Shown here: piece after piece, positions 1 to 64,000 of the stretch
Layout of the letters: each line of letters opens with the position of its first letter
Numbering within the stretch: position 1 is the first letter of the stretch
NCBI GenBank assembly: GCA_944324475.1
Contig: CALUWK010000001.1
Location: forward strand, 1-64,000
Source of the DNA: Candidatus Gastranaerophilales bacterium
GTDB lineage: Bacteria > Cyanobacteriota > Vampirovibrionia > Gastranaerophilales > Gastranaerophilaceae
Length of the DNA stretch: 64,000 nucleotides
Direction of reading: 5' to 3'
The notes under the pieces: model-generated
What the model saw: the letters and a program-made list of their open reading frames with translations, nothing else
The model's database searches: none
Told to the model about the DNA's origin: nothing
Translations under genes and position numbers: made by a program

Positions 1-139
1 CAAGAAAAATGACGATAAAAAGAAGTTTTTCAAAAATGTTTATATTAATTATTACAATTAAAAAGCTTAAAATTGGTGCTAATGCTAAAAACAAAAGCAC
101 AATTGAAACCCATTTGAAAATTTTATCAATTTTGTTCAT
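1..139 (-). CDS. Small membrane protein, partial (cut by window edge)
   Basis: The reading frame starts at an ATG (139-137) and runs off the window without a stop. The visible 46 residues begin MNKIDKIFKW and continue as one long hydrophobic stretch, probably one or two membrane segments. There is no clear Shine-Dalgarno and no family I recognise. It is divergent from the tRNA gene. Function unknown; it could be the N-terminus of a larger membrane protein outside the window. Confidence 0.45.
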   Translation of the reverse strand, partial: MNKIDKIFKWVSIVLLFLALAPILSFLIVIININIFEKLLFIVIFL

Positions 140-267
140 AACTTTATTTTATCGAAAATCAAGTATAATAACATTATGAAAAAATTTTTATTGTTATATA
201 GAATTTATGTTAATACACTTCACTAAAATATAGACATAACCAATTATTATGTTATTATGGAATTAAT

Positions 268-354
268 AGAGATGTGTCCGAGTGGTTTAAGGTGCAGTCC
301 TGGAACGACTGTGCGGGGGTGACTCCGCCAAGGGTTCGAATCCCTTCATCTCTG
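268..354 (+). tRNA. tRNA-Ser (anticodon GGA)
   Basis: The acceptor arms AGAGATG (268-274) and CATCTCT (347-353) pair, followed by discriminator G354. The anticodon stem CAGTC/GACTG encloses the loop CTGGAAC, giving anticodon GGA (reads UCC/UCU). A long variable arm is present, as expected for a class II serine tRNA, and the T-arm has GGTTCGAATCC. CCA is not encoded. A protein-like reading frame passes through the gene and continues directly after its 3' end; see the next entry. Confidence 0.97.
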
Positions 355-648
355 AATTTTAAAAAACCTCTAACTCGTGAAAAAATTCTTTCTTTAATAA
401 AAGGAGAATTATCGAGTGCAAAAATTTTATATGCAACAAAAGAGGAACTATTAGACATCCTTGTAAATGAACAAAAAGAAAAAATTTCTAATGAATTTAT
501 CAGACTAAACAATCAAACAGTTGATGAAAAAATAAGTGAAATTTTTGATTTTATTGAAGTAATTACAAATATCTTAGATAAAAAACAAGCCACAATTGCA
601 CTTCAAACAGGCTTGGGATTATTAAATAAATCAAAAAGCAAATTATGA
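355..648 (+). pseudogene. Start-less ORF joined to the tRNA-Ser 3' end (5'-truncated gene remnant)
   Basis: The open frame between the tRNA 3' end and the stop at 646-648 encodes about 97 charged, helix-rich residues ending LLNKSKSKL. The frame has no ATG or GTG, and its only TTG is near the 3' end. The only upstream ATG lies inside tRNA-Ser. I read this as the 3' part of a gene whose 5' end was lost when a recombination joined it to the tRNA, as happens with tRNA-targeted integrative elements. No family recognised. A non-canonical ATT start cannot be excluded. Confidence 0.4.
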
Positions 649-658
649 AGGTCGACAA

Positions 659-742
659 ATGGGTAAAAATTTTCCTAATGGAATTTGTGGAGATATGCTA
701 GAATATAAAAAACCAAAACAAAATATAAAGGTCAGTAAATGA
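659..742 (+). CDS. 27-residue ORF, possible remnant of a larger gene
   Basis: A short frame begins MGKNFPNGICGD. It overlaps the start of the next gene through ATGA (739-742), which would allow translational coupling. The leaders of this ORF and the next gene share the pattern AAGGTC-N4-AATG, so both starts may have been made by a local duplication. It may be the surviving C-terminus of a longer protein, for example a toxin tail next to a membrane partner; that reading is speculative. Confidence 0.3.
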   Translation: MGKNFPNGICGDMLEYKKPKQNIKVSK

Positions 743-1218
743 ATATAATAAAATTTTTTCTTAAATTTTTTCAAATTATTTTCAATTTATTAATTTCATC
801 TATTATAATTTTATGGCTCACATATCTTGGAAGTTATATATTAAATTTTAAAATAATTAATTTTCAAATAATTATTCATTATATTTTAGCTATTATTTTA
901 ATGGTTTGTTTGTGGTGGAATTTGTTTAAAAAGATTAAATTGTATAAATTAATCATAGTAATTATTTTATTCTTGTCTTCAGTTTTTTTACCAAGGATTA
1001 CTGATTTATTAGATTTTTCAAATAGCTATGAAGATAAAAATCTTAATTTAATTGAAATAAAAAAATTTATTAATACCGACGTTTGTCTAGATAGCGGATT
1101 ATGCGCTGAAAATTTAGAAGTTAATACAGAATATGGTTTAATTAAAATTAATAAAGAAAATTGCCTAAAATACAATTGGAAATGGGATGAAAAAAAGAAA
1201 CACTGTAATTTAAACTAA
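739..1218 (+). CDS. Hypothetical multi-pass membrane protein with Cys-containing C-terminal tail
   Basis: 159 residues. Three or four hydrophobic segments fill roughly residues 5-100. A soluble tail of about 55 residues follows with four cysteines (DVCLDSGLCAE, ENCLKYNWKW, KKHCNLN). The tail looks like a small extracytoplasmic or disulphide-stabilised domain. I do not recognise a named family. The gene overlaps the 27-residue ORF by 4 nt and lies in the patch behind tRNA-Ser. An immunity-type membrane protein is one possibility, but nothing here proves it. Confidence 0.6.
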   Translation: MNIIKFFLKFFQIIFNLLISSIIILWLTYLGSYILNFKIINFQIIIHYILAIILMVCLWWNLFKKIKLYKLIIVIILFLSSVFLPRITDLLDFSNSYEDKNLNLIEIKKFINTDVCLDSGLCAENLEVNTEYGLIKINKENCLKYNWKWDEKKKHCNLN

Positions 1219-1262
1219 AATTAAACAGCTTGGTAAAAGCTAAAAGACAATATTTTATACAA

Positions 1263-1838
1263 TTAATTACTAAAAGGCACAAAATTTAAATCATCATCCA
1301 AGATACCCTTTTCTTTAAACAATATCCACATTCCGCAAAAACCGCTTAGATTTTCAGCTCTATTTTTATAAGAATGATATTTATCGCCAACTGCAATTAA
1401 ACAAAGTAAATAAGGAGGACAATTTTTTTTATAGACTTCTTTTAAAAATTCGTCTTCTTTTTTTCTATATTTTTCCCATTCTTTTTGAGAATTTAATAGT
1501 AGATGATATTGTTTTTTAGAAATTAAATATTTTGCAGCTTCAAGTGACCTATTTATTTCGATTTTATATTTTTCAATTCCTTTAAGAGAACATTGCATCA
1601 TATCATAATCAGTTTCATAATTGGTGTTCAAGCATTCTTGAACACCTTTATCAATTTTTTTAAGCTCATCTTGAGAAGCAAAATCCGCCTTTGAAAAATC
1701 AATTTCAACTTGATATGGATATTTTAAATTTAAATAAATGTTTTCTATTTTTTTCTTAATAGAATTTCTAACCTTGGGAAATGATAGTGGAATTGCATAA
1801 ATAAGAACAATAATTGTGATTGTAATAATCTTTTTCAT
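1263..1838 (-). CDS. Membrane-anchored LprI/DUF1311-like protein
   Basis: 191 residues. An N-terminal hydrophobic segment (about residues 3-20) acts as a signal or anchor. From about residue 65 there is a helical domain of the DUF1311/LprI type: ECLNTN, then MMQCSLKGIEKY, then LLNSQKEWEKYRKKEDEF, then a C-terminal Cys. Family members are periplasmic or lipid-anchored, and some inhibit lysozyme. The function here is inferred from family only. The start is a probable leaderless ATG: TATAAT lies 6 nt upstream and there is no Shine-Dalgarno. Confidence 0.6.
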   Translation of the reverse strand: MKKIITITIIVLIYAIPLSFPKVRNSIKKKIENIYLNLKYPYQVEIDFSKADFASQDELKKIDKGVQECLNTNYETDYDMMQCSLKGIEKYKIEINRSLEAAKYLISKKQYHLLLNSQKEWEKYRKKEDEFLKEVYKKNCPPYLLCLIAVGDKYHSYKNRAENLSGFCGMWILFKEKGILDDDLNFVPFSN

Positions 1839-1844
1839 AGGATT

Positions 1845-1850
1845 ATTATA
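1845..1850 (-). promoter_or_regulatory. -10 element of a predicted leaderless promoter
   Basis: On the minus strand a perfect TATAAT ends 6 nt before the ATG at 1838. Transcription would start at or next to the A of the start codon. No AGGAG-like sequence lies between. Confidence 0.55.
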
Positions 1851-1879
1851 TTTAAAATTTAAGAATAAGTAAAAGTTTT

Positions 1880-2218
1880 TTACTTTCTATACCAAGGTTT
1901 AAATTCTTCAATTTCATCAAATAAATTGCAATAATCTCCCTTAAAACAAATACATCTATCATCAATATAAAGATATGAGGATAATTTTGTATTAGTTACA
2001 TCTTTAAAAAATTTATCTAAATTATTATTAATTAGCCATTTTGTTGCAAGCATTAAATTTCTTGATGTAAAAAGATATAATTCAGCTTGTTTTGATAATT
2101 TTTCTATAAATTCATAAGCTCCAATTTTAATTTCAGGAATGTAATTTTCATTGAATTTATCTTTTCCATATTCATTTAATACGCCATCTAAATCTATAAG
2201 TATTTTTTTGGTGAACAT
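1880..2218 (-). CDS. Small HAD-family phosphatase (module 1)
   Basis: 112 residues, a minimal HAD fold. Motif I is IDLDGVL with Asp9 and Asp11, motif II is LFTSR (Thr51/Ser52), a candidate motif III Lys is near residue 78, and motif IV is YIDDR (Asp86/Asp87). All catalytic acidic residues are present, so it is probably an active Mg-dependent phosphatase. Small HADs with the IDDR and C-terminal FKPW pattern resemble phage-type nucleotide or polynucleotide phosphatases; the substrate is unknown. It is transcribed divergently from an HTH regulator across about 58 nt. A copy about 88% identical sits at 58885-59220, and a broken one at 59973-60115. Confidence 0.75.
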   Translation of the reverse strand: MFTKKILIDLDGVLNEYGKDKFNENYIPEIKIGAYEFIEKLSKQAELYLFTSRNLMLATKWLINNNLDKFFKDVTNTKLSSYLYIDDRCICFKGDYCNLFDEIEEFKPWYRK

Positions 2219-2225
2219 AAGCTAT

Positions 2226-2269
2226 TTGTCCGTCTTACAGTTTGTCTATATTGTCATTATAGCGGACAA
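2226..2269. promoter_or_regulatory. Operator/promoter region of HAD-HTH module 1 (TTGTC half-sites)
   Basis: TTGTCCG (2226-2232) is the reverse complement of CGGACAA (2263-2269). Further TTGTC half-sites start at 2242 and 2251. The pair TTGTC (2251) to GACAA (2269) brackets the -10-like TATAGC (2258-2263), which is 13 nt before the regulator ATG. This fits an autoregulatory operator shared by the divergent HAD and HTH genes. TATAGC-13-ATG recurs in module 2. Confidence 0.55.
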
Positions 2270-2276
2270 TTTAATT

Positions 2277-2489
2277 ATGGACAAGGTTTTATTACAAAAA
2301 TTAGCAAACCGTATAAAAGAGTTAAGAAAACTGCACAAATATACTCAAGACGATTTAGCTGATTTAGCCCAAATTGCACGCTCAACCTTGGGTAATATTG
2401 AAACCGCACAAAACGATATAACATTCTCAAAATTAAATAAAATTGCCAAAGCCTTTGATTTATCACTAGCTGAATTTTTAAATTTTTAA
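2277..2489 (+). CDS. Cro/C1-type HTH regulator (module 1)
   Basis: 70 residues, essentially one HTH_XRE domain: IKELRKLHKYTQDDLADLAQ (scaffold and helix 2), then IARSTLGNIE (recognition helix), then ITFSKLNKIAKAFDLSLAEF. The ATG at 2277 is chosen because it fits the family N-terminus; reading further upstream would run into the HAD gene. No Shine-Dalgarno lies in the short leader. It likely represses itself and the divergent HAD gene through the TTGTC sites. Its last 15 codons and 3' flank are identical to those of the regulator at 60183-60395. Confidence 0.8.
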   Translation: MDKVLLQKLANRIKELRKLHKYTQDDLADLAQIARSTLGNIETAQNDITFSKLNKIAKAFDLSLAEFLNF

Positions 2490-2498
2490 ATCATCACA
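2442..2498 (+). repeat. 57-bp exact repeat, copy 1 (3' end of HTH gene plus flank)
   Basis: This stretch, from ATTGCCAAAG to AAATCATCACA, is identical base for base to 60348-60404, about 58 kb away. It covers the last codons of the regulator, the stop codon and some untranslated sequence. Recent duplication or gene conversion between the two HAD/HTH loci is the simplest explanation. Confidence 0.85.
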
Positions 2499-2574
2499 CT
2501 TCCTCAATTCAATTATAAAATTATTTCCGTTCATAATTTACTAATGAATTATAACATGAATATATTGCATTTTG

Positions 2575-2641
2575 CACTAAAAATTTAAGTGTATAAATAG
2601 GGTATATAAATAATCAAAAATTGCACTTAATATAAAGAGTG
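2575..2641 (+). promoter_or_regulatory. Candidate operator pair for the RHH gene
   Basis: Two CACT/AGTG inverted repeats precede the gene: CACT 2575-2578 with AGTG 2588-2591, and CACT 2624-2627 with AGTG 2638-2641. Both sit in the context TTGCACT. The second overlaps the Shine-Dalgarno region. Tandem short inverted repeats suit an Arc/MetJ-type ribbon-helix-helix autoregulator. Inferred from sequence only. Confidence 0.4.
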
Positions 2642-2649
2642 AGGTGAAT

Positions 2650-2823
2650 ATGTTTAAAGTCGAAAAAACGGAAATGACAAATAAAACATTCAGATTACCT
2701 TTAAAATTAGTGCAAGAATTACAAACAATAGCACAAAATAAAGGGGTATCTCTTAATAATTTAGTGCAACAATGTTGCGAGTATGCCATTAAACATTTAG
2801 ATAAAAATACAGATAAACTTTAA
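2650..2823 (+). CDS. Ribbon-helix-helix (Arc/CopG-like) DNA-binding protein
   Basis: 57 residues, with GAGGTG as ribosome site upstream of the ATG at 2650. The N-terminal strand is NKTFRLPLKL. Two helices follow: VQELQTIAQN, then the turn KGVSLNNLVQQCCEYAIKHL. This is the classic Arc/MetJ pattern of strand, helix, GxSLN, helix. Such proteins bind DNA as dimers, often as antitoxins or plasmid regulators. No partner toxin gene follows; the next gene is the SulP transporter. It lies between two HTH-derived sequences, so the patch is rich in small regulators. Confidence 0.7.
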   Translation: MFKVEKTEMTNKTFRLPLKLVQELQTIAQNKGVSLNNLVQQCCEYAIKHLDKNTDKL

Positions 2824-2828
2824 TATAT

Positions 2829-2852
2829 CGATAGTTTAACTACTAACAATTT
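2829..2852 (+). promoter_or_regulatory. Leader of the SulP gene resembling the HTH-module leader
   Basis: The near-palindrome TAGTTTAACTA (2832-2842) is followed by CTAACAATTT and the ATG at 2853. The stretch CTAACAATTT also precedes the ATG of the HTH gene at 59288, and ACAATTTA precedes the HTH gene at 2277. No Shine-Dalgarno is present. It appears to be the operator and leader of a former HTH regulator gene that now drives the transporter. Confidence 0.45.
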
Positions 2853-4475
2853 ATGGATAAATTATTATTACAAAAATTAGGCAATCATATAAAAAAACTA
2901 AACACAATTAAAGGTGATTTTTTTGGCGGAGTTATTGCAAGTATAATTGCATTTCCGCAAGCTCTTGCTTTTGGTGTAGCATCAGGACTTGGCGCAGTCG
3001 CAGGGGTTTGGGGTGCTATAATTCTATCATTTGTTACAGCTCTTGTGGGTCTAAATTGTCCTGTAATATCAGGGCCGACAGGTCCGAGCGCTATAATTAT
3101 TGCTCATATTTATGCACTTATGAGCGGTGATATTTCAAGCGTGTTTTTGATTTTAGCGTTTAGCGCAATAATTCAGATGATAATATCAATAACTTCAATC
3201 CCATCATTAATAAAATATATCCCATATCCTGTAATATCAGGGTTTTTAAGCGGTATAGGCATAATAATTATAATATTGCAAATTTCTCCGATTTTAGGAG
3301 GTGAAAATTATTCATCAGTATTAATTGCGCTAAAAAATATACCTTTATGTATTCAAAATATTAATTTTGATGCGGTTTTATTGGGTTTTATTTCTCTTTT
3401 GATTGTATTTTTAATTCCAAAGAAAATTTCAAAATATGTCCCATCGCAAATTATAGCCTTGATTTTAGGCAGTTTAATTTGTTATTATTTTAATTTTGAA
3501 GCAGATAAAATTTCTGCTATTACTTTTGAAATTCCAAAATTTGCACTTCATAATTTTAATTTTTCGATTTTATCAAATTCATTAGCAATAGCTTTATCAA
3601 TATCATTCGTTTTAACCTCCGAAAGCCTTTTAACAGGGCTTGTTATGGAATCTTTAGCTAAGAAAAAATATAACCCTAAAAAACTTGTTTTTTCTCAAGG
3701 TTTGGGAAATTTAATTTGTTCATTTTTTGGTGTTATGCAGGGTTCTGCTGCGACTATGAGAAGTGTTGCGGCGTATAAGGCGGGTGCAACTACAAAATTA
3801 AGTGCAATTTTTTCTTCTTTAATATTATTAATTGCCTTATATAAATTTTCTTTTTTGATTTCTCAAATTCCAATATGCACTCTAAGCGCTATTTTAATTA
3901 AAATCGGATATGATATTTTAGATTTAAAAATATTTAAGATAATAAAACACGCACCAAAAGATGATGTTTTAACTTTATGTATAGTTATATTTTTAACTGT
4001 TTTTTATAATTTAATTTTTGCAATTATTACAGGTATCGTTTTAGCTTCAATTCTTTATGCTAAAAGAATAGCCGATAATACAAATATTAAAGAAACATAT
4101 AATCCTGAAGGTTATAGCTTAGATGAAGCAAAAGCAGAAAAAGAATCACACTATAAAATCAGAATTTTACATATAGACGGGCAATTTTTCTTTGGTTCAA
4201 TCAGCCAAATTGTTTCTCATTTTGATGAAATGCTTGGTGTTGAATATATAATTTTAACGTATCCTAATTTTCATAAATTAGATATGTCAGCTATATTTGC
4301 TCTTGAAGATATAATTTTGAGGCTTGATGCGCAAAAGATAAAACTTTGTTTTGTGACTCCTTTTGATGAAATATATAACCAGCTTGAAGCTATTAAAAAA
4401 GAGGGTTTTGATTTGTTGTTATATAAAAATGAACAAGAAGCAATAGATTTTGCACTTGAGAATATTAAAAGTTAG
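2853..4475 (+). CDS. SulP-family anion transporter with STAS domain and HTH-derived N-terminus
   Basis: 540 residues. The membrane domain (about 20-400) has SulP signatures such as GDFFGGVIAS, IAFPQALAFG and SGPTGPSA. A C-terminal cytoplasmic STAS domain (about 425-535) includes LHIDGQFFFG and LDMSAIFAL. The family exchanges or symports inorganic anions (sulfate, bicarbonate) or dicarboxylates; the substrate cannot be read here. The first 17 residues (LLLQKLGNHIKKL) match the N-terminus of the HTH regulators at 2277 and 60183 in protein and DNA, while typical SulP sequence begins only after them. The gene looks like a fusion of a regulator 5' end with a transporter body. Confidence 0.88.
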   Translation: MDKLLLQKLGNHIKKLNTIKGDFFGGVIASIIAFPQALAFGVASGLGAVAGVWGAIILSFVTALVGLNCPVISGPTGPSAIIIAHIYALMSGDISSVFLILAFSAIIQMIISITSIPSLIKYIPYPVISGFLSGIGIIIIILQISPILGGENYSSVLIALKNIPLCIQNINFDAVLLGFISLLIVFLIPKKISKYVPSQIIALILGSLICYYFNFEADKISAITFEIPKFALHNFNFSILSNSLAIALSISFVLTSESLLTGLVMESLAKKKYNPKKLVFSQGLGNLICSFFGVMQGSAATMRSVAAYKAGATTKLSAIFSSLILLIALYKFSFLISQIPICTLSAILIKIGYDILDLKIFKIIKHAPKDDVLTLCIVIFLTVFYNLIFAIITGIVLASILYAKRIADNTNIKETYNPEGYSLDEAKAEKESHYKIRILHIDGQFFFGSISQIVSHFDEMLGVEYIILTYPNFHKLDMSAIFALEDIILRLDAQKIKLCFVTPFDEIYNQLEAIKKEGFDLLLYKNEQEAIDFALENIKS

Positions 4476-4537
4476 AGTGGCAACTTATTTTATTTTTTAT
4501 TTTTGTATGTGTGTTACATGAAGGAAGGTAGGAATTT

Positions 4538-4789
4538 ATGAATATCAATGAGTTATCTTTAAGTTTTGGAAAAACACCTATGTTTGTTAAGGAAAAATTT
4601 AGAGTTGAAAATGACTTTTATGCGAAAGAAAGCTATGTAAATATTAATGATATAGCTAATTTAGAAAAAATTTCAGATAATAATTGGGAAGCAATGTCCG
4701 TAAGTGGTTTAAAAGACTTAGGCAGAAGGGCTAAAATTTATCATTTTGATAATGAGGGTGCGCAACAAATTCTAAATTATATGGCTTAA
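4538..4789 (+). CDS. Hypothetical protein, 83 residues
   Basis: A strong ribosome site (GAAGGAAGGTAGG) precedes the ATG. The protein is soluble and charged, beginning MNINELSLSF, and has no signal peptide or membrane segment. I do not recognise a family. It follows the transporter by 62 nt and is the last plus-strand gene before a minus-strand block, so it may be its own unit. Confidence 0.6.
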   Translation: MNINELSLSFGKTPMFVKEKFRVENDFYAKESYVNINDIANLEKISDNNWEAMSVSGLKDLGRRAKIYHFDNEGAQQILNYMA

Positions 4790-4836
4790 AATATAAAACT
4801 TATATTATATATCATTGAAAAATTAACAGAGTATAT

Positions 4837-5208
4837 TTATTCGCCATACCACATAATTTCAACAGCATAATCTGGTGCATCAACTAAAGCACCAAATTTT
4901 GAATATTCCATGTTGGCTTTTTCATAAGTTTTTTGGCTTGGAAATATTTTAGATAGCATTTTCAATCCCGCTGCTAAAATTGCTCCAATACCTGCATATT
5001 TAATAATTGAGCGGTTTGCGCCTCTTGCTTGGGTTGCTGTATTTGATACAAATTTGTCTATTGCGTCTTTGTTAAACATAGAAGAAAGTTCTGATTTTGT
5101 AGGTAATAAATAGCGTGCACCTGCACCTGCAATAGCACCTGCACTTGCAGTAAGAGCATATTTGCCATAGTTATTTTTTTGTTCAGTTGAATTTACTCTT
5201 TGAATCAT
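4837..5208 (-). CDS. Hypothetical membrane protein with two glycine/alanine-rich segments
   Basis: 123 residues from the ATG at 5208, which is preceded by GTGAAG. A longer TTG-started version is possible but less likely. Two small-residue-rich hydrophobic stretches (ALTASAGAIAGAG near residues 18-35, and YAGIGAILAAGLKML near 70-88) could be membrane helices. The C-terminal 30 residues are soluble. No known family recognised. Related-looking small Gly/Ala membrane proteins occur elsewhere in the window (for example 39990-40865). Confidence 0.55.
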   Translation of the reverse strand: MIQRVNSTEQKNNYGKYALTASAGAIAGAGARYLLPTKSELSSMFNKDAIDKFVSNTATQARGANRSIIKYAGIGAILAAGLKMLSKIFPSQKTYEKANMEYSKFGALVDAPDYAVEIMWYGE

Positions 5209-5385
5209 AATCTTCACACTTTCTTCACAAGATAATCGTGTCAACTAGCACTTTGAGCCATGACACTAACTATTTTCTACTCATCTTGATTTGGTAAAAA
5301 AAATCAAATCATTTGTCTATAAAATTTGTAATTCCCTAACCGATTTCACAAATTTTTTCTATTTTATCATATAAAGATTATTATG

Positions 5386-5664
5386 TCAAGATTTATATAA
5401 AAATTTTTTTGTTTTTTCTATATTATTTTTAATTAATTCAATTTTATCTTTTTTTATGAGATTTTTAATTCTATATTCTTCTTTTAAGGCAGCGGATTTG
5501 TCTTTTAAATCTGTTATATAGACTATTTCTTTAGGTTTATGGCATTTTAAATATTTTGCTCCTTTGCCTTCAAGATGTTGTTTAAATCTTTTAAATACAT
5601 CTTTCGTAATTCCGCAATATAGTGTATTATCAATCGTTTGAATTATGTATAGAAAGTATTTCAT
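5386..5664 (-). CDS. GIY-YIG nuclease domain protein (UPF0213-like)
   Basis: 92 residues. The N-terminal core is YIIQTIDNTLYCGITKD, where YII and YCG stand for the GIY-YIG motif. It is followed by RFKQHLEGKGAKY and later a conserved Glu (KEEYRIKNLIKK). This small stand-alone family acts on DNA ends or branched DNA, though the exact role of UPF0213 proteins is unclear. It starts inside the 3' end of dusB (35-nt overlap), so the two are co-transcribed. Confidence 0.85.
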   Translation of the reverse strand: MKYFLYIIQTIDNTLYCGITKDVFKRFKQHLEGKGAKYLKCHKPKEIVYITDLKDKSAALKEEYRIKNLIKKDKIELIKNNIEKTKKFLYKS

Positions 5665-6607
5665 CCAATACCTTTATAATTTCTTTTTCATTTTCTAATC
5701 TTACAAGTAAACATCTGTATTTTGAAGCATTTTTAATAGAAGAAATATAATAGTTATAAAATTTTCGCATAAATTTAATGCCATTAATTTCGCCCATATT
5801 TCTAATTTCAAGGTACAGGTGTTCTTTTAACATTTTAATTTTTTGGTTTAAATCAGGTTCTTTTATTTCTATTCCTTCATTTAGATATTTTTCAATCCGA
5901 TATGGAAGTGTAAAATCGCCCATAATGCCCCTACCGATTGAAACACCGTCGCATTTTGTTATTTCAAGGCATTTTTTGGCATCCTCAAGACTTTTAATAT
6001 CTCCGTTTGCAAAAACGGGAATTTTTAGTTCTTTTTTTAAAAGTTCTATTTTTCCCCAGTCGGCATGACCTTCATACATAGCATTTCTTGTTCTTGCATG
6101 GAGTGTTATAAAATCAGCACCTGCATTTTCCATAATTTTTGCAAATTCAATGTAGTTTTCTTCATTTTTTGACCAACCGAGTCTGCATTTTACACTGACA
6201 GGTAGTCCGATCGCATCTTTTATTGATTTTAGTATGTCTGAAGCAAGTTTTGGAGTTTTCATCATGGCGGAGCCGTCGCCTGAAACAACAACTTTTTTAA
6301 CTGGACAACCGCAATTAATATCAATCATGCTGGCATAAGGGGCGACAATTTTTGCAGCAGAGGTCATTTTATCAATTTTGTGACCTACTAATTGAAAAGC
6401 AAGAGGATATTCAAATTCTTCAAATTGTATAATTCTTGGATTAGGATTATTGCACAACATTTCTGACGAAATCATTTCTGTTGTCATTAAACATTTTGAA
6501 CCGTATTTTCTAATTAAGCCACGAAAAACAACATCAGAAATCCCTGCCAGTGGTGCTTGAATAACTTTAATTTCGTTTATGTTAATTTTTTTATTTTTTG
6601 AGGGCAT
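5630..6607 (-). CDS. dusB: tRNA-dihydrouridine synthase (DusB type)
   Basis: 325 residues, the full length for the family. It reduces uridine to dihydrouridine in the tRNA D-loop using FMN and NADPH. Landmarks: the FMN-binding start QAPLAGISD (18-25), catalytic Cys101 in NCGCPVKKV, the substrate-site HARTR, and the TIM-barrel end SIGRGIMGD. The ATG lies inside the 3' end of the TPR gene (17-nt overlap) and the stop overlaps the GIY-YIG gene, so the three genes form a tight unit TPR-dusB-GIY. Confidence 0.93.
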   Translation of the reverse strand: MPSKNKKININEIKVIQAPLAGISDVVFRGLIRKYGSKCLMTTEMISSEMLCNNPNPRIIQFEEFEYPLAFQLVGHKIDKMTSAAKIVAPYASMIDINCGCPVKKVVVSGDGSAMMKTPKLASDILKSIKDAIGLPVSVKCRLGWSKNEENYIEFAKIMENAGADFITLHARTRNAMYEGHADWGKIELLKKELKIPVFANGDIKSLEDAKKCLEITKCDGVSIGRGIMGDFTLPYRIEKYLNEGIEIKEPDLNQKIKMLKEHLYLEIRNMGEINGIKFMRKFYNYYISSIKNASKYRCLLVRLENEKEIIKVLDEILSIHNSND

Positions 6608-8741
6608 TTAGATAATCTTTTAGTTCCTTAATTCTTGACGTTGCAAAATTGGTCATTTCATCTTTTTCAACTCCCTTTAGGGAAATAAATTTTTCATAAT
6701 TTAAAACAGCTTCTTTATAATTTTCGCTATTATCTAAATTTACTGCAAGAGAATAGTATGCGGAAGCAAAATTAGGATTCTTTGAAATTAATAATTTATA
6801 TTGTTTAATTGCTTCTTGTGGTTTTTTAAGTTCATCCAAACATAAACCTTTGTAATATATTCCATATTCATCATTTGGATTTTTAGATAAAAACTTATTT
6901 AAAGTTGTTAAAGATTCGTTGAATAGCCCTTTTTCATATTGATCTATAGCATTTTGCAATAATTCTGATGTTTCTTGTTCATTAATATTATCAAGAATGT
7001 TTTTTGCATCTTGGTTTGAGTTATTTAAAGCAAGAATTTTATTTGCGGTTATTTTTGCGTTTTGAATGTCATTTAATGAATAATATGCCCAAGCGCTACT
7101 TGTGAGCACTTCAATATCATTTGGTTCTTTTGATAAAACTTCAAGATAATATTTATTTGCGTTTTTGTAATCATTCATTTGCCAATAGCAGCTAGCAATA
7201 GCAAGGTTTACTTCTTTTGTTTTGTTTTGAATTTTTGAATATTCATTGATTGCTTGAGTGTATTTTTTTTCGTTGAATAATTTTGTAGCAGTTTCATATT
7301 GCGTATTTGCACTTAGCGCTTTAGAGTCATCCAGATATTTTTTTAATTCTGTGCTATTTGGAATTATCATTAATCCTTTTTCACAAATTTGATTTGCTAA
7401 GGGAAAGTTTTTTTGTTCTATGTATATTTGTGCTAAATTTAAATAAGTTTCTTCTTTTGATGGGTTGATATTTTGAGCTTTTTTATAGTATTCAATAGCC
7501 CCTGCATAATTTTTATTTTTATGTAATTCAAGAGCATAATTAAATTGTGCTTCATAATTTGAAGGGTTAGAATTTGCTTTTGCAAGAAGATAAGTTTGTA
7601 ATTTTTGACCTGAAAAATGATTTAAAATTATATCATCGGCTAAATTTCTTGCGTTTTTATTGTTTGGTTCTATAGCAAGAATCTTATCATATTGCTTTAA
7701 AGCTTCGTCATATCTTTGTAATTTTTTTAGAGCATCGGCTTTGTATTCAAGAACTTCAATATTATTTGATTTTTTTAAGAGTAATTTATCATATATGCTT
7801 ATTGCTCCTTGGTAGTTTTTTTGTTCTATATATAAAGATGCAAGATTATATAAACTTGTGTCATCCGAGCTATCTAAAGCTGCGGCTTTTAGATATTGTG
7901 TTTTTGCTGCTTCGAAATTTCCTTGTTTTTGATATATTGCTCCTAAATTAATATAACTTTGAGCATCGTTTGGGTTATTAACAATATTTTGAGTCCATTT
8001 GTTTTCGAGAATTTCCAGAAGTTCGGGACTTTTGTCTCCATATTTTAAGGCAAGATTGTATTGTTCCATGCTTGCTTCATAGTTTTTTGCTTCATCAAGC
8101 ATAACGCCGTATAAAAAGTGAAGTTTTGGATTTTCAGGGTTAAAACTTATTGCGTCTTTAAAATAATCCATAGCGCAGGACAAATTATTTAAGTTTTTAT
8201 ATATATTTCCAAGGTTTTCGTAAGCAGTTTCTTTATATTGGCCAGTTTTTAAAAGTTGAAAATCATATCCTGAAGCAGCAAGTTCACCTTGAGCTTTTAG
8301 AGTTTTTGCATTTTGCAAACGTGCAGATTGATTTTGAGCAACAGAGAGTCTTTTTTCAAGACTGTTTATTTCGTTTATTGCGTTATTTGCAAGAGATTGC
8401 ATAGATTGAGATGGAGATGTTTGTTTCCAATATTTTGCATAAAATACCGCGCTTTTGTAGTCGTTTAGAGCTTTTTTGTATTCTTTTGTTCCGCTTTTAT
8501 ATTGCTGTGCTCTTGCAAGATAAGCATTTGCAAGTTTCTCTTGTATTGTTTCATCGTAAGGAGAAAATCTTAAAACTTTTCGAAATTCAATAATTGCCGA
8601 GCTATATTGTTGATTTTTTAGGTATTCCATACCATTCGAGTAATATGCAGAGTATCTTTGTATATCTTCTTGTGAAATTTCTGCTGCGGTTACATTAAAA
8701 AATAAAAATGCCGCGAGGATAATTATAACTTTTTTCTTCAT
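6591..8741 (-). CDS. Large secreted tetratricopeptide-repeat protein
   Basis: 716 residues. A signal peptide (KKVIIILAAFLFFNVTAAE) is followed by many 34-residue TPR units with the usual W/L-G-Y-A-F-P spacing, for example YEAQFNYALELHKNKNYAGA and YYSLAVNLDNSENYKEA. A non-TPR helical stretch around residues 110-150 may be coiled coil. TPRs are scaffolds for protein contacts; in the periplasm they often assemble envelope or secretion machinery. There are no catalytic motifs. It is the first gene of the unit with dusB and has the ribosome site AAAGGG. Confidence 0.85.
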   Translation of the reverse strand: MKKKVIIILAAFLFFNVTAAEISQEDIQRYSAYYSNGMEYLKNQQYSSAIIEFRKVLRFSPYDETIQEKLANAYLARAQQYKSGTKEYKKALNDYKSAVFYAKYWKQTSPSQSMQSLANNAINEINSLEKRLSVAQNQSARLQNAKTLKAQGELAASGYDFQLLKTGQYKETAYENLGNIYKNLNNLSCAMDYFKDAISFNPENPKLHFLYGVMLDEAKNYEASMEQYNLALKYGDKSPELLEILENKWTQNIVNNPNDAQSYINLGAIYQKQGNFEAAKTQYLKAAALDSSDDTSLYNLASLYIEQKNYQGAISIYDKLLLKKSNNIEVLEYKADALKKLQRYDEALKQYDKILAIEPNNKNARNLADDIILNHFSGQKLQTYLLAKANSNPSNYEAQFNYALELHKNKNYAGAIEYYKKAQNINPSKEETYLNLAQIYIEQKNFPLANQICEKGLMIIPNSTELKKYLDDSKALSANTQYETATKLFNEKKYTQAINEYSKIQNKTKEVNLAIASCYWQMNDYKNANKYYLEVLSKEPNDIEVLTSSAWAYYSLNDIQNAKITANKILALNNSNQDAKNILDNINEQETSELLQNAIDQYEKGLFNESLTTLNKFLSKNPNDEYGIYYKGLCLDELKKPQEAIKQYKLLISKNPNFASAYYSLAVNLDNSENYKEAVLNYEKFISLKGVEKDEMTNFATSRIKELKDYLNALKK

Positions 8742-8814
8742 CCAATAACCCTTTTAATATACCTATTTTATTATACAACAATTTTTAATGATTAAAACAG
8801 AATTTCGGGTAATT

Positions 8815-9579
8815 CTATATTAAAGGAATTTTAATAAATTCATCTGCTGTAAAAGCTAAAAAAGCCTCACAATAGTTGCAATTATGTTGTATTGAACGAA
8901 AAGCATTTATACCGATTATTCTATTAACAAGCTCAGGAAATTTGTCTTCAGGATAGTACATTTTAAGCATTTTTTTCTTTGTTTCAATAATTGAACTAAT
9001 ATCAATGTAATAATCTAAAGTGCATAAAGGAAAGTCCGATTCATACATTAAAATTTTTAAATCAGGTTTAAATTCTTTATCTTTTAATATTTGTTTAAAA
9101 TGTTGCAAAAGAGATATTGTATCAATATTGTTATCGTAAATGTTGGGTATAAAAATATAGTCTACTTCCGATATATCTATTTTTTTGAATGTTGCATAAT
9201 GGTTTTTTAGAGTTTTATTGTCTATGTCAAAAATTTTAAAACCTTTTGTGCGAGTTAATTTCATTACTTCTGTAAATTGTTGTTTTTTAATAGAAGCAGA
9301 CTCGAAGGGATTTAAGTTTGGAATCATGTTTGAGCCGTTTGTGAGGCATAAAACTTCAAAGTTTTTTGGATATTGAGCAATTAAACCACCTAAACCTTTA
9401 GTTTCTGCTCCTGGATATTGTGAAAAAACAAGACATTTAGTGTCTATGTTGATTTTAAATTCACCAAAGCGACTTTTTAAACCAAAAAGAAAATAAAAAA
9501 TAAATTTATTGTAATTTATTTTTTTGATTATATCTGTTTTTTTGATGAAATCAATTATCTTTCTTTTTATGTTAACCAT
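8815..9579 (-). CDS. PIG-L/LmbE-like protein lacking the usual metal-binding motif
   Basis: 254 residues. The pattern LVFSQYPGAETKGLGGLIA, then FEVLCLTNGSN, sits where PIG-L deacetylases have the PHPDDE motif, a GG-liA helix and a vvvLTdG strand. In this protein HPDD is replaced by YPGA, leaving only the Glu. The C-terminal part (KKKMLKMYYPEDKF, then AFRSIQHNCNYCEAF) resembles the end of the family fold. PIG-L enzymes deacetylate GlcNAc-type sugars with zinc; with the ligands missing, this may be inactive or use another chemistry. Assignment by pattern only. Confidence 0.55.
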   Translation of the reverse strand: MVNIKRKIIDFIKKTDIIKKINYNKFIFYFLFGLKSRFGEFKINIDTKCLVFSQYPGAETKGLGGLIAQYPKNFEVLCLTNGSNMIPNLNPFESASIKKQQFTEVMKLTRTKGFKIFDIDNKTLKNHYATFKKIDISEVDYIFIPNIYDNNIDTISLLQHFKQILKDKEFKPDLKILMYESDFPLCTLDYYIDISSIIETKKKMLKMYYPEDKFPELVNRIIGINAFRSIQHNCNYCEAFLAFTADEFIKIPLI

Positions 9580-9670
9580 TTAATCCATCTTTCCGAAAAA
9601 GATTATATCATAAATAATTCCTATATTAGGATTATTGTAAATTTTAGTTAATTTTTATAGAGTATAGTTT

Positions 9671-10363
9671 ATGGTTAAATGTCGTGCGTTTTCAGTGATA
9701 GAATTTATTACGACAATTTCTGCTTTGATAGCTGTAGTTGTTTTAATTAGTCCTTTTTTTAATAAGCTTTCAAAAGCAGAAAGAACTGCTTTAACTTTAA
9801 AAGATGTATATGAAACAATTAATTCTACTGTTAAAAGATATGAAAGGTATGATGAGCCTTGTCAAACTTGGGGTTGGAGCGCACCGGACACTTATGAAAT
9901 TTCAAAATATATTTTGGATAAATATATTGTTCCTTCTTTTTCAAATTATACATCTTGTAGTAACCCATTGTTGTGTGTTGGCGGTTTTTTATCAATGGAT
10001 GGTGAAGATTATACAAATTACAGACAAAGAGAAGATTATGCAAGAGCGCTTGTTGGTAAAAAGAAAGTTCATATAGCTTTAAGGTCAACAGGAAGTTGTG
10101 TTATGGATGCTGCTGATAATTTATGTGGAATTTTGGTCGTGGATGTAGATAATAAAGATGGTGAAAACAAACTTGGTTATGATGTTTTTGTATTTGGTTT
10201 TTACGGTGACGGTAAGTTTATGCCTTTTGGGTATAATTTTTCAAAAGAAGATATAGAAAAAAATTGCTCTAAATATTCTTATGGTGAAACTTGTGCTGCT
10301 AAAATAATGAATAATAATTGGGTTATAAATGAATTGCCAAAGGAAGAAGATTATTTTGAATAG
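9671..10363 (+). CDS. Type IV pilin-like (minor pseudopilin) protein
   Basis: 230 residues. The N-terminus has a short positive leader, then A/FSVIEF with Glu at +5 and a hydrophobic helix (ITTISALIAVVVLISPFF), which is a class III prepilin signal with Ala instead of Gly at -1. The globular part has paired cysteines (TSCSNPLLCVGG, GSCVMDAADNLCG, NCSKYSYGETC) and a DVDNKDGENKLG segment like those in pseudopilins. It would be processed by prepilin peptidase and placed in a pilus tip or type II-like secretion pseudopilus. No pilus assembly genes lie in the window. Confidence 0.75.
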   Translation: MVKCRAFSVIEFITTISALIAVVVLISPFFNKLSKAERTALTLKDVYETINSTVKRYERYDEPCQTWGWSAPDTYEISKYILDKYIVPSFSNYTSCSNPLLCVGGFLSMDGEDYTNYRQREDYARALVGKKKVHIALRSTGSCVMDAADNLCGILVVDVDNKDGENKLGYDVFVFGFYGDGKFMPFGYNFSKEDIEKNCSKYSYGETCAAKIMNNNWVINELPKEEDYFE

Positions 10364-10408
10364 CAATTTTTCTATAAAAAAATACTTTATATATGTAAGA
10401 TAGAATAA

Positions 10409-10417
10409 TGATATAAT
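10409..10417 (+). promoter_or_regulatory. Extended -10 promoter, predicted leaderless
   Basis: TGaTATAAT (TATAAT at 10412-10417) ends 7 nt before the ATG at 10425. There is no Shine-Dalgarno and no good -35, as expected for an extended -10 promoter. Confidence 0.55.
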
Positions 10418-10424
10418 TTGTATT

Positions 10425-10595
10425 ATGAAAAAGGATAAGATAATTTTTTTAAAAGAAAAAAATATAAAAAAAATAGCAGAAAAGAACTATGATGAAATGC
10501 GCAGCTCTGGATATGCACAAAATCCTATAGCTGCAAAGTTGCTAGCTTTTCAAAAAACAAAGAGGAATATTGACTCAAAAGATTTGTTGGAATAA
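10425..10595 (+). CDS. Small basic protein, 56 residues
   Basis: The frame begins MKKDKIIFLK and ends SKDLLE. It is rich in Lys and soluble. Its stop and the next start share TAATG (10593-10597), so the two are translationally coupled. It sits in front of the 167-residue hypothetical gene and prmC. Composition might suit a nucleic acid or ribosome contact, but no family is recognised. The start is set by the extended -10 immediately upstream. Confidence 0.55.
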   Translation: MKKDKIIFLKEKNIKKIAEKNYDEMRSSGYAQNPIAAKLLAFQKTKRNIDSKDLLE

Positions 10596-11098
10596 TGCAA
10601 AATATTAAAAATAGTGTGTTTTTATATTTAACCCCGCGCCAAAAGTCACAGCTTTTAGGTACTTTAAAGTCTTATTTTAAGAAATTTTCTGATTTATCTG
10701 AGAATGATTTAGTTTCAAAATTTTTGGAAGATGAAAAATATTATATTGAAATTAAAAATCCTCATTTTGAGTTTGTTGAACAATATTTGGATGATAATAT
10801 GTTTTTTAGCGATATAGTTAAGTTTTTTAAATATTGCGCTTGGGAAAAACGCGAGCTTGAATTGCTAGAACCATATAAACAAAAAGAAAAAGAATACGCT
10901 AAACTTCAGAGAAAAAAAGTTTCTGATTATAAGATGTCTAAATTAAAACCAACTAAAAAACAAATTATGTATTATGATAAATTAACAAAAGCCCATGGTG
11001 TTGAAAAAAAAGATATTGAAAATGCAAGCAGGCTTGATTTAAAAAATTGGATAATGGAAATAATAGAAAAAAATGAATGCAATAATAAAACAAGTTGA
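10595..11098 (+). CDS. Hypothetical protein upstream of prmC
   Basis: 167 residues, helical and charged, with no signal peptide. The middle contains a Lys/Glu-rich helix (EPYKQKEKEYAKLQRKK). The C-terminal 50 residues (KPTKKQIMYYDKLTKAHGVE, then ASRLDLKNWIMEIIEK) resemble the small helical tail seen in many phage and regulatory proteins (DUF3072-like/SAP-like pattern). Its 3' end overlaps prmC by 26 nt, so it is in the prmC operon. Function unknown. Confidence 0.6.
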   Translation: MQNIKNSVFLYLTPRQKSQLLGTLKSYFKKFSDLSENDLVSKFLEDEKYYIEIKNPHFEFVEQYLDDNMFFSDIVKFFKYCAWEKRELELLEPYKQKEKEYAKLQRKKVSDYKMSKLKPTKKQIMYYDKLTKAHGVEKKDIENASRLDLKNWIMEIIEKNECNNKTS

Positions 11099-11912
11099 AA
11101 AAATATTATTCAACGCAGGAATTGAAGAATATAAACAAGAGGCAAAGCTTATTGTTGAAAGCATTTCAGGGCTTTCATTAGATAAAATTATAGCGGGTTT
11201 TGAAATAAGAAATATTGATAAAATTATTGAAATTGCTCAAAAAAGGGCAGAGTCAAAAGTACCTGTTCAATATATACTTGGTTTTTCATATTTTATGGGT
11301 GAAAAATATATCGTTAATAAAGATGTTTTAATTCCAAGAGATGAAACTGAAATTTTAGTTATAGAATGTTATAAATTATTGAAAGATAGAAATAAGAAAA
11401 TTGATATTTTAGATATTGGTGTGGGTTCAGGTTGTATTAGTTGTGCTTTAGCAAAAAAACTTATTGATAAAGATATTGAAATATTGGCTGTTGATATAAG
11501 TTCTGAAGCAATTAAGATTGCTCTTGAAAATGCAGATAAATTAGATTTAATAAGAAAAATTGTTTTTAGAAAGTCTGATGTATATTCTAAAATCAGAGAT
11601 TTTGAAAAATTTGATTTAATTGTTTCAAATCCACCTTATATTCCTATAGCTGAAAAATGCAATTTGCAGAAGGAAGTTTGTTTTGAACCAAAGGTTGCGC
11701 TTTTTGCAACTGATATTGAAGGTGTGGAATTTTATAAAAAAATTATAAAGGATGCTTATAAGTTTTTAAAAATTGGTGGATTTTTAGCTTTTGAAATTGG
11801 AATTAATCAAGCAGATATAGTTAGGGATTTGTTGATTGAGAATAATTTTAAAAATATTAAATTAATAAAAGATTTAGCAAATATTACTAGGGTAGTTATT
11901 GCCCAAATATAG
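11073..11912 (+). CDS. prmC: Release factor glutamine N5-methyltransferase
   Basis: 279 residues. It methylates the Gln of the GGQ motif in peptide release factors. Domains: an N-terminal helical bundle (1-80), then a Rossmann methyltransferase with the entry motif PRDETE (88-93), the AdoMet loop DIGVGSG (114-120) and the catalytic NPPY (186-189). Length is normal. The release-factor gene is not adjacent. The start overlaps the preceding gene. Confidence 0.94.
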   Translation: MNAIIKQVEKILFNAGIEEYKQEAKLIVESISGLSLDKIIAGFEIRNIDKIIEIAQKRAESKVPVQYILGFSYFMGEKYIVNKDVLIPRDETEILVIECYKLLKDRNKKIDILDIGVGSGCISCALAKKLIDKDIEILAVDISSEAIKIALENADKLDLIRKIVFRKSDVYSKIRDFEKFDLIVSNPPYIPIAEKCNLQKEVCFEPKVALFATDIEGVEFYKKIIKDAYKFLKIGGFLAFEIGINQADIVRDLLIENNFKNIKLIKDLANITRVVIAQI

Positions 11913-11987
11913 ACTTATGGATAATGTTCTTTTTTGAAAAATGTAGCAAAATAAAATATCGAGTTTATTATTTCAAAGGAGAAAAAA

Positions 11988-12452
11988 ATGAGATTTAGTG
12001 TAATAAAAAGAGAACCTTCATATTTTTTTGAAAATATTCATGAGGATTTAAATAGGTTTTTGAAAGATACATTTGGTGAACTTCCTTATGCAGAAAAGGA
12101 AATGTTGTCTGTTTATAAAGCTTTTCGTCCTGCTATAGAAGTTAAAGAAAAAAAGAATGAATATAAAATAAAAGTAGAACTTCCTGATGTTAAAAAAGAA
12201 GATATTGATGTTGAACTAAAAGAAAATTCGATTTCTATTTCTGCCGAGACAAAGTTTGAAGAATGTAAAGAAGAGGAAAATCTTAAAACTTCAGAATTCA
12301 GATATGGTAAATTTAGTCGTGTTATTCCTTTTGAACATCAAATAAATCCGGATAATGCAAAATGTGAATATAAAAACGGTGTTCTGCATATTCAATTACC
12401 AAAATTACACGAAGATAAAAAAGATGACATTAAAAAACTAAAAGTAGACTAA
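11988..12452 (+). CDS. Hsp20/alpha-crystallin small heat-shock protein
   Basis: 154 residues with ribosome site AAAGGAG. The alpha-crystallin domain spans about 45-145: AIEVKEKKNEYKIKVELPDV, KKEDIDVELKENSISISAE, FRYGKFSRVIPFE, then YKNGVLHIQLPK, which includes the family motif NGVLxIxLPK. It holds unfolding proteins until ATP chaperones act. No HrcA (CIRCE) palindrome is visible upstream. It is monocistronic and ends at a strong terminator shared with rpe on the other strand. Confidence 0.92.
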   Translation: MRFSVIKREPSYFFENIHEDLNRFLKDTFGELPYAEKEMLSVYKAFRPAIEVKEKKNEYKIKVELPDVKKEDIDVELKENSISISAETKFEECKEEENLKTSEFRYGKFSRVIPFEHQINPDNAKCEYKNGVLHIQLPKLHEDKKDDIKKLKVD

Positions 12453-12493
12453 ATGCCTTAATCTTTTGATATCATGATTTCTTAATATATAAT

Positions 12494-12550
12494 AAACCAC
12501 CTTAAAAAGAACTTATGCCTTGACATTTAGGTGTAAGTTCACGGTGGTTT
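12494..12550. terminator. Bidirectional terminator between hsp20 and rpe
   Basis: AAACCACC (12494-12501) pairs with GGTGGTTT (12543-12550). Inside it GAACTTA pairs with TAAGTTC, making a long nested hairpin. T-runs lie on both outer sides. It separates convergent genes, and the rpe stop codon begins at its last base. Confidence 0.7.
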
Positions 12551-13188
12551 TATTTTTTTAATAATTCTATTGCATTTTGAATGTTTTTAGATTTGTATAT
12601 GTAATTTCCTGCAACAAGAGAATTTGCTCCTAAAGATGTGCATAATTTGCCTGTTAAATCATTGATTCCGCCGTCTATTTGGATAATTAAATCATTTTTG
12701 CAGGATAATTTTTTAATATCAGTAATTTTATAAGCACAATTTTCCATAAATTTTTGTCCGCCAAACCCAGGTTCAACTGTCATGATAAGGATTACATCAC
12801 ATAAATTAATATAATCTTTTATTTCATTTGGATTCGTATTTGGTTTAATTGAAAGACCTGCTTTTTTACCTTTATTTTTAATTTGTTCAATTATTTTTGG
12901 AGTTTTATCCCTTGCTGCTTCATAATGAAAAGTAATTAAATCAGACCCCGCGTCAATAAAAGCATCAATATATTTTTCAGGGTTTTGGATCATCAAGTGT
13001 ACATCAAAAAATAAATTTGTGATTTTTCTTATTGATTTAATAACGGGTATTCCTATAGAAATATTTGGAACAAAATGTCCGTCCATTACATCAATATGTA
13101 TCCAAGGAACATAGGGTTCAATTTTTTTAATTTCTTTTTCTAAATTTGCAAAATCACAAGATAAAATTGATGGTGAAATTATTGTCAT
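12550..13188 (-). CDS. rpe: Ribulose-phosphate 3-epimerase
   Basis: 212 residues, the usual length. It interconverts ribulose 5-phosphate and xylulose 5-phosphate. Landmarks: SILSCDFANLEKEI, the metal-site HIDVMDGHFVPN, FDVHLMIQNP, MTVEPGFGGQ and the phosphate loop IQIDGGI. It is the last gene of pyrH-frr-cdsA-rnc-rpe, and its start overlaps rnc by 4 nt (ATGA type). Confidence 0.95.
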   Translation of the reverse strand: MTIISPSILSCDFANLEKEIKKIEPYVPWIHIDVMDGHFVPNISIGIPVIKSIRKITNLFFDVHLMIQNPEKYIDAFIDAGSDLITFHYEAARDKTPKIIEQIKNKGKKAGLSIKPNTNPNEIKDYINLCDVILIMTVEPGFGGQKFMENCAYKITDIKKLSCKNDLIIQIDGGINDLTGKLCTSLGANSLVAGNYIYKSKNIQNAIELLKK

Positions 13189-13922
13189 TTTATTACCTTC
13201 AAATTAATAAGTGCATCTTTAGCCGCATTTTGTGAGGCTTCTTTAATACTTTTTGCGCTGCCTTTTCCTATAATCTCATCTTTGTAGCTTACTTCAATAA
13301 AAAAGGTTTTTTCGTGTTCTTTGCCTTCTTCTTTTATGAGTTTATATTTGGGTAATTCTTTTGATATGCTTTGAGTGTATTCTTGAAGCATAGCTTTTGG
13401 GTTTAGAGTATCGATTTTTTCATTGATTGAGTTAATTTCATCTTCAAAATTTTTTATTAAAAATTCTGATGCTTTTTTATAACCCTTTTCTTTATATTCA
13501 ATAAAAATCGCTCCCAAAAGAGCTTCAAAAGAGCAAGCTAATATAGATTCTTTTTTTGCTCCGCCCAGTTTTTTTTCGTTTTTTCCAAGTAGGATTAAAT
13601 CCTTAAAACCCAGTTTTTTTGCATAATTTGAAATATTTTTATCCGATATTATCTCTGCTCTTAGTTTTGTTAGTTCACCTTCTTTATAATTTTTAAATTT
13701 ATTATAAAAAAGACTGCTAATTGAAAGTTTTAGAACGGCATCACCTAGGAATTCAAGTCTTTCATATGAGTTTTCTATTCCTATATTATTTTCGTTTGTA
13801 TATGAAGTATGACAAAAGGCTTGATTTAAAAGGTTAATATTTGAAAAATTAAGATTATATTTTTGTTGAAATTCAAGGAGTTTTTTGTGTCTTTTCTCAC
13901 TTATGTTATTAGAAGTAGACAT
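13185..13922 (-). CDS. rnc: Ribonuclease III
   Basis: 245 residues. It cuts double-stranded RNA in rRNA and mRNA maturation. The catalytic signature ERLEFLGDAVLKL is at about 50-62, with the second acidic pair in the ILACSFEALLGAIFIEY region. A dsRNA-binding domain follows (about 170-240: NPKAMLQEYTQ, GKGSAKSIKEASQNAAKDAL). It overlaps cdsA by 14 nt and rpe by 4 nt. Confidence 0.95.
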   Translation of the reverse strand: MSTSNNISEKRHKKLLEFQQKYNLNFSNINLLNQAFCHTSYTNENNIGIENSYERLEFLGDAVLKLSISSLFYNKFKNYKEGELTKLRAEIISDKNISNYAKKLGFKDLILLGKNEKKLGGAKKESILACSFEALLGAIFIEYKEKGYKKASEFLIKNFEDEINSINEKIDTLNPKAMLQEYTQSISKELPKYKLIKEEGKEHEKTFFIEVSYKDEIIGKGSAKSIKEASQNAAKDALINLKVIK

Positions 13923-14817
13923 TTATTGCCCCTTTAAAATAGCCTAAAAATTCCACAAATACATTTTTGCCTAAGGTAAAATGCATAAAGAAATAGTATG
14001 CAACAGGAATTGCAAAAATATATCCGTCAAATCTGTCCAGCATTCCACCATGTCCGGGGAGAATATCGCTTGAATCTTTAACGCCTGCATCTCTTTTAAT
14101 TAAAGACTCTGACAAATCACCTAACTGAGCAGAGGCTGTGATGATTATACCCCCGATAATTGCTTGGCATAGACTGAGTTTAGTATAAAAAATACCTAAA
14201 ATTGAGATAATTATAGCACATAACGCTCCACCAATAGCACCTTCAACAGTTTTTTTGGGACTTATAACTTCAGCAAGTTTATGTTTTCCAAAACGAACTC
14301 CAAAATAGTATGCTCCGATGTCCGTCATAGCAACAGCTAGAAATACAAACATTAAAAGCCCTAGTCCTTCTGAATATGAAAATTGAAAAGCACTTACCCG
14401 ATTCATACCTATTTGACGGATTAAAAGTAAATGACAAGGTAACCATCCACAATATAAGGCTCCTAAAATTGTGGTTGCAACATTTACTATATAGGGTTGA
14501 CGTCCTCTGAAAAGAACTATTAAAAAAGATGCCATAATGGTTAATGTTAGCATAGAAGGAACAAGATCAAATCTATGAAAAAAAGTTAGCGTTGCAAAAA
14601 CGAATGCTGAAAATAAAATAATAGTTAAACTTGGATGAAACCCTTTATATTTAAGTATTTTAACAAATTCTTTTGAACAAAGGGTTATAATCAAAAGTAG
14701 TGACAAAAACAAGGGAAGCGAACCTATAATAATCGCTACTATTGATATTATTGAAATTATTACCCCTGTTATTACTCTTTTTGGTTTGTTTTTTTTTGCA
14801 ACATCATCTTCTAACAA
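13909..14817 (-). CDS. cdsA: Phosphatidate cytidylyltransferase
   Basis: 302 residues, about eight membrane segments. It makes CDP-diacylglycerol from phosphatidate and CTP for phospholipid synthesis. The C-terminal signature is visible: MTDIGAYYFG, ISPKKTVEGAIGG, AQLGDLSESLIKRDAGVKDS, then LPGHGGMLDRFDG with the metal-binding acidic residues. It begins 1 nt after the frr stop, so translation is coupled. Confidence 0.94.
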   Translation of the reverse strand: MLEDDVAKKNKPKRVITGVIISIISIVAIIIGSLPLFLSLLLIITLCSKEFVKILKYKGFHPSLTIILFSAFVFATLTFFHRFDLVPSMLTLTIMASFLIVLFRGRQPYIVNVATTILGALYCGWLPCHLLLIRQIGMNRVSAFQFSYSEGLGLLMFVFLAVAMTDIGAYYFGVRFGKHKLAEVISPKKTVEGAIGGALCAIIISILGIFYTKLSLCQAIIGGIIITASAQLGDLSESLIKRDAGVKDSSDILPGHGGMLDRFDGYIFAIPVAYYFFMHFTLGKNVFVEFLGYFKGAINVYF

Positions 14818-14818
14818 T

Positions 14819-15379
14819 TTATATCTCCATAACCTCTTTTTCTTTTGTGCTTATTGTTTCGTCAACAAGTTTTGTAAATTTATCGGTAATTTTTTGGATT
14901 TGGTCAAGTCCGTCTTTTATAGCATCTTCCGGTAAATTATCACTTTTTTCAAGTTTTTTTATAGCATCTTGCATATCTCTTCTAACGTTTCTTATTGCTA
15001 TTTTTGCATTTTCTCCCATTGCTTTTACTTCTTTTGCCAATTCTTTTCTTCTATCTTGTGTTAAAGGAGGGAATTGTAGCCTAATTACTACGCCGTCAGA
15101 ATTTGGGGTTATGCCGATTTCTGCTTTTACGATTGCTTTTTCAATTTCTTTTATTATTGATTTATCAAATGGTGTTATAACAAGAGTTGTACCTTCTGAA
15201 ACAGAGACTTGTGCTAGTTGTCGTAGGCCTGTTGGAGCTCCATAGTAATCAACTAAAACTTTGTCTAGAATTAGGGGGTTTGCTCTGCCTGTTCTGACTG
15301 TTGCAAGTTCTTTTGAAAGTTGAACAGTGCACTTTTCCATTTTTTCATTTGTTTGTTTTTTAATTTCTTCAACTGTCAT
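14819..15379 (-). CDS. frr: Ribosome recycling factor
   Basis: 186 residues, full length. With EF-G it splits the post-termination ribosome. Visible motifs: the N-terminal helix MEKCTVQLSKELATVRTGRA, then NPLILDKVLVDYYG, TLVITPFDKS, GVVIRLQFPPLTQDRRKEL and a long C-terminal helix. It follows pyrH with a 19-nt gap containing AGGAGAAAA. Confidence 0.96.
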   Translation of the reverse strand: MTVEEIKKQTNEKMEKCTVQLSKELATVRTGRANPLILDKVLVDYYGAPTGLRQLAQVSVSEGTTLVITPFDKSIIKEIEKAIVKAEIGITPNSDGVVIRLQFPPLTQDRRKELAKEVKAMGENAKIAIRNVRRDMQDAIKKLEKSDNLPEDAIKDGLDQIQKITDKFTKLVDETISTKEKEVMEI

Positions 15380-15398
15380 TTATTTTCTCCTAAATTTT

Positions 15399-16121
15399 TT
15401 ATTTTGTAACTATTGTTCCTATGTTTTCATTGTTTAAAATTTTAACAATACTATTTTCTAAATTAAAATCAAAAACACAAATTGGAATATTATTTTGTTT
15501 GCATAAAGCGCATGATGTTAAATCCATGACTTTTAAACCTTTGATTATTATATCATCATAGCTTATTTTATCATATTTTATAGCATTTTTGTTTACTTTT
15601 GGATCATCTGAATAGACGCCATCTACTCCATTTTTCGCCATTAACATAGCATCTGCATCAATTTCTGCTGCTCTAAGTGCCGCAGCAGTGTCTGTAGTGA
15701 AAAACGGGTTTCCTGTTCCTGCTGCAAAAATAACGACCCTGCCCTTTTCAAGGTGTCTTATGGCTTTGAATCTTATATATGGTTCTGCAATTTTTTCCAT
15801 ATTAATTGCAGATTGAACTCTGCAGCTAACTCCTATTTTTCTTAATTCTGATTGTATGGCAATGGCGTTCATTACGGTTGCAAGCATACCAACGTAATCC
15901 CCTGAAGCTTGATCCATTCCCAGTTTTTTTGAATTGTTCATGCCCCTAAAGATGTTTCCACCTCCAACTACAACTGCAATTTGAACACCTAAATTATAAG
16001 CTTTTTTGATTTCTTTGCATATTTTTTCTACTGGTTCAGGGTCTATTCCAAATTGTTGAGAGCCCAAAAGTGCTTCTCCGGAGATTTTAAGAAGAATTTT
16101 TTTGTATTTTAGATTTTTCAT
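15399..16121 (-). CDS. pyrH: UMP kinase
   Basis: 240 residues, bacterial amino-acid-kinase fold. It phosphorylates UMP to UDP with ATP. Landmarks: KILLKISGEALLG, VVVGGGNIFRG, MLATVMNAIA, FAAGTGNPFFTTDTAAALRA and KNGVDGVYSDDPK. It is the first gene of the operon; AAGGTG lies 6 nt before its ATG. It is divergent from the HEAT-like gene at 16200. Confidence 0.96.
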   Translation of the reverse strand: MKNLKYKKILLKISGEALLGSQQFGIDPEPVEKICKEIKKAYNLGVQIAVVVGGGNIFRGMNNSKKLGMDQASGDYVGMLATVMNAIAIQSELRKIGVSCRVQSAINMEKIAEPYIRFKAIRHLEKGRVVIFAAGTGNPFFTTDTAAALRAAEIDADAMLMAKNGVDGVYSDDPKVNKNAIKYDKISYDDIIIKGLKVMDLTSCALCKQNNIPICVFDFNLENSIVKILNNENIGTIVTK

Positions 16122-16199
16122 TTAACACCTTTTTCAAAATTTAAAAAATAATCTAAATCAATTATACACAAGTTTTTGTTAATGTGTAATAATTTAGTT

Positions 16200-17408
16200 A
16201 TGCCATTATCTAATTTGTTAAAAAATATTACTTCAAAAGATGTAGAGCTTTCAAAAAATACGGTTAAAGCACTCATAAAATCAGCGGATTTAGATGATTA
16301 TAATGAGTTGATTAAAAATTCTGATTTTATTTTTCCTTTTATAAAGGAAAGAATTATTAAAGATTTTGTTAAGTTAATTAACAAAAGTGAATTGGATACT
16401 GTTTTCAAATTTGCAAAAATTTATAGTTCGGATTTTGAAGATTTAATTGTTAAATCTTGGTTGAAATATGCAGATGAGGATTTAACCGATAAAATTTTAG
16501 AATTATTTGAAAATGGTTCAAATGATGAAAAGGCTTATTGCGCTAAATATTTTAGTGTAATTAATGATTCACTTGCGCTTGATATATTGTATAAAAATTC
16601 TTATGTTGATTTTTTGCCATTAGAAATTAATTGTGCTAGAGCGTTGAAAAATTTTGAAGATAGAAAAATTGTCAACGAGATGAAAAATAGAATTTTAAAT
16701 TCTACTGATGAATTTGAAAAAGTTTCTGCTTATACTTTTATTTTAGCTTATGGCGGGGTTGATTTAGTTAAATTTTGTCTTGAAAATTGTTTTGAAAGTC
16801 CTTTTTTAGTTGATATAATATCAAATTTATTAGATTTTAATGATTTATATTATTTAATTGATATTTTGGATGAAAATGTTGTGGCAAGAATTTTTGGAGT
16901 ATTAATTGAAAATTATCCTGAAAATATATCTTTAAATACAATAGAATGTTATCAGATTTTTGATTTTGTGAAATTTTTATTAAAATCGAAAAGTCAATAT
17001 GCAAAGAATATTTTAGCTATTTGCAAACTTAATTTTAATGAATATTTGAATAATGAAGTTTATAACTATGATTTGGATAAAAATTTAAAAATCGAGCTTA
17101 AAAAAATAGTTGAGTATTTAAACTTGTATAAGGTTGATTTTAGTGCCCTAAAAGAGGAAATCGTTGATAATTGTTTATATTATCGTTTTGAAATGTCTTT
17201 GAAAGTTATAAATGAATATAAGCTTTATGAATACGGTCAACTTTTAGCAAATTTAATTAATGAAAATAAACTTCCTCTTGGTTTTGTAAGTTTATGTGCG
17301 CAAACTTTAAAAATTCTTGGAAGAACTAATTTAATTAAGAAAGACGCTATAGAAAATATTAAAAATGACAATGTAAAGGCTTTTATTGAGGAGTGTTGTC
17401 GTTATTAG
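16200..17408 (+). CDS. HEAT/ARM-like helical repeat protein
   Basis: About 402 residues from the ATG at 16200, which lies 7 nt after a TAATAA -10-like box and has no ribosome site. An upstream TTG start is possible. The sequence is almost all alpha-helical, in pairs such as YCAKYFSVINDSLALDILYK, LEINCARALKNFEDRKIVNE and SAYTFILAYGGVDLVKFCLE, as in HEAT-type scaffolds. No catalytic motif or signal peptide, so it is probably a cytoplasmic scaffold. Its last 26 nt overlap the convergent ftsQ gene. Confidence 0.7.
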   Translation: MPLSNLLKNITSKDVELSKNTVKALIKSADLDDYNELIKNSDFIFPFIKERIIKDFVKLINKSELDTVFKFAKIYSSDFEDLIVKSWLKYADEDLTDKILELFENGSNDEKAYCAKYFSVINDSLALDILYKNSYVDFLPLEINCARALKNFEDRKIVNEMKNRILNSTDEFEKVSAYTFILAYGGVDLVKFCLENCFESPFLVDIISNLLDFNDLYYLIDILDENVVARIFGVLIENYPENISLNTIECYQIFDFVKFLLKSKSQYAKNILAICKLNFNEYLNNEVYNYDLDKNLKIELKKIVEYLNLYKVDFSALKEEIVDNCLYYRFEMSLKVINEYKLYEYGQLLANLINENKLPLGFVSLCAQTLKILGRTNLIKKDAIENIKNDNVKAFIEECCRY

Positions 17409-18366
17409 AGGTTTTTTCTTGTGTATTTTTTTGTAGATTTTGTTTTTCTTCCTGTTTATTTTCTTGAACTTTATTTACATTTGTTCTAAGTTCGGTTGAT
17501 TTACTGTCGGTTTGCTTTGTTTCTTTTGCGCCTTCAAGTCTTAAATAACAAGAATCTTCCCATCTCAGGTCAATGTATTTTAATTTTTCTGCATTTTTTT
17601 TGGCTGCAGGTATTATTGAGGCTATTCTTTTTGCTCTTGAGATAGCCGAGTCGTTTATTTCGCCAAATCTTATTAAATAAGTATCAAGTAAAATATAAAC
17701 ATCTTTTTGATTTCTTATATCTATATATTTAATTGTAAGTCCGGAATATGCTTCCATTGCTTTTGTTAATTTTAATATTTCTTCTACTTTCTTTTTATCC
17801 CAAACTTCATCATGACCGTTTCTAACGCCGTATGTTAAAAGCTTTTTAGCTTTTATGCTAGATTTAAACGGAAGATAATCATGGTCAATTAATATACCAT
17901 CTGATGATAAAGCTGAATTTGGTTCGGATTCAAGGTTGGGCGCAAGTAAAAAAGCAGGTGTTCTTTCTTCAATTGTAATAATTAATCTTGCAGGGAACCA
18001 GTATCTTCTTACATATACTTTTTTTACCGGTTGTAGTTGTCCTATATTGTTTTCAAGTTCTGATGTATCTAGTCTGAATATTTGTGTGTATGGAAGTTGT
18101 GTCTGACGTATCATATTTATTATTTTGTAGTCAGGAGTTATAATATTTCCTTGTATTTTTATGATTGTAGGATCTGCCTTTGCAAGTTTGGAAGAATCTA
18201 TGTACCATTGGGGCAGTTTTAGTGTTTTAATTCCAAAATATGAAATTAAAATAATCATAATTAAGGATAACAACATACGCAATCTTTGTAAATTTGCACG
18301 ATTGGCTGCAATTTGTCTTTTGATTTTATTTACTTTGAGTCTTCTTTTTTGATAAAGTAGTCCCAT
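17383..18366 (-). CDS. ftsQ: Cell-division protein FtsQ/DivIB
   Basis: 327 residues. A basic cytoplasmic N-terminus precedes one membrane helix (about 30-47: MLLSLIMIILISYFGI). A POTRA domain follows (IIKIQGNIITPDYKI ... RLDTSELENNIGQLQPVKKV), then the FtsQ beta domain (VRRYWFPARLIITIEERTPA). FtsQ links FtsB/FtsL to the septal machinery. A low-complexity Gln/Lys/Asn tail of about 50 residues ends the protein. It is last in murC-murB-ddl-ftsQ, a standard dcw arrangement. Confidence 0.9.
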   Translation of the reverse strand: MGLLYQKRRLKVNKIKRQIAANRANLQRLRMLLSLIMIILISYFGIKTLKLPQWYIDSSKLAKADPTIIKIQGNIITPDYKIINMIRQTQLPYTQIFRLDTSELENNIGQLQPVKKVYVRRYWFPARLIITIEERTPAFLLAPNLESEPNSALSSDGILIDHDYLPFKSSIKAKKLLTYGVRNGHDEVWDKKKVEEILKLTKAMEAYSGLTIKYIDIRNQKDVYILLDTYLIRFGEINDSAISRAKRIASIIPAAKKNAEKLKYIDLRWEDSCYLRLEGAKETKQTDSKSTELRTNVNKVQENKQEEKQNLQKNTQEKTSNNDNTPQ

Positions 18367-18371
18367 TTTTA

Positions 18372-19331
18372 CTATTTAAACTCCGATGTTTTCAGGATAA
18401 TATCGACTAATTCGTTATAATCTATTCCCATTGCATTTGCTTGAGCAGGTAAATCAGAAGTATCTGTCATTCCGGGGTTGGTGTTTATTTCTAATACATA
18501 TGGTATGTTATTATATACTAAAAAGTCAACTCTTGATAAACCTTTGCAGCCTGTCATTTTATGGGCGAGTAGAGCTATATTTTGAATTTTTTCAGTTAAT
18601 TTTGAGTCAAAATCGGCAGGAAGAATGAATTCAGTTAAACCTTTTGTATATTTTGCTTCATAATCATACCATTCTGTTTTTGTTTTAAAACCAAGAATTG
18701 GAGTTGCAAAAATCTCATGTTTTTCATCTTTTATTCTTTCTAAAACCCCTACTGTTGCCGATTTTCCTTCTAGGTATTCTTCAATTAAGATTTCTTTATC
18801 GCATTTAAATGCATCATCAAGGGCTTTATTTAGGGTTTCATTATTCTTATTTACTTTTGTCATTCCTATTGAAGAACCTTCTTTTGAGGGTTTAATTATA
18901 ATTGGAAATTTTAAATTTTTAATTTTTTCTATTGCTTCTTTTTTTGATGTTGCACTTTCGGATTTAATTAATGGGATATCTTTGTTTGTTGATAAAACTT
19001 TTTTCGTCATGATTTTATCCATACAAATAGCACTTGCCATAACTGAACAACCGGTGTATGGAATATTTAAAAATTCTAAAATTCCTTGTATACAACCATC
19101 TTCACCATATCTTCCATGAAGCACATTAAAAGCATATTCAATTTTTGCATCTTTCAGAGTGGATGCTATACTTCTGTCTACATCAATTAGAGTCACATCT
19201 TTATAGCCTAGTTCGATTAATGCTTTAAAAACATTTCTTCCTGAACGTAAAGAAACTTCTCTTTCGTTTGACAGGCCACCACAAAGTACACCAATTTTAG
19301 AATTTTTGTTTATTTTTTTAATATTTTCCAT
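18372..19331 (-). CDS. ddl: D-alanine--D-alanine ligase
   Basis: 319 residues, ATP-grasp fold. It makes D-Ala-D-Ala for peptidoglycan. Motifs: GVLCGGLSNEREVSLRSG, LHGRYGEDGCIQGILE, YTGCSVMASAICMDK, IIKPSKEGSSIGM and EINTNPGMT. It overlaps the end of murB by 22 nt and is followed by ftsQ after 5 nt. Confidence 0.95.
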   Translation of the reverse strand: MENIKKINKNSKIGVLCGGLSNEREVSLRSGRNVFKALIELGYKDVTLIDVDRSIASTLKDAKIEYAFNVLHGRYGEDGCIQGILEFLNIPYTGCSVMASAICMDKIMTKKVLSTNKDIPLIKSESATSKKEAIEKIKNLKFPIIIKPSKEGSSIGMTKVNKNNETLNKALDDAFKCDKEILIEEYLEGKSATVGVLERIKDEKHEIFATPILGFKTKTEWYDYEAKYTKGLTEFILPADFDSKLTEKIQNIALLAHKMTGCKGLSRVDFLVYNNIPYVLEINTNPGMTDTSDLPAQANAMGIDYNELVDIILKTSEFK

Positions 19332-20239
19332 TTTTCCTTCTCGCTTTTGCTCATTTTTCCAATATATATTATTTCAGGAGTAAGTTCTACGTTAAATTTC
19401 TCCTTTACTTTCGTATAAATCTCAAAAATTACATCAATGTAGTCGTTTGAAGTTGCCTTTCCTTTGTTTATTAAGAAGTTGCAATGATTTTCCCATACTT
19501 GTACATCGCCGATTTGAAACCCTCGAAGTCCGCATTTATCAATTAAAGCACCGGCGGATAATTCGCAATTTTCGGGATTTTTAAATACTGATCCTGCGTT
19601 TGGTATAGAAAGATTGGGCTGTCTGCTTTTTCTAAAGATGATATTTTCATCCATTTTGGATTTTATTTTTTCTTGTGATGATTTTTTGAGTTCAAATTTA
19701 GCACTTAAAAGAATGTAAGGTTTTTCTTTTAAAATCGAATGTCTATAAGAAAATTCCATGTCTTCTTTTTTTAATGTTAGAATTTTGTTTTTTTCTATAT
19801 CGTATACTTTTGCGCTTATAAAATTATCGCTTATAGAATAATTATGTGCACCTGCATTCATATAGCAAGCTCCCCCTAAGGAAGCAGGTATTCCAATTAA
19901 AAATTCAAATCCGCTTAGTTTTTTATCCAACGCAAGTTTTGATAAAGTTTGTACTTTTATTCCTGTTTGTGCTTCAAGAGTATTTCCTATGATAGTATAA
20001 GATTTTATTTTTCCTGTATAAATAATGGGTTCTTCTACTCCTTTTGAAGAAAAAAGAATATTAGAGCCGTTTCCTATTATTATTGGATTTGCATTTTTGA
20101 ATTTTTTTAAAAGGGTGATTAATTCTCCATCGTTGTCAGGTATATAAAACGACTTTGCTATTGATTTAATTTTTAGTGTATTATAGTTTGTCAGTTGAAA
20201 ATCATTATAAAATTTAATATCATTTTGTGAGCAAATCAT
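19310..20239 (-). CDS. murB: UDP-N-acetylenolpyruvoylglucosamine reductase
   Basis: 309 residues from the ATG at 20239; a TTG five codons upstream is the alternative. FAD enzyme that reduces the enolpyruvyl group to form UDP-MurNAc. Visible: FAD site IIGNGSNILFS, GIPASLGGACYMNAGAH, proton-donor Ser in NAGSVFKNP, and Glu in LTPEIIYIG. It overlaps murC by 20 nt and ddl by 22 nt. Confidence 0.95.
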   Translation of the reverse strand: MICSQNDIKFYNDFQLTNYNTLKIKSIAKSFYIPDNDGELITLLKKFKNANPIIIGNGSNILFSSKGVEEPIIYTGKIKSYTIIGNTLEAQTGIKVQTLSKLALDKKLSGFEFLIGIPASLGGACYMNAGAHNYSISDNFISAKVYDIEKNKILTLKKEDMEFSYRHSILKEKPYILLSAKFELKKSSQEKIKSKMDENIIFRKSRQPNLSIPNAGSVFKNPENCELSAGALIDKCGLRGFQIGDVQVWENHCNFLINKGKATSNDYIDVIFEIYTKVKEKFNVELTPEIIYIGKMSKSEKEKWKILKK

Positions 20240-21593
20240 TGATAATACCGCCAATTTTTGTTATATCTCCGGCACCTAAAGTAATAATAATGTCATCTTT
20301 TTTTAATTCAGGTGTAATTTTTTTAGCTGCTTCATTTATATTTCCTTCAATATATGTTGCGTTAATTCCTTTTTTTGTTATTTCTATTGCAAAATTTTTA
20401 GAATTAAAATCATTTAAAGGTTTGTCACCGGCACTATAAACGTCAACTATATAAAGTTTATTAACCACATAAAAGCTATCTAAAAATTCATTCCACAGAC
20501 CTTTTAGCCTTGTATATCTGTGTGGTTGAAATATTGCAATTTTTCTGTTTTTTATATTTTTAATTGCATTTAAAGTTGTTTTTATTTCAGTAGGGTGATG
20601 TGCATAATCATCAATTATTTTAACCCCCTTTGTATTAGCTACAATTTGGAATCTTCGACCCATTCCGCTAAATTCTTCAAAAAATTTTTTGTATTCTTCA
20701 AAATTTAATCCTAAGAAATCGAGAACCGCAGTTACTGCCATAGCATTATAAACATTATGTTCTCCGGGGATTATAAGTTTGATTTTTCCAAGGAGTTTAT
20801 TTTTTTTATATATTTCAAAAGAGGTTTCAAAATCGTTAAAAACAATATTTTTTGCCTGGTAGTCGGCATCATTTTTTATACCGTATGTAATTACATTATT
20901 TTTATTAATAATTTTAGAAAGTTTATTATTTCCTTCATTGTCGATGTTTATAAATATTTTTCCGTTTGGTTTTAAATTTTTAGTTGTTTTTTCAAAGATT
21001 TTTAAAATGTCTTCAAGCCCGTTTTTATAAAAGTCCAGATGATCTTCTTCAAGATTATTAATGATAAGATAATCAGGGTGATATTTTATAATTGAACCGT
21101 CTGATTCGTCAAGTTCTGCTATGAAATATTTTGAATTTTTGCATGAATTTGCGTTTGTTTGATAAAAGGGAAGTATCCCTCCTATAGCGTATGCGGGATT
21201 TTTTTTAAGTTTTTCCAGTATAAATGCCAACATTCCGCTTGTTGTTGTTTTTCCGTGTGTTCCTGATGAACCTATAAATGTCTCAAATTTTTCTGAAATA
21301 AATTTTAAACAGTCTGAACGATGTATGATTTTGAGATTAAGTTTTTTTGCTAGTATGAGTTCAGGGTTGTTTTCTTTAATGGCTGATGAAATTACGATAG
21401 TGGGAGTTCCTATTATATTGCTCGCGTTTTGTCCTATAAAGACTTTTGCACCTAGTTTTTCAACAATTTTTGTATATTTACTTTCGATTAAATCAGATCC
21501 TGAAACTTTATAGCCTAATTGCAAAAGTATTTTTGCCAGTGCGCTTTGTCCGACTCCGCCTATAGCTATAAAATGAAAATCGTAATTTTCCAT
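20220..21593 (-). CDS. murC: UDP-N-acetylmuramate--L-alanine ligase
   Basis: 457 residues, Mur ligase of normal length. Domains: N-terminal Rossmann (IAIGGVGQSALAKILLQLGY), the central ATP domain with SSGTHGKTTTSGM, and the C-terminal domain with DDYAHHPTEI and FQPHRYTRL. It adds L-Ala to UDP-MurNAc. Start and upstream stop share TAATG at 21593, coupling it to the glycosyltransferase. Confidence 0.96.
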   Translation of the reverse strand: MENYDFHFIAIGGVGQSALAKILLQLGYKVSGSDLIESKYTKIVEKLGAKVFIGQNASNIIGTPTIVISSAIKENNPELILAKKLNLKIIHRSDCLKFISEKFETFIGSSGTHGKTTTSGMLAFILEKLKKNPAYAIGGILPFYQTNANSCKNSKYFIAELDESDGSIIKYHPDYLIINNLEEDHLDFYKNGLEDILKIFEKTTKNLKPNGKIFINIDNEGNNKLSKIINKNNVITYGIKNDADYQAKNIVFNDFETSFEIYKKNKLLGKIKLIIPGEHNVYNAMAVTAVLDFLGLNFEEYKKFFEEFSGMGRRFQIVANTKGVKIIDDYAHHPTEIKTTLNAIKNIKNRKIAIFQPHRYTRLKGLWNEFLDSFYVVNKLYIVDVYSAGDKPLNDFNSKNFAIEITKKGINATYIEGNINEAAKKITPELKKDDIIITLGAGDITKIGGIINDLLTK

Positions 21594-22903
21594 TAATTTA
21601 CTTCCTTTAATGTGACGGTTGCTACCCCGTGTTGTGTTTTTCCCCAGTCCATTGTTTTTTTAGTAAAAATTATTTTAAAAATTATAAACATTGCAATAGG
21701 AAACCAAATGGTTATGAAATAAACTGAAGTTATAACAGATTCATAGCAAGAACGCCAAAAACTATAGTGTGAGTACTTTTTTAAGCTATATATAAAACCA
21801 CAGGTGAAAAATATTCCTGTTGCCACAACTACAATAATTGATGAAAGTATGCTGTTTTGATAACCTTTTACGAAGTGAAAAGCTTGTATTATAATTTCTG
21901 CTATTAACCATAATGGCAATAAAAATTCAGTAATATATGCTATTAAATCAAAGCCTACTCTAAGTGACATGTCTTTTGAGGTAAATACATCCTTTGCATA
22001 TTCAAGATATCTTCTTATAGAACCTTCAACCCATCTTCTTCTTTGACGTATTAATGCAGAAAAAGTTATAACTCCTTCTTCATAGACTTTTATTTCAGGG
22101 CAAAATCGGATATCCCAGCCTTTAATATGTAATCTTGTTGACATATCAAGGTCGTCGGTTATAGTGTCTTCATTCCAGCCATTAATACTGTCAAGAGCCA
22201 GTTTTTTGATCAGTTCGCCGTTTCCTCTTAGCTCTACTGCACCTCTGACTGCGTCTCTGCCTGCCTGTAAATGTGTATCCAGTATGTATTCGTTATATTG
22301 ACATTCTGTTAAAAAGTTTTGTTTAGCATTTATTATTACTTTTTGCGCTTGAACTGCTCCTACGTCAGCAGGAGCAAGTGCAGTTATCATTTTTGATAAA
22401 AAATCTTTATTAACTTTTGCATCGGCATCAAATACGAGTATGGCTTCTCCTTTAGCAACCTTCATTGCATCATTAAGGACAGCAGATTTTCCAGGAGTAG
22501 CATTTTCAAGCCTTATGATAGTTTTGATTTTATTGTATTTTTCAGATAATTTATGTATTATTTTGGGTGTTTCATCTGTGGATCTGTCATCAATTAAAAT
22601 TATTTCAAAGTCTTTGTAGTCCAGATTCAAAATATTTAAGGCTGTTTTTTCTATGACTTCTTGTTCATTGTGGCAAGGAATTAAAATTGAAACAAAAGGA
22701 TGATAGTCGTAATTTTGTATAGGTGGACATTTTTTTAGTTTTCTTTTTTGATATTTCATTGCAACATACATATAAAATGTATATAAAAACATAAAACCTA
22801 TTAGAAATATAATTGCCCACATTGTATTGAAATAGTTTTGGAATATAACTAAAAAAGCGATAAGAAATGAAATTATAATTAGTAAAGCTATTCTTTCTTT
22901 CAT
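21593..22903 (-). CDS. Membrane-bound family 2 glycosyltransferase
   Basis: 436 residues. Two N-terminal membrane helices (5-48) precede a GT2 catalytic domain: SILIPCHNEQEV, DDRSTD (105-110), the metal-site DAD (159-161), ITDDLD and the processive-enzyme motif QRRRW near 286. Three or four more membrane helices follow. The layout resembles PgaC/NodC/BcsA-type synthases that polymerise and export a sugar chain, such as a GlcNAc or glucan exopolysaccharide. The acceptor is not readable. It is directly upstream of murC. Confidence 0.85.
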   Translation of the reverse strand: MKERIALLIIISFLIAFLVIFQNYFNTMWAIIFLIGFMFLYTFYMYVAMKYQKRKLKKCPPIQNYDYHPFVSILIPCHNEQEVIEKTALNILNLDYKDFEIILIDDRSTDETPKIIHKLSEKYNKIKTIIRLENATPGKSAVLNDAMKVAKGEAILVFDADAKVNKDFLSKMITALAPADVGAVQAQKVIINAKQNFLTECQYNEYILDTHLQAGRDAVRGAVELRGNGELIKKLALDSINGWNEDTITDDLDMSTRLHIKGWDIRFCPEIKVYEEGVITFSALIRQRRRWVEGSIRRYLEYAKDVFTSKDMSLRVGFDLIAYITEFLLPLWLIAEIIIQAFHFVKGYQNSILSSIIVVVATGIFFTCGFIYSLKKYSHYSFWRSCYESVITSVYFITIWFPIAMFIIFKIIFTKKTMDWGKTQHGVATVTLKEVN

Positions 22904-22980
22904 TATCTTTTAATGTAACAATCTCTCTATACTACGTTTTGATTTTATCAAAAAAAAATTAAAAGTGCACTTTTAATTTA

Positions 22981-24507
22981 TTATAATTTTTTTGTAACAA
23001 GAGCAAAAATATCGTTATAACAAATACTTATCATTAGTATAATTAATAGGATAAAGAAAAAGTTATTGATTTTTTCGCTAAATTCTTTGTCTGGTTTTTT
23101 GCCTGTAAATTTTTCAATCAATAAAAACATAACATGTCCGCCATCTAATGCCGGTATGGGAAGAAAATTCATAATTGCAAGATTTAAACTTATCATAGCA
23201 GTTAAGAGAATGCCATTTAGCATACCTTTTGAAGCTATTATATCTCCTCCTACTTTGACAACTGCTATAACCCCATGCATATCTGAAGCCGAGACTTTAC
23301 CTGTTATCAGTTGCCATAAGCTATATAGCATTGTTGTTGTTGTGGTATAGAGATAGTTTATTGATTTTGTTACAATTTGTTTTGGGGTTTTTGTTTCTGT
23401 ATATACATCTTCTATTTTTAATAGGACTCCGAGTATTCCTTGTTTACTTACTATAATGTTATTAAATGTTAATTCTTTATTATTTCTTAAAATTGTTATG
23501 TTTAATGGTTTATATGTATCAGAAAGAGCTTTTGCAATGTCATTTAGAGTTGTTGGATTTTTAAATTTGTATGTTTTTTTATTATATAGTTCATTTCTTA
23601 GTTCAATTTGATTTTTGGTTAATTCAATTCCATCTTTTTTGTATTTTTCAAGACCTTTTAAAACGTTTTCATTAATATTTAAAGGTTTTTCAGGCATGGG
23701 AGAGGGCAGTTTTATTATACTGTTTGGTTTGATTTCATTTGTAATGTTTGGATTAATTTTTTTTAGTTCTTCGAGATTTTTTTTAATTAGATCTTCTTGG
23801 GCATAATCATCAAAAAGTTTTGAGTTTTTTGCAAAAAATGTTAGTTGATATAAAGAATCTATTTTTTTGTTGTTTATTTTTAAGAATTTGTCTCCTTTGA
23901 TTATTCCTGATTTATTTATGTTTGAGGTAATTTTATCGGAAAAACTATCTACATAAATATTTTGAGTTGAGGCAGGAAGTTTTTGGTAGTATGTTGCTGC
24001 AAAAATAACAAGAATAACTGCAAAAGCAATGTTCATAATAACTCCTGCGGAAACGATTATAAGTTTTTGCATAATGGTTTTGTTTTCGTATAATTCTGGT
24101 GAATTGGCAGGTAAAGTTTCATAATCTTCGCACACTTCTGCCCTCGAGCCGTTCGCTTCGCTGTCGCTTGCTCCTTGGCTCTCGGGAGTACGGTCTTTGG
24201 GCTGTCCGCTGAAGCTCAACGCTTCACCGTCACGCCCTTCGCACACTTCTGCCCTCGAGCCGTTCGCTTCGCTGTCGCTTGCTCCTTGGCTCTCGGGCTC
24301 TGCAAATGAGACGTAACCTCCGAATAAAAAAGCATGTAAATAAAATACCGTATTACCCCATTTAAAAAGTTTCCAAGATGGACCAATCGGCATTCCTATT
24401 CCAAAGCGAGTAACTCTTACACCAAAAATTCTTGCAGCAATAAAATGTCCTATTTCATGTACTAAGACAAGCAGGCTTATTAAAATAATCATTATTAGTT
24501 GGTTCAT
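22981..24507 (-). CDS. rseP: RIP-type site-2 protease RseP/YaeL with an in-frame repeat insertion
   Basis: 508 residues, longer than most bacterial homologues (about 350-450). The zinc site is HEIGH (17-21) in the first membrane helix; the second metal motif is NFLPIPALDGGH near the C-terminus. Between them lies a PDZ region enlarged by a helical insert. Residues about 71-127, just after GGYVSFAE, are an extra stretch encoded by a GC-rich 111-bp repeat. The family cleaves anti-sigma factors and signal-peptide remnants in the membrane. Catalytic motifs are intact, so it is probably active. Confidence 0.92.
   Translation of the reverse strand: MNQLIMIILISLLVLVHEIGHFIAARIFGVRVTRFGIGMPIGPSWKLFKWGNTVFYLHAFLFGGYVSFAEPESQGASDSEANGSRAEVCEGRDGEALSFSGQPKDRTPESQGASDSEANGSRAEVCEDYETLPANSPELYENKTIMQKLIIVSAGVIMNIAFAVILVIFAATYYQKLPASTQNIYVDSFSDKITSNINKSGIIKGDKFLKINNKKIDSLYQLTFFAKNSKLFDDYAQEDLIKKNLEELKKINPNITNEIKPNSIIKLPSPMPEKPLNINENVLKGLEKYKKDGIELTKNQIELRNELYNKKTYKFKNPTTLNDIAKALSDTYKPLNITILRNNKELTFNNIIVSKQGILGVLLKIEDVYTETKTPKQIVTKSINYLYTTTTTMLYSLWQLITGKVSASDMHGVIAVVKVGGDIIASKGMLNGILLTAMISLNLAIMNFLPIPALDGGHVMFLLIEKFTGKKPDKEFSEKINNFFFILLIILMISICYNDIFALVTKKL
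24126..24297 (-). repeat. GC-rich in-frame repeat inside rseP (61-bp unit twice, 111-bp period)
   Basis: The 61-bp units at 24126-24186 and 24237-24297 are identical; the 50-bp spacer belongs to the same insert. By hand count 39 of 61 bases are G or C, against an AT-rich background. Both copies encode ESQGASDSEANGSRAEVCE in the rseP frame, and 111 bp is 37 codons, so the frame is kept. The spacer has an inverted repeat GAAGC-GTTGA-GCTTC. The element resembles protein-coding palindromic elements such as the Rickettsia ones. Confidence 0.85.
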
Positions 24508-24524
24508 TTTACTCCTTTTTAATT

Positions 24525-25511
24525 TTATTTATTGGGGTTTACTTTTTTGTAAAGACCAAAAATGCTTGGTTTGTATGAATTTAAGTTTTTATTTGATTCT
24601 GCAAGAAGTAATCTTAATTTTCGATTTTGTTCTTCAAGCTCTCTGGCTTTTTGTGTAAGTTTTTTGTTTTCATCTTTTATATTTTCTAATTGAGTTGCAT
24701 TCTTTGCATCGGCAGAAAAAATTGTATTTACGTGTTTTGCAATTTTTTTTGCCATTGTACGAGCTATCATATTAAGTGTTCTTTCTGAAATATCGAGTTT
24801 AAATTCGTTGTTTCTGGGGTTTAGATCAACATTTTTCTTCATAAGTTCAGAGACAACGTATTGTCTAAATTTTTCTTGTGCATCTAAGGATTCTGAAAGT
24901 AGACTTATGTCATCAAAATCTCCTGTTTCTTCTATAGACTGCAGATTTTGGGTGTTATCTGTATTGTTAATTTGTGGTAGAGTAAAATCCATGCCAGTTG
25001 CTTGCATGGCTCCTTCAAGTATGCCCGGTTTATTATTTGGTATTATTTCTTCTTTTGTTATATTTTCTTTTGTTGTTTCTTGTTCAGGTTGAATATTATT
25101 AATATTTATATCTGTATTTATTTTTTCAATTAATGGAGTTCCGTCAGATAAAGATATATTGCTTAAAATATTGGATGTTTCTTTATCATCTATATTGAGT
25201 TTTTCTTCTTTAATTTTTATATTTTCATTTGGCTGGATAATAATTTCTTGAGGTTTTGGTGGTTCTTGTGTTTCTTCTTGTTTGACATTTAATTCATTAT
25301 TTTTTTCAGGTTTATTTTCAGCGCTAAAAAGGTTTTTTAAAACTAAATCAAGCGCATTTTTATCATAAAATTCACTTCCTTGTTCATCTTCAAATATTGC
25401 TTCTACCTTCCACTTTTCGAAAAAAGTATCAAGTGTATAAGCATCTATAAAATAACCTTTTGAAGCTAAACTCTGTAATATTTCATTTTTTGTATAAACA
25501 TTTGATGCCAT
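24525..25511 (-). CDS. Hypothetical protein with N-terminal wHTH-like domain and coiled-coil C-terminus
   Basis: 328 residues. Residues 1-65 (YTKNEILQSLASKGYFIDAY, then FEDEQGSEFYDKNAL) look like a small winged-helix or MerR-like fold. A low-complexity Glu/Asn/Ile linker (about 70-190) follows, then helices ending in a clear coiled coil (ENKKLTQKARELEEQNRKLR). No signal peptide. It lies 17 nt upstream of rseP in the same direction with ribosome site AGGTTG. It could be a scaffold or regulator; no named family recognised. Confidence 0.65.
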   Translation of the reverse strand: MASNVYTKNEILQSLASKGYFIDAYTLDTFFEKWKVEAIFEDEQGSEFYDKNALDLVLKNLFSAENKPEKNNELNVKQEETQEPPKPQEIIIQPNENIKIKEEKLNIDDKETSNILSNISLSDGTPLIEKINTDININNIQPEQETTKENITKEEIIPNNKPGILEGAMQATGMDFTLPQINNTDNTQNLQSIEETGDFDDISLLSESLDAQEKFRQYVVSELMKKNVDLNPRNNEFKLDISERTLNMIARTMAKKIAKHVNTIFSADAKNATQLENIKDENKKLTQKARELEEQNRKLRLLLAESNKNLNSYKPSIFGLYKKVNPNK

Positions 25512-25571
25512 AATTCAACCTAAGATTATTATACGAAAAAGTCATGTTATAGTCTAGCAAAATAAAAAGAA

Positions 25572-25589
25572 GCCTCTTGTTAAAGAGGC
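25572..25589 (-). terminator. Rho-independent terminator after the AMIN-like gene
   Basis: GCCTCTT (25572-25578) pairs with AAGAGGC (25583-25589). On the minus strand the stem is followed by TTCTTTTTATTTT. It ends the 25611-26774 transcript. Confidence 0.8.
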
Positions 25590-25610
25590 ATTTATTGGTT
25601 GAGTATTATA

Positions 25611-26774
25611 TTAAATTGATTGTTTGGCTTTTGAAATTGAGCTTTTTAAGCCATTTGCAAGATCTTTTCTTCCTGATTGTTCGTATATTTTTGTAACTGA
25701 TTCTAAAAATTTGGTTGAACCTGATTTTTCATTTGTTTTTGGAGTGTAATTAATTTTATTGTTTTTCCTTTGTATATAGGGACTTGTAAATTCTTGTTTT
25801 GTAGTTTTTTTGGGTCTTGGTGGAATTTGAAAATTCCCTTGAGGAATATTATTTGAAGTATTATTAATTTTTATTACTTCTTGGTCAAGATATGGATTTT
25901 GTGTACTTTTTTGATATTGATTTAAGGCAATACTTTTTTTTATGGCATCTATATTAATTGGTTTTAGTTTTTCTTTATAATTATCTTTGTATTTGTTTTG
26001 TAAGTAATTTTGGTATTTTTGATGAGCCTTATTTAGTTCATTTTGTGCATTTTTTAAAGTTTCCATTCTGTTTGAAACATTTTTAAATTCATTAGTGTTG
26101 GTTATTTTTGATGTATTTAAACCTATTAAAGGCTCTGCATCTTGTGAAATTTTTGACGTCAAGTTTTTAATTATTATTGTCATAACCGCAAATATTGAAA
26201 GCAATATCAGAGTTATACCTAAAGCACCTTCTTTTAAATTTGATAAAAGTTCGCTTAAAAGGTGAGAAAGATTAAATGAATTATCACTCCAATCTTGAAT
26301 ATCATCTTGACTATCCAAATCATTTAAGTGGTTAGTCGGTTGATATTCGTTAATTGGACGGTTTATTGTAATTTTTTTTGATGATTCTTTTGAGGTTTCA
26401 AATAATGAATTTACGAAAACCAGTTCGGTATTTTGGGCATTTTTACCTTTAACAAAAATTCTCACCTTATTATTTTTTAGTTGTTTTATTACAACATTGT
26501 CGATATTTGAAACATCATCATAAATTGTTCCTAAATCTTCTGATACTATTGAGTTTTTTAAATCAAAATAAATTCCTTCGTCATTAGTATTAATCTTATA
26601 GTCAACAACTTCTGTTGAATCAACATTCAATTCATAAGCGTTGGGTTTATCTTTTGATTTTGAAATTATAACTGATGAAATTATGTTTTCCTGCGCAAGT
26701 GCAGATAATGACGTTGTGCAATACAATATCAATGTTGTTAAAAGGCAAACAAATTTAACTCTGAAGGACATCAT
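25611..26774 (-). CDS. Secreted/anchored AMIN-like protein with one internal membrane helix
   Basis: 387 residues. A signal peptide (about 5-28) precedes a beta-rich extracytoplasmic domain (30-135) with AMIN-like strands (VDYKINTNDEGIYFDL, VVIKQLKNNKVRIFVKG). AMIN domains bind peptidoglycan or pilus secretins. A membrane helix lies at about 182-203 (GALGITLILLSIFAVMTIII), and a basic, Gln/Asn-rich cytoplasmic region of 180 residues follows. The AMIN label is a pattern match and uncertain. Monocistronic, with AAGG before the double ATG. Confidence 0.6.
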   Translation of the reverse strand: MMSFRVKFVCLLTTLILYCTTSLSALAQENIISSVIISKSKDKPNAYELNVDSTEVVDYKINTNDEGIYFDLKNSIVSEDLGTIYDDVSNIDNVVIKQLKNNKVRIFVKGKNAQNTELVFVNSLFETSKESSKKITINRPINEYQPTNHLNDLDSQDDIQDWSDNSFNLSHLLSELLSNLKEGALGITLILLSIFAVMTIIIKNLTSKISQDAEPLIGLNTSKITNTNEFKNVSNRMETLKNAQNELNKAHQKYQNYLQNKYKDNYKEKLKPINIDAIKKSIALNQYQKSTQNPYLDQEVIKINNTSNNIPQGNFQIPPRPKKTTKQEFTSPYIQRKNNKINYTPKTNEKSGSTKFLESVTKIYEQSGRKDLANGLKSSISKAKQSI

Positions 26775-26885
26775 CCTTAAATACTCTCCCCATTAGTTTG
26801 AATAAAAGTTTATAACAATAATGTATTTGTTTTATTCCTATGGGGCATTAATCCTAAGGTTGCTTTTGGGTTATTTTATATTAAT

Positions 26886-27359
26886 CTAAAGATTGATTTT
26901 TTTTATGACGTTAGCCATTTCTATCGCTGCTTTGGCGCATTCTGAGCCTTTGTTACCCGCTTTTGAACCTGCTCTTTCAATAGCTTGTTCTATTGTATCT
27001 ACTGTTAATACGCCGAATAAGACAGGAATGCCAGAATTCATTGATACTGTTGCAATTCCTTTTGAGAGTTCTGAGCATACATAGTCATAGTGGTCAGTTG
27101 AACCTTTTATTATTGCTCCTAGAGTACAAATTGCAGAATATTTTTTTGAGTTAGCTGCACGAGAAGCTATTAATGGTATTTCAAAAGCTCCAGGTGTCCA
27201 AATTACATCAATATTTTCTTCTTTAACATTCAATCTTTTAAAGGTGTTAATCGCACCTTCTAAAAGTTTAGTTCCTATGAAGTCGTTAAACCTTGAAATA
27301 ACTATGCAAAACTTATCATCATCACTTGAATACAGTTTTCCTTCAAAAACATTTACCAT
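26886..27359 (-). CDS. ribH: 6,7-dimethyl-8-ribityllumazine synthase
   Basis: 157 residues. Penultimate step of riboflavin synthesis, usually a 60-subunit shell. Motifs: [48 protein letters not shown] with the catalytic His, [20 protein letters not shown]. Ribosome site AAGGAG. No FMN riboswitch is visible upstream, and no other rib genes are nearby. Confidence 0.96.
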
Positions 27360-27401
27360 AATTTGTCTCCTTATAAAAAGAGAATAACATAAAATAAAAA
27401 A

Positions 27402-27848
27402 TTAATCTTCTTTTGTGTATGTAACAAATGATGGCGGTTTAATTACTGTTCTTGCAGTAAGATCACCTTTCTTGTTGTATGTTGTTAAAATAATCATACT
27501 TAGATTATCATCGTATTCAACGCTATTACATCCTTTGCAATTAAGCTCAAAAGTGTATGCTGGATTTTTTTTATAATAAGGGTTAACGCTTGTTTGATTT
27601 AATTCATCTGCTATTTTTTGAGCAACTTGCGAGGATTTGATTGTTTTATTTTTAGCAAATTCTTCAAGTGCCTTCGAGGTAAAAATTGCGTTATCTGCCT
27701 TGATTTTAGCAGCTTTCATAACTTCTTGTTTGTGCATAAAGTGAGGAGAGTAATATATTCCTATTGCAATAAAAGCCAGCATAACTGTAGTTAGTTCTAT
27801 TGCTGTTATTTTTTTTATTTTACACAGATTTATTTTACCTAAATTCAT
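27402..27848 (-). CDS. Type IV pilin-like protein (degenerate leader)
   Basis: 148 residues from the ATG at 27848, preceded by AAAGG; an upstream TTG is less likely. The N-terminus is a short Lys-rich leader, then ITAIELTTVMLAFIAIGIYY, a pilin helix with Glu at +5 but Lys instead of Gly/Ala at -1. The small globular domain has a CKGC motif. It is probably a minor pilin or pseudopilin. It is 4 nt downstream of the NAGPA gene. Confidence 0.6.
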   Translation of the reverse strand: MNLGKINLCKIKKITAIELTTVMLAFIAIGIYYSPHFMHKQEVMKAAKIKADNAIFTSKALEEFAKNKTIKSSQVAQKIADELNQTSVNPYYKKNPAYTFELNCKGCNSVEYDDNLSMIILTTYNKKGDLTARTVIKPPSFVTYTKED

Positions 27849-27852
27849 TTCT

Positions 27853-28665
27853 TTACCTTTCAATGATTAAAAATGATTTAACTTTTCTTTGATATTTTCC
27901 AAGTGAGCCTATTGAAATGTTTTTATAGTTGATTGCTGTTGAAATTCCCCCGTCAAAAGCCATAGCTTTGTCTGCTTTTATAATATTTTTCATAAAATCT
28001 TTTAATTCTTTAGCGTCGACTTTATGATCTCTTGTGAATAGAATTATGTATAAGTACTTACCTTTTAGTGCAACTGCTGTTCTTTCGCGTCTTTTTAAAA
28101 TATCTGCACTTTGTGATTTTACCATATCATCTTCATAAATCACAAACCCTTCATTGACTAAATCCATAGTAGGATAAATCATAGGACCTGCTTGAATGGA
28201 GTGTTTTATTTTCCAACCTTTTTTAATCGGGTCTGTATGGCGGGCTATATCAAATTTTAGTTTATGTCTTTTGTTTTCAAGTATTCTTAATTCTGCTCTT
28301 GATAATACTTTGTCTAGCCTTTCTTCTTTTTTTAATGATTCAATCAAGTCGGTGTGTAAATTCGGATCTGCAACAATAACTCCATCTATTACAACGTAGG
28401 AAACGCTTTTTGCATTTTTAACATCATAGTATCCACCGTTAACAACAAGATCAAAACAGTTATCTTCATATACTTTCTGTGGAGTTGTAAGTTTTTCTGT
28501 GACAAAAGGTTTAATTTTTGAACCGTATTTTTTAGTGTTAATTTTAAAAATCCAAATTCCGACTTCATCATTTGTTACTTTAATCTTTTCCGCTGAGTAT
28601 ACGGGAAGAATTGAAAAAACGCAAAATATGCACACTAAAAATAAATTAAAAATTTTTGTTTTCAT
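27853..28665 (-). CDS. Phosphodiester glycosidase (NAGPA) domain protein, secreted
   Basis: 270 residues with a signal peptide (FNLFLVCIFCVFSILPVYS). The NAGPA-type domain shows VNGGYYD, SYVVIDGVIVADP, RTAVALKGKYLYIILF and AMAFDGGISTAI. The family hydrolyses sugar phosphodiester or related bonds in cell-wall polymers and exopolysaccharides; it acts in the periplasm or outside. The start overlaps the lptF/G stop by 1 nt (TAATG), so it belongs to the lptB-lptF/G operon, suggesting an envelope role. Confidence 0.82.
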   Translation of the reverse strand: MKTKIFNLFLVCIFCVFSILPVYSAEKIKVTNDEVGIWIFKINTKKYGSKIKPFVTEKLTTPQKVYEDNCFDLVVNGGYYDVKNAKSVSYVVIDGVIVADPNLHTDLIESLKKEERLDKVLSRAELRILENKRHKLKFDIARHTDPIKKGWKIKHSIQAGPMIYPTMDLVNEGFVIYEDDMVKSQSADILKRRERTAVALKGKYLYIILFTRDHKVDAKELKDFMKNIIKADKAMAFDGGISTAINYKNISIGSLGKYQRKVKSFLIIER

Positions 28666-29792
28666 TATAAATCCTTTATTTTTTTGATGATAAAAATTGA
28701 AATAATAAATAGTATAATTGGAAAACCTGCCGCAAGAATTGGTGGTAGAACACCTTTTTGAGCTAATAAATCAAAGAAAGGTAAGGTTATATAATATCCG
28801 AAAATTATGCCGACTGCAATGGTAAAACCCACGAGTCTTTGTGATCTTGGCGGAGCAAATCCAAGAAGACATCCTATTATTGCAAATAATATGCAAGTTA
28901 TTGGATGAAGGTATCTTTGGTATAATTTTGCTTTAAAATATCTGTATTCATCAGAAAAATTAGCTTTTTTTAATAGTTTTGTGTATTTTGAAATTTGATG
29001 ATTTGTAAAAACTCTTTCTTTTCTTGTTGTGTTTAGCATAAGGTCAAATACTTCTTGAGCTTGGTTTTTTTCTTGTAAAATAGGGTAAGATTTTTTGTGC
29101 AATATTTCTTTATAAATACCGTCTTTGTCAATTTTGTATATTAAAGCATCTTGCAGTATCCAACAATCTTTATGTTTTTTTGCAATAGGTGAAAAAACAA
29201 TACTTTCAAATGTTGTGGCATCTGTATAATCTTCTTGCGCAAAGTTCATTACTGTTATGTTAAAAATAGTTGTGGGATTGAAATTTGAAACAATAATGTT
29301 TTGTTTTGGGCTTTTGTCAGGATTTTCCACAATATATACAAAATGGCTTCCGCCGCCTTTGGATTCTCCTAGTTTTTGGCTTGCAATAGGGACGAGTTTG
29401 TCGTTTACCATATAACAAAAAACTGATAAAACACAGCCAAAATAAATGACAGGGAGCATTATGCGGTTAAATGAAATTCCTATTCCTCTTAAAATGGAGA
29501 GTTCAGAATTTTTTGAAAGTCTGTCAAATGTAAAAATTGAACCTAATAAAATTCCGACAGGTATAGCTTTAGCTAAAACTTTAGGAATTTCTAAAATTAA
29601 AAGTTTAACTGCCATTGTAAGACCTATATGGTCATTTAAAACTTTTTTTATTATTTTGAAAAGTGTTTCCGGAGCTATCCAGACAATTATAAATAAAATT
29701 AAACAGACTAAAGTAGCTCCTATAACTTGGCTTAAAATAAATTTATCCAAAAGACTTAATTTAAAATTTTTAATTTTACTTATAAATTCCAT
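28665..29792 (-). CDS. LptF/LptG (YjgP/YjgQ) family permease
   Basis: 375 residues with six membrane helices, three at each end, and a periplasmic beta-jellyroll domain between them (about 130-265), as in LptF/G. It forms the membrane part of the LPS-extracting ABC transporter. Motifs: IPVGILLGSIFTFDRLSKNSE and ELSILRGIGIS. Only one such gene is here, so it may work as a homodimer or have its partner elsewhere. It follows lptB by 4 nt. Confidence 0.9.
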   Translation of the reverse strand: MEFISKIKNFKLSLLDKFILSQVIGATLVCLILFIIVWIAPETLFKIIKKVLNDHIGLTMAVKLLILEIPKVLAKAIPVGILLGSIFTFDRLSKNSELSILRGIGISFNRIMLPVIYFGCVLSVFCYMVNDKLVPIASQKLGESKGGGSHFVYIVENPDKSPKQNIIVSNFNPTTIFNITVMNFAQEDYTDATTFESIVFSPIAKKHKDCWILQDALIYKIDKDGIYKEILHKKSYPILQEKNQAQEVFDLMLNTTRKERVFTNHQISKYTKLLKKANFSDEYRYFKAKLYQRYLHPITCILFAIIGCLLGFAPPRSQRLVGFTIAVGIIFGYYITLPFFDLLAQKGVLPPILAAGFPIILFIISIFIIKKIKDL

Positions 29793-29796
29793 AGTT

Positions 29797-30537
29797 TTAT
29801 AGTATAAAATCTTTTCCTAAATAAAATTCTTTTGCAACAGGATCAACCGCTACATCTTTAGATTTACCTGAAATTTTTATTTTGCCGTCAAAAATAACAT
29901 TTGCTCTATCTGTAATTGAAAGAGTGGCTTTTGGGTTATGGTCCGTAATTAAAATTCCTATATTTTTTTCTTTTGCAAGTTTATAAATATTTTCTTTAAT
30001 TTCTCCTATTGCTATAGGGTCAATTCCTGTAAACGGTTCATCAAGAAGTATAAAAGAAGGAGTTGCTGCAAGTGCTCTTGCAATTTCCACCCTTCTTCTT
30101 TCTCCGCCAGAAAGTGCAACAGATGGTGCTGTTCTTAATTTTGCAACACCAAATTCGTTTAAAAGATTTTCCAATAGTTCTTCTTTTTGTTCTTGATTTA
30201 ATTTGTCATTCATTTCAAGAACAAGTTTTAAATTGTCTTCAACATTTAATTTTCTAAAAATTGATGTTTCTTGCGGAAGGTAACCTATTCCCAGTTTTGC
30301 TCTTTCATTCATCGGAAGATGAGTTATTTCTGTTCTGTTTTTGTCATCATCTTCAATAAAAACTTTGCCCGAATTTGCTCTGACTAATCCTACAACCATA
30401 TAAAAAGTTGTGGTTTTTCCGGCTCCGTTAGGTCCTAAAAGTCCAACAACTTCTCCCTTATTGACATCAAATGACACATCATTTACAACTGATCTGTCCC
30501 CGTATATTTTAACCAGATTTTGTGCAATTATTTTCAT
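29797..30537 (-). CDS. lptB: LPS export ABC transporter ATP-binding protein
   Basis: 246 residues. Walker A GPNGAGKTT (35-43), Q-loop GYLPQETSIFRKL typical of LptB, signature LSGGERRRVEIARAL, Walker B FILLDEPFTGIDP and H-loop ITDHNPK. It powers lipopolysaccharide extraction with the permease encoded immediately after it. First gene of the operon. Presence of LptB supports a diderm envelope. Confidence 0.94.
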   Translation of the reverse strand: MKIIAQNLVKIYGDRSVVNDVSFDVNKGEVVGLLGPNGAGKTTTFYMVVGLVRANSGKVFIEDDDKNRTEITHLPMNERAKLGIGYLPQETSIFRKLNVEDNLKLVLEMNDKLNQEQKEELLENLLNEFGVAKLRTAPSVALSGGERRRVEIARALAATPSFILLDEPFTGIDPIAIGEIKENIYKLAKEKNIGILITDHNPKATLSITDRANVIFDGKIKISGKSKDVAVDPVAKEFYLGKDFIL

Positions 30538-30593
30538 AAAATCTCTCTTTTATTCTTTTGATTAATTATAGTATAAAAATTTGTCAAATATAA

Positions 30594-31463
30594 TCATTTG
30601 TAGAGTTTTATTAAAAAATTTGAGCCTTTTAAGATAAAGAAATTTGAATTATTTTCAATTAATTCATAATTTTTTTTATTTTTATATTTTTCTTCCAGTT
30701 CAATAAATTCGTAGTTTTCAATTTTTATGTATCTTCTCAAAACTTTAACATAAGGTATCGCCCATGGATATAATGCTCTTAAATGTCTTTGTACGTCTTC
30801 TTTTGGTTTATTCAGGTCAATTATAACTTCTTTATCGGTTAATTGCGGTTCATAACTTGCAAATTCCTCTTGTTGTTTTATTGGCTGCAGTTGTTTTTTA
30901 TCATATAAATCCAGAAATTCTTTTACCATGATTTTTGCAAGCTGGGTTGTTTTTTCTTTTAAGCTTGCCCCTGTTTCATTTTTGTCTATTGTAATTGCTT
31001 CTTGAGCTATAATATCTCCTTTGTCAAAAAATTCATTCATAAAATGAATGGTAAGGCCGGAGACTTTTTGGTTTAGATAAATTGACCAAAAATATGGGTT
31101 TGGTCCTCTGTTTTTAGGTAAAAGTGCCGGATGAAAATTTATACAGGGAATTGTATTTAAAATTTCACTTTTAAATTTTTCTGCCCAAGAACCTACAATA
31201 ATGAGGTCAGGGTTGAGTTTTTTAACTTCTTTTAAGAATTTTTCGCTATTTACACTGTTTGCTTTTATGTCGTGTAATTTTTTAGATTTTATTATTGTAT
31301 AGTCTTTTGAAGGGTTAAAGGTATCTCTTAAAAAAAGTTCTATTTTAGAATATTTAATTCTATCATTTCTAAAGACACCTACAATTTTGTGGTTTGAAGC
31401 TTGTATCCCTTCAATTAGGGAAAAAAGCATTTTTCCGTATCCTACTAAAATAACTTTTGCCAT
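30594..31463 (-). CDS. Formyltransferase-family protein (Fmt/ArnA-N-like)
   Basis: 289 residues. The formyltransferase core includes PDLIIVGSWAEKF, CINFHPALLPKNRGPNP and GLTIHFMNEFFDKGDII, carrying the Asn-His-Asp triad. A shorter C-terminal domain follows (HLRALYPWAIPYVKV). It could be methionyl-tRNA formyltransferase, but SLLP is changed to ALLP and the C-domain is short, so a sugar-nucleotide N-formyltransferase is an alternative. The start is predicted leaderless (TATAAT, 7 nt, ATG). Confidence 0.75.
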   Translation of the reverse strand: MAKVILVGYGKMLFSLIEGIQASNHKIVGVFRNDRIKYSKIELFLRDTFNPSKDYTIIKSKKLHDIKANSVNSEKFLKEVKKLNPDLIIVGSWAEKFKSEILNTIPCINFHPALLPKNRGPNPYFWSIYLNQKVSGLTIHFMNEFFDKGDIIAQEAITIDKNETGASLKEKTTQLAKIMVKEFLDLYDKKQLQPIKQQEEFASYEPQLTDKEVIIDLNKPKEDVQRHLRALYPWAIPYVKVLRRYIKIENYEFIELEEKYKNKKNYELIENNSNFFILKGSNFLIKLYK

Positions 31464-31470
31464 AAGAAAA

Positions 31471-31476
31471 ATTATA
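31471..31476 (-). promoter_or_regulatory. -10 element of a predicted leaderless promoter
   Basis: On the minus strand TATAAT ends 7 nt before the ATG at 31463. The intervening bases are T-rich with no ribosome site. Confidence 0.55.
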
Positions 31477-31556
31477 CATAAAAAAAAGATATATAAATCA
31501 TGTTTAGAGTTTAGGTTATAAGATTGAAGTTTTTAAGGTTTTAATTTAACAAAAAA

Positions 31557-31572
31557 GACGGGATTACCCGTC
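31557..31572 (-). terminator. Terminator of the rimP-nusA operon
   Basis: GACGGG (31557-31562), loop ATTA, CCCGTC (31567-31572), flanked by A- and T-runs on both sides. It lies just past the nusA stop codon and could work in both directions. Confidence 0.82.
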
Positions 31573-31593
31573 TTTTTATTTAATAAAATAAGT

Positions 31594-32835
31594 TTATATT
31601 TCTTCTGTTTCTTCTTGAGGTTCTTCTTGAATTTGATCTTCTTCATCAAGTGCTGTTTGGTTTGTTTCTTCAAGAGCTTCTTGGGCTATCTCGTCAATTA
31701 TTTCTTCTTCTTCAACATAGTCTTCAACTGTTTCGTTATTATCTTCATATTGAGTTTCAATAGCTTTGTTTTCCATTTCTCTTGCTTGAGATTCTGATTT
31801 AATGTCTATTTTCCAACCTGTTAACCTGTGTGCGAGACGGACGTTTTGACCTTCACGACCAATTGCAAGGGATAATTGGTCGTCGGGAACTATAACAAAA
31901 GCTTCGTGTCTTTCATCGTCATCGGCCAGAATATCAACAGATACTATTCTTGCGGGTGAAAGAGCGTTAACTATATATTCAACAGGGTCTTCAGAATATC
32001 TTACAATATCAATTTTTTCATTTTTAAGCTCGCCTACGATTGTTTGAATTCTTGTTCCGCGAGGACCTATGCAAGCTCCAACCGAGTCAACTGAAGGGTC
32101 ATTTGACCATACGGCAAGTTTTGTTCTAAAACCTGCTTCACGAGCTATTGATTTAATTTCAACAATTCCGTCTTCAATTTCAGGTACTTCAAGTTCAAAA
32201 AGTTCTCTTACAATTTCTGCATGTGCTTGTGAAACAACTACTTGAGGTAATTTTGATGTTTCTTTAACATCCAAGACAAATACCCTGATGCGGTTTCCTG
32301 GTTTATAATATTCTCCTGGGATTTGTTCTCGAGATGGCATAATTGCATCTGTTTTGCCAATGTTAACAATGACTGCTCTATCTGTTCTTCTTTGGATGAT
32401 ACCCGTGATTAGCGTGCCTTTTTTAGACATAAATTCATCAAGTACCATTTTGCGTTCAGCTTCCCTAATTCTTTGAGTTATAACTTGTTTTGCGCTTTGT
32501 GCTGCAACCCTTCCGAAGTTTTCTGGAGTTACTTCAATTTTAACTTCATCATCAAGTTCAACGTCTTCGTCAATTTCTTTTGCATCAGTTAGAGAGATTT
32601 CTGTGTTTTCGTCTTCAACTTTTTTAACTACCGTTTTAGTCCTAAAGACTCCAATTTCTCCTGTTTCTTCATCCAAAATTGCTTCAACATTTGTTGCATC
32701 TTTATCTTTAATGTGTTTTTTGTATGCTGCAACTAAAGCGTCGCATAATGAATTTACAAGAATTTCTTTTGAAATACCTTTTTCACGTTCAAATTGTTCA
32801 GCAGCTTCAAACAGCGCAGTTCCGATTTTAATCAT
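31594..32835 (-). CDS. nusA: Transcription termination/antitermination factor NusA
   Basis: 413 residues. The N-terminal RNA-polymerase-binding domain (about 1-125) is followed by an S1 domain (KKGTLITGIIQRRTDRAVIV), then KH1/KH2 (VDSVGACIGPRGTRIQTIV, LSLAIGREGQNVRLAHRLTG). An acidic Glu-rich tail replaces the extra C-terminal repeats of E. coli. It controls pausing and termination. The start overlaps the end of rimP by 8 nt. Confidence 0.96.
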   Translation of the reverse strand: MIKIGTALFEAAEQFEREKGISKEILVNSLCDALVAAYKKHIKDKDATNVEAILDEETGEIGVFRTKTVVKKVEDENTEISLTDAKEIDEDVELDDEVKIEVTPENFGRVAAQSAKQVITQRIREAERKMVLDEFMSKKGTLITGIIQRRTDRAVIVNIGKTDAIMPSREQIPGEYYKPGNRIRVFVLDVKETSKLPQVVVSQAHAEIVRELFELEVPEIEDGIVEIKSIAREAGFRTKLAVWSNDPSVDSVGACIGPRGTRIQTIVGELKNEKIDIVRYSEDPVEYIVNALSPARIVSVDILADDDERHEAFVIVPDDQLSLAIGREGQNVRLAHRLTGWKIDIKSESQAREMENKAIETQYEDNNETVEDYVEEEEIIDEIAQEALEETNQTALDEEDQIQEEPQEETEEI

Positions 32836-33340
32836 CGTCTTTCTCCTTATTTTTATTTATTTCAATTTTATCATTTAATTTTGTGGAATGGATTTTGTCC
32901 ATTGGAATAGTATATTCTTGATTTTCATATAATATTTTTATTCCGAATGATTGATTATAATCCAGCAATTTTGCTTCAAAAGTCTTTGGTGCTATTTCTT
33001 CAATATTGTTTTTTAATTTAATTATTACGTCGTGGTTTTTAAAAATAATATATTCTTTTTCTGATTTAAATTTTCTATCTAGTCCAGGAGAAGATACTTC
33101 AAGATAATATTTAAAAGGAATAAGGTCATCCAGCATATCTCCAAGGCTTCTTGAAATATTTTCACAATCCAGATGAGATACATTGTGGTCATTGGAGTAT
33201 ATAAATATTCTTAAAAACCATTTGTTATTTTCTTTTTCAAAAGATATTTCAAGGGGAATTAAGCCGTATCTCATGGCTGTATTTTCAATTACAGGCTCAA
33301 TTGTTTCAATTAACTCTCTTTTGTTAAAGTGTTCTTTCAT
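32828..33340 (-). CDS. rimP: Ribosome maturation factor RimP
   Basis: 170 residues. Acts in 30S subunit assembly. The N-terminal domain has YGLIPLEISFEKENNKWFL and LDCENISRSLGDMLDD; YYLEVSSPGLDRKF is the family signature. The C-terminal SH3-like domain has YNQSFGIKILYENQEYTIPM. First gene of rimP-nusA, ribosome site AAGGA. A set of hairpins lies just upstream (33361-33427). Confidence 0.94.
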   Translation of the reverse strand: MKEHFNKRELIETIEPVIENTAMRYGLIPLEISFEKENNKWFLRIFIYSNDHNVSHLDCENISRSLGDMLDDLIPFKYYLEVSSPGLDRKFKSEKEYIIFKNHDVIIKLKNNIEEIAPKTFEAKLLDYNQSFGIKILYENQEYTIPMDKIHSTKLNDKIEINKNKEKDDD

Positions 33341-33360
33341 TTTTCATCCTTAAAAAAATA

Positions 33361-33427
33361 AGAACGCTCTTGTTGTTAAGCGTTCTAGTTTTTTAAAATA
33401 TTAAACTAGCTAACGGATTTAACCGTT
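33361..33427 (-). promoter_or_regulatory. Structured leader of rimP-nusA (tandem hairpins, attenuator-like)
   Basis: Three inverted repeats: AGAACGCT/AGCGTTCT (33361-33368, 33379-33386), CTAGTTT/AAACTAG (33385-33391, 33403-33409) and AACGG/CCGTT (33412-33416, 33423-33427). On the minus strand the last hairpin is followed by a TTTTTTT run just before the rimP ribosome site. The first two stems share 2 nt, so they may exclude each other. This fits an intrinsic terminator or attenuator in the leader of the NusA operon. Confidence 0.5.
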
Positions 33428-33535
33428 GAGTTAAGTATATCATGAAACTTTAAAAAATAAAACAAGGAACAAAATAAAACTTTTTTCGTCTAAGTTTTTA
33501 AATCTATTGTTTTATTATTTTTAGAGGAGTTAAGG

Positions 33536-34474
33536 ATGAATGTTGGGTATAATTATGACTGTATTGACTTTGATGAAAAAAAGGAAACAGAAGGATTAGC
33601 TGAAAACGAAGATATAAAAACCTTTAATGTAATTGTGAATAAAGATGAAGTCTTGCAGATGTATTTAAAAGATGTAAGCAGAGTAAAACTTTTAAATAAA
33701 GAGGATGAGATTGAAGTTGGAAAAAAGATAAAAGAAGGGACAAAAAAAGAATCAATTATAGCAAAAAAGAAGTTGATTCAGGCAAATTTAAGGTTGGTTA
33801 TTTCTATTGCAAAAAGATATACAGGACAGGGTATTCTTTTTATGGATCTTGTTCAAGAAGGGTCTTTGGGTTTAATAAAGGCTGCAAGCAGATTTGATTA
33901 TAAAAAAGGTTTTAAGTTTTCAACTTATGCAACTTGGTGGATAAAACAAACTATAATAAGAGCTATTGCGAATAATTCTCGTTCAATAAGGATACCTGTT
34001 CATATGGGTGATAAAATAAGAAATTTAAAAAAGGCAACAATTAAGCTTAGTGTGGATTTGGGACGAGAACCTACAGATGAGGAACTTTCGGAGTATTTAA
34101 AAGTATCCGTTAAAAAAGTTAAATTGATTAAAGATTCTGTTATAAAAGAACCGGTCAGTTTTCATACACCTATTGCGCAGGATTTAACTTTGGAAGACTA
34201 TATAGCGGATAATGTTGAAAATGCTCCAAATCAAAGAATTGAAAGAATTGATTTTAAAAAGGATATATATAGTGCGCTAAATTTATTAAATGAAAGAGAA
34301 CGATTTATTATTTTAAATAGGTTTGGACTTGGAGAGAGAAAAACAAAGACTTTAGAGGAGTTGGGGAAAATTTTAGGTTTTTCGAAAGAAAGAATAAGAC
34401 AAATAGAAATGGAGGGGTTGAAAAAATTAAGAAAATCTGAAGAAACTCAGTACTTAAAAGAATATCTGGTATAA
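33536..34474 (+). CDS. RpoD/SigA-family sigma factor (short, group 1/2)
   Basis: 312 residues. It lacks region 1.1. Region 1.2 begins [13 protein letters not shown]; region 2 has [20 protein letters not shown] and [15 protein letters not shown] (core-binding and -10 recognition); region 3 follows; region 4.2 is [20 protein letters not shown] (-35 recognition). Ribosome site AGAGGAG. It may be the primary factor of a reduced genome or a group 2 paralogue; the window cannot decide. Its stop codon lies inside the -10 box of the next gene. Confidence 0.9.
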
Positions 34475-34475
34475 T
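34467..34475 (+). promoter_or_regulatory. Extended -10 promoter inside the sigma-gene stop region, leaderless
   Basis: TGgTATAAT, with TATAAT at 34470-34475, overlaps the sigma-factor stop codon (34472-34474). It ends 6 nt before the ATG at 34482. The ABC gene may thus be transcribed on its own as well as by readthrough. Confidence 0.55.
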
Positions 34476-34481
34476 TAGTAT

Positions 34482-35267
34482 ATGAGAGAGAATTTGATTC
34501 AGATTGAAAATTTAGAAAAAACGTATTCAGTTAAAGGTTCTTTTTTGGAAGTTAAAAAGGAACCTTTAGCAGTTTTAAAAAATATTAATCTTGATATAAA
34601 AAAAGGCGAAATAATGTCTTTGGTTGGTGAATCGGGGTGTGGTAAGTCAACTTTAGCAAATTGTATTTTAAAATTAATTACGCCGGAAAAAGGTAGAATT
34701 TTGTTTAATGGAGAAAATATTTTAGAATTTAATAAAAAACAAACTTTTGAATATAGAAAAAAAATTCAAATGATTTTTCAGAATCCTTATTCTAGTTTAA
34801 ATCCTAAAATGAAAATAAAAGAAACTCTCATGGAGCCTTTGATAATTCATAAGGAAAAAGATAAAGAAAATAAAATTCATGAAATAATTGATTTAGTAGG
34901 CATAGCTAATGCGGATTTAAAAAAATATCCCCATGAATTTTCAGGTGGCCAACGCCAAAGAATTGCTATTGCAAGGGCTTTGATTTTGAAACCTGAGTTT
35001 ATTGTAGCGGATGAACCGGTTAGTGCTTTAGATGTTAGTATTTGTGCTCAGATAATTAATCTTTTAGTTGAATTGAAACAAAAACTTGATTTAACAATTT
35101 TGTTTATTTCGCATGATCTTAATTTAGTTAGATATTTAAGTGACAGAATATCGGTTATGGATAAAGGCAGAATTGTTGAGTGCGATAAAACAGAAGAAAT
35201 CTTTAAAAACCCAAAAGATTCTTATACAAAGTTTTTGTTATCCTCGATAAGGACAATAAAAGTTTAA
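34482..35267 (+). CDS. Oligopeptide/dipeptide-type ABC transporter ATP-binding protein (OppF/DppF-like)
   Basis: 261 residues. Walker A GESGCGKST (49-57), Q-loop IQMIFQNPYSSLNPKM (the SSLNP signature of OppF/DppF/NikE), FSGGQRQRIAIARAL, Walker B FIVADEPVSALDVS, H-loop FISHDLNLV. It energises peptide or nickel import, or export in variants. No permease or binding protein is nearby, so it is an orphan subunit. It lies 7 nt after the sigma gene and overlaps the convergent DUF815 gene by 4 nt. Confidence 0.9.
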   Translation: MRENLIQIENLEKTYSVKGSFLEVKKEPLAVLKNINLDIKKGEIMSLVGESGCGKSTLANCILKLITPEKGRILFNGENILEFNKKQTFEYRKKIQMIFQNPYSSLNPKMKIKETLMEPLIIHKEKDKENKIHEIIDLVGIANADLKKYPHEFSGGQRQRIAIARALILKPEFIVADEPVSALDVSICAQIINLLVELKQKLDLTILFISHDLNLVRYLSDRISVMDKGRIVECDKTEEIFKNPKDSYTKFLLSSIRTIKV

Positions 35268-36454
35268 ATTAAAATATTTGCTAAAAGATTATCGATTAGT
35301 TGTCTTGCAATTCTCGGACTTTTAGAGCCTTTAATTAAAGCTATTCTTTGAGCTTTTTCTATTAAAATTTTATCTTCAATATTTATATTATTGTCATGAG
35401 CTAATTCTAAAACTATTTTTATAAATTCATCATTTGTCGGTTTTTGAAAAAGCAGGTTTATTCCAAACCTTTCAGATAGTGATGAAATTTCATTTAAAGT
35501 GTCATTTAAGTGAACTTCGTCTCCTTTTCTTGATTGAAAATTTTCTTTAACGAGATGACGTCTGTTAGATGTCGCGTATATAACGGCATTTTTCGGACAT
35601 TGTATTAAGGAACCTTCCAAAATTGCCTTCATTGTTGAAAATGTGTTGTCTGTTTCATTAAATGAAATGTCGTCTGCAAAAATTATAAATTTATATGGTA
35701 AGTTATTTAATTTTGAATAAAGTTTATCTAAATTAATTAAGTTGTTTTTAAAGATTTGAACCATTTTTAAATTTTCAAATTCATTTAATAAAGCCCTAAC
35801 ACTTGAGGATTTGCCACAGCCGGCTTCTCCATATAAAAGAATATTATTTACTTTTAGCCCATCCAGCAGTGCTTTTGTGTTCTCAAAAAGTATTCTTTTT
35901 TGTTCTTTATATTCTTTTAAGTCTTTAAATCTTATGTTTTCGACAAATTGTACGGGTTTAATTTCAAGATCATTATCAAAAATAAAGGCTTTATTATTTT
36001 CAAAAATATCAAAAGCCTTATTTTTAAGTTCAGTTAGCTCAATTTCTTTTGTTTCATCAAGCTTTAAGCCTGAATTTTTAAAATATGGTAATTTTTTAAT
36101 TAATGTTTGATTTTTTGGAAATTTATCATTTAATATTTGTGCTATATTTTCATAAGATATTTTAGATAAATTGTTTATTATTTCAAATTCATTTTCTGGA
36201 TTCTTAATATTTTTGTTTGCGATAGTTTCATAGATGCAATTTTCAAGACATTTTGAAAAATCTTCAAAATTGCTTTTTGAAAGTTCTATTATAAATTCGC
36301 TGTACGCTTTTAGGTGGTTTTCAAAGCTTTTTTCTTCGATGTTTGAAAGCAAATTTAAAACTTTTAAAAAATTTTTAATAGTTAAGTTTTCCTTAATTGA
36401 ATTTAGTTTTATTAAAAAATATGTTGAAAGATAAATTTCTCTTAGTTTTTCCAT
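35264..36454 (-). CDS. DUF815-family AAA+ ATPase
   Basis: 396 residues. The N-terminal half is helical. The ATPase half has Walker A GEAGCGKS (209-216), Walker B FIIFADDIS, sensor AVIYATSNRRHLV and RFGINLLFQKPT. DUF815 proteins are predicted P-loop ATPases of unknown role in many bacteria, often near peptidase or glycogen genes. It is 2 nt downstream of glgX and likely co-transcribed with DUF1015-glgX. Confidence 0.86.
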   Translation of the reverse strand: MEKLREIYLSTYFLIKLNSIKENLTIKNFLKVLNLLSNIEEKSFENHLKAYSEFIIELSKSNFEDFSKCLENCIYETIANKNIKNPENEFEIINNLSKISYENIAQILNDKFPKNQTLIKKLPYFKNSGLKLDETKEIELTELKNKAFDIFENNKAFIFDNDLEIKPVQFVENIRFKDLKEYKEQKRILFENTKALLDGLKVNNILLYGEAGCGKSSSVRALLNEFENLKMVQIFKNNLINLDKLYSKLNNLPYKFIIFADDISFNETDNTFSTMKAILEGSLIQCPKNAVIYATSNRRHLVKENFQSRKGDEVHLNDTLNEISSLSERFGINLLFQKPTNDEFIKIVLELAHDNNINIEDKILIEKAQRIALIKGSKSPRIARQLIDNLLANILI

Positions 36455-36456
36455 AA

Positions 36457-38580
36457 TTATTTTTCCATAAAAATTGCAAGTGCATGAGGGTTTAAAATGT
36501 AGTTTTTTTCAATGTAGTCTTTAATTTCAAGGTTTGAGTTATTAAAATTTGAAGAATCCGCACAAATATACCATGATTTTCCTATTTGATTATTAGGGAG
36601 GATTGTATTTAGCGGATTTTGACTTTTACTCATTGCAACATAGATTCTGTTTTCTACAGTATTTATTAAAAATCCAAAAAATAATTCATTCGTATTTAAC
36701 CAATAACCGTCATTATTTGTATGGGCAATTTCACCATTGTCATAATGAAAGGTTAGAGATTGAATAAAATCTTTGCTTTTAAATATGGCGTTTTCATTTC
36801 TGAATTTAATTAAATTTCTTACATATTCCATTATTCGATTTTCAAAAGTATCTTTTTTAATTACTTTTTCCCAATTTAGGTAATTTGTTCCGTCATCTTT
36901 ATTGTAACTGTTATTGTTTCCGTTTTTGGTGTGCATTATGACATCGCCAATTTGAATCATCGGAGTTCCATAAGACAAAAATAGAATTGAAAGTTGTTTT
37001 CTTATTGCATTTTCTTTTAAATAGGAACTGTTATCGTAATCACCTGAAATTTCCCAATCCGAGCCTCCTTGAGTGGACGAACTTTTGTGTTTAAAATTGT
37101 TTAAATCAAATAAGGTAAAGCCGTCATGAGATGCTATGTAGTTAATTGATCTGTTTATTCCTTTGAAAATTGAAGTTGAACCTTGAATAATATCTTTTAT
37201 TTGAACAGGAGCAATTTCTGATGGTTTTAATGTAATTTTTCTTATTGTGTCTCTGTATATATCATTCCATTCTGCCCAAAAAGAAGGAAAATTACCTAAT
37301 TGGTAGCATTCTTTTCCTCCACAGGTCCACGGTTCTGCTATTAATATAATTCCTTCTTGGTTTTCTAAAAAATTATCAACAACTTTAATATTTTTTTCAT
37401 TTAATTTTTCTTTTATTTTTCCTGCAAGTGAATTAATGTTACAGTAATTTTCTTCACAGTCATAACTGTTTTCAAGTAATGCTGCTGCAAGATCAAACCT
37501 AAATGCGTCTACTCCTTGATTTGTCCAAAAAACAATGGAATCAATAATTAATTCCATAACGCCATCGTTGCATACGTTAAAATCATTTCCGCAGCCGGAG
37601 TTAGAACGATAATAGCCGTTTTTGTATACTTTATAATAATTTGAATTATCAATTAAAGCGTATGAAAAAAGGTTTGCATCATCTAAATTATGATTAACCA
37701 GACCGCCCTCTCCTGTGTGATTATATACCATATCAAGACAAACTTTTACATCGTTTTTGTGGAATTCGTCAATCATTTGTCGAAATTCATTTAAAATATT
37801 TCCATAACTTTTATCATAAGCATATCTTCTTGCGAGACTAAAATAATCTAATGGCATATAACCCCAGTGATTTGTTCCGTTTTGTTTTGAGTCAAATTCA
37901 TTTAAAGGTAGGAATTCTATCATTGTAATTCCAAGATTTTTAACACTTTTTGCAAATTTAGCAGCACCTTTAAATGTCCCGCGTTCAGGCATATTAATGT
38001 TTTGAGTTAAATCTTTTATATGAACTTCGCCAATTATTTCAGAATTAAAAGCCCTTGGTTTAATTGATGTTATTTCTTCATCTTTTTTTGGTGAAAACAC
38101 TGATTTGATTGCCCATTTAGCGTTATCTATCAGATGAAAATTTCCTCCTGATCGAAACATATTTAGTCCAGGGTTAACATCTGAGGGAAGATGCGAAAGT
38201 TCTTTGCTATAGGGATCAAAAGCAATTTTATTGGGATTATAACGATTGCCTTTGTCATCAAATTTGGATTTAAAACCAATATTTGTTCCAGGTTCAAAAT
38301 TTTCATTATATTCCCAGTTTGGTCCAAAAACTCTGAAACCGTAGAAAATTGGTTTTTTCTGACAGTTTAGCATGTAGTCTTTTACTTTTGTTTCCCATAT
38401 ATTGTTGTCATTTTTTTTCATATTTAATGTCATAACGGGGTTTTCCCCTTGAGGATTTTCGAAGATACAAAGCTCTACTGCCGTTGCATTTTTTGAAAAT
38501 AGTTTAAATTCAACAATTTTTTCTTCTTCGTTATAGTTTGCACCAAGAGGTGTTTTATCATTTGTTATTATGTTTCCCAT
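36457..38580 (-). CDS. glgX: Glycogen debranching enzyme GlgX-like (GH13)
   Basis: 707 residues from the ATG at 38580, preceded by GGAG. N-terminal CBM48 (TPLGANYNEEEKIVEFKLFS). The GH13 barrel has VCLDMVYNHTGEG, GVDAFRFDLAAAL (nucleophile Asp), ILIAEPWTCGG (acid/base Glu) and INYIASHDGFTL (transition-state Asp). A C-terminal beta domain follows. It hydrolyses alpha-1,6 branches in phosphorylase-limited glycogen. It overlaps the DUF1015 gene by 23 nt and complements the GH57 enzyme at 60516. Confidence 0.92.
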   Translation of the reverse strand: MGNIITNDKTPLGANYNEEEKIVEFKLFSKNATAVELCIFENPQGENPVMTLNMKKNDNNIWETKVKDYMLNCQKKPIFYGFRVFGPNWEYNENFEPGTNIGFKSKFDDKGNRYNPNKIAFDPYSKELSHLPSDVNPGLNMFRSGGNFHLIDNAKWAIKSVFSPKKDEEITSIKPRAFNSEIIGEVHIKDLTQNINMPERGTFKGAAKFAKSVKNLGITMIEFLPLNEFDSKQNGTNHWGYMPLDYFSLARRYAYDKSYGNILNEFRQMIDEFHKNDVKVCLDMVYNHTGEGGLVNHNLDDANLFSYALIDNSNYYKVYKNGYYRSNSGCGNDFNVCNDGVMELIIDSIVFWTNQGVDAFRFDLAAALLENSYDCEENYCNINSLAGKIKEKLNEKNIKVVDNFLENQEGIILIAEPWTCGGKECYQLGNFPSFWAEWNDIYRDTIRKITLKPSEIAPVQIKDIIQGSTSIFKGINRSINYIASHDGFTLFDLNNFKHKSSSTQGGSDWEISGDYDNSSYLKENAIRKQLSILFLSYGTPMIQIGDVIMHTKNGNNNSYNKDDGTNYLNWEKVIKKDTFENRIMEYVRNLIKFRNENAIFKSKDFIQSLTFHYDNGEIAHTNNDGYWLNTNELFFGFLINTVENRIYVAMSKSQNPLNTILPNNQIGKSWYICADSSNFNNSNLEIKDYIEKNYILNPHALAIFMEK

Positions 38581-39823
38581 AATTAATTGGCTCCAGTGGA
38601 TTGATGACAATGCCCGATAACAGTTTCGGGTAAAAATATGTTGATTTTTGAGGCATTCTAAGGCCTTCTTTTGAAATATTTAATATATCTTTCATTTTTG
38701 GATATGCCATTATAAATACAGCATTTGCATTGTTTTTTACGGCATTAAAGGCAACAGATTCTCTTTTTTCATATTTGATACCGTTTTGTGCCATAAGTTC
38801 TTCTTGTGTAAAATTGAGTTCCTTTTTTAAAATAATTTCATGTAGAATCGTCAAATCCAAGTTCTGTAGTGCTTTTGGGGTTTTAATTTTTTCTTTTACA
38901 TTGGATTTTAGCTTTAAAACGTAAAAATTGTCATCCCCTTTTAAAATTAATCCTGTTGTAATTTGTTTTTGATTTTCTTTTTCAATTTTATCTAAAAAAG
39001 TTTCTTTTTCTTTTATTATTTCAATTTCATAATATTTTGAAACTTTTTCAAGGAGATTTGGAGTTTCTTTTTCAATTATTCTGTGCGTAGGGTATATTAT
39101 AAGGTTTTCATCGGCAGCATTTGTAAAATAACTCATTACATATTGAGCATATTCATTTTCAGGATGTTCTTTTGCATATTTTATAGATGTTTCATACCTG
39201 TGATGTCCGTCTGCAATTAAAAGAGTTTTATTTGATAAAGCTTTTTCGATTTTTTCAATATCATTTTTTTCATCAATCAAATAAATAATATTTTCTACTC
39301 CGTAATCGTCTGTGACTTTGATTAAAGGTTTTTGCGTTAAATATTTTTCAACTGTTTTTTCAACTGAAAAGGTTTCATCATCATAAACCATAAAAATTTG
39401 AGAGAAAAAGGCTTTCGTTGCACTTATAAGTTTAAATCTGTCCTCTTTAGGCCCTCCCATAGTAAATTCATGAGGAAGGATTTTTTTGGAGGAGAAATCT
39501 TCGATTTTATTTCTTGCAATAAATCCTTTTCTTTCAATTAATTTGCCTTTTTCATTTTTATATCTTTGAATTATATAAAATATTGAAGGTTTTTTTGTTT
39601 GGATTAAAACTTGTTCTTTTTTCCAATCTTCAAAATATTTTTTAGCATCTTCATAGCGATTATCGCCTTTCGTTAGAATAAGGCGTGCTATATTATATTT
39701 GCTTCTTTCATATAGTTCATCAAGATATTTTTCGTCGATAACGTCATAAGGCGGAGCTATAACGTCTTTTAAATTAACTTTTTCTTGATTGTATATTATT
39801 GCTTCTAAAGGTAAAACTTCCAT
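38558..39823 (-). CDS. DUF1015 family protein
   Basis: 421 residues. Signature features of DUF1015: N-terminal DVIAPPYDVIDEKY, YIIQRYKNEKGKLIERKGFI, LLIADGHHRYETSIKYA and AYPKMKDILNISKEGLRMPQ followed by KSTYFYPKLLSG. The family is widespread, often annotated as a SpoOJ/ParA/ParB/RepB family protein, but its function is not established; the conserved HHR motif suggests an enzyme. First gene before glgX and the DUF815 ATPase. Ribosome site AAGGAAC. Confidence 0.9.
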   Translation of the reverse strand: MEVLPLEAIIYNQEKVNLKDVIAPPYDVIDEKYLDELYERSKYNIARLILTKGDNRYEDAKKYFEDWKKEQVLIQTKKPSIFYIIQRYKNEKGKLIERKGFIARNKIEDFSSKKILPHEFTMGGPKEDRFKLISATKAFFSQIFMVYDDETFSVEKTVEKYLTQKPLIKVTDDYGVENIIYLIDEKNDIEKIEKALSNKTLLIADGHHRYETSIKYAKEHPENEYAQYVMSYFTNAADENLIIYPTHRIIEKETPNLLEKVSKYYEIEIIKEKETFLDKIEKENQKQITTGLILKGDDNFYVLKLKSNVKEKIKTPKALQNLDLTILHEIILKKELNFTQEELMAQNGIKYEKRESVAFNAVKNNANAVFIMAYPKMKDILNISKEGLRMPQKSTYFYPKLLSGIVINPLEPINYGKHNNK

Positions 39824-39989
39824 AAATGTTCCTTTTTACATATTTAAGTATATCTTAGAACATATTTTACCATGTGTAAAATTTAAAATAGTTTGTAACA
39901 AATGTTACAAATAATGTTTTTTTTATCAATTTTTCTTTTAAAAAAAACTTTATATTCATGTGTGTAATAGTAGTTTATAGGTTAGTTTC

Positions 39990-40865
39990 ATGGCGACAAG
40001 CATTAGCAGTTCGTATGGTTACGATGCCAGTAAATTAAGTAAAACTCAACAAAGTTCCTTTTTAAATGAAAAATTATCTCAGGTTAAAGACGAACAAGGT
40101 TGTTTGGGTAATATTTGGAATGGAATTAAAGAAGTTACAAATTTAGGTCAAAGTGCTTCAGATTGTGAAAGCATGCTTGAAAAATTTAATTCTGGCGAAG
40201 TTTCTTTTGAAGAAGCAGTTAAATATATAGACGATTTTGATAATAAACAAGAGAATATGTCAGGTTTACTATCGAATGTTTTAACGGGTATCGGTGCAAT
40301 TACTACAACAATTTTAACAGTAGGAACAGGTCCGATAGGTTGGGGAGTAGCACTTTTAAAAGGTGCTCCAATCGGTGCAGCTTTAAAAACAGGAATAAAT
40401 TTATTAGATAGAATCACAAATAACATTGAAGGTGATGAATTTGATGTTAAAGAAATGGCAAAGGATGCAATATCAGGTGCTATGACTGGTGCTACAAGTG
40501 CGGTTTCATCTGGAGTTGGAGCAGGAATAAAAGCAGGAAGGGCTGCAGTTTCGGTGTTAAATGGTGCAAAATGTGGAGTTATTTGTGGTGCAGCGTCTGG
40601 TGCAGGAAGTTATATGACCGATGTTGCTTTTGGAGATAAAGATTTTAATAGTGGTGAACTTATTTTAAATACTGCAACTTCGGCTTTTGTGTCAGGTACA
40701 GTGGGAGCTGTTGTTGGCGGTGGTATGTATGGAATGGCTAATATTGCAGGTAATGTTGGTAAGGAAGTTACTAAATCTACTACTCGGGCGATAATCGCTG
40801 ATTCTACTTCAAGTACAACAAGAAAATTTTTAGGACAGGCGGAAAAAAATGTTTTATTTACTTAA
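39990..40865 (+). CDS. Hypothetical protein with long glycine-zipper membrane segments
   Basis: 291 residues. A Ser/Gln-rich N-terminus (SISSSYGYDASKLSKTQQSS) is followed by a soluble helical part. Several Gly/Ala-rich hydrophobic stretches then follow (VLTGIGAITTTILTVGTG, SGAMTGATSAVSSGVGAG, CGAASGAG, VSGTVGAVVGGGMYGMA). Such glycine zippers insert in membranes or pack as pores; similar arrays occur in effectors and phage proteins. No signal peptide. Unknown function; an export-type role is speculative. Shares style with 55635-56483. Confidence 0.65.
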   Translation: MATSISSSYGYDASKLSKTQQSSFLNEKLSQVKDEQGCLGNIWNGIKEVTNLGQSASDCESMLEKFNSGEVSFEEAVKYIDDFDNKQENMSGLLSNVLTGIGAITTTILTVGTGPIGWGVALLKGAPIGAALKTGINLLDRITNNIEGDEFDVKEMAKDAISGAMTGATSAVSSGVGAGIKAGRAAVSVLNGAKCGVICGAASGAGSYMTDVAFGDKDFNSGELILNTATSAFVSGTVGAVVGGGMYGMANIAGNVGKEVTKSTTRAIIADSTSSTTRKFLGQAEKNVLFT

Positions 40866-40870
40866 TTTAG

Positions 40871-41572
40871 TTAACATCCTATTGAAAGACCAGCGCAAAG
40901 ATTTATGTTTTGTCCGGTTATACCTTTAGCATCTTCCGAAATTAAATATTCGCAGAGTTTTGCTATTTCAATGGGCTGAATAAATCTTTTTTGAGGTGTA
41001 ACATCTAGTACTTCTTGTTTATCTTCATTTGTAAGGGAATTGTCCGCAAGCGGTGTTTCAACCCATCCGGGGTTAATTTGATTTACGGTTATGTTATATT
41101 GTGCAACTTCAAGAGCCAGTGCTTTTGTGAAGCCCGAGAGAGCTGCTTTTGTAGCAGAATATAAACTTGCATTTGCTTCTCCAACCATACCTGAAATTGA
41201 ACCGATATTGATTATTCTTCCCCATTTATTTTTTTTCATTTCTGGAATCACTAGACTTGTTAAAACATAAGCGGATTTAAAATTTAAATCTATAAGGTAT
41301 GAAATTTCGTCAAATTCCATTTTTTCCGTAGGTTTATAAATGTATTGTCCGGCACAATTAATTAAAATATCTATATCTGAATTGAAATATTCTTTTGCTT
41401 TGTTATATAGATTTTCAATCGAAAAAACGTCTATCAGGTCGCAGGGGTAATAGTTGACTTTATCAATATTTCTTCTTCCTGTTAAAAAAAGGTCATTCCC
41501 TTCTTTTGATAAAAGATTTGCAATTTCTAACCCTATTCCTGAACTTGCCCCTGTAATTAAAATATTTGTCAA
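40871..41572 (-). CDS. Short-chain dehydrogenase/reductase (FabG-like)
   Basis: 233 residues from a TTG at 41572, right after the upstream stop, with AAGGA as ribosome site; a TTG six codons earlier is the alternative. Rossmann motif LITGASSGIGLEIA, then INCAGQ, catalytic Ser in INIGSISG, YSATKAALSGF with Tyr and Lys, and NPGWVETP. It reduces carbonyls with NAD(P)H; fatty-acid ketoreductase or sugar/alcohol substrates are possible. Operon with the upstream 112-residue gene. Confidence 0.88.
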   Translation of the reverse strand: MTNILITGASSGIGLEIANLLSKEGNDLFLTGRRNIDKVNYYPCDLIDVFSIENLYNKAKEYFNSDIDILINCAGQYIYKPTEKMEFDEISYLIDLNFKSAYVLTSLVIPEMKKNKWGRIINIGSISGMVGEANASLYSATKAALSGFTKALALEVAQYNITVNQINPGWVETPLADNSLTNEDKQEVLDVTPQKRFIQPIEIAKLCEYLISEDAKGITGQNINLCAGLSIGC

Positions 41573-41573
41573 G

Positions 41574-41912
41574 TTAATCCAATCCTTCAATTTTTATGTT
41601 ATGTGAATTTAAGATTTTATCTGTAAAGTTTTGAATTATTATATCTCTTTGTTCTTCGGTTAAATCTCTTAGTGATTCTATTGCAATATGAACATTTGGG
41701 TTTTTATCATACCATCTTTTGTAATCTTTGGGATCAAAAGATGAAACTTCTTGTATTATTTTTGAATAGTCCCTATCTATCATTTCTGAGGCTTCAATAA
41801 TTATATCAACTGCAATTTCGCATTGTTCTTCAATGGGTAAGTCTTGCATAAGATTCATAAAGGCCTTTAGGTATTCATTTTTTTCATACCATCTTTGAAA
41901 ATATTTTTTCAT
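41574..41912 (-). CDS. Hypothetical protein with internal duplication
   Basis: 112 residues, all-helical. Two halves repeat the same plan: FQRWYEKNEYLKAFMNLMQD and YKRWYDKNPNVHIAIESLRD, each followed by LP/LT-EEQ and a long amphipathic helix. No membrane segment. It is coupled to the SDR gene. The start is a predicted leaderless ATG (extended -10 TGgTATAAT, 7 nt). Function unknown; the duplicated helical pair suggests a small adaptor. Confidence 0.65.
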   Translation of the reverse strand: MKKYFQRWYEKNEYLKAFMNLMQDLPIEEQCEIAVDIIIEASEMIDRDYSKIIQEVSSFDPKDYKRWYDKNPNVHIAIESLRDLTEEQRDIIIQNFTDKILNSHNIKIEGLD

Positions 41913-41919
41913 GATATTA

Positions 41920-41925
41920 ATTATA
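41920..41925 (-). promoter_or_regulatory. -10 element of a predicted leaderless promoter
   Basis: On the minus strand TGgTATAAT ends 7 nt before the ATG at 41912. No ribosome site is present. Confidence 0.55.
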
Positions 41926-41957
41926 CCAAAAAATATTAATTTTTTTAAAAAAAAGAC

Positions 41958-41986
41958 TTGCTAAAAGGTTAAATCTTTAATATAAT
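41958..41986 (+). promoter_or_regulatory. Sigma-70-type promoter of the HU gene
   Basis: -35 TTGCTA (41958-41963), 17-nt spacer, -10 TATAAT (41981-41986). The transcript would start near 41993 and include the AAAGGGG ribosome site before the ATG at 42016. This is a conventional leadered promoter, a useful contrast to the leaderless ones. Confidence 0.78.
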
Positions 41987-42015
41987 CCAAAAAGAGATAT
42001 AGAAAGGGGTTCTAA

Positions 42016-42294
42016 ATGAACAAAGAAGAATTAGTACAAGAAATTTCAAAAAAAGCTAAAGTTACTCAAAAAGAAGCTGCAGAAGTTTTGGGCAGTTTAG
42101 TTGAAACTATCCAAAAAACTGTTTCTAAAGGTGAAAAAGTTACTTTAGTTGGATTCGGTACTTTTGAAGCTAGAAAAAGAGCTGCAAGAACAGGCAGAAA
42201 TCCTCAAACAGGTAAAGAAATTAAAATTGCTGCAAAAACTGTTCCTGCTTTTTCTGCTGGCAAAAAATTCAAAGAATTGGTTAATAAAAAATAG
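42016..42294 (+). CDS. hup: HU-family DNA-binding protein
   Basis: 92 residues. Starts NKEELVQEISKKAKVTQKEA, then LVGFGTFEARKRAARTGRNP with the Gly-Phe-Gly turn and the arm ending NPQTGKEIKI, and the C-terminal helix VPAFSAGKKFKELVN. A nucleoid protein that bends DNA as a dimer. Monocistronic with a strong promoter and terminator, as expected for an abundant protein. Confidence 0.97.
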   Translation: MNKEELVQEISKKAKVTQKEAAEVLGSLVETIQKTVSKGEKVTLVGFGTFEARKRAARTGRNPQTGKEIKIAAKTVPAFSAGKKFKELVNKK

Positions 42295-42316
42295 GTTCTT
42301 TGAAAAAATAAATATA

Positions 42317-42341
42317 AAAGCTGTGCAATTTGCACAGCTTT
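42317..42341. terminator. Terminator after HU (bidirectional)
   Basis: AAAGCTGTGC (42317-42326), loop AATTT, GCACAGCTTT (42332-42341), followed by TTATTTT. The A-run on the other side lets it also stop the convergent HTH gene. Confidence 0.88.
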
Positions 42342-42659
42342 TTATTTTAAAATATCCCTTATAATTCTATATATAAACCTTAATTTATCTTCCTGAGCAT
42401 TTATCAATAGGGAGGAAATTTCTTTTAAAAGTTGTTCTTTATTTTGAGTATGATTAAAATCAAACAACTCAACAATCTCGACATTGAGTGCTTTTGCGAT
42501 TTTTTCTAGAGTCGGCATTGTTGTAAAATAAGTTCCTGTTTCTATATTACCTATTTGCTTGTAATCTATTCCAACGAGTTCCCCTAATTGTTCTTGTGTT
42601 AATTTCTTTTGTTTTCTAAGCTCTTTTATTCTTTTACCAAATAACTTTAAATTATTCAT
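42342..42659 (-). CDS. HTH_XRE regulator with C-terminal helical extension
   Basis: 105 residues. HTH domain 1-66: FGKRIKELRKQKKLTQEQLG, GIDYKQIGNIETG, KIAKALNVEIVELFDF. A C-terminal extension of 35 residues (LLKEISSLLINAQEDKLRFI) may dimerise or bind a ligand. Ribosome site AGAGG. It is divergent from the giant pilin gene at 42800, about 140 nt away, so it may regulate it. It differs from the minimal HTH proteins of the HAD modules. Confidence 0.85.
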   Translation of the reverse strand: MNNLKLFGKRIKELRKQKKLTQEQLGELVGIDYKQIGNIETGTYFTTMPTLEKIAKALNVEIVELFDFNHTQNKEQLLKEISSLLINAQEDKLRFIYRIIRDILK

Positions 42660-42799
42660 AAAACCTCTTGGCTTATTATATTTTCAACTTTTCAATTATG
42701 TAACCTAGTCAAACTTACTAAATTTATTGACAATGTATAATTAACCAAGTAAAATGTAAGTTAAATTTGGTATTTTTATAAAAAAGAGAAATTTAACTT

Positions 42800-45019
42800 A
42801 TGATTAAGATTACAACAAAAACCCTAAAAGCTTTTAGTTTAATTGAACTTATGATTAGCTTGGTTACTATGAGCTGTATTTTGGCAGCTTTTTCTCCAAT
42901 CATTTCAAAAAAGCTTAAAACATCAAATTCAACAATATCTTCCCTTGGAATGAAGTCTCAATGTTCTAAAATATCGCCTGATTGTAAATTGTGTAATTCA
43001 ACAAAATGTCTTGTATGCTCTATAGTATGCCCTAATAACCATTATAAAGATACAAATTCTTGTACTTGTATACCTTGTTCTACTTTAACTTCTGATTGTA
43101 CAAGGTGTAGCAGTGAAAAATGTTTATCTTGTACATCGGGTTATGGTTATTATAATTCATCTAATACTTGTGTTCCATGTGAAAAAGGATACTATTCTGA
43201 CGGCACAAAGGAATGTATGCCATGTCCTGAAGGTAAATATCAGGATGAACTAAGCCAATCAACCTGTAAAGAGACTCCTATAGGAAATTATAGTGACTCT
43301 CAAGCATCAACAAGTTATACTCCTTGTCCTGCTGGAACTTATCAAAATAAACTTTCTCAAAAAGAATGTATTTCATGCCCTGTGGGTCAATATCAAAATA
43401 AAACAGGTCAAATAGTTTGTAAAGATTGTCCTGAAGGTAAATATCAAGATGAAACAAATTCAACTCAATGTAAGTCATGCGAAGCTAATAATTGGTCTGA
43501 AGCAGGTTCTGATACTTGTTATGTTTGTAGTGACGATAAACCTTGCGGTTGGATTGGTTCGGGTTCTGAATCATCAGGTGTTTGTAAGGCAAATCAGTTT
43601 AAGCCTACAGGTTCAACTGAGTGTGTTGATTGTGATGTTGTTTATCCTCATTGTGAAACATGCGGCGAGAACGGTTGTGTTACTTGTAAGCAGTATTATG
43701 TTTTAACAAATGGGCAATGTAAACTTGATAGTTGTCCTATTTATACGGTAAAAATTACCACTGGTGGAAAAGATTTATGTGTTACCCAGTATAACATGGG
43801 AGATTTTTCTGACTTTTCTATAAATGTCTCAGGTGTGACTGTAGTAGCTACGAGAACGATTTGTTCTTCTATTGCTTGTTGTTGGCAAGGAGATACTACC
43901 GTTGTTTGCAGTACAAGTAATGGTGATTATAGTGGTTGTGATAGAGCTCAATGTAATCAATATGCAGCAGAAATTATATGTGATAACTTGAATTATGGTG
44001 GATTAAGTTGGAGGTTACCTACCAGTGATGAATTAGCAGGTTTTAATCCAGATATATATTCAAAAGGTATTGGAAATAATGGCTTAATGTTATGTGACTA
44101 TAATCCAACTGATTCAAGCTCGGCAGAGTGTCTTTGTGCAGCTTATTCAGCTTGTAATAATAGAGATTGCGCTCCTAACACAATTTGGAGTGCTACTATA
44201 TTTAATAATAGCAACAATGCATATGCTTATAGTTTATATAAAGGTGTATGGAGTCAAGAAACTGACATATATCGTAATTCTGCTGCTTCGGTTCGATGTG
44301 TTAGTGAGCCAGGTGTTGCAACTTGTGCCGATAAATTTGGTGCAGGTTGTACATCTTGTACTTCAGGTTCTTGCAGTGCTTGTACTTCAGGTTATATTTT
44401 AAAAAATGGTAAATGTGAAGTTCCGACATTTCCTGATTATACTGTTTTAGTTGAATCAAATGGTAAAAAACTATATGTTACTCAATATAATATGGGTGAT
44501 AAAACAGTATTTCCAGTAAATATTTCTGGCGTGACTGTAGTTGGAACTTATTATACAGAGTGTTCAGATAATGCTTGTTGTTGGTATGGTGAAACTACAC
44601 GGGATTGCGATTCAATTAATGGTGATTATGGCGGATGTAATAGAACCGTATGTACTCAATATGCAGCTGAAATTATTTGCAATAATTTAAATTATGGCGG
44701 ACGTAGTTGGAGATTGCCTACTAAAGATGAACTTGCTGGGTTAAATCTTGCAACTTATTCACGGAATAAAGGCACATCAGGTCTTATGTTTTGTGACAGG
44801 TATTCAGGTTATGGTTCTGCTTATTGTGGTATCGGAAGTTCTTATTGTGAGGGAGCTTATAATAGTTCTTATAGCGATGGCTGCGACATATGTTATGTTT
44901 GGAGTAGTACGTATAGTGGTTCTTATGTTTATCGCCAAGAATTACGTAGAGGGTATTGGAATTCTTGGACTGAATCTAAACGAGCTGCAGCTTCCGTACG
45001 TTGTGTCAGTGAGTTATAA
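42800..45019 (+). CDS. Giant pilin-like adhesin: Cys-rich GCC2/GCC3-like repeats plus two FISUMP-like domains
   Basis: 739 residues. Prepilin signal LKAFSLIELMISLVTMSC (Ala at -1, Glu at +5). Residues about 55-300 are Cys-rich: CxxC-type knots like furin or EGF repeats, then repeats such as CPAGTYQNKLSQKECISC and CPEGKYQDETNSTQCKSC that match the ephrin-receptor-like GCC2/GCC3 pattern. Two homologous domains follow (about 310-500 and 545-739), each with QYAAEIIC, NLNYGG, SWRLPT-DEL and a C-terminal SVRCVSE, as in FISUMP/DUF1566 major paralogous domains. It is probably a surface pilus-tip adhesin, disulphide-stabilised. Confidence 0.8.
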   Translation: MIKITTKTLKAFSLIELMISLVTMSCILAAFSPIISKKLKTSNSTISSLGMKSQCSKISPDCKLCNSTKCLVCSIVCPNNHYKDTNSCTCIPCSTLTSDCTRCSSEKCLSCTSGYGYYNSSNTCVPCEKGYYSDGTKECMPCPEGKYQDELSQSTCKETPIGNYSDSQASTSYTPCPAGTYQNKLSQKECISCPVGQYQNKTGQIVCKDCPEGKYQDETNSTQCKSCEANNWSEAGSDTCYVCSDDKPCGWIGSGSESSGVCKANQFKPTGSTECVDCDVVYPHCETCGENGCVTCKQYYVLTNGQCKLDSCPIYTVKITTGGKDLCVTQYNMGDFSDFSINVSGVTVVATRTICSSIACCWQGDTTVVCSTSNGDYSGCDRAQCNQYAAEIICDNLNYGGLSWRLPTSDELAGFNPDIYSKGIGNNGLMLCDYNPTDSSSAECLCAAYSACNNRDCAPNTIWSATIFNNSNNAYAYSLYKGVWSQETDIYRNSAASVRCVSEPGVATCADKFGAGCTSCTSGSCSACTSGYILKNGKCEVPTFPDYTVLVESNGKKLYVTQYNMGDKTVFPVNISGVTVVGTYYTECSDNACCWYGETTRDCDSINGDYGGCNRTVCTQYAAEIICNNLNYGGRSWRLPTKDELAGLNLATYSRNKGTSGLMFCDRYSGYGSAYCGIGSSYCEGAYNSSYSDGCDICYVWSSTYSGSYVYRQELRRGYWNSWTESKRAAASVRCVSEL
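43741..45016 (+). repeat. Tandem intragenic duplication encoding the two FISUMP-like domains
   Basis: The halves 43741-44310 and about 44437-45016 encode parallel sequences, for example YNMGDFSDFSINVSGVTVV and YNMGDKTVFPVNISGVTVV, each ending ASVRCVSE. Spacing of Cys, WRLPT and the C-terminus is kept, while linker lengths differ. This is an old in-gene duplication separated by a short CTSGSCSACTSGY Cys knot. Confidence 0.8.
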
Positions 45020-45211
45020 CAATGAAGTGTCAATACTTTAGTCATTTTACAATTTAACTCTTTTTATAAAAATGTAGGAAGTAAAAATAGAAAGGAGAAA
45101 AACAAAAAGAAAAAAAATCTAATTCCAGTGGTTTATTTATAATCCATGGCTATAAATAAACCACACTCCAAATGCTTACAAAAAATTTCATATTATTTTT
45201 TGTGTTTTGGT

Positions 45212-45246
45212 AAGGGACAATGGTCTAGCCTTGTCCCCTTTTTTTA
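45212..45246 (+). terminator. Terminator of the giant pilin gene
   Basis: AAGGGACAA (45212-45220) pairs with TTGTCCCC (45231-45238), followed by a long T-run. About 190 nt past the stop codon. Confidence 0.85.
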
Positions 45247-45253
45247 AAAGTAA

Positions 45254-45281
45254 TTGAATAATTTATTTTTTATCTTATTAT
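45254..45281 (+). promoter_or_regulatory. Promoter with -35 and -10, leaderless start
   Basis: -35 TTGAAT (45254-45259), 16-nt spacer, -10 TATTAT (45276-45281), then 6 nt to the ATG at 45288. No ribosome site. Confidence 0.5.
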
Positions 45282-45287
45282 TGTGTT

Positions 45288-45668
45288 ATGAAAAATTTAA
45301 AAAGCATATTTTTAATATTTTTTATATTTTTTTCTCTGTTTATAGGGTTTATTGGGGCAAGTAATAAGGCTTTTGCTTCAAAAAGTGTTGATTTTGCAAC
45401 TATAAATTTAATTCAACAAAAGAAAAATGTTGTTATTAATTCTAAGGCTTTAGAACAGGGTTTTTATTTATTAGCAGATAATTCTGCCCTTGTTTACGGT
45501 TCAAATCGAATAGGTCAGAATAACACTATTTTTGGGGGTAATTGTGCTCCGGTTTCTTTTGAACAATTAAATATATTATCAAATAACCTTTATTCCAATT
45601 TATATTTTGATAGTTCTGCTATCGGTATTTCTCTTTTATTATTTCAAGTTCAACCTAATGCTCCTTAG
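45288..45668 (+). CDS. Hypothetical secreted protein
   Basis: 126 residues with a signal peptide (IFLIFFIFFSLFIGFIGASN, cleavage near AFA-S). The mature part is about 95 residues, hydrophilic then mildly hydrophobic (SSAIGISLLLFQVQ), with one Cys. No family recognised. It precedes the OadG-like gene by 44 nt, so it may be co-transcribed with it. Confidence 0.6.
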   Translation: MKNLKSIFLIFFIFFSLFIGFIGASNKAFASKSVDFATINLIQQKKNVVINSKALEQGFYLLADNSALVYGSNRIGQNNTIFGGNCAPVSFEQLNILSNNLYSNLYFDSSAIGISLLLFQVQPNAP

Positions 45669-45712
45669 TTTTATATCTTTGGTTGTTACATAAATATAAA
45701 TAGGAGATTATT

Positions 45713-45964
45713 ATGAATACTGAATTATTATTGCAAAATTTTAATACAGGTGTTGTCATAACGTTTATTGGTATGGCTACTGTTTTATTCTTTTTAACTT
45801 TGATGATATTTGTTATGAGAATTATGGAAAAAATCATTTTTCAATTAAATAAGATTTTTCCTGAAGAATTGCCTGTTGAGCAAAAGAAAAAAGTTAAAAG
45901 TAAGGACGAATCTGAAATTGCTGCTGCAATAGCGATAGCTTTTGCTCAAAGTGGAGGAAAGTAG
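45713..45964 (+). CDS. OadG-like small membrane subunit (decarboxylase gamma paralogue)
   Basis: 83 residues, ribosome site AGGAGA. One membrane helix (TGVVITFIGMATVLFFLTLM) followed by a charged tail ending SEIAAAIAIAFAQ. The second OadG at 53258 ends SEIALAIAIARAQ, so the two are paralogues. OadG normally bridges the biotinylated alpha and the beta subunit of sodium-pumping decarboxylases. Here its neighbour is instead an NhaD/ArsB-like permease 3 nt downstream. Confidence 0.82.
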   Translation: MNTELLLQNFNTGVVITFIGMATVLFFLTLMIFVMRIMEKIIFQLNKIFPEELPVEQKKKVKSKDESEIAAAIAIAFAQSGGK

Positions 45965-45967
45965 ATT

Positions 45968-47293
45968 ATGGATTTTGTACATAATTTTGTAAATGCAAAT
46001 AGTGTTGCAATTTCTGCAACTTTGCTTATTGTGGCATATATTTTTATAGCTTTGGAAAAAATTCCGAAAGTTACAATCGCTCTTTTGGGTGGTGCGATAA
46101 CTATAATTTTAGGGCTTGTTAGTCAAACAAAAATGCTTGACGGAGCTATAGATCCTCATTATTTTGTTAATTTTGTAGATTTTAATGTAATTTTTCTTTT
46201 AGTTTCAATGATGATTATAGTTTCTATAACAACAAGAAGCGGTGTATTTAGCTATATTGCTAATGAACTTTTAAAATTTACAAAAGGTCATCCTATAAAA
46301 GTTCTAGTCGCATTGGGGTTATTTACCGCTGCTGTTAGTGCATTTTTGGATAATGTCACAACTGTAATATTAATTATGCCAATAACTTTCTCTATAGCAA
46401 AAAAATTAGAGATAAATCCCATTCCTTTTCTTTTAACTGAAATTGTTGCTTCTAATATTGGCGGAACAGCTACTTTAATTGGTGATCCTCCTAATATTAT
46501 CATAGGAAGTGCTGCGGGTTTCACTTTTATGGATTTCATAAAAGAATTAACGGGTGTTGTTGCAGTTATTTTGATTGCAGTGATTTTAATGCTCGTTTTA
46601 TGTTTTAGAAAAATTCTTATAGCTGATGAAAATAAAATGCAAGAGGTTGTTAAAATAGACAATTCAAAAACAATAACGGATTATAATTTGATGGTTAGGT
46701 CTATGATTGTTTTAACACTTGTTATTTTAGGTTTTATGCTGCATGATGTTATTCATATAGAAACATGTATCGTTGCAATGCTCGGTGCAAGTATTTTATT
46801 ATTATTTGAAAAACCGACACAAATATTGCAGGATGTCGAATGGAATACAATATTTTTCTTTGTAGGCTTATTTATTATTATAGGCGGTCTTGAAGCATCC
46901 GGTGGTATAAAATTGATGGCAGAGTGGATTTTAAATGTAACGGAAGGTTCTAAAACCGCTACTGCAATGATTATTTTGTGGGCATCGGGTATAATATCGG
47001 GTATAATTGATAATATACCATATACTGCTACTATGGCACCTATGATAGCCGAAATACAAAAGGTTATGGGAGCAAATTATGCGTATCCTTTATGGTGGTG
47101 TTTGTCTTTGGGAGCTTGTCTTGGCGGAAATATGACAATAATTGGTGCTGCAGCAAATGTTATAGTTTCCGAAAATGCTGCAAAAGAAGGACACCCTATG
47201 GCATTTTTGAAATTTATGAAATATGGTGTAGTGGTAGTATTAATTTCTCTTGTAATTAGTACAATTTATATTTATTTAAGATTTTTAAGGTAG
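45968..47293 (+). CDS. NhaD/ArsB-type ion permease
   Basis: 441 residues, 11-12 membrane helices. Features of the ArsB/NhaD permease superfamily: VSAFLDNVTTVILIMPIT, TLIGDPPNIIIGSAAG and, in the second half, GIIDNIPYTATMAPM and LGGNMTIIGAAANVIV, which are the inverted-repeat substrate or sodium sites. Likely a sodium/proton antiporter (NhaD-like) or dicarboxylate carrier. Linked to an OadG paralogue upstream and a tiny membrane protein downstream. Confidence 0.87.
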   Translation: MDFVHNFVNANSVAISATLLIVAYIFIALEKIPKVTIALLGGAITIILGLVSQTKMLDGAIDPHYFVNFVDFNVIFLLVSMMIIVSITTRSGVFSYIANELLKFTKGHPIKVLVALGLFTAAVSAFLDNVTTVILIMPITFSIAKKLEINPIPFLLTEIVASNIGGTATLIGDPPNIIIGSAAGFTFMDFIKELTGVVAVILIAVILMLVLCFRKILIADENKMQEVVKIDNSKTITDYNLMVRSMIVLTLVILGFMLHDVIHIETCIVAMLGASILLLFEKPTQILQDVEWNTIFFFVGLFIIIGGLEASGGIKLMAEWILNVTEGSKTATAMIILWASGIISGIIDNIPYTATMAPMIAEIQKVMGANYAYPLWWCLSLGACLGGNMTIIGAAANVIVSENAAKEGHPMAFLKFMKYGVVVVLISLVISTIYIYLRFLR

Positions 47294-47300
47294 ATTTAAT

Positions 47301-47417
47301 ATGACAGAAAATAATAAAAATAAAAAGAATAATTCTCATCCCGAGATTATTTTAACATTAATATATACAGTTATTATAGTTCTTTTTATGTGGGGATTAT
47401 CGATTTTTTTAAAATAA
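47301..47417 (+). CDS. 38-residue single-pass membrane protein
   Basis: The ATG at 47301 lies 7 nt after the permease stop. A polar Asn/Lys N-terminus (MTENNKNKKNNSHPE) is followed by one membrane helix (ILTLIYTVIIVLFMWGLSIF). Stop at 47415-47417, inside the terminator stem. It is probably a small subunit or modulator of the permease, judged from position only. Confidence 0.55.
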   Translation: MTENNKNKKNNSHPEIILTLIYTVIIVLFMWGLSIFLK

Positions 47418-47445
47418 TAAACCCGCCTTATAAGGTGGGTTTATT
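47416..47445 (+). terminator. Terminator of the OadG-like/NhaD-like operon
   Basis: AATAAACCCGCC pairs with GGTGGGTTTATT over a 6-nt loop (47416-47445); one G-T pair. It overlaps the stop codon of the 38-residue gene. Confidence 0.78.
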
Positions 47446-47518
47446 ATATTTATCGAGACTTGAAAAATGCTTTAAAAAAAGTTAAAATTAAGTATATAGT
47501 TTAAAAAAGGAGAGGATT

Positions 47519-47881
47519 ATGAAAAAAGTATTAACGGTTGCTGCAATAATAGCAATGACAACTTCAATGTCTTTTGCTGCAACATCTTTCGGTAATTCTT
47601 TTAAAAATGCGGTAAAACAGGATATTCAAAATACTAAATCGGATTTAAAAGAAGCGGCTAAAAAGGATATAGAAGCTAAAACACAAGCTAAAACAAGTGC
47701 TTCTCAAGCAAAAAAAGCCGAAAAGATTAAACAAATAGATGCTAAATTAGCTGAATTAAATAAAGAGCTTGCAGCAGTTAAAAATGATAAAAAAATAACA
47801 GAAACCGAAAGAGTTTTAAAAATGCGCCCGATTCAAAGACAAATTGATTTTTATACAAGACAAAAACAAGCTTTACAATAA
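47519..47881 (+). CDS. Small secreted coiled-coil protein
   Basis: 120 residues. Signal peptide KKVLTVAAIIAMTTSMSFAA, then a highly charged Lys/Ala/Gln helix (KQDIQNTKSDLKEAAKKDIE ... KIKQIDAKLAELNKELAAVK). Ribosome site AAGGAGAGG and its own terminator suggest strong expression. Resembles generic periplasmic coiled-coil proteins such as OmpH/Skp-like chaperones by composition, but not clearly by motif. Confidence 0.65.
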   Translation: MKKVLTVAAIIAMTTSMSFAATSFGNSFKNAVKQDIQNTKSDLKEAAKKDIEAKTQAKTSASQAKKAEKIKQIDAKLAELNKELAAVKNDKKITETERVLKMRPIQRQIDFYTRQKQALQ

Positions 47882-47883
47882 AG

Positions 47884-47905
47884 AAGGCCCTTTGGGGCTT
47901 TTTTA
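47884..47905 (+). terminator. Terminator of the coiled-coil gene
   Basis: A short stem GCCC/GGGC with flanking A-T pairs, followed by TTTTTT. It sits just after the stop codon at 47881 and in front of the convergent porin gene. Confidence 0.7.
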
Positions 47906-47913
47906 TTGTAAAT

Positions 47914-49152
47914 TTATAATAAAAATTGCGTTCCGACAATTATTTTATGTGAGTCAGACCCACCTTGATTTTGGGCAAATACATAATTTAACATAACTCT
48001 CATTGTTTGACCCAGTATAAAGTAATTTATTCCTGCGGTATATTCTTTTATGTTATTGTTTGCGATTAATTTATTTGGATCAAAGTCATCATATCTTAAA
48101 AGAAATTCAAGTTTTTTTGTAATCCTATAAGCCAGTGTTATATTATAGCCCCATCTTTTTTTGTCGGTTAATCCTGAAGCACCGTTAGAGCCATCTGCGT
48201 TTTGATATTCTGCAAGCATCCAAAACCTTTTATAGTCATATCTTATGGCTGCGCTTGTAACAAAGAAATCATGAGAATTTCTGCTACCTGTTTGTATGCC
48301 TCCTCCAATATTTAAATTTCCGTATTTTTCTTTAACCTTTGCTAATGGTTTAAAATTTATCCATAAATCTGTTTCAACACCCGGAAAAAATTCGCTATAC
48401 CAGGTGTCAGAACTGTATCCTCCAAGGTCATAGTCTAAATATTTATAATCGCCTTTTATACGTATGCCTGTTTTTCTTATGTTACCAAAATTTCTTGCTG
48501 TTTGTGAACGAGCTAAGAAAGGTACTAAATATGGGCATTGCCCTCCCTCATAACCGACATTAGGACGTGAAGTACCAAACATTAAGGTATTGTGAGGGAT
48601 TCTTTTTGTTTCAATCCAAGCATCAAGTACAAGTTTATGAAAAAAATCATCGTGCATATCGGGAGTTAAATCAAAAAGCAAATTATAACCTTCTTTTTCG
48701 GTTCTGAATTTACCTTTTAAACCCACATTAATTAATTGAGTATTATATTTAAGGTTAGATTCTTTTTCACCAATAGTTTCGCCAAGATTAAATATAAAAC
48801 TTCCTTGTAAACCGATGTCTTTTATAATTCCTTTGTTAAATTGAGCGGTTAATTGTTTTTTAAACATACCTTCAGAATTATTTAGGTCATATTCTTTTTC
48901 TATTATTCCTTTTAGAGCTTCTTTTGAGTAGGGATTTATTTCTTTTTCAATTTTTTCTTCAAGTGTTTTTTCTTGTTTTTCTAAGATTATTGGTTCTTCA
49001 AGAATGACTTTTTTTTCACCTTCCATTAAATCTTTTTTTATTGTGGTATTTTCATCAGGTGAAATTATTACATCATCCTTTACATCATCTTTAATTGCAA
49101 AGGCAGGTGTCATAAAAATCAATATAAAAAATATAAATATAATCTTTTTCAT
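47914..49152 (-). CDS. Outer-membrane beta-barrel porin (porin O/P-like)
   Basis: 412 residues. Signal peptide (IIFIFFILIFMTPAFA), an acidic linker (EKKVILEEPIILEKQEKTLE), then a barrel of alternating strands with aromatic ends, for example YKYLDYDLGGYSSDTWYSEF and FWMLAEYQNADGSN. The last strand ends GTQFLL. The RYDDFDPNK and TAGINYFILGQTMRVMLNY motifs resemble phosphate-selective or short-chain porins (OprO/P family). Confirms a diderm envelope. Confidence 0.82.
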   Translation of the reverse strand: MKKIIFIFFILIFMTPAFAIKDDVKDDVIISPDENTTIKKDLMEGEKKVILEEPIILEKQEKTLEEKIEKEINPYSKEALKGIIEKEYDLNNSEGMFKKQLTAQFNKGIIKDIGLQGSFIFNLGETIGEKESNLKYNTQLINVGLKGKFRTEKEGYNLLFDLTPDMHDDFFHKLVLDAWIETKRIPHNTLMFGTSRPNVGYEGGQCPYLVPFLARSQTARNFGNIRKTGIRIKGDYKYLDYDLGGYSSDTWYSEFFPGVETDLWINFKPLAKVKEKYGNLNIGGGIQTGSRNSHDFFVTSAAIRYDYKRFWMLAEYQNADGSNGASGLTDKKRWGYNITLAYRITKKLEFLLRYDDFDPNKLIANNNIKEYTAGINYFILGQTMRVMLNYVFAQNQGGSDSHKIIVGTQFLL

Positions 49153-49165
49153 TTTTTTAGGGAAT

Positions 49166-49199
49166 AAAAACGGCTCATAAATTTTATAAGCCGTTTTTT
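49166..49199 (-). terminator. Terminator of the FNT gene
   Basis: AAAAACGGCT pairs with AGCCGTTTTT (49166-49199). On the minus strand it follows the formate channel gene and ends in a T-run just before the porin gene. Confidence 0.82.
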
Positions 49200-49203
49200 A
49201 TTT

Positions 49204-50073
49204 TTACGCTTCTTTATTGTGGTCATCTCTAAGGTATGCCATCCAGAAAAGTAATACCACAAAAACAAGTGCTCCAACAATATTTCCAAGTGTTACTGGT
49301 ATTAAATTATGGATGAAAAATGTTTTCCAAGTTAATGTTGCTAATTGATCTGCACTAAAACCTGAAGCAGCTACAACGGATGGAACAGATTTCATTAATA
49401 TTCCGCTTGGTATAAAAAACATATTAGCTACGCTATGTTCATAGCCGGAAGCAACGAATGTCATAATGGGGAAGAATATTGCAAATATTTTACCTATTAC
49501 CCGTCTTGAGCTTGTTGCCATCCAAACAGCTAAACATACAAGCCAGTTACATAGTATACCTCTGCAAAATGCTTCCATAAAGCTTAAATTAACTTTCATG
49601 TGAGCATTTGTAAGGGTATTAACACCGAGAGCGTCGTGTGCATTGTGGCACATAGCTCCGTAATATACCAGAAATGCCAGAATAATTGAACCTATGAAGT
49701 TTCCTAAATATACTATTGACCAGCTTCTAAAAAGTTTAGCCCAAGTAATTTTCTTTTCAATAACTGAAAACATCATCATGACGTTTCCCGTAAAAAGCTC
49801 TGCACCTGTTAAAACAACCATCATAAGTCCTGCTGCAAAAACCATGGCACCAATTAGCTTAGATGCACCCCAGCCGAGAGTTTCTGCTGTACCTGTAGAA
49901 ACCGTTAAGCTAACTTGTGCGCCATAAGCGATAAATGCCCCTGCTGCAATAGCCAGAACAAACATTTTAGATTTTCTATATCCTGCTTTTTGGGGCATAA
50001 CTTGTTCTGAAAAGCCGTGTGCAACTTCATTTGGAGCAAGACAGTCTTTGTTGTCAATAACTTGATTTGACAT
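49204..50073 (-). CDS. Formate/nitrite transporter (FNT family)
   Basis: 289 residues, six membrane helices with the FNT fold. Visible: MFVLAIAAGAFIAYGAQ, GAELFTGNVMMMFSVIEKKI, CRGILCNWLVCLAVWMA, YEHSVANMFFIPSG (substrate-gating His) and NLIPVTLGNIVGALVFV. It moves formate, nitrite or related small anions; with the decarboxylase operon next door, export of formate from fermentation is likely. Ribosome site AAGGAG. Confidence 0.93.
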   Translation of the reverse strand: MSNQVIDNKDCLAPNEVAHGFSEQVMPQKAGYRKSKMFVLAIAAGAFIAYGAQVSLTVSTGTAETLGWGASKLIGAMVFAAGLMMVVLTGAELFTGNVMMMFSVIEKKITWAKLFRSWSIVYLGNFIGSIILAFLVYYGAMCHNAHDALGVNTLTNAHMKVNLSFMEAFCRGILCNWLVCLAVWMATSSRRVIGKIFAIFFPIMTFVASGYEHSVANMFFIPSGILMKSVPSVVAASGFSADQLATLTWKTFFIHNLIPVTLGNIVGALVFVVLLFWMAYLRDDHNKEA

Positions 50074-50201
50074 AATTATCTCCTTAGTTTTGTTGTAATG
50101 CTATAAATAATGGTGAAAATTCACCCGAAAAAAATTGTATTCCTTTAATGATAATTTTCAAGCATTTTTTTATAATTTTATAATTATTTTTTTTAAGATA
50201 A

Positions 50202-50229
50202 AAAATAGGGGGTGTATACCCCCTATTTT
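50202..50229 (-). terminator. Terminator after oadB
   Basis: AAAATAGGGGG (50202-50212) pairs with CCCCCTATTTT (50219-50229), loop 6 nt, with A/T runs on both sides. It ends the ldcA-birA-oadG-oadA-oadB operon. Confidence 0.88.
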
Positions 50230-50237
50230 ATTTTATG

Positions 50238-51416
50238 TTATTGAATGCAAACTGTTAATAATACACCCGCTGCAACGGCTGAACCGATGACTCCTGCAAC
50301 ATTTGGCCCCATAGCGTGCATTAATAAGTAGTTATTTGGATTGTATTCAAGCCCTACCTTGTTAGATACCCTTGCTGCCATGGGTACTGCAGAAACTCCT
50401 GCTGAACCGATAAGGGGATTGATTTTTTCTTTTGAAAATAAATTCATAATTTTTGCCATAATAACTCCTGCTCCTGTTGCGAGAGAAAAAGCAACAATGC
50501 CAAGGATTAAAATGAACAATGTTTGAATTGTTAAAAATTGGTCAGAAGATAGTTTGGAGCCTACTGACAATCCTAAGAATATTGTAATTATGTTAATTAG
50601 TGCGTTTTGCATTGTATTTGAAAGTCTTTCAACAACACCGCACTCTTTACATAAATTACCGAAAGCAAGTGCTCCAACAAGCGGACAAGCACTTGGAAGG
50701 AATAAAATGCAAAGAGAAAGAACCAAAAGAGGAAAAACTATTTTTTCACGTTTAGAAACTTCTCTTAATTGTTTCATCTCAATTTTGCGTTCTTTATCAG
50801 TTGTTAAAAGTTTCATAATTGGTGGTTGTATAACAGGAACAAGGGCCATATAAGAGTAGGCTGCAACTGCAATAGCACCAAGTAGTTCGGGAGCTAACTT
50901 TGAAGTTACATATATTGAAGTCGGGCCGTCTGCTCCGCCTATAATACCTATTGCACCTGATTGTGGAAGTGTAAATCCAAAAATACATAATGCTAGCAGT
51001 AATGCTCCAAAAATTCCAAATTGAGCAGCACCTCCCAAAAGAGCTGTTTTTGGATTAGCAATAAGAGGACCAAAGTCTGTCATTGCACCTACTCCCATGA
51101 AAATTATCAAAGGGAACAGTCCTTGGTGGATACCTGCTTCATATACAATATATAAAAACCCACCCGGTTCATTCATTCCTGCTCCGGGGATATTTGATAG
51201 AAATCCGCCAAAGGCGATAGGAATTAAAAGTAAGGGTTCATATTGTTTTTTAATTCCAAGCCACATCAAAAATAAGCATACAATAAGCATTATTGGTGAG
51301 CCGAATTGATGTAAAAATTGTTCAAACGCATTTGTTATATTAGGATCTGCGGGTTGAACAAAGTTGCAAATTCCTGTGGTTTGCCATAATTGTTGAAAAA
51401 TTTCACCTATATTCAT
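50238..51416 (-). CDS. oadB: Sodium-pumping decarboxylase beta subunit
   Basis: 392 residues, 9-11 membrane helices. Family motifs: [59 protein letters not shown] and [18 protein letters not shown]. It couples decarboxylation of the carboxybiotin to sodium export. Ribosome site GCGGAG. Follows oadA by 16 nt. Confidence 0.95.
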
Positions 51417-51432
51417 TTTTTTGTCTCCGCTA

Positions 51433-53229
51433 TTAACCTAATGTAACTAATGATTGACCGTTTTTAACTTGATCACCTTGACTAACGTTGATTGAAAGGA
51501 CTTTTCCCGAAGCAGGAGATTTGATTTCTGTTTCCATTTTCATTGCTTCTACTACCAGCAAAACATCGCCCTCTGCAACTTCTTCGCCTTCTTCTACTTC
51601 AATTCTTAACACAACACCAGGAAGGGCTGCTTTAATATCTTGACCTTCACCTGAGCTTTGTGATTTAGTTTCGTCAATACCAGCTTTAACAGCAACATCA
51701 TAGGATTTTCCATTGACTGTTGCTTTTGTGCCGTCTAACTTAACAGTATATTTTTTACCGTTTAATGTTACTGTATAGCCATTTTTTGTACTTTCGCCGT
51801 CAGCACATGCACAAGCTTTATTTGGTTCATTTTTTCTAACACCCAAAGTACCTTTTCCTTGAAGGAACATAATGCCTTTTTCTTTGCAAGCACCTGCGAT
51901 AAAGATATTTTCTTCTGTAACTTCAATGCCTGCATCTTCAAGCATTTTAGTTGCAGCTTTAATACCTTTTGTTTCGTCTTTGTCATTTAAATCAACAACA
52001 AGTTCGGTTGTTGGTTGAAGGTTTAATTGTTCTTCTGCAATTTTAATGATTTCAGGATCGGCTTCGCAAGGAGTTTTTCCAAAATAACCGAGAACCATTT
52101 TTCCGTATCCTTCTGCAATTTTTTTCCAAGAACCAAACATGACGTTATTAAATGCTTGTTGAAAATAAAATTGTGAAACAGGAGTTACAGATGTTGCAAA
52201 ACCACCTTTTTCAACAACTTCTTTCATTGCTGCAACGATTTCGGGGTATTTATTCATTAAGTTGTTGTCACGCAACATTTGAGTGTTAGCAGTTAATGCT
52301 CCCCCTGGAAGTGGTGATTGAATAATCATAGGATTAACAGCCAGTGCTTCAGGTGGTAAGAAGTAGTCTTTCATACATTCTTTGAATATTTCTTCTGTTT
52401 CTAAAATTTTATTAATATCAATACCGAGGTCATATTCTGTGTTTTTCAATGCATGCCACATAGAAACTATATCCGGTTGTGCTGTTCCGCCTGATACAGG
52501 TTTCATGGCAAGGTCAATACCGTCTGCTCCGCCTTCTAGGGCTGCTAGATATGCTGCAAGACCTGTTCCTGCTGTTTCATGGCTGTGGAAACGAATATGA
52601 GCGTCCTGACCAAGTATTTCACGAGTTCTTTTGACTGTTTCATAAACTTTTCTTGGAGATGAAGTTCCTGAAGCATCTTTGAAAGCTAAAGATGTGAAAG
52701 GAATTCCCGCATCTAAAATAGAACGTAAAACTTTTTCATAGAAAGCAACGTCATGAGCCCCGCTGCATCCGATTGGAAGTTCCATCATAGTGATTGTAAC
52801 TTCGTGATTTAGTCCGTTATCTGTTATACATTGACCTGAATATATTAAATTATTAACGTCATTTAAAGCATCAAAGTTTCTGATTGTTGTAATTCCGTGT
52901 TTTTTGAACATTTTTGCATGAAGGTTAATCATATCACGAGGTTGAGAATCTAAACCTACAACATTAACTCCACGAGCCAATGATTGTAAATTTATGTCAG
53001 GGCCAACAGTTTCTCTTATTTTATCCATTGTTTCAAAGGCATTTTCTCTGCAATAGAAAATCGGTGATTGAAAACGTGCACCGCCTGCAACTTCAAAGTG
53101 TTTAATTCCTGCTTCTACTGCTGATTTTAGAGCAGGTAAAAAATCGTCTACGAATACTCTTGCACCGTAAACTGATTGAAAACCGTCACGGAATGATGTA
53201 TCCATAACTTTAATTTGTTTTTTTGTCAT
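51433..53229 (-). CDS. oadA: Oxaloacetate decarboxylase alpha subunit / pyruvate carboxylase subunit B
   Basis: 598 residues from the ATG at 53229, preceded by AGAGGA. The N-terminal carboxyltransferase barrel has [46 protein letters not shown] and [15 protein letters not shown]; a middle domain has [18 protein letters not shown]; the C-terminal biotinyl domain has AMKM with Lys564. It decarboxylates oxaloacetate, or a related acid, via biotin. The ASGT loop is typical. The biotin ligase lies in the same operon. Confidence 0.95.
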
Positions 53230-53257
53230 TTTTTTATCCTCTTTTCTTTTAATTTTA

Positions 53258-53491
53258 TTATGCTTGAGCTCTTGCAATAGCTATTGCAAGTGCAATTTCA
53301 GAATTATCTGAAGTATTTTTTGATTTTGTTTTAATTTCTTCAACTGCAACAGGACAAAGTTTGTTAATAAAACAAACGCACTTTGCCATAATCATCATTG
53401 CAAAAACTAAAATTGTAAGAAATGAAAATACAATTCCCATTCCAACAAGCATTGTTATGCTTCCTTCAGTCCACAATTCAGGGTTTAACAT
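53258..53491 (-). CDS. oadG: Oxaloacetate decarboxylase gamma subunit
   Basis: 77 residues. One membrane helix (MLVGMGIVFSFLTILVFAMM), then a short tail ending SEIALAIAIARAQA that would anchor the alpha subunit. Sits between birA and oadA; overlaps birA by 7 nt. Paralogue of 45713-45964. Confidence 0.92.
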   Translation of the reverse strand: MLNPELWTEGSITMLVGMGIVFSFLTILVFAMMIMAKCVCFINKLCPVAVEEIKTKSKNTSDNSEIALAIAIARAQA

Positions 53492-54051
53492 AGTATTTCT
53501 CCTTTTATTCCGTTATTTAAAAAATTTTCATATCCTTCTTTAAAATTATTTAAAAATAAATTTAAAAAATTTTCTTTATCGACTGTTTTTCCGGTTTCTT
53601 CAAAAATTGAAGTTGCGGGCTGATCAATTTTAATAAGTTCGTTTTTTTCAAGATTTAAATTAATTCCAAAACCAACCACAACACCTTTAAAAATTTGTCC
53701 GAAAAATTCTGATTTTGCAAGTATTCCTGCTATTTTTTTGTTGTTAACTAAAATATCATTTGGGTATTTAAAAGTTGGTTTGAGATTGTAATTTTCAAGT
53801 GTTTTAGCTCCGATTAGAGCTGTATATCTTGTAAGTTCATTTAGATGAGTTATGCTTTTTGGTTTTAAAACCAAGGAAGCATATATGTTTCCGCCGTTTT
53901 TATTTGATGAATACCAAGTGCGTTCAAATTGTCCTTGTCCTTTTGTTTGAAGGTTGCAAGACACCACACTAAAATCGTCCAATTCCTCTAAATGTTGACG
54001 AGCATATTCATTAGTTGAATTTAACTCATCAAAGTGAATAATACTGTGCAT
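53485..54051 (-). CDS. birA: Biotin--protein ligase
   Basis: 188 residues from the ATG at 54051, with no N-terminal HTH, so an enzyme only. Motifs: FDELNSTNEYA, TKGQGQFERTWYSS (biotinyl-AMP loop, GRGRxGRxW-like), GGNIYASLVLKP, KYPNDILVNNKKIAGIL and GVVVGFGINLN. It biotinylates OadA, encoded two genes downstream, which explains the clustering. Confidence 0.93.
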   Translation of the reverse strand: MHSIIHFDELNSTNEYARQHLEELDDFSVVSCNLQTKGQGQFERTWYSSNKNGGNIYASLVLKPKSITHLNELTRYTALIGAKTLENYNLKPTFKYPNDILVNNKKIAGILAKSEFFGQIFKGVVVGFGINLNLEKNELIKIDQPATSIFEETGKTVDKENFLNLFLNNFKEGYENFLNNGIKGEILC

Positions 54052-54094
54052 AGCTAAATCATAACAAAAACAAAATTTCAAAACAAACAAAATA

Positions 54095-54898
54095 TTAGAT
54101 TTGAATTTCTTTTCCGAAAGGAATTATTATATTATTTTTTTTATGAGTTATGTCTTTGCTATAAAATGTTGGAATATTAAATATTTTTGAATATTCTTTA
54201 AAAAGAGGCATAATTTCATTTTCTTCAAAATAAAAGTCACCAAAGATAATTCCTTTTATTTTTTCTTTTAGTTTTTTATTGCGATATATTTCATATAGCA
54301 TTTTATCAATTTTATATAATGGTTCGTTTAAATCTTCCAAGAATAATATGATATTTTCATTTGGAAGATAATTTTCGTTAGAAAAAGTTGAAACAATGCT
54401 GGATAAATTTCCGCCCCAGAGAGTCCCTTTGCAGGTTCCGTCTTTTATTGTTTTTAAATTTAATTCAAAGGAATTTTTTTTAATAATTTCTAAGTTTTTT
54501 TCTAGGTTTTCAACAAAACCGTTTAAAATCATTAGTGAATGAAAACATTTTATATTTGTTTTTTTGTACAATGCCATAAGAAGAATTGTTGCATCTGAGC
54601 TTCCAAGATAAATTTTGTTTTTAATTAAATTATAGTTAATTTTATCTACTATTCTTATTGCTCCATAACCGCCTCTAATTGAAATAACTATATCAACTTC
54701 ATCATCCAAAAAGGCTTGTTCAAAGTATTTTATACGGTTTTCGTCGGTATCTGACAAATATTTGTATGATAAATTTTCATTATAAAATTTTTTAATTTTA
54801 AAATATTTTTCAAGAATTGAAATTTTTTTATTAATTTCATCAAAATTTTTAATATTGCCTGAGGGTGCAACAAGTCCTATGGTTTTAATTTTTCGCAT
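54095..54898 (-). CDS. LD-carboxypeptidase (peptidase S66)
   Basis: 267 residues, somewhat shorter than the usual 300. Motifs: GLVAPSGNI, VDIVISIRGGYGAIRIVD, YLGSSDATILLMALYK, KCFHSLMI, GGNLSSIVSTF and FLEDLNEPLYKIDKML. The family trims D-Ala from recycled tetrapeptide or acts on related compounds (microcin resistance). It heads the birA-oad operon by position; 43 nt separate them. The start is predicted leaderless. Confidence 0.88.
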   Translation of the reverse strand: MRKIKTIGLVAPSGNIKNFDEINKKISILEKYFKIKKFYNENLSYKYLSDTDENRIKYFEQAFLDDEVDIVISIRGGYGAIRIVDKINYNLIKNKIYLGSSDATILLMALYKKTNIKCFHSLMILNGFVENLEKNLEIIKKNSFELNLKTIKDGTCKGTLWGGNLSSIVSTFSNENYLPNENIILFLEDLNEPLYKIDKMLYEIYRNKKLKEKIKGIIFGDFYFEENEIMPLFKEYSKIFNIPTFYSKDITHKKNNIIIPFGKEIQI

Positions 54899-54904
54899 AA
54901 ATTA

Positions 54905-54910
54905 ATTATA
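54905..54910 (-). promoter_or_regulatory. -10 element of a predicted leaderless promoter
   Basis: On the minus strand TATAAT ends 6 nt before the ATG at 54898. Confidence 0.55.
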
Positions 54911-54935
54911 CATTTATTTTAAAAAATTAAAACTT

Positions 54936-55457
54936 TTAATCATAAATTATGGTAACACCTGTTTTTCCTGTTGCCCCACCTATATCTTTATGATATTCAC
55001 CGTTTGTGTAGTACATTTCATCGCCCATGGGGTTTGAAAAAAGTTCCTGATTACAATTTATGGATTTTGGACTTTGTTTAATATTTGAATTATAGGGGCT
55101 TATTCCCATTTGTTTGTATACATCTTGATTAATAGGTACGGAATATCCAGTTAAAGCTCCACCATTATTGTTTCTGTTAAACCAGCTTAAATAGTTACTT
55201 AAGCGACTTCTTCTTAATCTATCCATTTGTCTTAAACGGTGTAGTCTTTGAAGTCTTTGTATGTTATTTGAATTTAGTCTTTGATATTGATAGGGGCTGT
55301 AATATCTTGTTCTGTAGGGATTATAGGTTGGTCTGTATATTGTCCTTCTTGGTGTAATTCCATAAGAAGAAGGCTGTTGCAAGTAGATTTTTTCATAGGC
55401 AACTGCAAAAGAATCTAAAAATAATAATAAACTCATAATAATTAAAATATTTTTCAT
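54936..55457 (-). CDS. Secreted Arg/Tyr/Asn-rich hypothetical protein
   Basis: 173 residues. Signal peptide ILIIMSLLLFLDSFAVA. The mature part is low complexity: RPTYNPYRTRYYSPYQYQR, then RLQRLHRLRQMDRLRRSRLS. The C-terminus has one Cys and a Gly-Gly segment. No domain recognised. A basic, tyrosine-rich secreted protein could bind DNA, LPS or peptidoglycan; that is inference from composition. Separate unit, no clear ribosome site. Confidence 0.6.
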   Translation of the reverse strand: MKNILIIMSLLLFLDSFAVAYEKIYLQQPSSYGITPRRTIYRPTYNPYRTRYYSPYQYQRLNSNNIQRLQRLHRLRQMDRLRRSRLSNYLSWFNRNNNGGALTGYSVPINQDVYKQMGISPYNSNIKQSPKSINCNQELFSNPMGDEMYYTNGEYHKDIGGATGKTGVTIIYD

Positions 55458-55634
55458 ATTTAAAAAGTATTTTAAAAATTTAATATCTTCATCAGTTAAT
55501 AAGGTAATATATAAAGAGCTAATTATATTATTAAATTTTGTAACAAAAGTTTTTTAAAAAGGTTTAAATTTTAAAGTTTTAGATTGAATTTGTCGATATT
55601 TATAGTGTTAGACAATGAAGTTAAGGAGAATAAT

Positions 55635-56483
55635 ATGGGGCTTTCAGCTAGCCAAGCAAGATTTTTGCAATTAACAGCAAGAAGGAGTAATGTTGAATAT
55701 CAGGCTCAACAAATTAATTTTCAACGTCTTCAATGGTCTGATAAATTAGCAGCGGCTTCAAATGAATATCAGGATAAGACTTCTAACCGTAAGATGGTTT
55801 ATAATTTTAATAATGGTGATGGTATAACTCAGGTTGATGTTACCTATCAAAATTATAAAAATTATATGAATCAACAAATGGAAGGACTTACGACTGCACA
55901 AGACAAGTTTTTTCTTGTTTCTTCAACCGGAAATAAAATAATAGTTGCAAGTGAAGAAGAACGAGATGCAATGATTGAAAGGTATACAACTTATACTCCT
56001 TATTCTGTTTCATCGGAAGGAGAAGACGGTGTTGAAAATTCTGAAAATCAAGAAATTGTTACTCAAGAAGACGAAGAAGGAAATAGCCAACAAATGCTTG
56101 TGCATAGAGAATTTAATGTAAATGATTTTATGATTGTTGATGATCTTGATGATGTTGATAATTTTCAAAATGCAATTCAAAATGGAGTGTACTTTTTTGC
56201 AAAACGTGAGCTAAATACTGAAACAAATATGTTTGAATTTAAAACAGAGTCTTGGGATACAATAGGTGGCGGCGCTATAGGTGAAGTTTATGATACAACT
56301 GATGATGCTGAAGCAGAGGCTGAATATAAGGCAACATCTGATAAAATTCAAAATATAGATAAAAAATTGGAGCTTCAGTTAAATAAACTTGAAACTGAAA
56401 GAAATGCTATTCAAACAGAAATAGAAAGTATTTCAAAGGTAATTGATGACAATATCGAATCGTCATTTAAAACATTTAGCTAA
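55635..56483 (+). CDS. Hypothetical protein starting MGLSASQARFL (lineage-type)
   Basis: 282 residues from the ATG at 55635, with AAGGAG at the right distance; upstream starts are rejected for that reason. N-terminal helix GLSASQARFLQLTARRSNVE, YQAQQINFQRLQW, then an acidic middle (ENSENQEIVTQEDEEGNSQQ) and a C-terminal coiled coil (LELQLNKLETERNAIQTEIE). The start recalls a family common in Gastranaerophilales-like genomes, with function unknown. Flagellar or secretion-type coiled-coil proteins have a similar plan, but nothing here is diagnostic. Confidence 0.7.
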   Translation: MGLSASQARFLQLTARRSNVEYQAQQINFQRLQWSDKLAAASNEYQDKTSNRKMVYNFNNGDGITQVDVTYQNYKNYMNQQMEGLTTAQDKFFLVSSTGNKIIVASEEERDAMIERYTTYTPYSVSSEGEDGVENSENQEIVTQEDEEGNSQQMLVHREFNVNDFMIVDDLDDVDNFQNAIQNGVYFFAKRELNTETNMFEFKTESWDTIGGGAIGEVYDTTDDAEAEAEYKATSDKIQNIDKKLELQLNKLETERNAIQTEIESISKVIDDNIESSFKTFS

Positions 56484-56506
56484 ATTGTCAAACATTATAA
56501 ACACGG

Positions 56507-56538
56507 AAAAAACGAGTTAATTATTTAACTCGTTTTTT
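56507..56538. terminator. Strong bidirectional terminator
   Basis: AAAAAACGAGTTAA (56507-56520) pairs with TTAACTCGTTTTTT (56525-56538). It serves the 55635 gene and the convergent 56565-56903 gene. Confidence 0.92.
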
Positions 56539-56564
56539 CTTCCTATTCTTTCTATTATTTAATT

Positions 56565-56903
56565 TTATGCATAATAAAGTGTTCTTTTGGTTTCATCATC
56601 ATCTTGTGGCATAAGTTCACCTGTTCCATTGTTCTCTGGAACTCTAAAACCTTCAAAACCTGGTTTTTCGGTAGTTTTTTGTGGTTTAGAAACAAATGGG
56701 TTACCTTGAACTTTGTAATCGCCGTTTAAATATGCTTGTGCAAGTTCGTAGTCTTCTGTTGTGGGTTTATAACCTTGTTCAACCGTTGGAAGCGTGCTTG
56801 GAGCACCTTGAGTATATGCTTGGTGATAACCTTGAACTTGAGGCTGTCTGTAATACGAGCTTGCTGTTTGTTGTACAAATGGATTAATTTTGTCTATTGC
56901 CAT
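56565..56903 (-). CDS. Hypothetical Pro/Gln/Tyr-rich protein (lineage-type)
   Basis: 112 residues. Begins MAIDKINPFVQQTASSYYRQ, low-complexity Gln/Pro/Tyr, then a small helical segment (TEDYELAQAYLNGDYKVQ) and an acidic end. No signal peptide or membrane segment. Unknown; it looks like an intrinsically disordered small protein of this lineage. Confidence 0.6.
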   Translation of the reverse strand: MAIDKINPFVQQTASSYYRQPQVQGYHQAYTQGAPSTLPTVEQGYKPTTEDYELAQAYLNGDYKVQGNPFVSKPQKTTEKPGFEGFRVPENNGTGELMPQDDDETKRTLYYA

Positions 56904-56997
56904 ATAAAAATGCCTATACTAAATCTATACATATTTATAAAGTATTTTTTTAAATAAAAATTGACAAGTGTTTTTATAATTTTACAAAAGTTAATAA

Positions 56998-57972
56998 TTA
57001 ACCTCTTGAAAAAACTTCCAGCAAGAAAGAGTCTTTTGTTTTAATTGGATTAAAATATGCAGCACTTGCAACCATAGCTGCGTTATCCGTACAATATTTA
57101 AGTTCAGGCGCGTTTGTTTTATAGCCTTGTTTTTTAAGTTCTTCCAAATGAAATCTCAATTCTGAATTTGCAGCAACTCCTCCTGCAAGTGTGATTGTTT
57201 TGCAATTTAATTTGTCTGCAAAATGCTTTGTTTTTTTAATTAATGTGTCTGCTATTCTATATTGAAAACTGGCTGCGATATCTTCTTTGGGTAGATTTTC
57301 TGAATTAAATTTTTTAACTTCTCTTAAAACAGCTGTTTTTAAGCCTGAAAAAGAAAATTCATCTTCTTTAACTTTTGCTTCGGGAAAATTAAATGCGTTT
57401 TTATTGCCGTCATGAGCCATTTTGTCCAGTAAAATTCCTCCTGGATATGGAATTGAGCATAATCTTGCAACTTTGTCGTATACTTCTCCTACTGCATCAT
57501 CGATTGTTTGAGCTAAAATTTCTTGTTTATCGTAATCTTTAACATAAATGATTTGGCTGTGTCCGCCCGAAACCAAAAGACATATAAAAGGCGGTCTTAA
57601 ATCAGAATTTATAAAATTTGCACAAACATGAGCATTTAAGTGATTGACGCCTATATATGGTTTGTTATGAACTAAAGCTAATGATTTTGCCGCATTTAGA
57701 CCGACGAGCAAACACCCTACAAGCCCCGGACCTACGGTTGAAGCAAAAGCATCAATTTTATCAGGCGTAATGTTTGCTTTTTCAAAGGTTTCTTTTATAA
57801 CTATGTTTATTGAGTTTAAGTGCTCACGGGCTGCAACTTCTGGTACTACTCCGCCAAATTTTTCATGGGTTTTTATTTGACTTGATATGACATTTGAGAG
57901 AACTTCGCGTCCGTCTTTTACTATTGCTGCAGCTGTTTCATCGCAACTTGTTTCAATTCCAAAAATTATCAA
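56998..57972 (-). CDS. tsaD: tRNA N6-threonylcarbamoyladenosine transferase subunit
   Basis: 324 residues; the start is TTG at 57972 with AAGGAA upstream. ASKHA fold: GIETSCDETAAAIV, GGVVPEVAAREH, GPGLVGCLLVGLNAAKSLAL, metal His111 and His115 in HLNAHVCANF, LLVSGGHSQI and TLAGGVAANSELR. It adds the t6A modification at tRNA position 37. Confidence 0.96.
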   Translation of the reverse strand: MIIFGIETSCDETAAAIVKDGREVLSNVISSQIKTHEKFGGVVPEVAAREHLNSINIVIKETFEKANITPDKIDAFASTVGPGLVGCLLVGLNAAKSLALVHNKPYIGVNHLNAHVCANFINSDLRPPFICLLVSGGHSQIIYVKDYDKQEILAQTIDDAVGEVYDKVARLCSIPYPGGILLDKMAHDGNKNAFNFPEAKVKEDEFSFSGLKTAVLREVKKFNSENLPKEDIAASFQYRIADTLIKKTKHFADKLNCKTITLAGGVAANSELRFHLEELKKQGYKTNAPELKYCTDNAAMVASAAYFNPIKTKDSFLLEVFSRG

Positions 57973-57995
57973 TTAAATTCCTTTTTAAGTTTTAG

Positions 57996-58023
57996 TTGTA
58001 GTTTATTTGCGTTTTGTTATAAT
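57996..58023 (+). promoter_or_regulatory. Promoter with -35 and -10, leaderless start
   Basis: -35 TTGTAG (57996-58001), 16-nt spacer, -10 TATAAT (58018-58023), then 6 nt to the ATG at 58030. No ribosome site. Confidence 0.6.
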
Positions 58024-58029
58024 AATAGC

Positions 58030-58881
58030 ATGAAAAATAAACTTTTAATTTCTTTTTTAATTTTTCTATCACTTGGCTCTTTTGTATTTGCTAATGAGCT
58101 GCAGGATGCTACTGATTTATATAATGAAGCTATAGATTTATATAAGCAAGATGAAATAGAACGTTCAGTAGAACTCTTTAATCGTGCGGTTGAAATTAAA
58201 CCTGATTTTTATGAAGCTTATTATAATTTGTCTCAAATTTTGATGTCTTTGGATAGAGATGAAGAAGCATATAAAGTTTTGGAGAAACTTATTAAATTAA
58301 AACCTGATGATTATGAAAGTTTGTATAATATCGGTAAAATTCAACATAAAAGAGGTTACTTATTAAGTGCTCATGAATATTTGACTAAAATTCCAAAAAA
58401 TGCACCACAATATCAGTCTGCTAAGCTTTTAATTTCAAAAATTGAAAAAAGACAATCAGAACTTGATTTAGAGGCAAAGATTAAAGAGCATAGAGTTCTT
58501 GTTGATTCTTTAGGTAAAGTAAAGGGTGTTGAACTGGCCGATATTTTAGCGCCCTCAGGTGTAGTTACTGATGAGAAGGGAAATATATATGTTGCAAGCT
58601 TTGCAGAAAATACAATATATAGAATTTCTGTTTTTGGTCAGAAAAAGCCTTTTTCAAAATCACCCTTATTAAAAGGCCCTGTGGGTGTTGCTATTGATAA
58701 AAATGACAATGTATATGTTGCAAATTATTCTGCAAATAACATAATAAGAATTACACCGAGCGGACAGGCTTCTATTTTTGCGGATATTGAAAAGCCATAT
58801 TGTGTATTTTATGATTCCGAGCATAACAGAATTTATGTTACTGAACAAAGTACAAATAAGCTTTATAAATTTGATATTTAA
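58030..58881 (+). CDS. Secreted TPR protein with NHL/SMP-30-like beta-propeller end
   Basis: 283 residues. Signal peptide (LISFLIFLSLGSFVFA), three TPRs (about 25-125: YNEAIDLYKQDEIERSVELF, AYYNLSQILMSLDRDEEAYK), a coiled linker, then three propeller blades (170-283) with GVVTDEKGNIYVASFAENTI, GVAIDKNDNVYVANYSANNI and FYDSEHNRIYVTEQS. NHL/SMP-30-like repeats normally make six blades, so this may be a partial propeller or part of an oligomer. Periplasmic interaction protein, role unknown. Confidence 0.8.
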   Translation: MKNKLLISFLIFLSLGSFVFANELQDATDLYNEAIDLYKQDEIERSVELFNRAVEIKPDFYEAYYNLSQILMSLDRDEEAYKVLEKLIKLKPDDYESLYNIGKIQHKRGYLLSAHEYLTKIPKNAPQYQSAKLLISKIEKRQSELDLEAKIKEHRVLVDSLGKVKGVELADILAPSGVVTDEKGNIYVASFAENTIYRISVFGQKKPFSKSPLLKGPVGVAIDKNDNVYVANYSANNIIRITPSGQASIFADIEKPYCVFYDSEHNRIYVTEQSTNKLYKFDI

Positions 58882-58884
58882 TTT

Positions 58885-59220
58885 TTATTTCCAATAAACC
58901 TTAAAATTTTCAATTTCATCAAGTGTTTTATTATAATCTCCCTTAAAACAAATACATCTGTCGTCAATATAAAGATAAGAAGGCAATTTTACGTTGGTTA
59001 TGTCTTTAAAAAATTTATCTAAATCATTTTTTATCAACCATTTAGCTGCAAGCATTAAATTTCTGGTTGTAAAAAGATACAATTCAGCTTGTTTTGATAA
59101 TTTTTCTATAAATTCATAAGCTCCGATTTTAATTTCAGGAATATAGTTTTCATTGAATTTATCTTTTCCATATTCATTCAAAACGCCATCTAAATCTATG
59201 AGTATTTTTTTGGTGAACAT
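58885..59220 (-). CDS. Small HAD-family phosphatase (module 2)
   Basis: 111 residues from the ATG at 59220. Motif I IDLDGVL, motif II LFTTR, motif IV YIDDRCICF. It is about 88% identical to the 1880-2218 protein and differs mainly at the C-terminus (NFKVYWK). Divergent from the HTH gene at 59288, like module 1. All catalytic residues are kept in both intact copies, which argues for selection on enzyme activity. Confidence 0.75.
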   Translation of the reverse strand: MFTKKILIDLDGVLNEYGKDKFNENYIPEIKIGAYEFIEKLSKQAELYLFTTRNLMLAAKWLIKNDLDKFFKDITNVKLPSYLYIDDRCICFKGDYNKTLDEIENFKVYWK

Positions 59221-59235
59221 AAATATTATCCTGTT

Positions 59236-59274
59236 ATTGCTAGTGGTACTAGTTGAAGATATTGCTAGTATAGC
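59236..59274. promoter_or_regulatory. Operator/promoter of module 2 (CTAGT half-sites)
   Basis: ATTGCTAGT occurs twice (59236-59244, 59261-59269). CTAGT-GGT-ACTAG is an inverted repeat at 59240-59252, and GCTA-GTA-TAGC at 59264-59274. The -10-like TATAGC (59269-59274) is 13 nt before the ATG at 59288, as in module 1. The operator words differ from module 1 (TTGTC), so the regulators recognise different DNA. Confidence 0.5.
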
Positions 59275-59287
59275 TAACAATTTAAAA

Positions 59288-59506
59288 ATGAACAAGTCTT
59301 TTTTGGAAAAATTAGCAAAAAGATTAAAATATTTAAGAGAAGAAAGAAAATTAACACAAGATGATCTTGGTGTGAATGGTGTATCAAGATCAATGATTAG
59401 TTTGCTTGAACTTGCAAAAACTGATGTTACAGTTTCTAAACTAAAAATAATTGCTGACAACTTGGGAGTTGAAGTTAAAGATTTGTTTGATTTTAGTGAA
59501 AAATAA
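59288..59506 (+). CDS. Cro/C1-type HTH regulator (module 2)
   Basis: 72 residues. KRLKYLREERKLTQDDLGV, recognition helix GVSRSMISLLELAK, then VTVSKLKIIADNLGVEVKDL. One HTH domain only. The upstream in-frame region reads through the HAD gene and is rejected as coding. The next HTH gene starts 2 nt after its stop. Confidence 0.8.
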   Translation: MNKSFLEKLAKRLKYLREERKLTQDDLGVNGVSRSMISLLELAKTDVTVSKLKIIADNLGVEVKDLFDFSEK

Positions 59507-59508
59507 AT

Positions 59509-59718
59509 ATGAGCCAAGATATTAGACAAATATTAGCAAACAACATAAAAAACCTTAGAACCCAGAAAAAGTTGAAAAGAGAAGAATTATCTTTGATTTT
59601 AGGAGTTGATAATTCTTATATTTCTAAACTTGAGAAAGGTAAAATAAATATCACTTTAGATAAAATTCAATTATTAGCTGATTATTTTGAAATAGAGGCT
59701 TATTTATTGCTAAAATAA
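59509..59718 (+). CDS. Second tandem Cro/C1-type HTH regulator
   Basis: 69 residues. ILANNIKNLRTQKKLKREEL, then GVDNSYISKLEKGKINITL and KIQLLADYFEIEAYLLLK. Like the regulators in restriction-modification and toxin systems, but no such partner lies next to it; its only close partner is the HTH gene 2 nt upstream and the divergent HAD. Confidence 0.82.
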   Translation: MSQDIRQILANNIKNLRTQKKLKREELSLILGVDNSYISKLEKGKINITLDKIQLLADYFEIEAYLLLK

Positions 59719-59771
59719 TTTGTTTGATTTTAAAGATTTATCATTGGATTGGAAGTGAGCCTTGTTAGTTG

Positions 59772-59964
59772 GTAAGATGCTGAAACGCTCAAAGAGAACA
59801 GAAAATCACGCTTGCGCTATTTTCTAGCTAGTTCAGCATGACAAAATATAACAAACCCGTTAATCTGAATTTAAACCTGTCACCCTGAACTCGTTTCAGG
59901 GTCTTAGCAAGTATAGTATCTTAAATAAACATGATAAGATGCTGAAATAAGTTCAGCATGACAG
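59772..59964. repeat. REP-like palindromic intergenic repeats
   Basis: Two copies of the AAGATGCTGAAA ... AGTTCAGCATGACA element: TGCTGAA (59778-59784) with TTCAGCA (59832-59838), holding a nested AGAAAAT/ATTTTCT stem (59800-59806, 59819-59825); and TGCTGAA (59940-59946) with TTCAGCA (59952-59958). Between them CCCTGAA (59883-59889) pairs with TTCAGGG (59895-59901). It fills the gap between the module 2 regulators and the broken HAD. Mobile-repeat type; no transposase in the window. Confidence 0.7.
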
Positions 59965-59972
59965 TAAGAATT

Positions 59973-60115
59973 TTACTTTCTATACCAAGGTTTAAATTTT
60001 TCAATTTCATCAAATAAATTGCAATAATCTCCCTTAAAACATTTTCATTAAATTTATCTTTTTCATATTCATTTAATACGCCGTCTAAATCTATAAGTAT
60101 TTTTTTGGTGAACAT
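59973..60115 (-). pseudogene. Truncated HAD gene (module 3), internal deletion and frameshift
   Basis: Starts like the other HADs (MFTKKILIDLDGVLNEYEKD), then after NEN the DNA jumps to the region matching the 3' end of module 1. About 197 bp corresponding to about 1948-2145 is missing, shifting the frame. Motifs II-IV except the tail are gone, so it cannot work. The stop equivalent is at 59973-59975. A REP-like palindrome lies immediately after it. Confidence 0.85.
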
Positions 60116-60130
60116 AAAATTAACCTTTCT

Positions 60131-60188
60131 ATTTTTGCACGCATGCAAAAAATAATTAAATAATAGCATTAAAATTGCATATATGCAA
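60131..60188. promoter_or_regulatory. Operator/promoter of module 3 (TTGCAT palindromes)
   Basis: Near-palindrome TTTTTGCACGCATGCAAAAA (60132-60151) and the perfect 14-bp palindrome TTGCATATATGCAA (60175-60188). The second overlaps the regulator start codon (ATG 60183-60185), so binding would block initiation directly. The operator word differs from modules 1 and 2. Confidence 0.6.
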
Positions 60189-60395
60189 AGCAATGAATTA
60201 CAAAAACTAGGCAATCATATAAAGAAACTTCGAAAAGAAAGAAAACTAACAATTAGCGCTTTATGCTATAAAAATGGGCTTGAACCTTCTACAATAAGCA
60301 GAATAGAAAAAGGTCAAATAGAACCTAAATATCTTACATTAATGAATATTGCCAAAGCCTTTGATTTATCACTAGCTGAATTTTTAAATTTTTAA
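60183..60395 (+). CDS. Cro/C1-type HTH regulator (module 3)
   Basis: 70 residues. NHIKKLRKERKLTISALCYK, then NGLEPSTISRIEKG and YLTLMNIAKAFDLSLAEF. Its N-terminal codons match the SulP 5' end, and its 3' end matches the module 1 regulator exactly. It still sits divergent from the decayed HAD, so it has lost its partner. No ribosome site; start chosen by family fit. Confidence 0.78.
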   Translation: MQSNELQKLGNHIKKLRKERKLTISALCYKNGLEPSTISRIEKGQIEPKYLTLMNIAKAFDLSLAEFLNF

Positions 60396-60404
60396 ATCAT
60401 CACA
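60348..60404 (+). repeat. 57-bp exact repeat, copy 2
   Basis: Identical to 2442-2498: last codons of the regulator, stop codon and flank. Beyond it the two loci remain similar for about 20 more bases (TTAATTCAATTAT-like). Confidence 0.85.
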
Positions 60405-60452
60405 TTTTTTTAATTCAATTATGAAAATATTTTTATTTTGAAATAAAGGCAT

Positions 60453-60493
60453 AAAAAATTGAAACCCTATTTTTTTAAGGGTTTCAATTTTTT
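60453..60493. terminator. Terminator between the HTH gene and GH57 gene
   Basis: AAAAAATTGAAACCCT (60453-60468) pairs with AGGGTTTCAATTTTTT (60478-60493), with T-runs on both strands. It can end both the module 3 regulator and the convergent GH57 gene. Confidence 0.88.
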
Positions 60494-60515
60494 ATAAGAT
60501 TTTAATTCAGTGATT

Positions 60516-62285
60516 TTATTTTTTGATTATTTGAGCTGCAATAAATTGTTCTTCACGATTTTCGTATAAAGGAGCAAGTTTTACTTCTTGTTGAGGCATT
60601 GTTCCTTCTTCAATCGGAAGATATACCCTATAATCTATATCAGGGAAACAATTATCGATTGATTCTATCGAAGCTAATTCTTCTTCAATTATTGCGTTAT
60701 TGTCTATCATATCTGCAATTTTTTCAAATCTTTCAACATGTTCTCTGAATCTGTCTGTTGCATAATCTTTAGCTTGCCATGTTGTAATCAAAAATGGCCA
60801 ATCGGAGCTTTGCAAAAGTAGATTTTCTCTTGCAAGTTGATTTAATGCACGTTTTAAAAGGTTGTTTTCAGGGATTTTTTCATATTTTGAAACGATATTA
60901 ATAATTCTTTTTTCGCAAGAATGAATAATTGGCCACATCCACTCTGTTAAATGGTTTTGCCATACCCAGAAATGTCCACCTTGTCCCCAACTTGATTCAG
61001 GGATTTGGATTGCTTCTGTCGGTGGATGAGCTTTTAAGTATTCTCCTGCTGTCATCATTTCGACTTCGGGAACGTAATTATTAAGTTTTTTAATTACTTG
61101 TTTAATAAATTCAATTCCTTCAAACCACCAATGTCCGTAAAGTTCCGTATCAAATGAAACCATAACAAGACCTTGTTTTCCGTTGTGAGAATTTTTGTAA
61201 TCATTCAACAGGTGGTAAATTAAATTTGTGTAGTGGTCGGAGTTTGAATTTACTTGATTCATTGCCAATACTGGGTCATAGAGCATTTTATCCCCAAGGT
61301 CAGTAGTAGACGAGGTTATTCTCCAATAGTGCATACCAGAGTTACAGTCTTTTCTGTGAAATTCTCTGTAGCATCCGTCTCCGGGGTAACCGTCTGCTGC
61401 TGACCACACCTGAAATCCTGCTCTATCGTTTCTACCCATCACGGCAACTTGTGCATCAGGTAACCAATATGCACTGTATGTGTCATATCCGGTTGCCTCT
61501 CTTTTTGGTAATGGTATATACTCAATATTTCCGTAGACTCCTATATTCCTACGGTTTCCGATAGAGTTTCCACCTTCAATCACATGTGATTCGGTGAAAA
61601 AGTATTCAATGTCGTTATTTTGTAATGTTACTTCAATAGCATGACGCCATTTTTTCTTTCCGTCTTTTCCAATAAATTCATATCCTTGACGGTATGCACA
61701 CTCAGGAAGCCAGCACCCTTTTGCTTTTTTTCCAAAAAGTCTTTTTGTAGTGTCGGAGCCGACTTTAAATTGTGCATTTAAGTTTGTATCTGTTGCAAGC
61801 AATGGCGAAAAACCATGGGTTGCACCTGAGGTTGTTATTTCAATGCAACCTAAATCTTGGTATTTTTTGAAGCCTGCAATTAAATCCTTATTGAATTTAT
61901 TAATAAATAAATCTTTAATTCTGTTGTACCAATCAAAATAGTATTTTGCCAAATATTTTAAATGTTGACTATGTGCAACTTCAGGATCAGGGTATCTTTC
62001 GAGGTCTTCTGATACTGCTTTAATTCTTGAATCCAGATAGTCAATAAATCCTTGTTGCAAGTGTGGGTCGTTTAATTGTTCCCCCAAAATCGGAGTAATT
62101 CCGATAGTCAATTTAGCTTTTATTCCTTCGTCATATAATTCAGAAATCATATTCAATAAAGGAACATAAGTTTCCTCCATACATTCATATAAGCATTCTT
62201 CGCCAAAAGGCCACATTCCTGCCATCCTATAATATGGAAGGTGTGAATGCAACATAAAGACGAATTGTCCGATTTTTTGCACCAT
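60516..62285 (-). CDS. GH57 glycoside hydrolase, alpha-glucan branching-type (DUF1957)
   Basis: 589 residues. GH57 motifs: HSHLP (13-17), ATHGF near 155, catalytic Glu195 in CWLPECAY, and Asp379 in FDTELYGHWW. C-terminal helical DUF1957 region (SDWPFLITTWQAKDYATDRF). Length and motifs fit the branching enzyme class, which adds alpha-1,6 branches to glucan, rather than amylopullulanase. It has a strong ribosome site (GGAGG). With glgX it forms a glycogen set, though glgA/glgC are not in the window. Confidence 0.9.
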   Translation of the reverse strand: MVQKIGQFVFMLHSHLPYYRMAGMWPFGEECLYECMEETYVPLLNMISELYDEGIKAKLTIGITPILGEQLNDPHLQQGFIDYLDSRIKAVSEDLERYPDPEVAHSQHLKYLAKYYFDWYNRIKDLFINKFNKDLIAGFKKYQDLGCIEITTSGATHGFSPLLATDTNLNAQFKVGSDTTKRLFGKKAKGCWLPECAYRQGYEFIGKDGKKKWRHAIEVTLQNNDIEYFFTESHVIEGGNSIGNRRNIGVYGNIEYIPLPKREATGYDTYSAYWLPDAQVAVMGRNDRAGFQVWSAADGYPGDGCYREFHRKDCNSGMHYWRITSSTTDLGDKMLYDPVLAMNQVNSNSDHYTNLIYHLLNDYKNSHNGKQGLVMVSFDTELYGHWWFEGIEFIKQVIKKLNNYVPEVEMMTAGEYLKAHPPTEAIQIPESSWGQGGHFWVWQNHLTEWMWPIIHSCEKRIINIVSKYEKIPENNLLKRALNQLARENLLLQSSDWPFLITTWQAKDYATDRFREHVERFEKIADMIDNNAIIEEELASIESIDNCFPDIDYRVYLPIEEGTMPQQEVKLAPLYENREEQFIAAQIIKK

Positions 62286-62522
62286 ATTTTATTTTGCCTC
62301 CGATTTTTCCTGTTAGTGTTTTTACTATAACATAAATTATAATAAAAAATAATCATTTAGAATTAGTACATTTGTATAAATTTACTAAAGTTAATATAGT
62401 TAATAAGAATTAATATAGGAAATTATATTTATATAAAATATGTAAATATATAGTTTACTATATAAATTATTTATTTACTATAATTTCTGGATTTTAATTG
62501 ATTTTTTCAGTAGAATAGATTT

Positions 62523-63110
62523 ATGGAAAAAAAGAAAAAAGTTTTATTTGATCCTGGGTATGCTCCTATTGTGATTGATTCAATCGGGCAAATTGGATAC
62601 GTTTATTATATGTTTTCAGCTATTCCAAATTTAAAGTTAAAGAGGTTAAATTTTCCTATAACTTTTAAAAAAATAGAAAAACTTTTAAAAATAAATATTT
62701 CTTTTTATTTGGGGTGTCTTTTGTGGGCAAATATAATTTCTAATTGTAAAGATTGTGAAATCGAAGGGAATAAACTTTTAGGAGAGGATGCAAAAGAAGA
62801 CGAATATACAAGCGAAATAAATTTTTTGATTGATTTTTTAGAAAAAGATTTTTCTCGTGATTGTAAATATTTTATGAATAAAGAATACGTGCCTGATGAA
62901 AAATATATAAAAATTTTAAAAACTTATAGAAAATTTTTGGTAATTAATAGAGGTTTTGTAGAATGTTCTAATACAAATCAGATTAAATTACCTGATTGTT
63001 GCAAGTCTTTTGATGAAGGAGTTATAGATTTAGTCAAAGAAAAAATAGATTTTGCTATTTCAAATAAAGATTTAACTTCTCTTTTTGATTGTTATAATTA
63101 TATTTTATAA
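62523..63110 (+). CDS. Hypothetical protein, 195 residues
   Basis: Starts KKVLFDPGYAPIVIDSIGQI. Helical, charged, with eight Cys (for example NCKDCE, PDCCKSF). No signal peptide, membrane helix or known motif. The start follows TAGAAT by 6 nt, another leaderless-like layout. Its 3' end lies inside the structured element at 63106. Confidence 0.55.
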   Translation: MEKKKKVLFDPGYAPIVIDSIGQIGYVYYMFSAIPNLKLKRLNFPITFKKIEKLLKINISFYLGCLLWANIISNCKDCEIEGNKLLGEDAKEDEYTSEINFLIDFLEKDFSRDCKYFMNKEYVPDEKYIKILKTYRKFLVINRGFVECSNTNQIKLPDCCKSFDEGVIDLVKEKIDFAISNKDLTSLFDCYNYIL

Positions 63111-63200
63111 AAGAAGTCGGGGTTTTGAATAAAACCTGTCCATTTAAAAGCGCTAAAGATGTAACACTACGGTGACAGGAAACACCCGACTTCTTTTATA
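63106..63200. other. Structured element with 16-bp perfect outer stem and internal branches
   Basis: TATAAAAGAAGTCGGG (63106-63121) pairs perfectly with CCCGACTTCTTTTATA (63185-63200). Inside, GTTTT/AAAAC (63122-63126, 63131-63135) makes a small hairpin, and CCTGTC/GACAGG (about 63135-63140, 63174-63179) encloses a loop of about 33 nt with AGCGCT and CACTACGGTG. It is too elaborate for a simple terminator, and no known riboswitch or ribozyme motif is recognised. It lies between convergent genes and may be a bidirectional terminator or a small RNA. Confidence 0.5.
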
Positions 63201-63243
63201 TTATAGATTTTATTTAAATTAAAAACATTACCTTAAAGTTTAA

Positions 63244-64000
63244 TTAAAAGCTTCTTAATTGAAGTGCTTGAGCTATGTGTGAAACTTCAATATTTTCTTT
63301 TTCTTCTAGGTCTGCTATTGTTCTTGAAATTTTAAGAATTCTATCAAATGCTCTTGCAGAAAGGTTGAAACTATTTATCGCATTCTTTAGAAACTGTTTT
63401 GTGGTGTCATCAATTTTACAATATTTTTTGATTAATTTTGAATTAAGCTCGGAATTTGTTAAAATTCCTTCATTTTTATATCTTTCTGATTGAATTTTTC
63501 TTGCTTTTATTACTCTTTTTCTTATTGTTTCAGAATTTTCAACATTATTGTTATTATCTAAAAGTTCATCTTCATTAAGCCTTTGAATTTTAATTTGTAT
63601 GTCAATCCTATCTAACAGTGGTCCGGAGAGTCTTGAGCGATATTTGTTTATTTGATATTCTGAACATGTACATTGTTTTTTATTATCACCCAGAAATCCG
63701 CATGGACAAGGATTCATTGCCCCTAAAAGTATAAAATTGGCGGGATATTGAATGCTTGTTTGCGCTCTTGAAATTGTGATTACTTTATCTTCGAGTGGTT
63801 GTCTTAAGACTTCAAGAGTTTTTCTTGGGAATTCAACCATTTCATCTAAAAAAAGAACACCTCTGTGTGCAAGAGTAATTTCTCCTGGTTTTGGATTAGA
63901 GCCTCCTCCTATGATGCCTACTGCGCTTGCGCTGTGGTGTGGTGAGCGAAATGGCCTTGATGTTATTAAAGGTTTTGATCTGTCCAAGAGTCCTGAAATA
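63244..64000 (-). CDS. comM: ComM/YifB-like Mg-chelatase ATPase, C-terminal part
   Basis: The frame is open to the window edge, so only about 252 C-terminal residues are seen. FRSPHHSASAVGIIGGGSNP, LAHRGVLFLDEMVEF (Walker B), NFILLGAMNPCPCG and RLSGPLLDRIDIQIKI, then a C-terminal helical domain with LSARAFDRILKISRTIADLE. ComM helps branch migration during uptake and recombination of foreign DNA. This fits a pilus-bearing, possibly competent cell. Confidence 0.9.
   Translation of the reverse strand, partial: ISGLLDRSKPLITSRPFRSPHHSASAVGIIGGGSNPKPGEITLAHRGVLFLDEMVEFPRKTLEVLRQPLEDKVITISRAQTSIQYPANFILLGAMNPCPCGFLGDNKKQCTCSEYQINKYRSRLSGPLLDRIDIQIKIQRLNEDELLDNNNNVENSETIRKRVIKARKIQSERYKNEGILTNSELNSKLIKKYCKIDDTTKQFLKNAINSFNLSARAFDRILKISRTIADLEEKENIEVSHIAQALQLRSF

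Follow-up and report, generated by a model that had tools for sequence, protein, structure and literature searches.

The window analyzed here is a stretch of 64,000 nt from a Gastranaerophilales MAG of 1.72 Mb in 64 contigs, whose closest relatives are Candidatus Gastranaerophilales MAGs. At the first locus, a HAD phosphatase gene (copy 1, 1880..2218, minus strand) encodes a protein of 112 aa with all motifs and was assigned from its ORF, motif conservation in 75 relatives, and the HAD fold. A 58-nt shared promoter/operator with repeated TTGTC/GACAA boxes (type A, 2219..2276) separates it from a divergent gene for a 70-aa HTH_3 regulator (type A, 2277..2489, plus strand; Pfam HTH_3, E = 6e-15). 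A small RHH-like gene (2651..2824, plus strand) is stacked behind HTH A and is followed by the 5′ start of an additional HTH gene (2853..2900, plus strand), which is fused in frame to a SulP transporter ORF (2853–4475), so that the gene order is HAD, HTH A, RHH-like gene, and HTH remnant fused to SulP. A homologue of the RHH-like gene is the only divergent partner of the HAD at another locus (L193), and its RHH/HicB matches were under the curated cut-offs. The first ~15 residues of the SulP ORF come from the HTH protein (MDKLLLQKLGNHIKK), and the fusion apparently occurred via a short A-rich stretch matching the original SulP start, which genomes G010 and G014 still show.

Two further copies were found in the window. 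Copy 2 (58885..59220, minus strand) encodes a HAD of 111 aa with 86% identity to copy 1, and is divergent from a 72-aa type B HTH_3 regulator (59288..59506, plus strand; Pfam HTH_3, E = 5.5e-9) across a 67-nt type B promoter/operator (59221..59287; TTGCTAGTGGTACTAG...TTGCTAGTATAGCTAAC). A type D HTH_3 regulator of 69 aa (59509..59718, plus strand; E = 1e-13) lies immediately behind type B without an operator of its own. Copy 3 (59973..60115, minus strand) is a HAD remnant in which residues ~1–35 and ~90–112 were kept and the middle was deleted; across the 67-nt type C promoter/operator (60116..60182; TTTTTGCACGCATGCAAAAA...TTGCATATATGCAA), its 70-aa type C HTH_3 regulator (60183..60395, plus strand; E = 1.4e-11) is intact despite the broken HAD. 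All four HTH genes scored above the curated cut-off of Pfam HTH_3 (36–55 bits vs. 23). The preliminary description had placed an intact 112-aa HAD divergent from an HTH gene over 58 nt, a second pair at 58885–59506, and a third with a broken HAD at 59973–60395; its coordinates and motifs held, as did the arrangement of copy 2, but it lacked the second HTH gene behind that copy. The MAG carries two more HAD copies on contigs other than that of the window: an intact one with 58% identity and a broken one. Short REP-like repeat clusters (TCATGCTGAACTTGTTTCAGCATC type) lie between copies 2 and 3 (59720–59970) and recur in relatives (e.g., L047, 8124–8880).

Motifs I (DxD), II (T/S), III (K), and IV (DD) of the HAD superfamily were all present in the window HAD, and residues D9, D11, T51, K78, D86, and D87 were kept in 74 or 75 of the 75 relatives. 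Family matches were weak (PHROG 1238, E = 3e-10; Pfam NIF, E = 1e-3). The AlphaFold model, with a mean pLDDT of 84, was a capless HAD domain that aligned to HAD-fold chains with Z of about 10–12 (maximum 11.7). The fold and motifs I–IV are common to the known capless (C0) HAD phosphatases among its matches, namely MDP-1, SCP1/CTD phosphatases, deoxyribonucleotidases, and BT_0820 (PDB 2obb), with Z of 10–11 against 1u7p, 2obb, 3bwv, and 3l0b and 28% identity to 2obb. Unlike these, the window HAD is a capless protein of 112 aa without a sequence-level match at E 0.01 in a PDB profile search. By motifs and modelled fold, it is a capless member of the HAD superfamily with a predicted phosphatase activity; the structural matches were tied in Z and do not discriminate between substrates, and the nucleotide depletion suggested in the preliminary description is one hypothetical role.

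The resemblance to phage-type phosphatases that had been noticed earlier proved real but remote. PHROG 1238 (labelled phosphoheptose isomerase) and small phage HADs share motifs with the window HAD, including (Y/V)(I/V)DDR. The small HADs of Leptospira phage LE1, MT837321, and Gordonia phage Nithya were 30–34% identical to it and, unlike it, have no divergent HTH gene; their neighbours are genes for structural proteins or nucleotide metabolism. Remote homologues occurred in Leptospira phage LE1, one fecal phage contig, and another family of the phylum, and none had a divergent HTH. On the fecal phage contig, the homologue adjoins what we take, by eye, to be a ThyX-like gene. In the other family (L275, L276, and L277), the remote relatives lie beside genes that by eye are of phage head type and NUDIX type.

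The distribution of the HAD was patchy. Within the genus, 24 of 28 genomes contained it, and within the class 176 of 382 did (164 of 319 among good genomes), with up to 12 matches per genome when fragments were counted. Nearly all of the HAD-bearing genomes belong to one family; two genomes of a sister family contain the HAD, and two of their three loci have a divergent HTH, one with two stacked HTHs.

The comparison covered 115 related genomes, which gave 196 distinct HAD loci. At each locus, the nearest divergent ORF with 55 codons or more was taken as the partner if it lay no more than 260 nt from the HAD. A divergent small regulator was found at 186 loci (95%), with a median spacer of 67 nt, and this recurrence means that the pairing is not due to chance. 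At the remaining ten loci, there was either no ORF (five) or an ORF not recognizable as DNA-binding (five). In a later locus set, for which predictions had been fixed first, a regulator was present at 21 of 22 loci (14 of the 15 previously unseen ones); the partner in L328 was RHH-like by eye. Thus, the possibility raised at the outset that the HADs mostly stand alone does not apply within Gastranaerophilales, although the remote relatives in phages and the other family are without an HTH partner. Conserved divergent pairing, several copies per genome, and differing neighbours together bear out the earlier proposal of a module that is dispersed and is, or once was, mobile. No paper on a HAD/HTH module of this kind was found in the literature searched. 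Two loci (L113 and L332) have the HAD divergent from an 82-aa ORF without a family match, which is not a known DNA-binding protein.

Clustering at 60% identity gave 54 regulator families. HTH proteins predominate among them and some are RHH-like, and the five most common families together made up about half of the regulators. Among 80 regulator representatives, which include the five ORFs not recognizable as DNA-binding, Pfam HTH_3 alone matched 60, and two were RHH-like with scores below the curated cut-offs. Most regulators were 69–75 aa, leaving little besides the DNA-binding domain. The dN/dS of first-position regulators was 0.08. Three more, the regulators of L194, L242, and L254, may have an AbrB-like fold by eye, but gave no Pfam or NCBIfam match and a poor model (pLDDT 58, no PDB match).

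The composition of the module bears on whether it is a type II toxin-antitoxin system, in which a HAD toxin would be neutralized by contact with an HTH protein that also autoregulates. Both are small, multicopy, patchy two-gene modules that combine a small effector with a small DNA-binding partner; HTH and RHH proteins are found among known type II antitoxins, one effector can have partners of several folds, and some HADs were pseudogenized while the partner survived. However, the genes were divergent in 186 of 186 paired loci rather than arranged in one operon, the partners lack an extra domain, and HADs that are 80–100% identical, or even identical, had unrelated regulators from the 54 families. 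Since the partners are unrelated and mostly of 69–75 aa, a shared toxin-binding surface is unlikely; the 15% mean column identity over the 80 regulators revealed no conserved toxin-binding part, which does not exclude contact itself. Classic neutralization through protein contact is disfavoured by these comparisons, and we regard a type II system as quite improbable. Because HADs with unrelated partners have the promoter, not a protein interface, in common, the regulator most likely works through repression.

The exchange of regulators was evident from pairs of related modules. When HADs were 80–99% identical and had the same regulator, the intergenic identity was 0.85, while pairs with different regulators had an intergenic identity of 0.58, compared to 0.56 for shuffled sequences, and yet were 0.86 identical over the first 60 nt of the HAD. 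These values indicate that regulator and operator were swapped as one cassette, with homology resuming at the HAD start codon. Three 100% identical HADs had different regulators, namely window copy 1 (type A), L047 (type B), and L048 (another type). Conservation of the type A operator was confined to modules whose regulator is also of type A, and strong operator palindromes were found in only a quarter of regulator families. A promoter-like TTGTCC-17-TATAAT (10/12, minus strand, 2284–2256) faces the HAD and overlaps the type A operator boxes; promoter matches of this type were no commoner than in shuffles. A minimum count of changes on the HAD tree (106 changes, 52 regulator families) was inflated by the short alignment and was not used. 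The HTH pairing of the preliminary description stands, but not a single fixed partner; the regulator can be exchanged and brings its own operator along. Retention of the HAD while regulator and operator change appears, from the sequences, to be a previously undescribed feature of the module.

Further regulator genes were stacked behind the first one in 50 of 186 modules, amounting to 64 full-length genes vs. 15 fragments. The longest stack had five regulators in a row (L032), and the order in G014 was HAD, C, RHH, A, B. A quarter of the full-length stacked genes (16 of 64) begin at most 35 nt after the preceding stop, which means that their own operator was lost. The dN/dS of stacked regulators was 0.09, close to that of first-position regulators and of the HAD (0.09), whose motifs were nearly invariant, consistent with purifying selection. 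Part of the divergence of stacked regulators is older than stacking, so the low dN/dS makes their continued function likely, not proven.

The low dN/dS of the HAD would also fit an ordinary useful enzyme, and an accessory phosphatase of sugar or nucleotide metabolism, whose local repressors changed neutrally as dispersed copies recombined with one another, would account for the strong purifying selection and for copies that recombine at the HAD. Three related loci (L198, L205, and L213) where the HAD is intact but has no regulator beside it also agree with such an enzyme; in L198 and L205, the HAD lies downstream of what by eye is the end of a peroxiredoxin gene. We nevertheless consider this explanation unlikely, given that the regulators have no ligand-binding domain, that about half of the good genomes of the class are without the HAD, that many broken HADs lie next to intact regulators, and that stacked regulators are under selection even though they have no HAD of their own. 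About 15 broken HADs were still opposite an intact regulator. Regulators outlast HADs, and HADs are seldom without a regulator (10 of 196), an asymmetry that fits an effector that is costly if unregulated and that may be partly due to the greater length of the HAD gene. The overall picture suggests, in place of a housekeeping enzyme, a mobile effector under switch control that is probably costly.

DNA past the HAD stop diverged at once between loci, and 351 of 451 neighbour proteins were unrelated to one another. A scan of 107 neighbour proteins returned mostly housekeeping families found once each; it gave no recurrent transposase or integrase (a single TniB-like AAA match) and no recurrent R-M genes (one EcoRI-like pair), and defence genes were few. 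Terminal or flanking repeats above chance, as expected of transposon ends, were absent at most loci. Direct repeats of 65–88 bp were found around three modules only (L048, 65 bp; L081, 65 bp; L108, 88 bp), and general transposon ends were therefore rejected. In L048, the 65-bp repeats duplicate the target sequence that precedes SulP and may thereby record how the module inserts. Flank groups built from DNA matches were also discarded as a count of sites, as the largest group (87) reflects shared stacked regulators and repeats.

The SulP site differed among relatives. It had no module in G010, G014, and G015, a HAD with another HTH and 65-bp direct repeats on both sides in G018, a deleted HAD with the same HTH as G018 in G011, and the HAD with HTH A in the window. 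The LprI-like (1263–1838) and SulP (2853–4475) genes flank one module in the window and occupy separate module sites in G011 (loci L285, L308, L128, and L129 compared). Recombination between dispersed copies thus seems to rearrange the chromosome.

Copies within a genome rarely shared a regulator type. At 60% identity, only one of 143 same-genome pairs did so, compared to 12.9 expected from other genomes at matched HAD identity and 5.5–9.1 expected by permutation within HAD clusters (P = 0.0015–0.011). With orthologues removed, the count was 0 of 126, vs. 4.0 expected (P = 0.011). The test on stacked regulators was not significant (1 of 104 vs. 3.2 expected, P = 0.12), and in the later set one of 11 pairs shared a type, against the prediction of none. 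Both exceptions (G014 and G541, the latter from the later set) are near-identical recent duplicates, showing that the exclusion is not absolute; identical same-genome pairs may also be partly masked by assembly collapse. Overall, the evidence that same-genome copies avoid sharing a regulator type is suggestive.

Such avoidance is expected if the module is a phage defence with a regulator that resembles the one carried by an invading element. Operators or repressor of the invader would then interfere with the resident regulator and release the HAD, so that infection stops; a second sensor of the same type in one genome would be useless. The diversity and HTH/RHH composition of the regulators match those of mobile-element repressors, and remote HAD relatives occur in phage genomes. 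However, when the window HAD, HTH A, HTH D, and operator A were used as queries, viral contigs yielded no close relative: operator A had no match in 2.9 million viral contigs, and HTH A and D had only remote viral relatives. A plasmid search with a divergent HAD as query gave no match. PADLOC models did not match HAD copy 1 and gave only marginal partial RT matches for copy 2 (E = 0.006–0.018). The results for operator A and for HTH A and D in viral contigs, the largely housekeeping flanks, and the few defence genes leave a defence of this kind fairly improbable.

We favour, with about even confidence, a dispersed ~0.6-kb repressor/effector module with exchangeable regulator and operator, in which the HAD is costly unless silenced. 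Beyond the pairing, swapping, stacking, dispersal, and purifying selection observed in the sequences, we infer repression, the harm of an unregulated HAD, and a trigger. The capless HAD phosphatase would be the effector, and the divergent small DNA-binding protein would bind the operator repeats in the shared promoter and silence both the HAD gene and itself. Regulator and operator are exchanged jointly without loss of the HAD, and displaced regulators stay downstream. The HAD would be harmful or wasteful when unregulated and released when repression fails, e.g., when the module enters a cell without the matching repressor, or in the presence of an invader that titrates the repressor or takes its place. 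This logic would be that of a toxin or defence effector guarded at the level of transcription, and the repressor type would be akin to an immunity or incompatibility group. The gain may lie in defence, in addiction-like maintenance, or in a metabolic switch. More tentatively, the modules may form a new class in which one conserved effector is guarded by an open-ended set of exchangeable repressor/operator cassettes. Old repressors in the stacks would form a record and go on silencing or sensing elements of the matching type, and a single HAD effector would thereby serve a repertoire of incompatibilities or sensors; we view this as possible but doubtful.

Small repressor/effector modules with related features are known, among which the exchangeable-regulator design is unusual. 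In restriction-modification (R-M) systems, the operator specificity of controller (C) proteins sets incompatibility groups (PMC3874152). The C proteins are small HTH_3 regulators, as in the HAD module, but the latter has no restriction enzyme or methylase and far more specificities per effector. In phage immunity repressors, such as those of cluster A mycobacteriophages, repressor and operator specificity co-diversify (PMC6550527), whereas the HAD module has no phage genes, is a single 0.6-kb unit, and received unrelated replacement regulators. A HAD phosphatase of unknown role is contained in the E. coli defence system DS-9 (PMC13092281). If our reading is true, the variable under selection in a common uncultured gut lineage would be regulator specificity rather than effector chemistry, and the modules would offer a compact natural set of more than 50 repressor/operator pairs linked to the same effector. 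They would make incompatibility based on repressors testable in chromosomal modules, and would give a phage-related family of tiny HAD phosphatases a first clue to its function.

Type A-like HTH genes (58–63% identity) were also found without a HAD in L296 (G025, 1477–2055) and L297 (G012, 1345–1713). Both have TTGTCCG/CGGACAA operator repeats and adjoin a gene that is clpB-like by eye, and in L296 the HTH gene is divergent from an unknown 93-aa ORF in place of the HAD.

What the first reader, a model, noticed from the sequence alone, without database searches (positions are those of the whole stretch)
2853..2915. SulP transporter carries the promoter and first codons of an HTH regulator gene
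The SulP ORF starts MDKLLLQKLGNHIKKL. This matches the start of the regulators at 2277 and 60183; at DNA level about 31 of 33 bases match the 60183 gene around its LQKLGNHIKK codons. The CTAACAATTT leader also resembles that of the regulator at 59288. SulP sequence proper begins only after residue 17. A recombination event seems to have put the transporter under a regulator-type promoter and leader.
Basis: seen in the sequence. Interest (0 to 1): 0.72.

Follow-up and report, generated by a model that had tools for sequence, protein, structure and literature searches.

The report
Transporter gene with a regulator's start
In one uncultured gut bacterium a membrane-transporter gene has lost its own ribosome-binding site and start codon and now begins with the first codons of a neighbouring small regulator gene; a rare, clear snapshot of an otherwise known kind of accidental gene fusion.

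Summary
The SulP ORF (2853-4475) starts MDKLLLQKLGNHIKKL, and its only start codon lies in regulator-derived DNA. The five closest orthologues (80-98% identical) lack this start; they begin at TTG with a Shine-Dalgarno. 0 of 80 SulP homologues carry the regulator-like N-terminus. Window 2823-2880 is identical to the leader and first codons of an intact HTH gene (HTH-B) that follows the same ribbon-helix-helix-like (RHH) gene in relative G003. The next 8 bases match HTH-A (60183). Native SulP resumes at 2889 in a shared ATAAA.

This is an in-frame, microhomology-type junction that removed SulP's Shine-Dalgarno and TTG start and put the gene 29 nt behind an RHH gene. The likeliest route is a deletion inside a HAD-like/XRE/RHH module array upstream of SulP. 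A related module sits directly upstream of SulP in G001 and G003, and truncated HTH-B starts recur in relatives. The exact ancestral arrangement and a reciprocal product were not found, and only one metagenome assembly holds the junction. The kind of event (deletion-born fusion, leader capture) is known.

The parts
2853..4475 (+). SulP-family transporter ORF (540 aa, BicA-like by closest models); only in-frame ATG/GTG/TTG start is 2853
2823..2880 (+). Leader and first codons derived from an RHH-linked HTH-B gene; 58 of 58 identical to G003:C2
2881..2888 (+). GCAATCAT: tract matching HTH-A (60183 type), not HTH-B; shared TAG (2878-2880) on its left
2889..2893 (+). ATAAA shared by HTH-A and native SulP (11 bp with one mismatch): junction; native SulP coding from here on
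2650..2823 (+). RHH/Arc-like small gene directly upstream; good Shine-Dalgarno (-9.4 kcal/mol with a recalled anti-SD)
2277..2489 (+). Intact HTH-B gene (XRE, HTH_3) upstream of the RHH gene, with the 'CGGACAATTTAATT' type leader
1880..2218 (-). HAD-like gene divergent from HTH-B; protein 100% identical to the one upstream of SulP in G001 (DNA 96.8%)
60183..60395 (+). HTH-A gene, source type of the 8-nt tract

Best explanation
The SulP gene is the right-hand partner of an illegitimate, in-frame junction. Shown: its native Shine-Dalgarno and TTG start are gone and are replaced by the leader and first 9 codons of an HTH-B gene sitting behind an RHH gene, then 8 bases of an HTH-A-type gene, then native SulP from an ATAAA shared by both. 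Inferred: an array of HAD-like, XRE and RHH modules lay directly upstream of SulP in the same direction; a B/A hybrid HTH gene arose by recombination between paralogues; a deletion (or template switch) at the short shared sequence then removed the rest of that HTH gene and the SulP leader. Inferred consequence: SulP is now the second gene of an RHH operon and is translated from an SD-less ATG, so its amount should follow the RHH promoter rather than its old one. The transporter itself probably stays functional; the new tail is 12 residues before the native IKKL.
For: Orthologues G001, G003, G004, G020 (98, 98, 93, 91%) match only from residue 13 and all have TTGATAAAA starts; G024 (80%) is listed from residue 6 but also starts at a TTG. 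SD energy in these five is -5.1 to -6.1, in G000 +1.0, the same as G003 HTH-B. 2823-2880 is identical to G003 HTH-B. An intact RHH + HTH-B pair is present in G003 and G020; in G009 the B gene is cut at 29 aa. An HTH gene with a HAD-like gene (whole in G001, remnant in G003) lies directly upstream of SulP, same strand. Truncated HTH-B starts of 15, 29 and 31 aa occur in G003, G009, G020. The native leader is absent from G000. SulP is intact, with 13 synonymous and 2 non-synonymous G000-only codon changes in 528 codons.
Against: No relative shows the predicted pre-deletion order RHH - HTH - SulP. The left flank (ORF159, LprI-like, HAD-like) differs from the groEL-side flank of G001, so a larger rearrangement is also involved. 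groEL in G000 ends at the edge of contig C49, so the old flank cannot be traced. The HTH-A tract is 8 nt only. The junction is known from one metagenome assembly. The selection count includes time before the fusion.
Confidence: 0.68

Rival explanations
1. Larger rearrangement rather than a local deletion: recombination or insertion of an island (tRNA-Ser-like gene, ORF159, LprI-like, HAD-like, HTH-B, RHH, HTH start) broke into the SulP leader, bringing a foreign left flank with it.
For: Window 640-1923 and 2432-2894 are colinear with G003:C2, where the block ends in HTH-B next to a tRNA-like/dnaJ locus, not SulP. In G001 SulP is about 2.9 kb from groEL; in G000 groEL is not within the 2.85 kb held upstream.
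Against: No reciprocal product: no SulP leader in G000 and no orphan HTH-B 3' half among the listed G000 matches (its list was cut off). A HAD-like gene with 100% identical protein already lies upstream of SulP in G001.
Confidence: 0.3
2. Assembly chimera: the metagenome assembler joined a regulator contig to the SulP contig at a short repeat.
For: Single assembly. Contig C1 begins only 2.85 kb upstream. Module copies often lie near contig ends (4 of 11 stretches asked for were cut by a contig end).
Against: The overlaps are 3 and 5 bases, below any usual assembly k-mer (general knowledge), and the junction has three parts with an 8-nt middle piece. It is in frame and the ORF is intact.
Confidence: 0.1
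3. Chance resemblance: a native SulP N-terminus that happens to look like an XRE start.
For: XRE starts share a short lysine/leucine-rich pattern and the region is AT-rich.
Against: 395-bp homology runs through the leader into the codons. 0 of 80 homologues share it; the score lies beyond 1000 shuffles.
Confidence: 0.01

Closest known systems
Deletion-born fusion genes (Kaul et al. 2026 preprint, PMC12803068; abstract and discussion read)
   Same: Two gene pieces joined in frame, most simply by loss of the DNA between them; the authors note such junctions often lie at repeats.
   Different: Here nearly the whole transporter is kept, with few non-synonymous changes; the preprint reports no clearly beneficial new function. 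The pre-deletion state was not seen here.
Promoter capture / gene fusion in Pseudomonas fluorescens wrinkly spreaders (Lind et al. 2015 by recalled author name, PMC4395868; passages read)
   Same: Deletions make in-frame fusions of an upstream gene to a downstream gene and can change its transcription.
   Different: Natural, unselected case; transcription not measured; only about 12 foreign codons; no promoter found in the leader.
SulP transporter BicA (NCBIfam NF050096; PDB 6ki1, deposited as Low affinity sulfate transporter, recalled to be BicA)
   Same: SulP family; best solved relative by sequence, aligned from residue 17.
   Different: Score 313.7 is far below the BicA equivalog cut-off of 880, so the substrate is not known.

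Membership tests
Gene fusion by illegitimate recombination / leader capture | Start region of one gene joined to the body of another, with the native start region lost | tested here: met
Gene fusion by illegitimate recombination / leader capture | Short shared sequence at the junction | tested here: met
   TAG at 2878-2880 and ATAAA at 2889-2893 (11 bp with one mismatch, 2889-2899)
Deletion-born fusion | A related genome with both parents in the same order and the intervening DNA present | tested here: not met
   G001/G003 have a HAD-like + HTH module upstream of SulP, but a different HTH gene; RHH+HTH-B is elsewhere in G003
Promoter capture | New promoter drives the gene / changed transcription | not testable with these tools
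   No sigma-70-like site in the leader, 17 found against 17.1 expected in 2200-4700; transcripts not available
SulP family | Sulfate_transp and STAS domains | tested here: met
   PF00916 E 1.3e-55, PF01740 E 2.6e-9
BicA bicarbonate transporter | Score above the NCBIfam equivalog cut-off | tested here: not met
   313.7 against 880

The most novel reading that the evidence does not exclude
HAD-like/XRE/RHH modules in this genus are a shuffling unit whose deletion-prone starts are repeatedly left behind and can seed new genes or rewire neighbours; SulP has been captured into an RHH-controlled operon and is now regulated by a mobile-module repressor.
Probability: 0.22. Interest if true: 0.55.

Novelty: new member of a known kind. 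Interest (0 to 1): 0.36.

Why it matters
It gives a base-resolved natural example of a transporter swapping its ribosome-binding site and start codon for those of a regulator gene while staying intact. The papers read here describe such fusions mainly from experimental evolution, or as products without a clear function. It also points to a deletion-prone regulator module in an uncultured order that could be followed across strains.

Tried and rejected
Sought a reciprocal product in G000: the native SulP leader (no match with up to 3 mismatches) and an orphan HTH-B 3' half (listed G000 matches; that list was truncated): none seen. Sought the HTH-A-type codons in viral contigs: 0. Sought the B leader and A codons in 191 family genomes: matches only in the same genus (2 and 4 genomes; G009 and G020 were not in that draw). 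A first N-terminus test by regular expression ('80 0') was badly written, since it would not have matched the window itself; it was replaced, which includes the window as positive control. Inversion of the 3-59 kb segment was considered and dropped: the stretches compared are colinear with G001 and G004, though G002 has the groEL/SulP side and the 60-kb side on one contig in another arrangement, which I did not resolve. The shuffle test of CTAACAATTT is weak. Paper searches gave no report on this locus; two searches were broad term searches, paired the order's name with transporter and horizontal gene transfer.

Full report
WHERE. The window is the first 64 kb of contig C1 (153,743 bp) of an AT-rich 1.7-Mb genome, G000. 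G000 itself is not named by any search; that it is a metagenome assembly is inferred from its relatives and its 64 contigs.

OBSERVATION. ORF 2853-4475 encodes a 540-aa SulP protein with Sulfate_transp and STAS domains and begins MDKLLLQKLGNHIKKL. The frame opens after a TAA at 2844-2846, and ATG 2853 is the only ATG/GTG/TTG in the first 40 codons.

ORTHOLOGUES. In 97 related genomes 55 have a SulP match. The five closest (98, 98, 93, 91, 80% identity) start at a TTG preceded by an AAAGGA/GAGGAAA/AAGGA-type site, giving (M)IKKLNTIKGDFFGG or similar. Four of them match the window protein only from residue 13; the fifth (G024) is listed from residue 6, where its in-frame upstream sequence happens to read KLRNRLLIK, but most of that lies before its TTG. 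Of 80 SulP homologues from the species-level genome collection (one search found 111 and kept 80), none has an HTH-like N-terminus: best score 27 against 59 for the window, and shuffles of the window N-terminus reach at most 41 in 1000; best DNA match to the 37 regulator-derived bases is 23 of 37. The 80 include the same contigs as the five above.

PARENTS. A genus-wide search with 2500-2912 (28 genomes, 17 with some match) found the stretch 2500-2894 at 95% in G003 and G009 and 90% in G020, and up to 2864 at 91% in G004. In G003 and G020 it is an RHH-like gene followed by an intact HTH-B gene (MDKLLLQKLANRIKELRK... and a close variant); in G009 the B gene is cut to 29 aa. Column by column: 2823-2880 equals G003 HTH-B in 58 of 58 bases; 2867-2893 equals HTH-A (60183) in all but one base, but only 2881-2888 (GCAATCAT) separates A from B; from 2889 on the window equals G001 SulP over the columns shown. 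Shared bases at the joints are TAG and ATAAA (ATAAA[A/G]AAACT if one mismatch is allowed). HTH-A genes in the fetched loci carry another leader, so a hybrid HTH gene with B leader and A codons probably preceded the fusion; this is inference.

WHAT WAS LOST AND GAINED. Pairing of the 19 bases ahead of the start with a recalled anti-SD gives -5.1 to -6.1 kcal/mol for SulP in five relatives and +1.0 in G000, the same as the HTH-B gene of G003; the RHH gene has -9.4. So a TTG start with SD became an ATG without SD, 29 nt behind the RHH stop (2821-2823). Promoter-like sites in 2200-4700 number 17 against 17.1 expected, and none on the plus strand lies between 2567 and 3458. A captured promoter is therefore not shown; operon membership behind the RHH gene is the simpler reading, but no transcript data exist. 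Where G001, G003 and G004 agree, G000 alone has 13 synonymous and 2 non-synonymous codon changes in 528 codons, with 349 synonymous and 1235 non-synonymous sites; by my arithmetic a ratio near 0.04, so the protein is kept, although part of that time precedes the fusion.

CONTEXT AND MECHANISM. A HAD-like gene divergent from an XRE gene recurs at several loci. In G001 such a module, and in G003 its HTH gene with a HAD-like remnant (HTH MELKKKLGKRIQEL...), lies directly upstream of SulP on the same strand, flanked by two copies of the SulP leader (68-bp matches between the two genomes' left and right copies, 96-97% alike), while G004, G020 and G002 show one full-length leader match. The HAD-like protein upstream of SulP is 100% identical in G000 and G001 (DNA 96.8%), but G003 has an equally identical copy at another place. 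RHH + HTH-B lies at the 59-60 kb site in G004 and at a dnaJ locus in G003. In a scan of the fetched loci, 8 starts lie within 5 mismatches of the B leader codons: 3 lead into 70-aa HTH genes, 1 into SulP, 3 into ORFs of 15, 29 and 31 aa, and 1 into 2 codons (not inspected). The 15-aa one in G003 keeps both ends of an HTH gene with the middle gone. So small deletions that leave HTH starts behind are recurrent, and the G000 case is one that ended in frame in an intact gene. Against this: the left flank of G000 (ORF159, LprI-like gene) belongs to a block seen elsewhere in relatives, groEL of G000 ends at a contig edge, and neither the pre-deletion order nor a reciprocal product was found.

ARTEFACT? 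The junction is in one assembly and 2.85 kb from a contig end. Against a mis-join speak overlaps of 3 and 5 bases, a three-part mosaic and an intact in-frame ORF. I put this at about 10%.

COMPARISON. In-frame fusions and promoter capture by deletion are known from P. fluorescens (PMC4395868, passages), from tandem-duplication work (PMC11111574, passages) and as a general class in a 2026 preprint (PMC12803068, abstract and discussion), which says that no clear new beneficial function was identified for any of its fusions. The present case fits that class, except that the pre-deletion state is missing. Hence 'new member of a known kind', of moderate interest.

Noticed in passing
L032 about 18770-18837 and 19662-19728; L034 1346-1412 and 1958-2025: In G001 and G003 the SulP leader exists twice (about 68 bp, 96-97% alike between copies across genomes), flanking an inserted stretch with an XRE gene and a HAD-like gene or remnant just before the SulP start.
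   Followed up: partly
window 59976-60115; L040 1142-1210; L034 1403-1475: Remnants of the HAD-like gene that keep both ends but lack the middle, each beside an XRE gene; the same kind of internal loss is seen in an HTH-B gene (L130 from 8296).
   Followed up: partly
window 1880-2218 and 58885-59220: The HAD-like 112-aa protein has no Pfam match at E 0.001 and no solved relative by sequence; 24 of 28 genus genomes have a match. The HAD name rests on a recalled motif (DLDGVLN) and weak model hits.
   Followed up: partly
window 2650-2823: 57-aa Arc/RHH-like protein (phrog_582 E 1.1e-5), no Pfam match at E 0.001; related DNA in several genus genomes.
   Followed up: no
window 270-1840: A tRNA-Ser-like gene (not run through a tRNA finder) followed by island genes (159-aa membrane protein, LprI-like protein) found in pieces at other places in relatives.
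   Followed up: no
L037 about 9353-9742: SulP in G002 is a relic: residues 6-124 and a later piece with stops, but with a native-type leader.
   Followed up: no
window 2889-4474 against 4832-22937: SulP DNA is 95-97% identical to G001/G003 while the flank to the right is about 85% identical to G001, hinting at recent exchange of SulP between species.
   Followed up: no

Follow-up and report, generated by a model that had tools for sequence, protein, structure and literature searches.

The rseP gene of this uncultured Candidatus Gastranaerophilales bacterium, a relative of cyanobacteria from the gut, raises the question of how a GC-rich palindromic repeat came to lie in frame within it. The window, i.e. 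the whole stretch of 64,000 nucleotides that we analysed, contains a reading frame at 22981..24507 on the minus strand, open over its full length and coding for a 508-aa site-2 protease, identified as RseP by Pfam (Peptidase_M50) and by NCBIfam (TIGR00054 RseP, above cut-off). Within this gene, the 172 bp at 24126..24297 (minus strand) have a GC content of 0.628, against 0.281 in the remainder of the reading frame and a maximum of 0.494 in any other 172-nt segment of the 64 kb. The longest exact repeat of the region is 61 bp long (GC 0.639), with starts at 24126 and 24237 and therefore a period of 111 bp. A sequence-only reading had described two identical 61-bp units at 64% GC, in frame in rseP, and this description is exact (24126-24186 and 24237-24297). 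Each unit consists of a 51-nt hairpin module, called A, and of the initial 10 nt of a following module, called B. Read on the gene strand, the order is A-B-A followed by a 10-nt B remnant, a layout given by the exact repeat, nhmmer matches and a covariance-model match (G000:C1:24188-24301). The first A module (24247..24297, minus strand) folds as a hairpin, CCC-GA-GAGCC ... GGCTC-GA-GGG, according to the RNA fold and to the structure and covariation of the family. The 59-nt B module (24188..24246, minus strand), delimited by profile and covariation, has the helices GUGUG/CGUAC, GGGC/GCCC and GUGAAGC/GCUUCAGC. The exact repeat then defines a second A (24136..24186, minus strand), identical to the first, and a truncated second B reduced to its first 10 nt (GTGTGCGAAG; 24126..24135, minus strand). 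Our best explanation, to which we give a probability of about 0.7 as a whole, is that the insert belongs to a family of mosaic, non-autonomous, hairpin-forming repeats of one Gastranaerophilales genus, built of A and B modules often followed by a third module, C; that these mobile-type structured repeats insert with help in trans; and that the insertion is tolerated in rseP.

The element is dispersed. Using blastn with the 172 bp, we found five places in the window's genome (G000; 64 contigs, 1.72 Mb in total). Matches occurred in 19 of 97 genomes, a count that includes the window's; 18 of these 19 belong to one and the same genus. No other copy of the family lies within the 64-kb window. An iterated profile collected 79 B modules in a first set of loci, and a covariance model of the A+B unit (about 115-120 nt) gave 595 matches, as the sum of the per-genome counts, in 26 of the 28 genomes of the genus. 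Eight of these matches are in the window's genome; positive genomes have 3 to 58, for an overall range of 0 to 58. The dispersal of a GC-rich palindromic element in the genome and the genus, which the sequence-only reading had proposed to look for, is thus borne out, and the opposite outcome, a unit confined to this place and shared by every rseP orthologue, is contradicted both by the dispersed copies and by rseP itself, which carries the element in only 4 of the 28 genomes. In a sample of the whole order, searched with stricter filters than the genus, the covariance model matched 17 of 146 genomes and 9 of 40 genera, two of the matches being close to the threshold. Contigs C14 and C35 of G000, as well as many further contigs, terminate within element arrays, where the draft assemblies of the genus break; the copy numbers are therefore lower bounds. 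An assembly artefact is unlikely for the rseP array, because the same A-B-A array occurs in a separate related assembly (G001, locus L034) and other arrangements occupy the same site in G002 and G023. A phage or plasmid origin was rejected, as the 172 bp were unmatched in phage and plasmid records (one sensitivity setting each) and the B-core pattern had no exact match in viral contigs (a single sensitivity). Among the open-access papers listed for Gastranaerophilales and Melainabacteria, none was, to judge by its title, about such repeats.

The copies share a conserved fold. In an alignment of 48 distinct B modules, 93.8% of the cells are paired, with double-sided changes in 11 of 17 pairs; for 52 A+B units, these values are 92.5% and 27 of 35 pairs. 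No shuffle reached the observed pairing or covariation, for B alone or for A+B, the aligned sequences being kin and the shuffle counts not probabilities. In controls with slid partners, pairing fell to 23-44% for A+B and ranged from 23% to 50% over both sets. Helix 2 of B alone displays G-C, C-G, U-A, A-U and U-G pairs. Moreover, the predicted stability of the sense strand exceeds that of its complement in all 61 units, with RNA as well as with DNA parameters (mean RNA z of -3.98); the copy in the window alone has a z of -2.76 as RNA and of -0.65 as DNA. The hairpins thus show strong compensatory change, and the element is a structured single strand favouring one of the two strands. A known structured RNA family was excluded with Rfam 15: in scans of 18 loci sets, no family reached its gathering score over the element, and only tRNA, tmRNA and RNase P RNA reached theirs.

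We then considered the host gene. The loop that follows the GGYV motif of RseP, readable in all 28 genomes of the genus, has 74, 74, 140 and 115 residues in the four genomes with the element (G000, G001, G002 and G023, respectively; GC 53-57%), and 22-54 residues, typically about 33, in the remaining 24 (GC 22-37%). The insert had been said to add about 57 residues; the 172 bp do encode this number, but the loop of the window's protein exceeds the typical length by only about 40. The arrays differ, with A-B-A in two genomes and longer mixtures of A and B in the others, and all four are open. In a structure model of RseP, residues 74-128 have a pLDDT below 50 and no secondary structure except one two-residue bridge, this stretch lying between strands that end at residue 68 and a helix that starts at 145. 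We used the model solely for the disorder of the insert, because its mean pLDDT is 64.6, from an alignment of 13 sequences. The solved Aquifex homologue (9j82) aligns on both flanks, in segments that lie only about six residues apart. The insertion in frame in a tolerant loop is thus supported, this loop, which we take to face the cytoplasm, being variable across the 28 genomes and predicted to be disordered. Most likely, the translated stretch serves no purpose by itself and is a disordered spacer that the protein tolerates.

The frame itself, on the other hand, does not come from the repeat. A 37-codon period preserving the frame for any copy number had been proposed, and it is not intrinsic to the family: only 8 of 26 B-to-B spacings outside rseP are multiples of three, the three residue classes being evenly filled (8, 9 and 9). 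We therefore rejected the idea that a codon period is built into a mobile, protein-coding repeat, and such codon-blind spacing indicates that the frame in rseP is kept by selection. In addition, 33 of 61 A+B units are without an open sense frame, so that open rseP arrays need suitable module variants as well as selection. The same figures weigh on the stricter proposal of a protein-coding repeat selected for its spread in genes and always in frame, to which one could attribute the in-frame arrays, with different module mixes, in the rseP of four species and one more possible case, in a reading frame of G017 with a prepilin-like start. To survey the sites, we fetched 120 stretches around matches, picked mainly from the best matches and not a random sample. 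Blocks were defined there by HMM (130 in 121 loci), and genes by a simple rule on reading frames. Among these 130 blocks, only the four in rseP are securely in frame inside a coding sequence, in addition to the weak G017 case; nearly all the others are intergenic. A strict coding reading is thus very improbable and already largely contradicted, and the expected family of elements in unrelated genes, always in frame, was not found. A more fitting description of the family is a mosaic of hairpins located at transcript ends and only rarely inside coding sequence. As for the G017 locus (L162:1720-1910, minus strand), a 672-aa reading frame has MKKNSK on one side of the element and a prepilin-like GFSLVEIL on the other, with the element in frame; the Pfam match of this reading frame is weak and below cut-off. 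There the element would extend the leader peptide to about 50 residues, and the start of translation might fall inside it; this second in-frame coding case is possible, and weak.

Between genes, the element has a marked preference for the ends of transcripts. Excluding blocks close to the fetched ends left 111, of which 89 lie outside reading frames with features on both sides. In 28 of these 89, the first A starts in the interval from -30 to +5 nt relative to the stop codon of a sense upstream gene, against a single case in antisense. It starts 0-5 nt past the stop in 19 blocks, whereas random positions and orientations within the same spacers gave a mean of 2.7 (maximum 7 in 2000 draws). An earlier and looser count, made from the starts of HMM matches, placed 33 of 57 blocks within 15 nt of the stop; these 57 blocks with a sense upstream gene represent 40 gene clusters, 18 of which show the adjacency. 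Genes marked in this way, among the examples scanned, encode ribosomal proteins S8 and L6, DnaA, lysyl-tRNA synthetase, gyrase B, FlgC, glutamine synthetase, a PpiC isomerase and a radical-SAM protein, and for some genes the stop codon is supplied by the element. A terminator-like hairpin with a T run directly precedes the first A at 10 of 100 junctions, two pairs of which look orthologous, compared with 216 of 20000 random noncoding positions (1.1%). The 5' junction is of no recognised type in 46 of 125 classified blocks, some of these being terminators caught only by the separate terminator count. Part of the preference for stop codons and terminators may reflect survival, since the positions that follow them are also the least harmful for insertions; the sense bias and the short distance argue that survival alone does not account for it.

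Genes for structured RNAs are also concerned. At several tRNA loci, the element is flanked by direct repeats of the leader and the initial 10-14 nt of the tRNA, and the tRNA that follows is intact. This arrangement was found for tRNA-Leu (L053, L056, L135, L151), tRNA-Pro (L057, L060, L064, L055, L200), tRNA-Met (L077, L132), tRNA-Thr (L188) and tRNA-Ala (L155). In RNase P RNA, the element sits inside a 5' helix, P3, in the window's genome among others. From 26 loci in 25 genomes, 25 loci were readable and 14 of them carry the element (11 by HMM and 3 by eye, in G004, G018 and G027); in the other 11, a short helix, AT-rich in most, takes its place. Two different RNase P RNA loci, L209 and L233, one with and one without the element, were observed in G019, reflecting either a second copy or contamination. 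For tmRNA, the element was restricted to the 3' flank, where the end of the gene is repeated: in the window's genome (L128:1780-2300), an element block is surrounded by repeats of the 3' end (tag ANNVVKADFAPRAIAA) that extend about 100 bp further.

These sites could also be read as those of a functional element of RNA 3' ends, a barrier to exonucleases or an attenuator of translation at stop codons comparable to the REPs of Escherichia coli, spread by selection for this function and present in rseP as a by-product. The structure of the sense strand would fit such a role, as would the 28 sense stop codons against one in antisense, and published REPs at most 15 nt from a stop codon affect translation (PMC12306157). 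However, the copy number varies from 0 to 58 among congeners, copies also occupy RNase P RNA, tRNA leaders that have been duplicated and a coding sequence, and orthologous sites are often empty. For instance, the element lies directly past the stop codon of the radical-SAM gene in 5 of the 25 genomes where the site is readable (G000, G001, G002, G004 and G020; three of the 28 are unreadable), and G023 and G006 are without it. Presence and absence at orthologous sites represent gain or loss. We consider a spread through 3'-end function to be unlikely. At the radical-SAM site of G023, a small hairpin with a B loop can be read from the sequence and is possibly a remnant.

The composition of the arrays is variable. 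After 143 full B modules, we found an A-like module in 61 cases (by a loose rule that takes in a few tRNA-flank sequences), a C module in 38, another sequence in 33 and a cut-off in 11. C modules contain GACGT and are of two types, GCGACGT..ACAGGAGC or CCGCCGT..ACAGGCGG. At L086:900-1030, L079:2270-2450 and L190, extra hairpin modules with arms GGTGCGATAACGAGC..GAGTTAAGCACTACG or GTGTGTGAAG..CGTAACCG share junctions with A, B and C, and the family is thus larger than our model covers. The identity of B modules is 0.808 within genomes versus 0.730 between genomes (a difference reached in 0 of 500 label shuffles), and identity between orthologous sites is as low as 0.63, which points to recent spread or homogenisation in each genome. 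Homogenisation within genomes, the identity of the two A copies and the variation of array composition between species at one site would all agree with modules that entered rseP from other copies in the genome, by gene conversion or homologous recombination and in the absence of any transposition. Such exchanges need flanking homology, yet the sites are unrelated, and a sense bias at stop codons and terminators is not expected from them. Recombination probably explains the turnover of arrays and not the first insertion; as a full account of the rseP modules, it is quite improbable.

Finally, we looked for a mobiliser. The Y1 (RAYT/REP) transposase domain PF01797 was found in a single one of the 28 genomes of the genus, which is not that of the window, and a REP transposase was therefore rejected in this role. 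The reverse transcriptase domain PF00078 is present in 12 of the 28 genomes; it is absent from the high-copy genomes G007 and G027 and from G000, and present in the zero-copy genomes G010 and G022. Its occurrence thus bears no relation to copy number, and a reverse transcriptase was rejected as well. Searches of the 28 genomes with these two domains thus identified no mobilising gene. In a search for target-site duplications around 111 blocks, 23 scored at least 20, the majority of them at tRNA genes or between the modules of arrays; a uniform duplication was rejected, direct repeats being mainly at tRNA genes. We observed no event of transposition.

Starting from the observed dispersal, conserved structure, strand preference, sense site preference, presence and absence at orthologous sites and greater likeness within genomes, the mobile-type repeat that we favour could have behaved as follows. 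Now and then, the structured sense strand, as RNA or single-stranded DNA, would insert at exposed hairpins or transcript ends through an enzyme supplied in trans, giving rise to new copies. Arrays would then lengthen or shorten through recombination between A modules, and copies would survive where harm is small. In rseP, one insertion in the ancestry of G000, G001, G002 and G023, or several, would have fallen in the variable loop that separates a membrane-associated beta hairpin from the next transmembrane helix; each later change of modules would have been held in frame by selection. A more specific version, which we regard as rather unlikely, sees in the family a structured RNA that is mobile: it would be attached in sense orientation to transcripts, at their 3' ends or at exposed hairpins, and then copied into the chromosome by an enzyme. 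The transcripts concerned would be mRNAs at their stop codon, terminator ends, 5' fragments of tRNAs and the helix of RNase P RNA; the family would represent a new kind of RNA-targeted, retroelement-like repeat, and its in-frame coding insertions would be accidental.

Among known systems, a resemblance to the palindromic elements of Rickettsia had been pointed out. The elements of Rickettsia and Wolbachia measure about 100-150 bp and lie between genes or in frame in solvent-exposed protein regions (PMC2229807, PMC3767692), and those of Rickettsia occur in frame in protein genes and also in tmRNA and RNase P RNA (PMC2229807, a review; see PMC3767692). The resemblance holds for a dispersed palindromic repeat of similar size (here 595 copies of an A+B unit of about 115-120 nt) and for host sites, a protein gene and RNase P RNA being common to both and tmRNA being touched here only in its 3' flank. 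It does not extend to in-frame insertion in many unrelated genes (here rseP, in four of the 28 genomes, and a single weak case elsewhere). Furthermore, the present family belongs to another phylum, is a mosaic of separate A, B and C hairpins and strongly prefers stop codons, terminators and tRNA starts; the likeness is one of description. Protein-coding palindromes being known from Rickettsia and Wolbachia in the same sources (PMC3767692, PMC2229807), this gut Gastranaerophilales genus provides a separate case. The shared and peculiar host sites (a loop of a housekeeping protein, RNase P RNA and the surroundings of tmRNA) suggest a general route for short hairpin repeats into AT-rich genomes, and the sense junctions at stop codons and terminators offer a testable handle on the movement of elements without an enzyme of their own.

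Other repeats share further features. REPs are often near stop codons and sometimes provide them (PMC3733652, PMC12306157), and a mosaic of palindromic units near stop codons, some supplying the stop, is also what we observed; unlike REPs and BIMEs, the modules are longer here (about 51-59 nt) with multi-helix folds, and the Y1 (RAYT) transposase is lacking in 27 of 28 genomes. As regards the tetranucleotide at the hairpin foot of REPs, GTAG or CGTC, no conserved GTAG was found in the 14 nt located 5' of the first A, and the C modules contain GACGT. The BOX elements of pneumococci are likewise small and modular (boxA-boxB(n)-boxC), with variable internal copy number and predicted RNA folds (PMC3049150); the comparison is by description, their host is unrelated, and here A recurs inside arrays and junctions are at stops and terminators. 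The GC clusters of yeast mitochondria, GC-rich mobile palindromes whose units merge and shuffle (PMC4478555), show a similar merger and shuffling but in an organelle instead of a bacterium; this likeness is again by description, and the mechanism is unsettled in both. Group IIC introns insert after intrinsic terminators (PMC7161350), which recalls the 10 terminator junctions out of 100 found here; by contrast, the window's genome has no PF00078 reverse transcriptase match, the A+B unit has only about 120 nt, and no group II intron reached the gathering score in the Rfam scans of the 18 loci sets. Since it shares features with Rickettsia palindromic elements, REPs and BIMEs, BOX elements, GC clusters and group IIC introns and corresponds to the full definition of none, we place this family among the small palindromic mosaic repeats.
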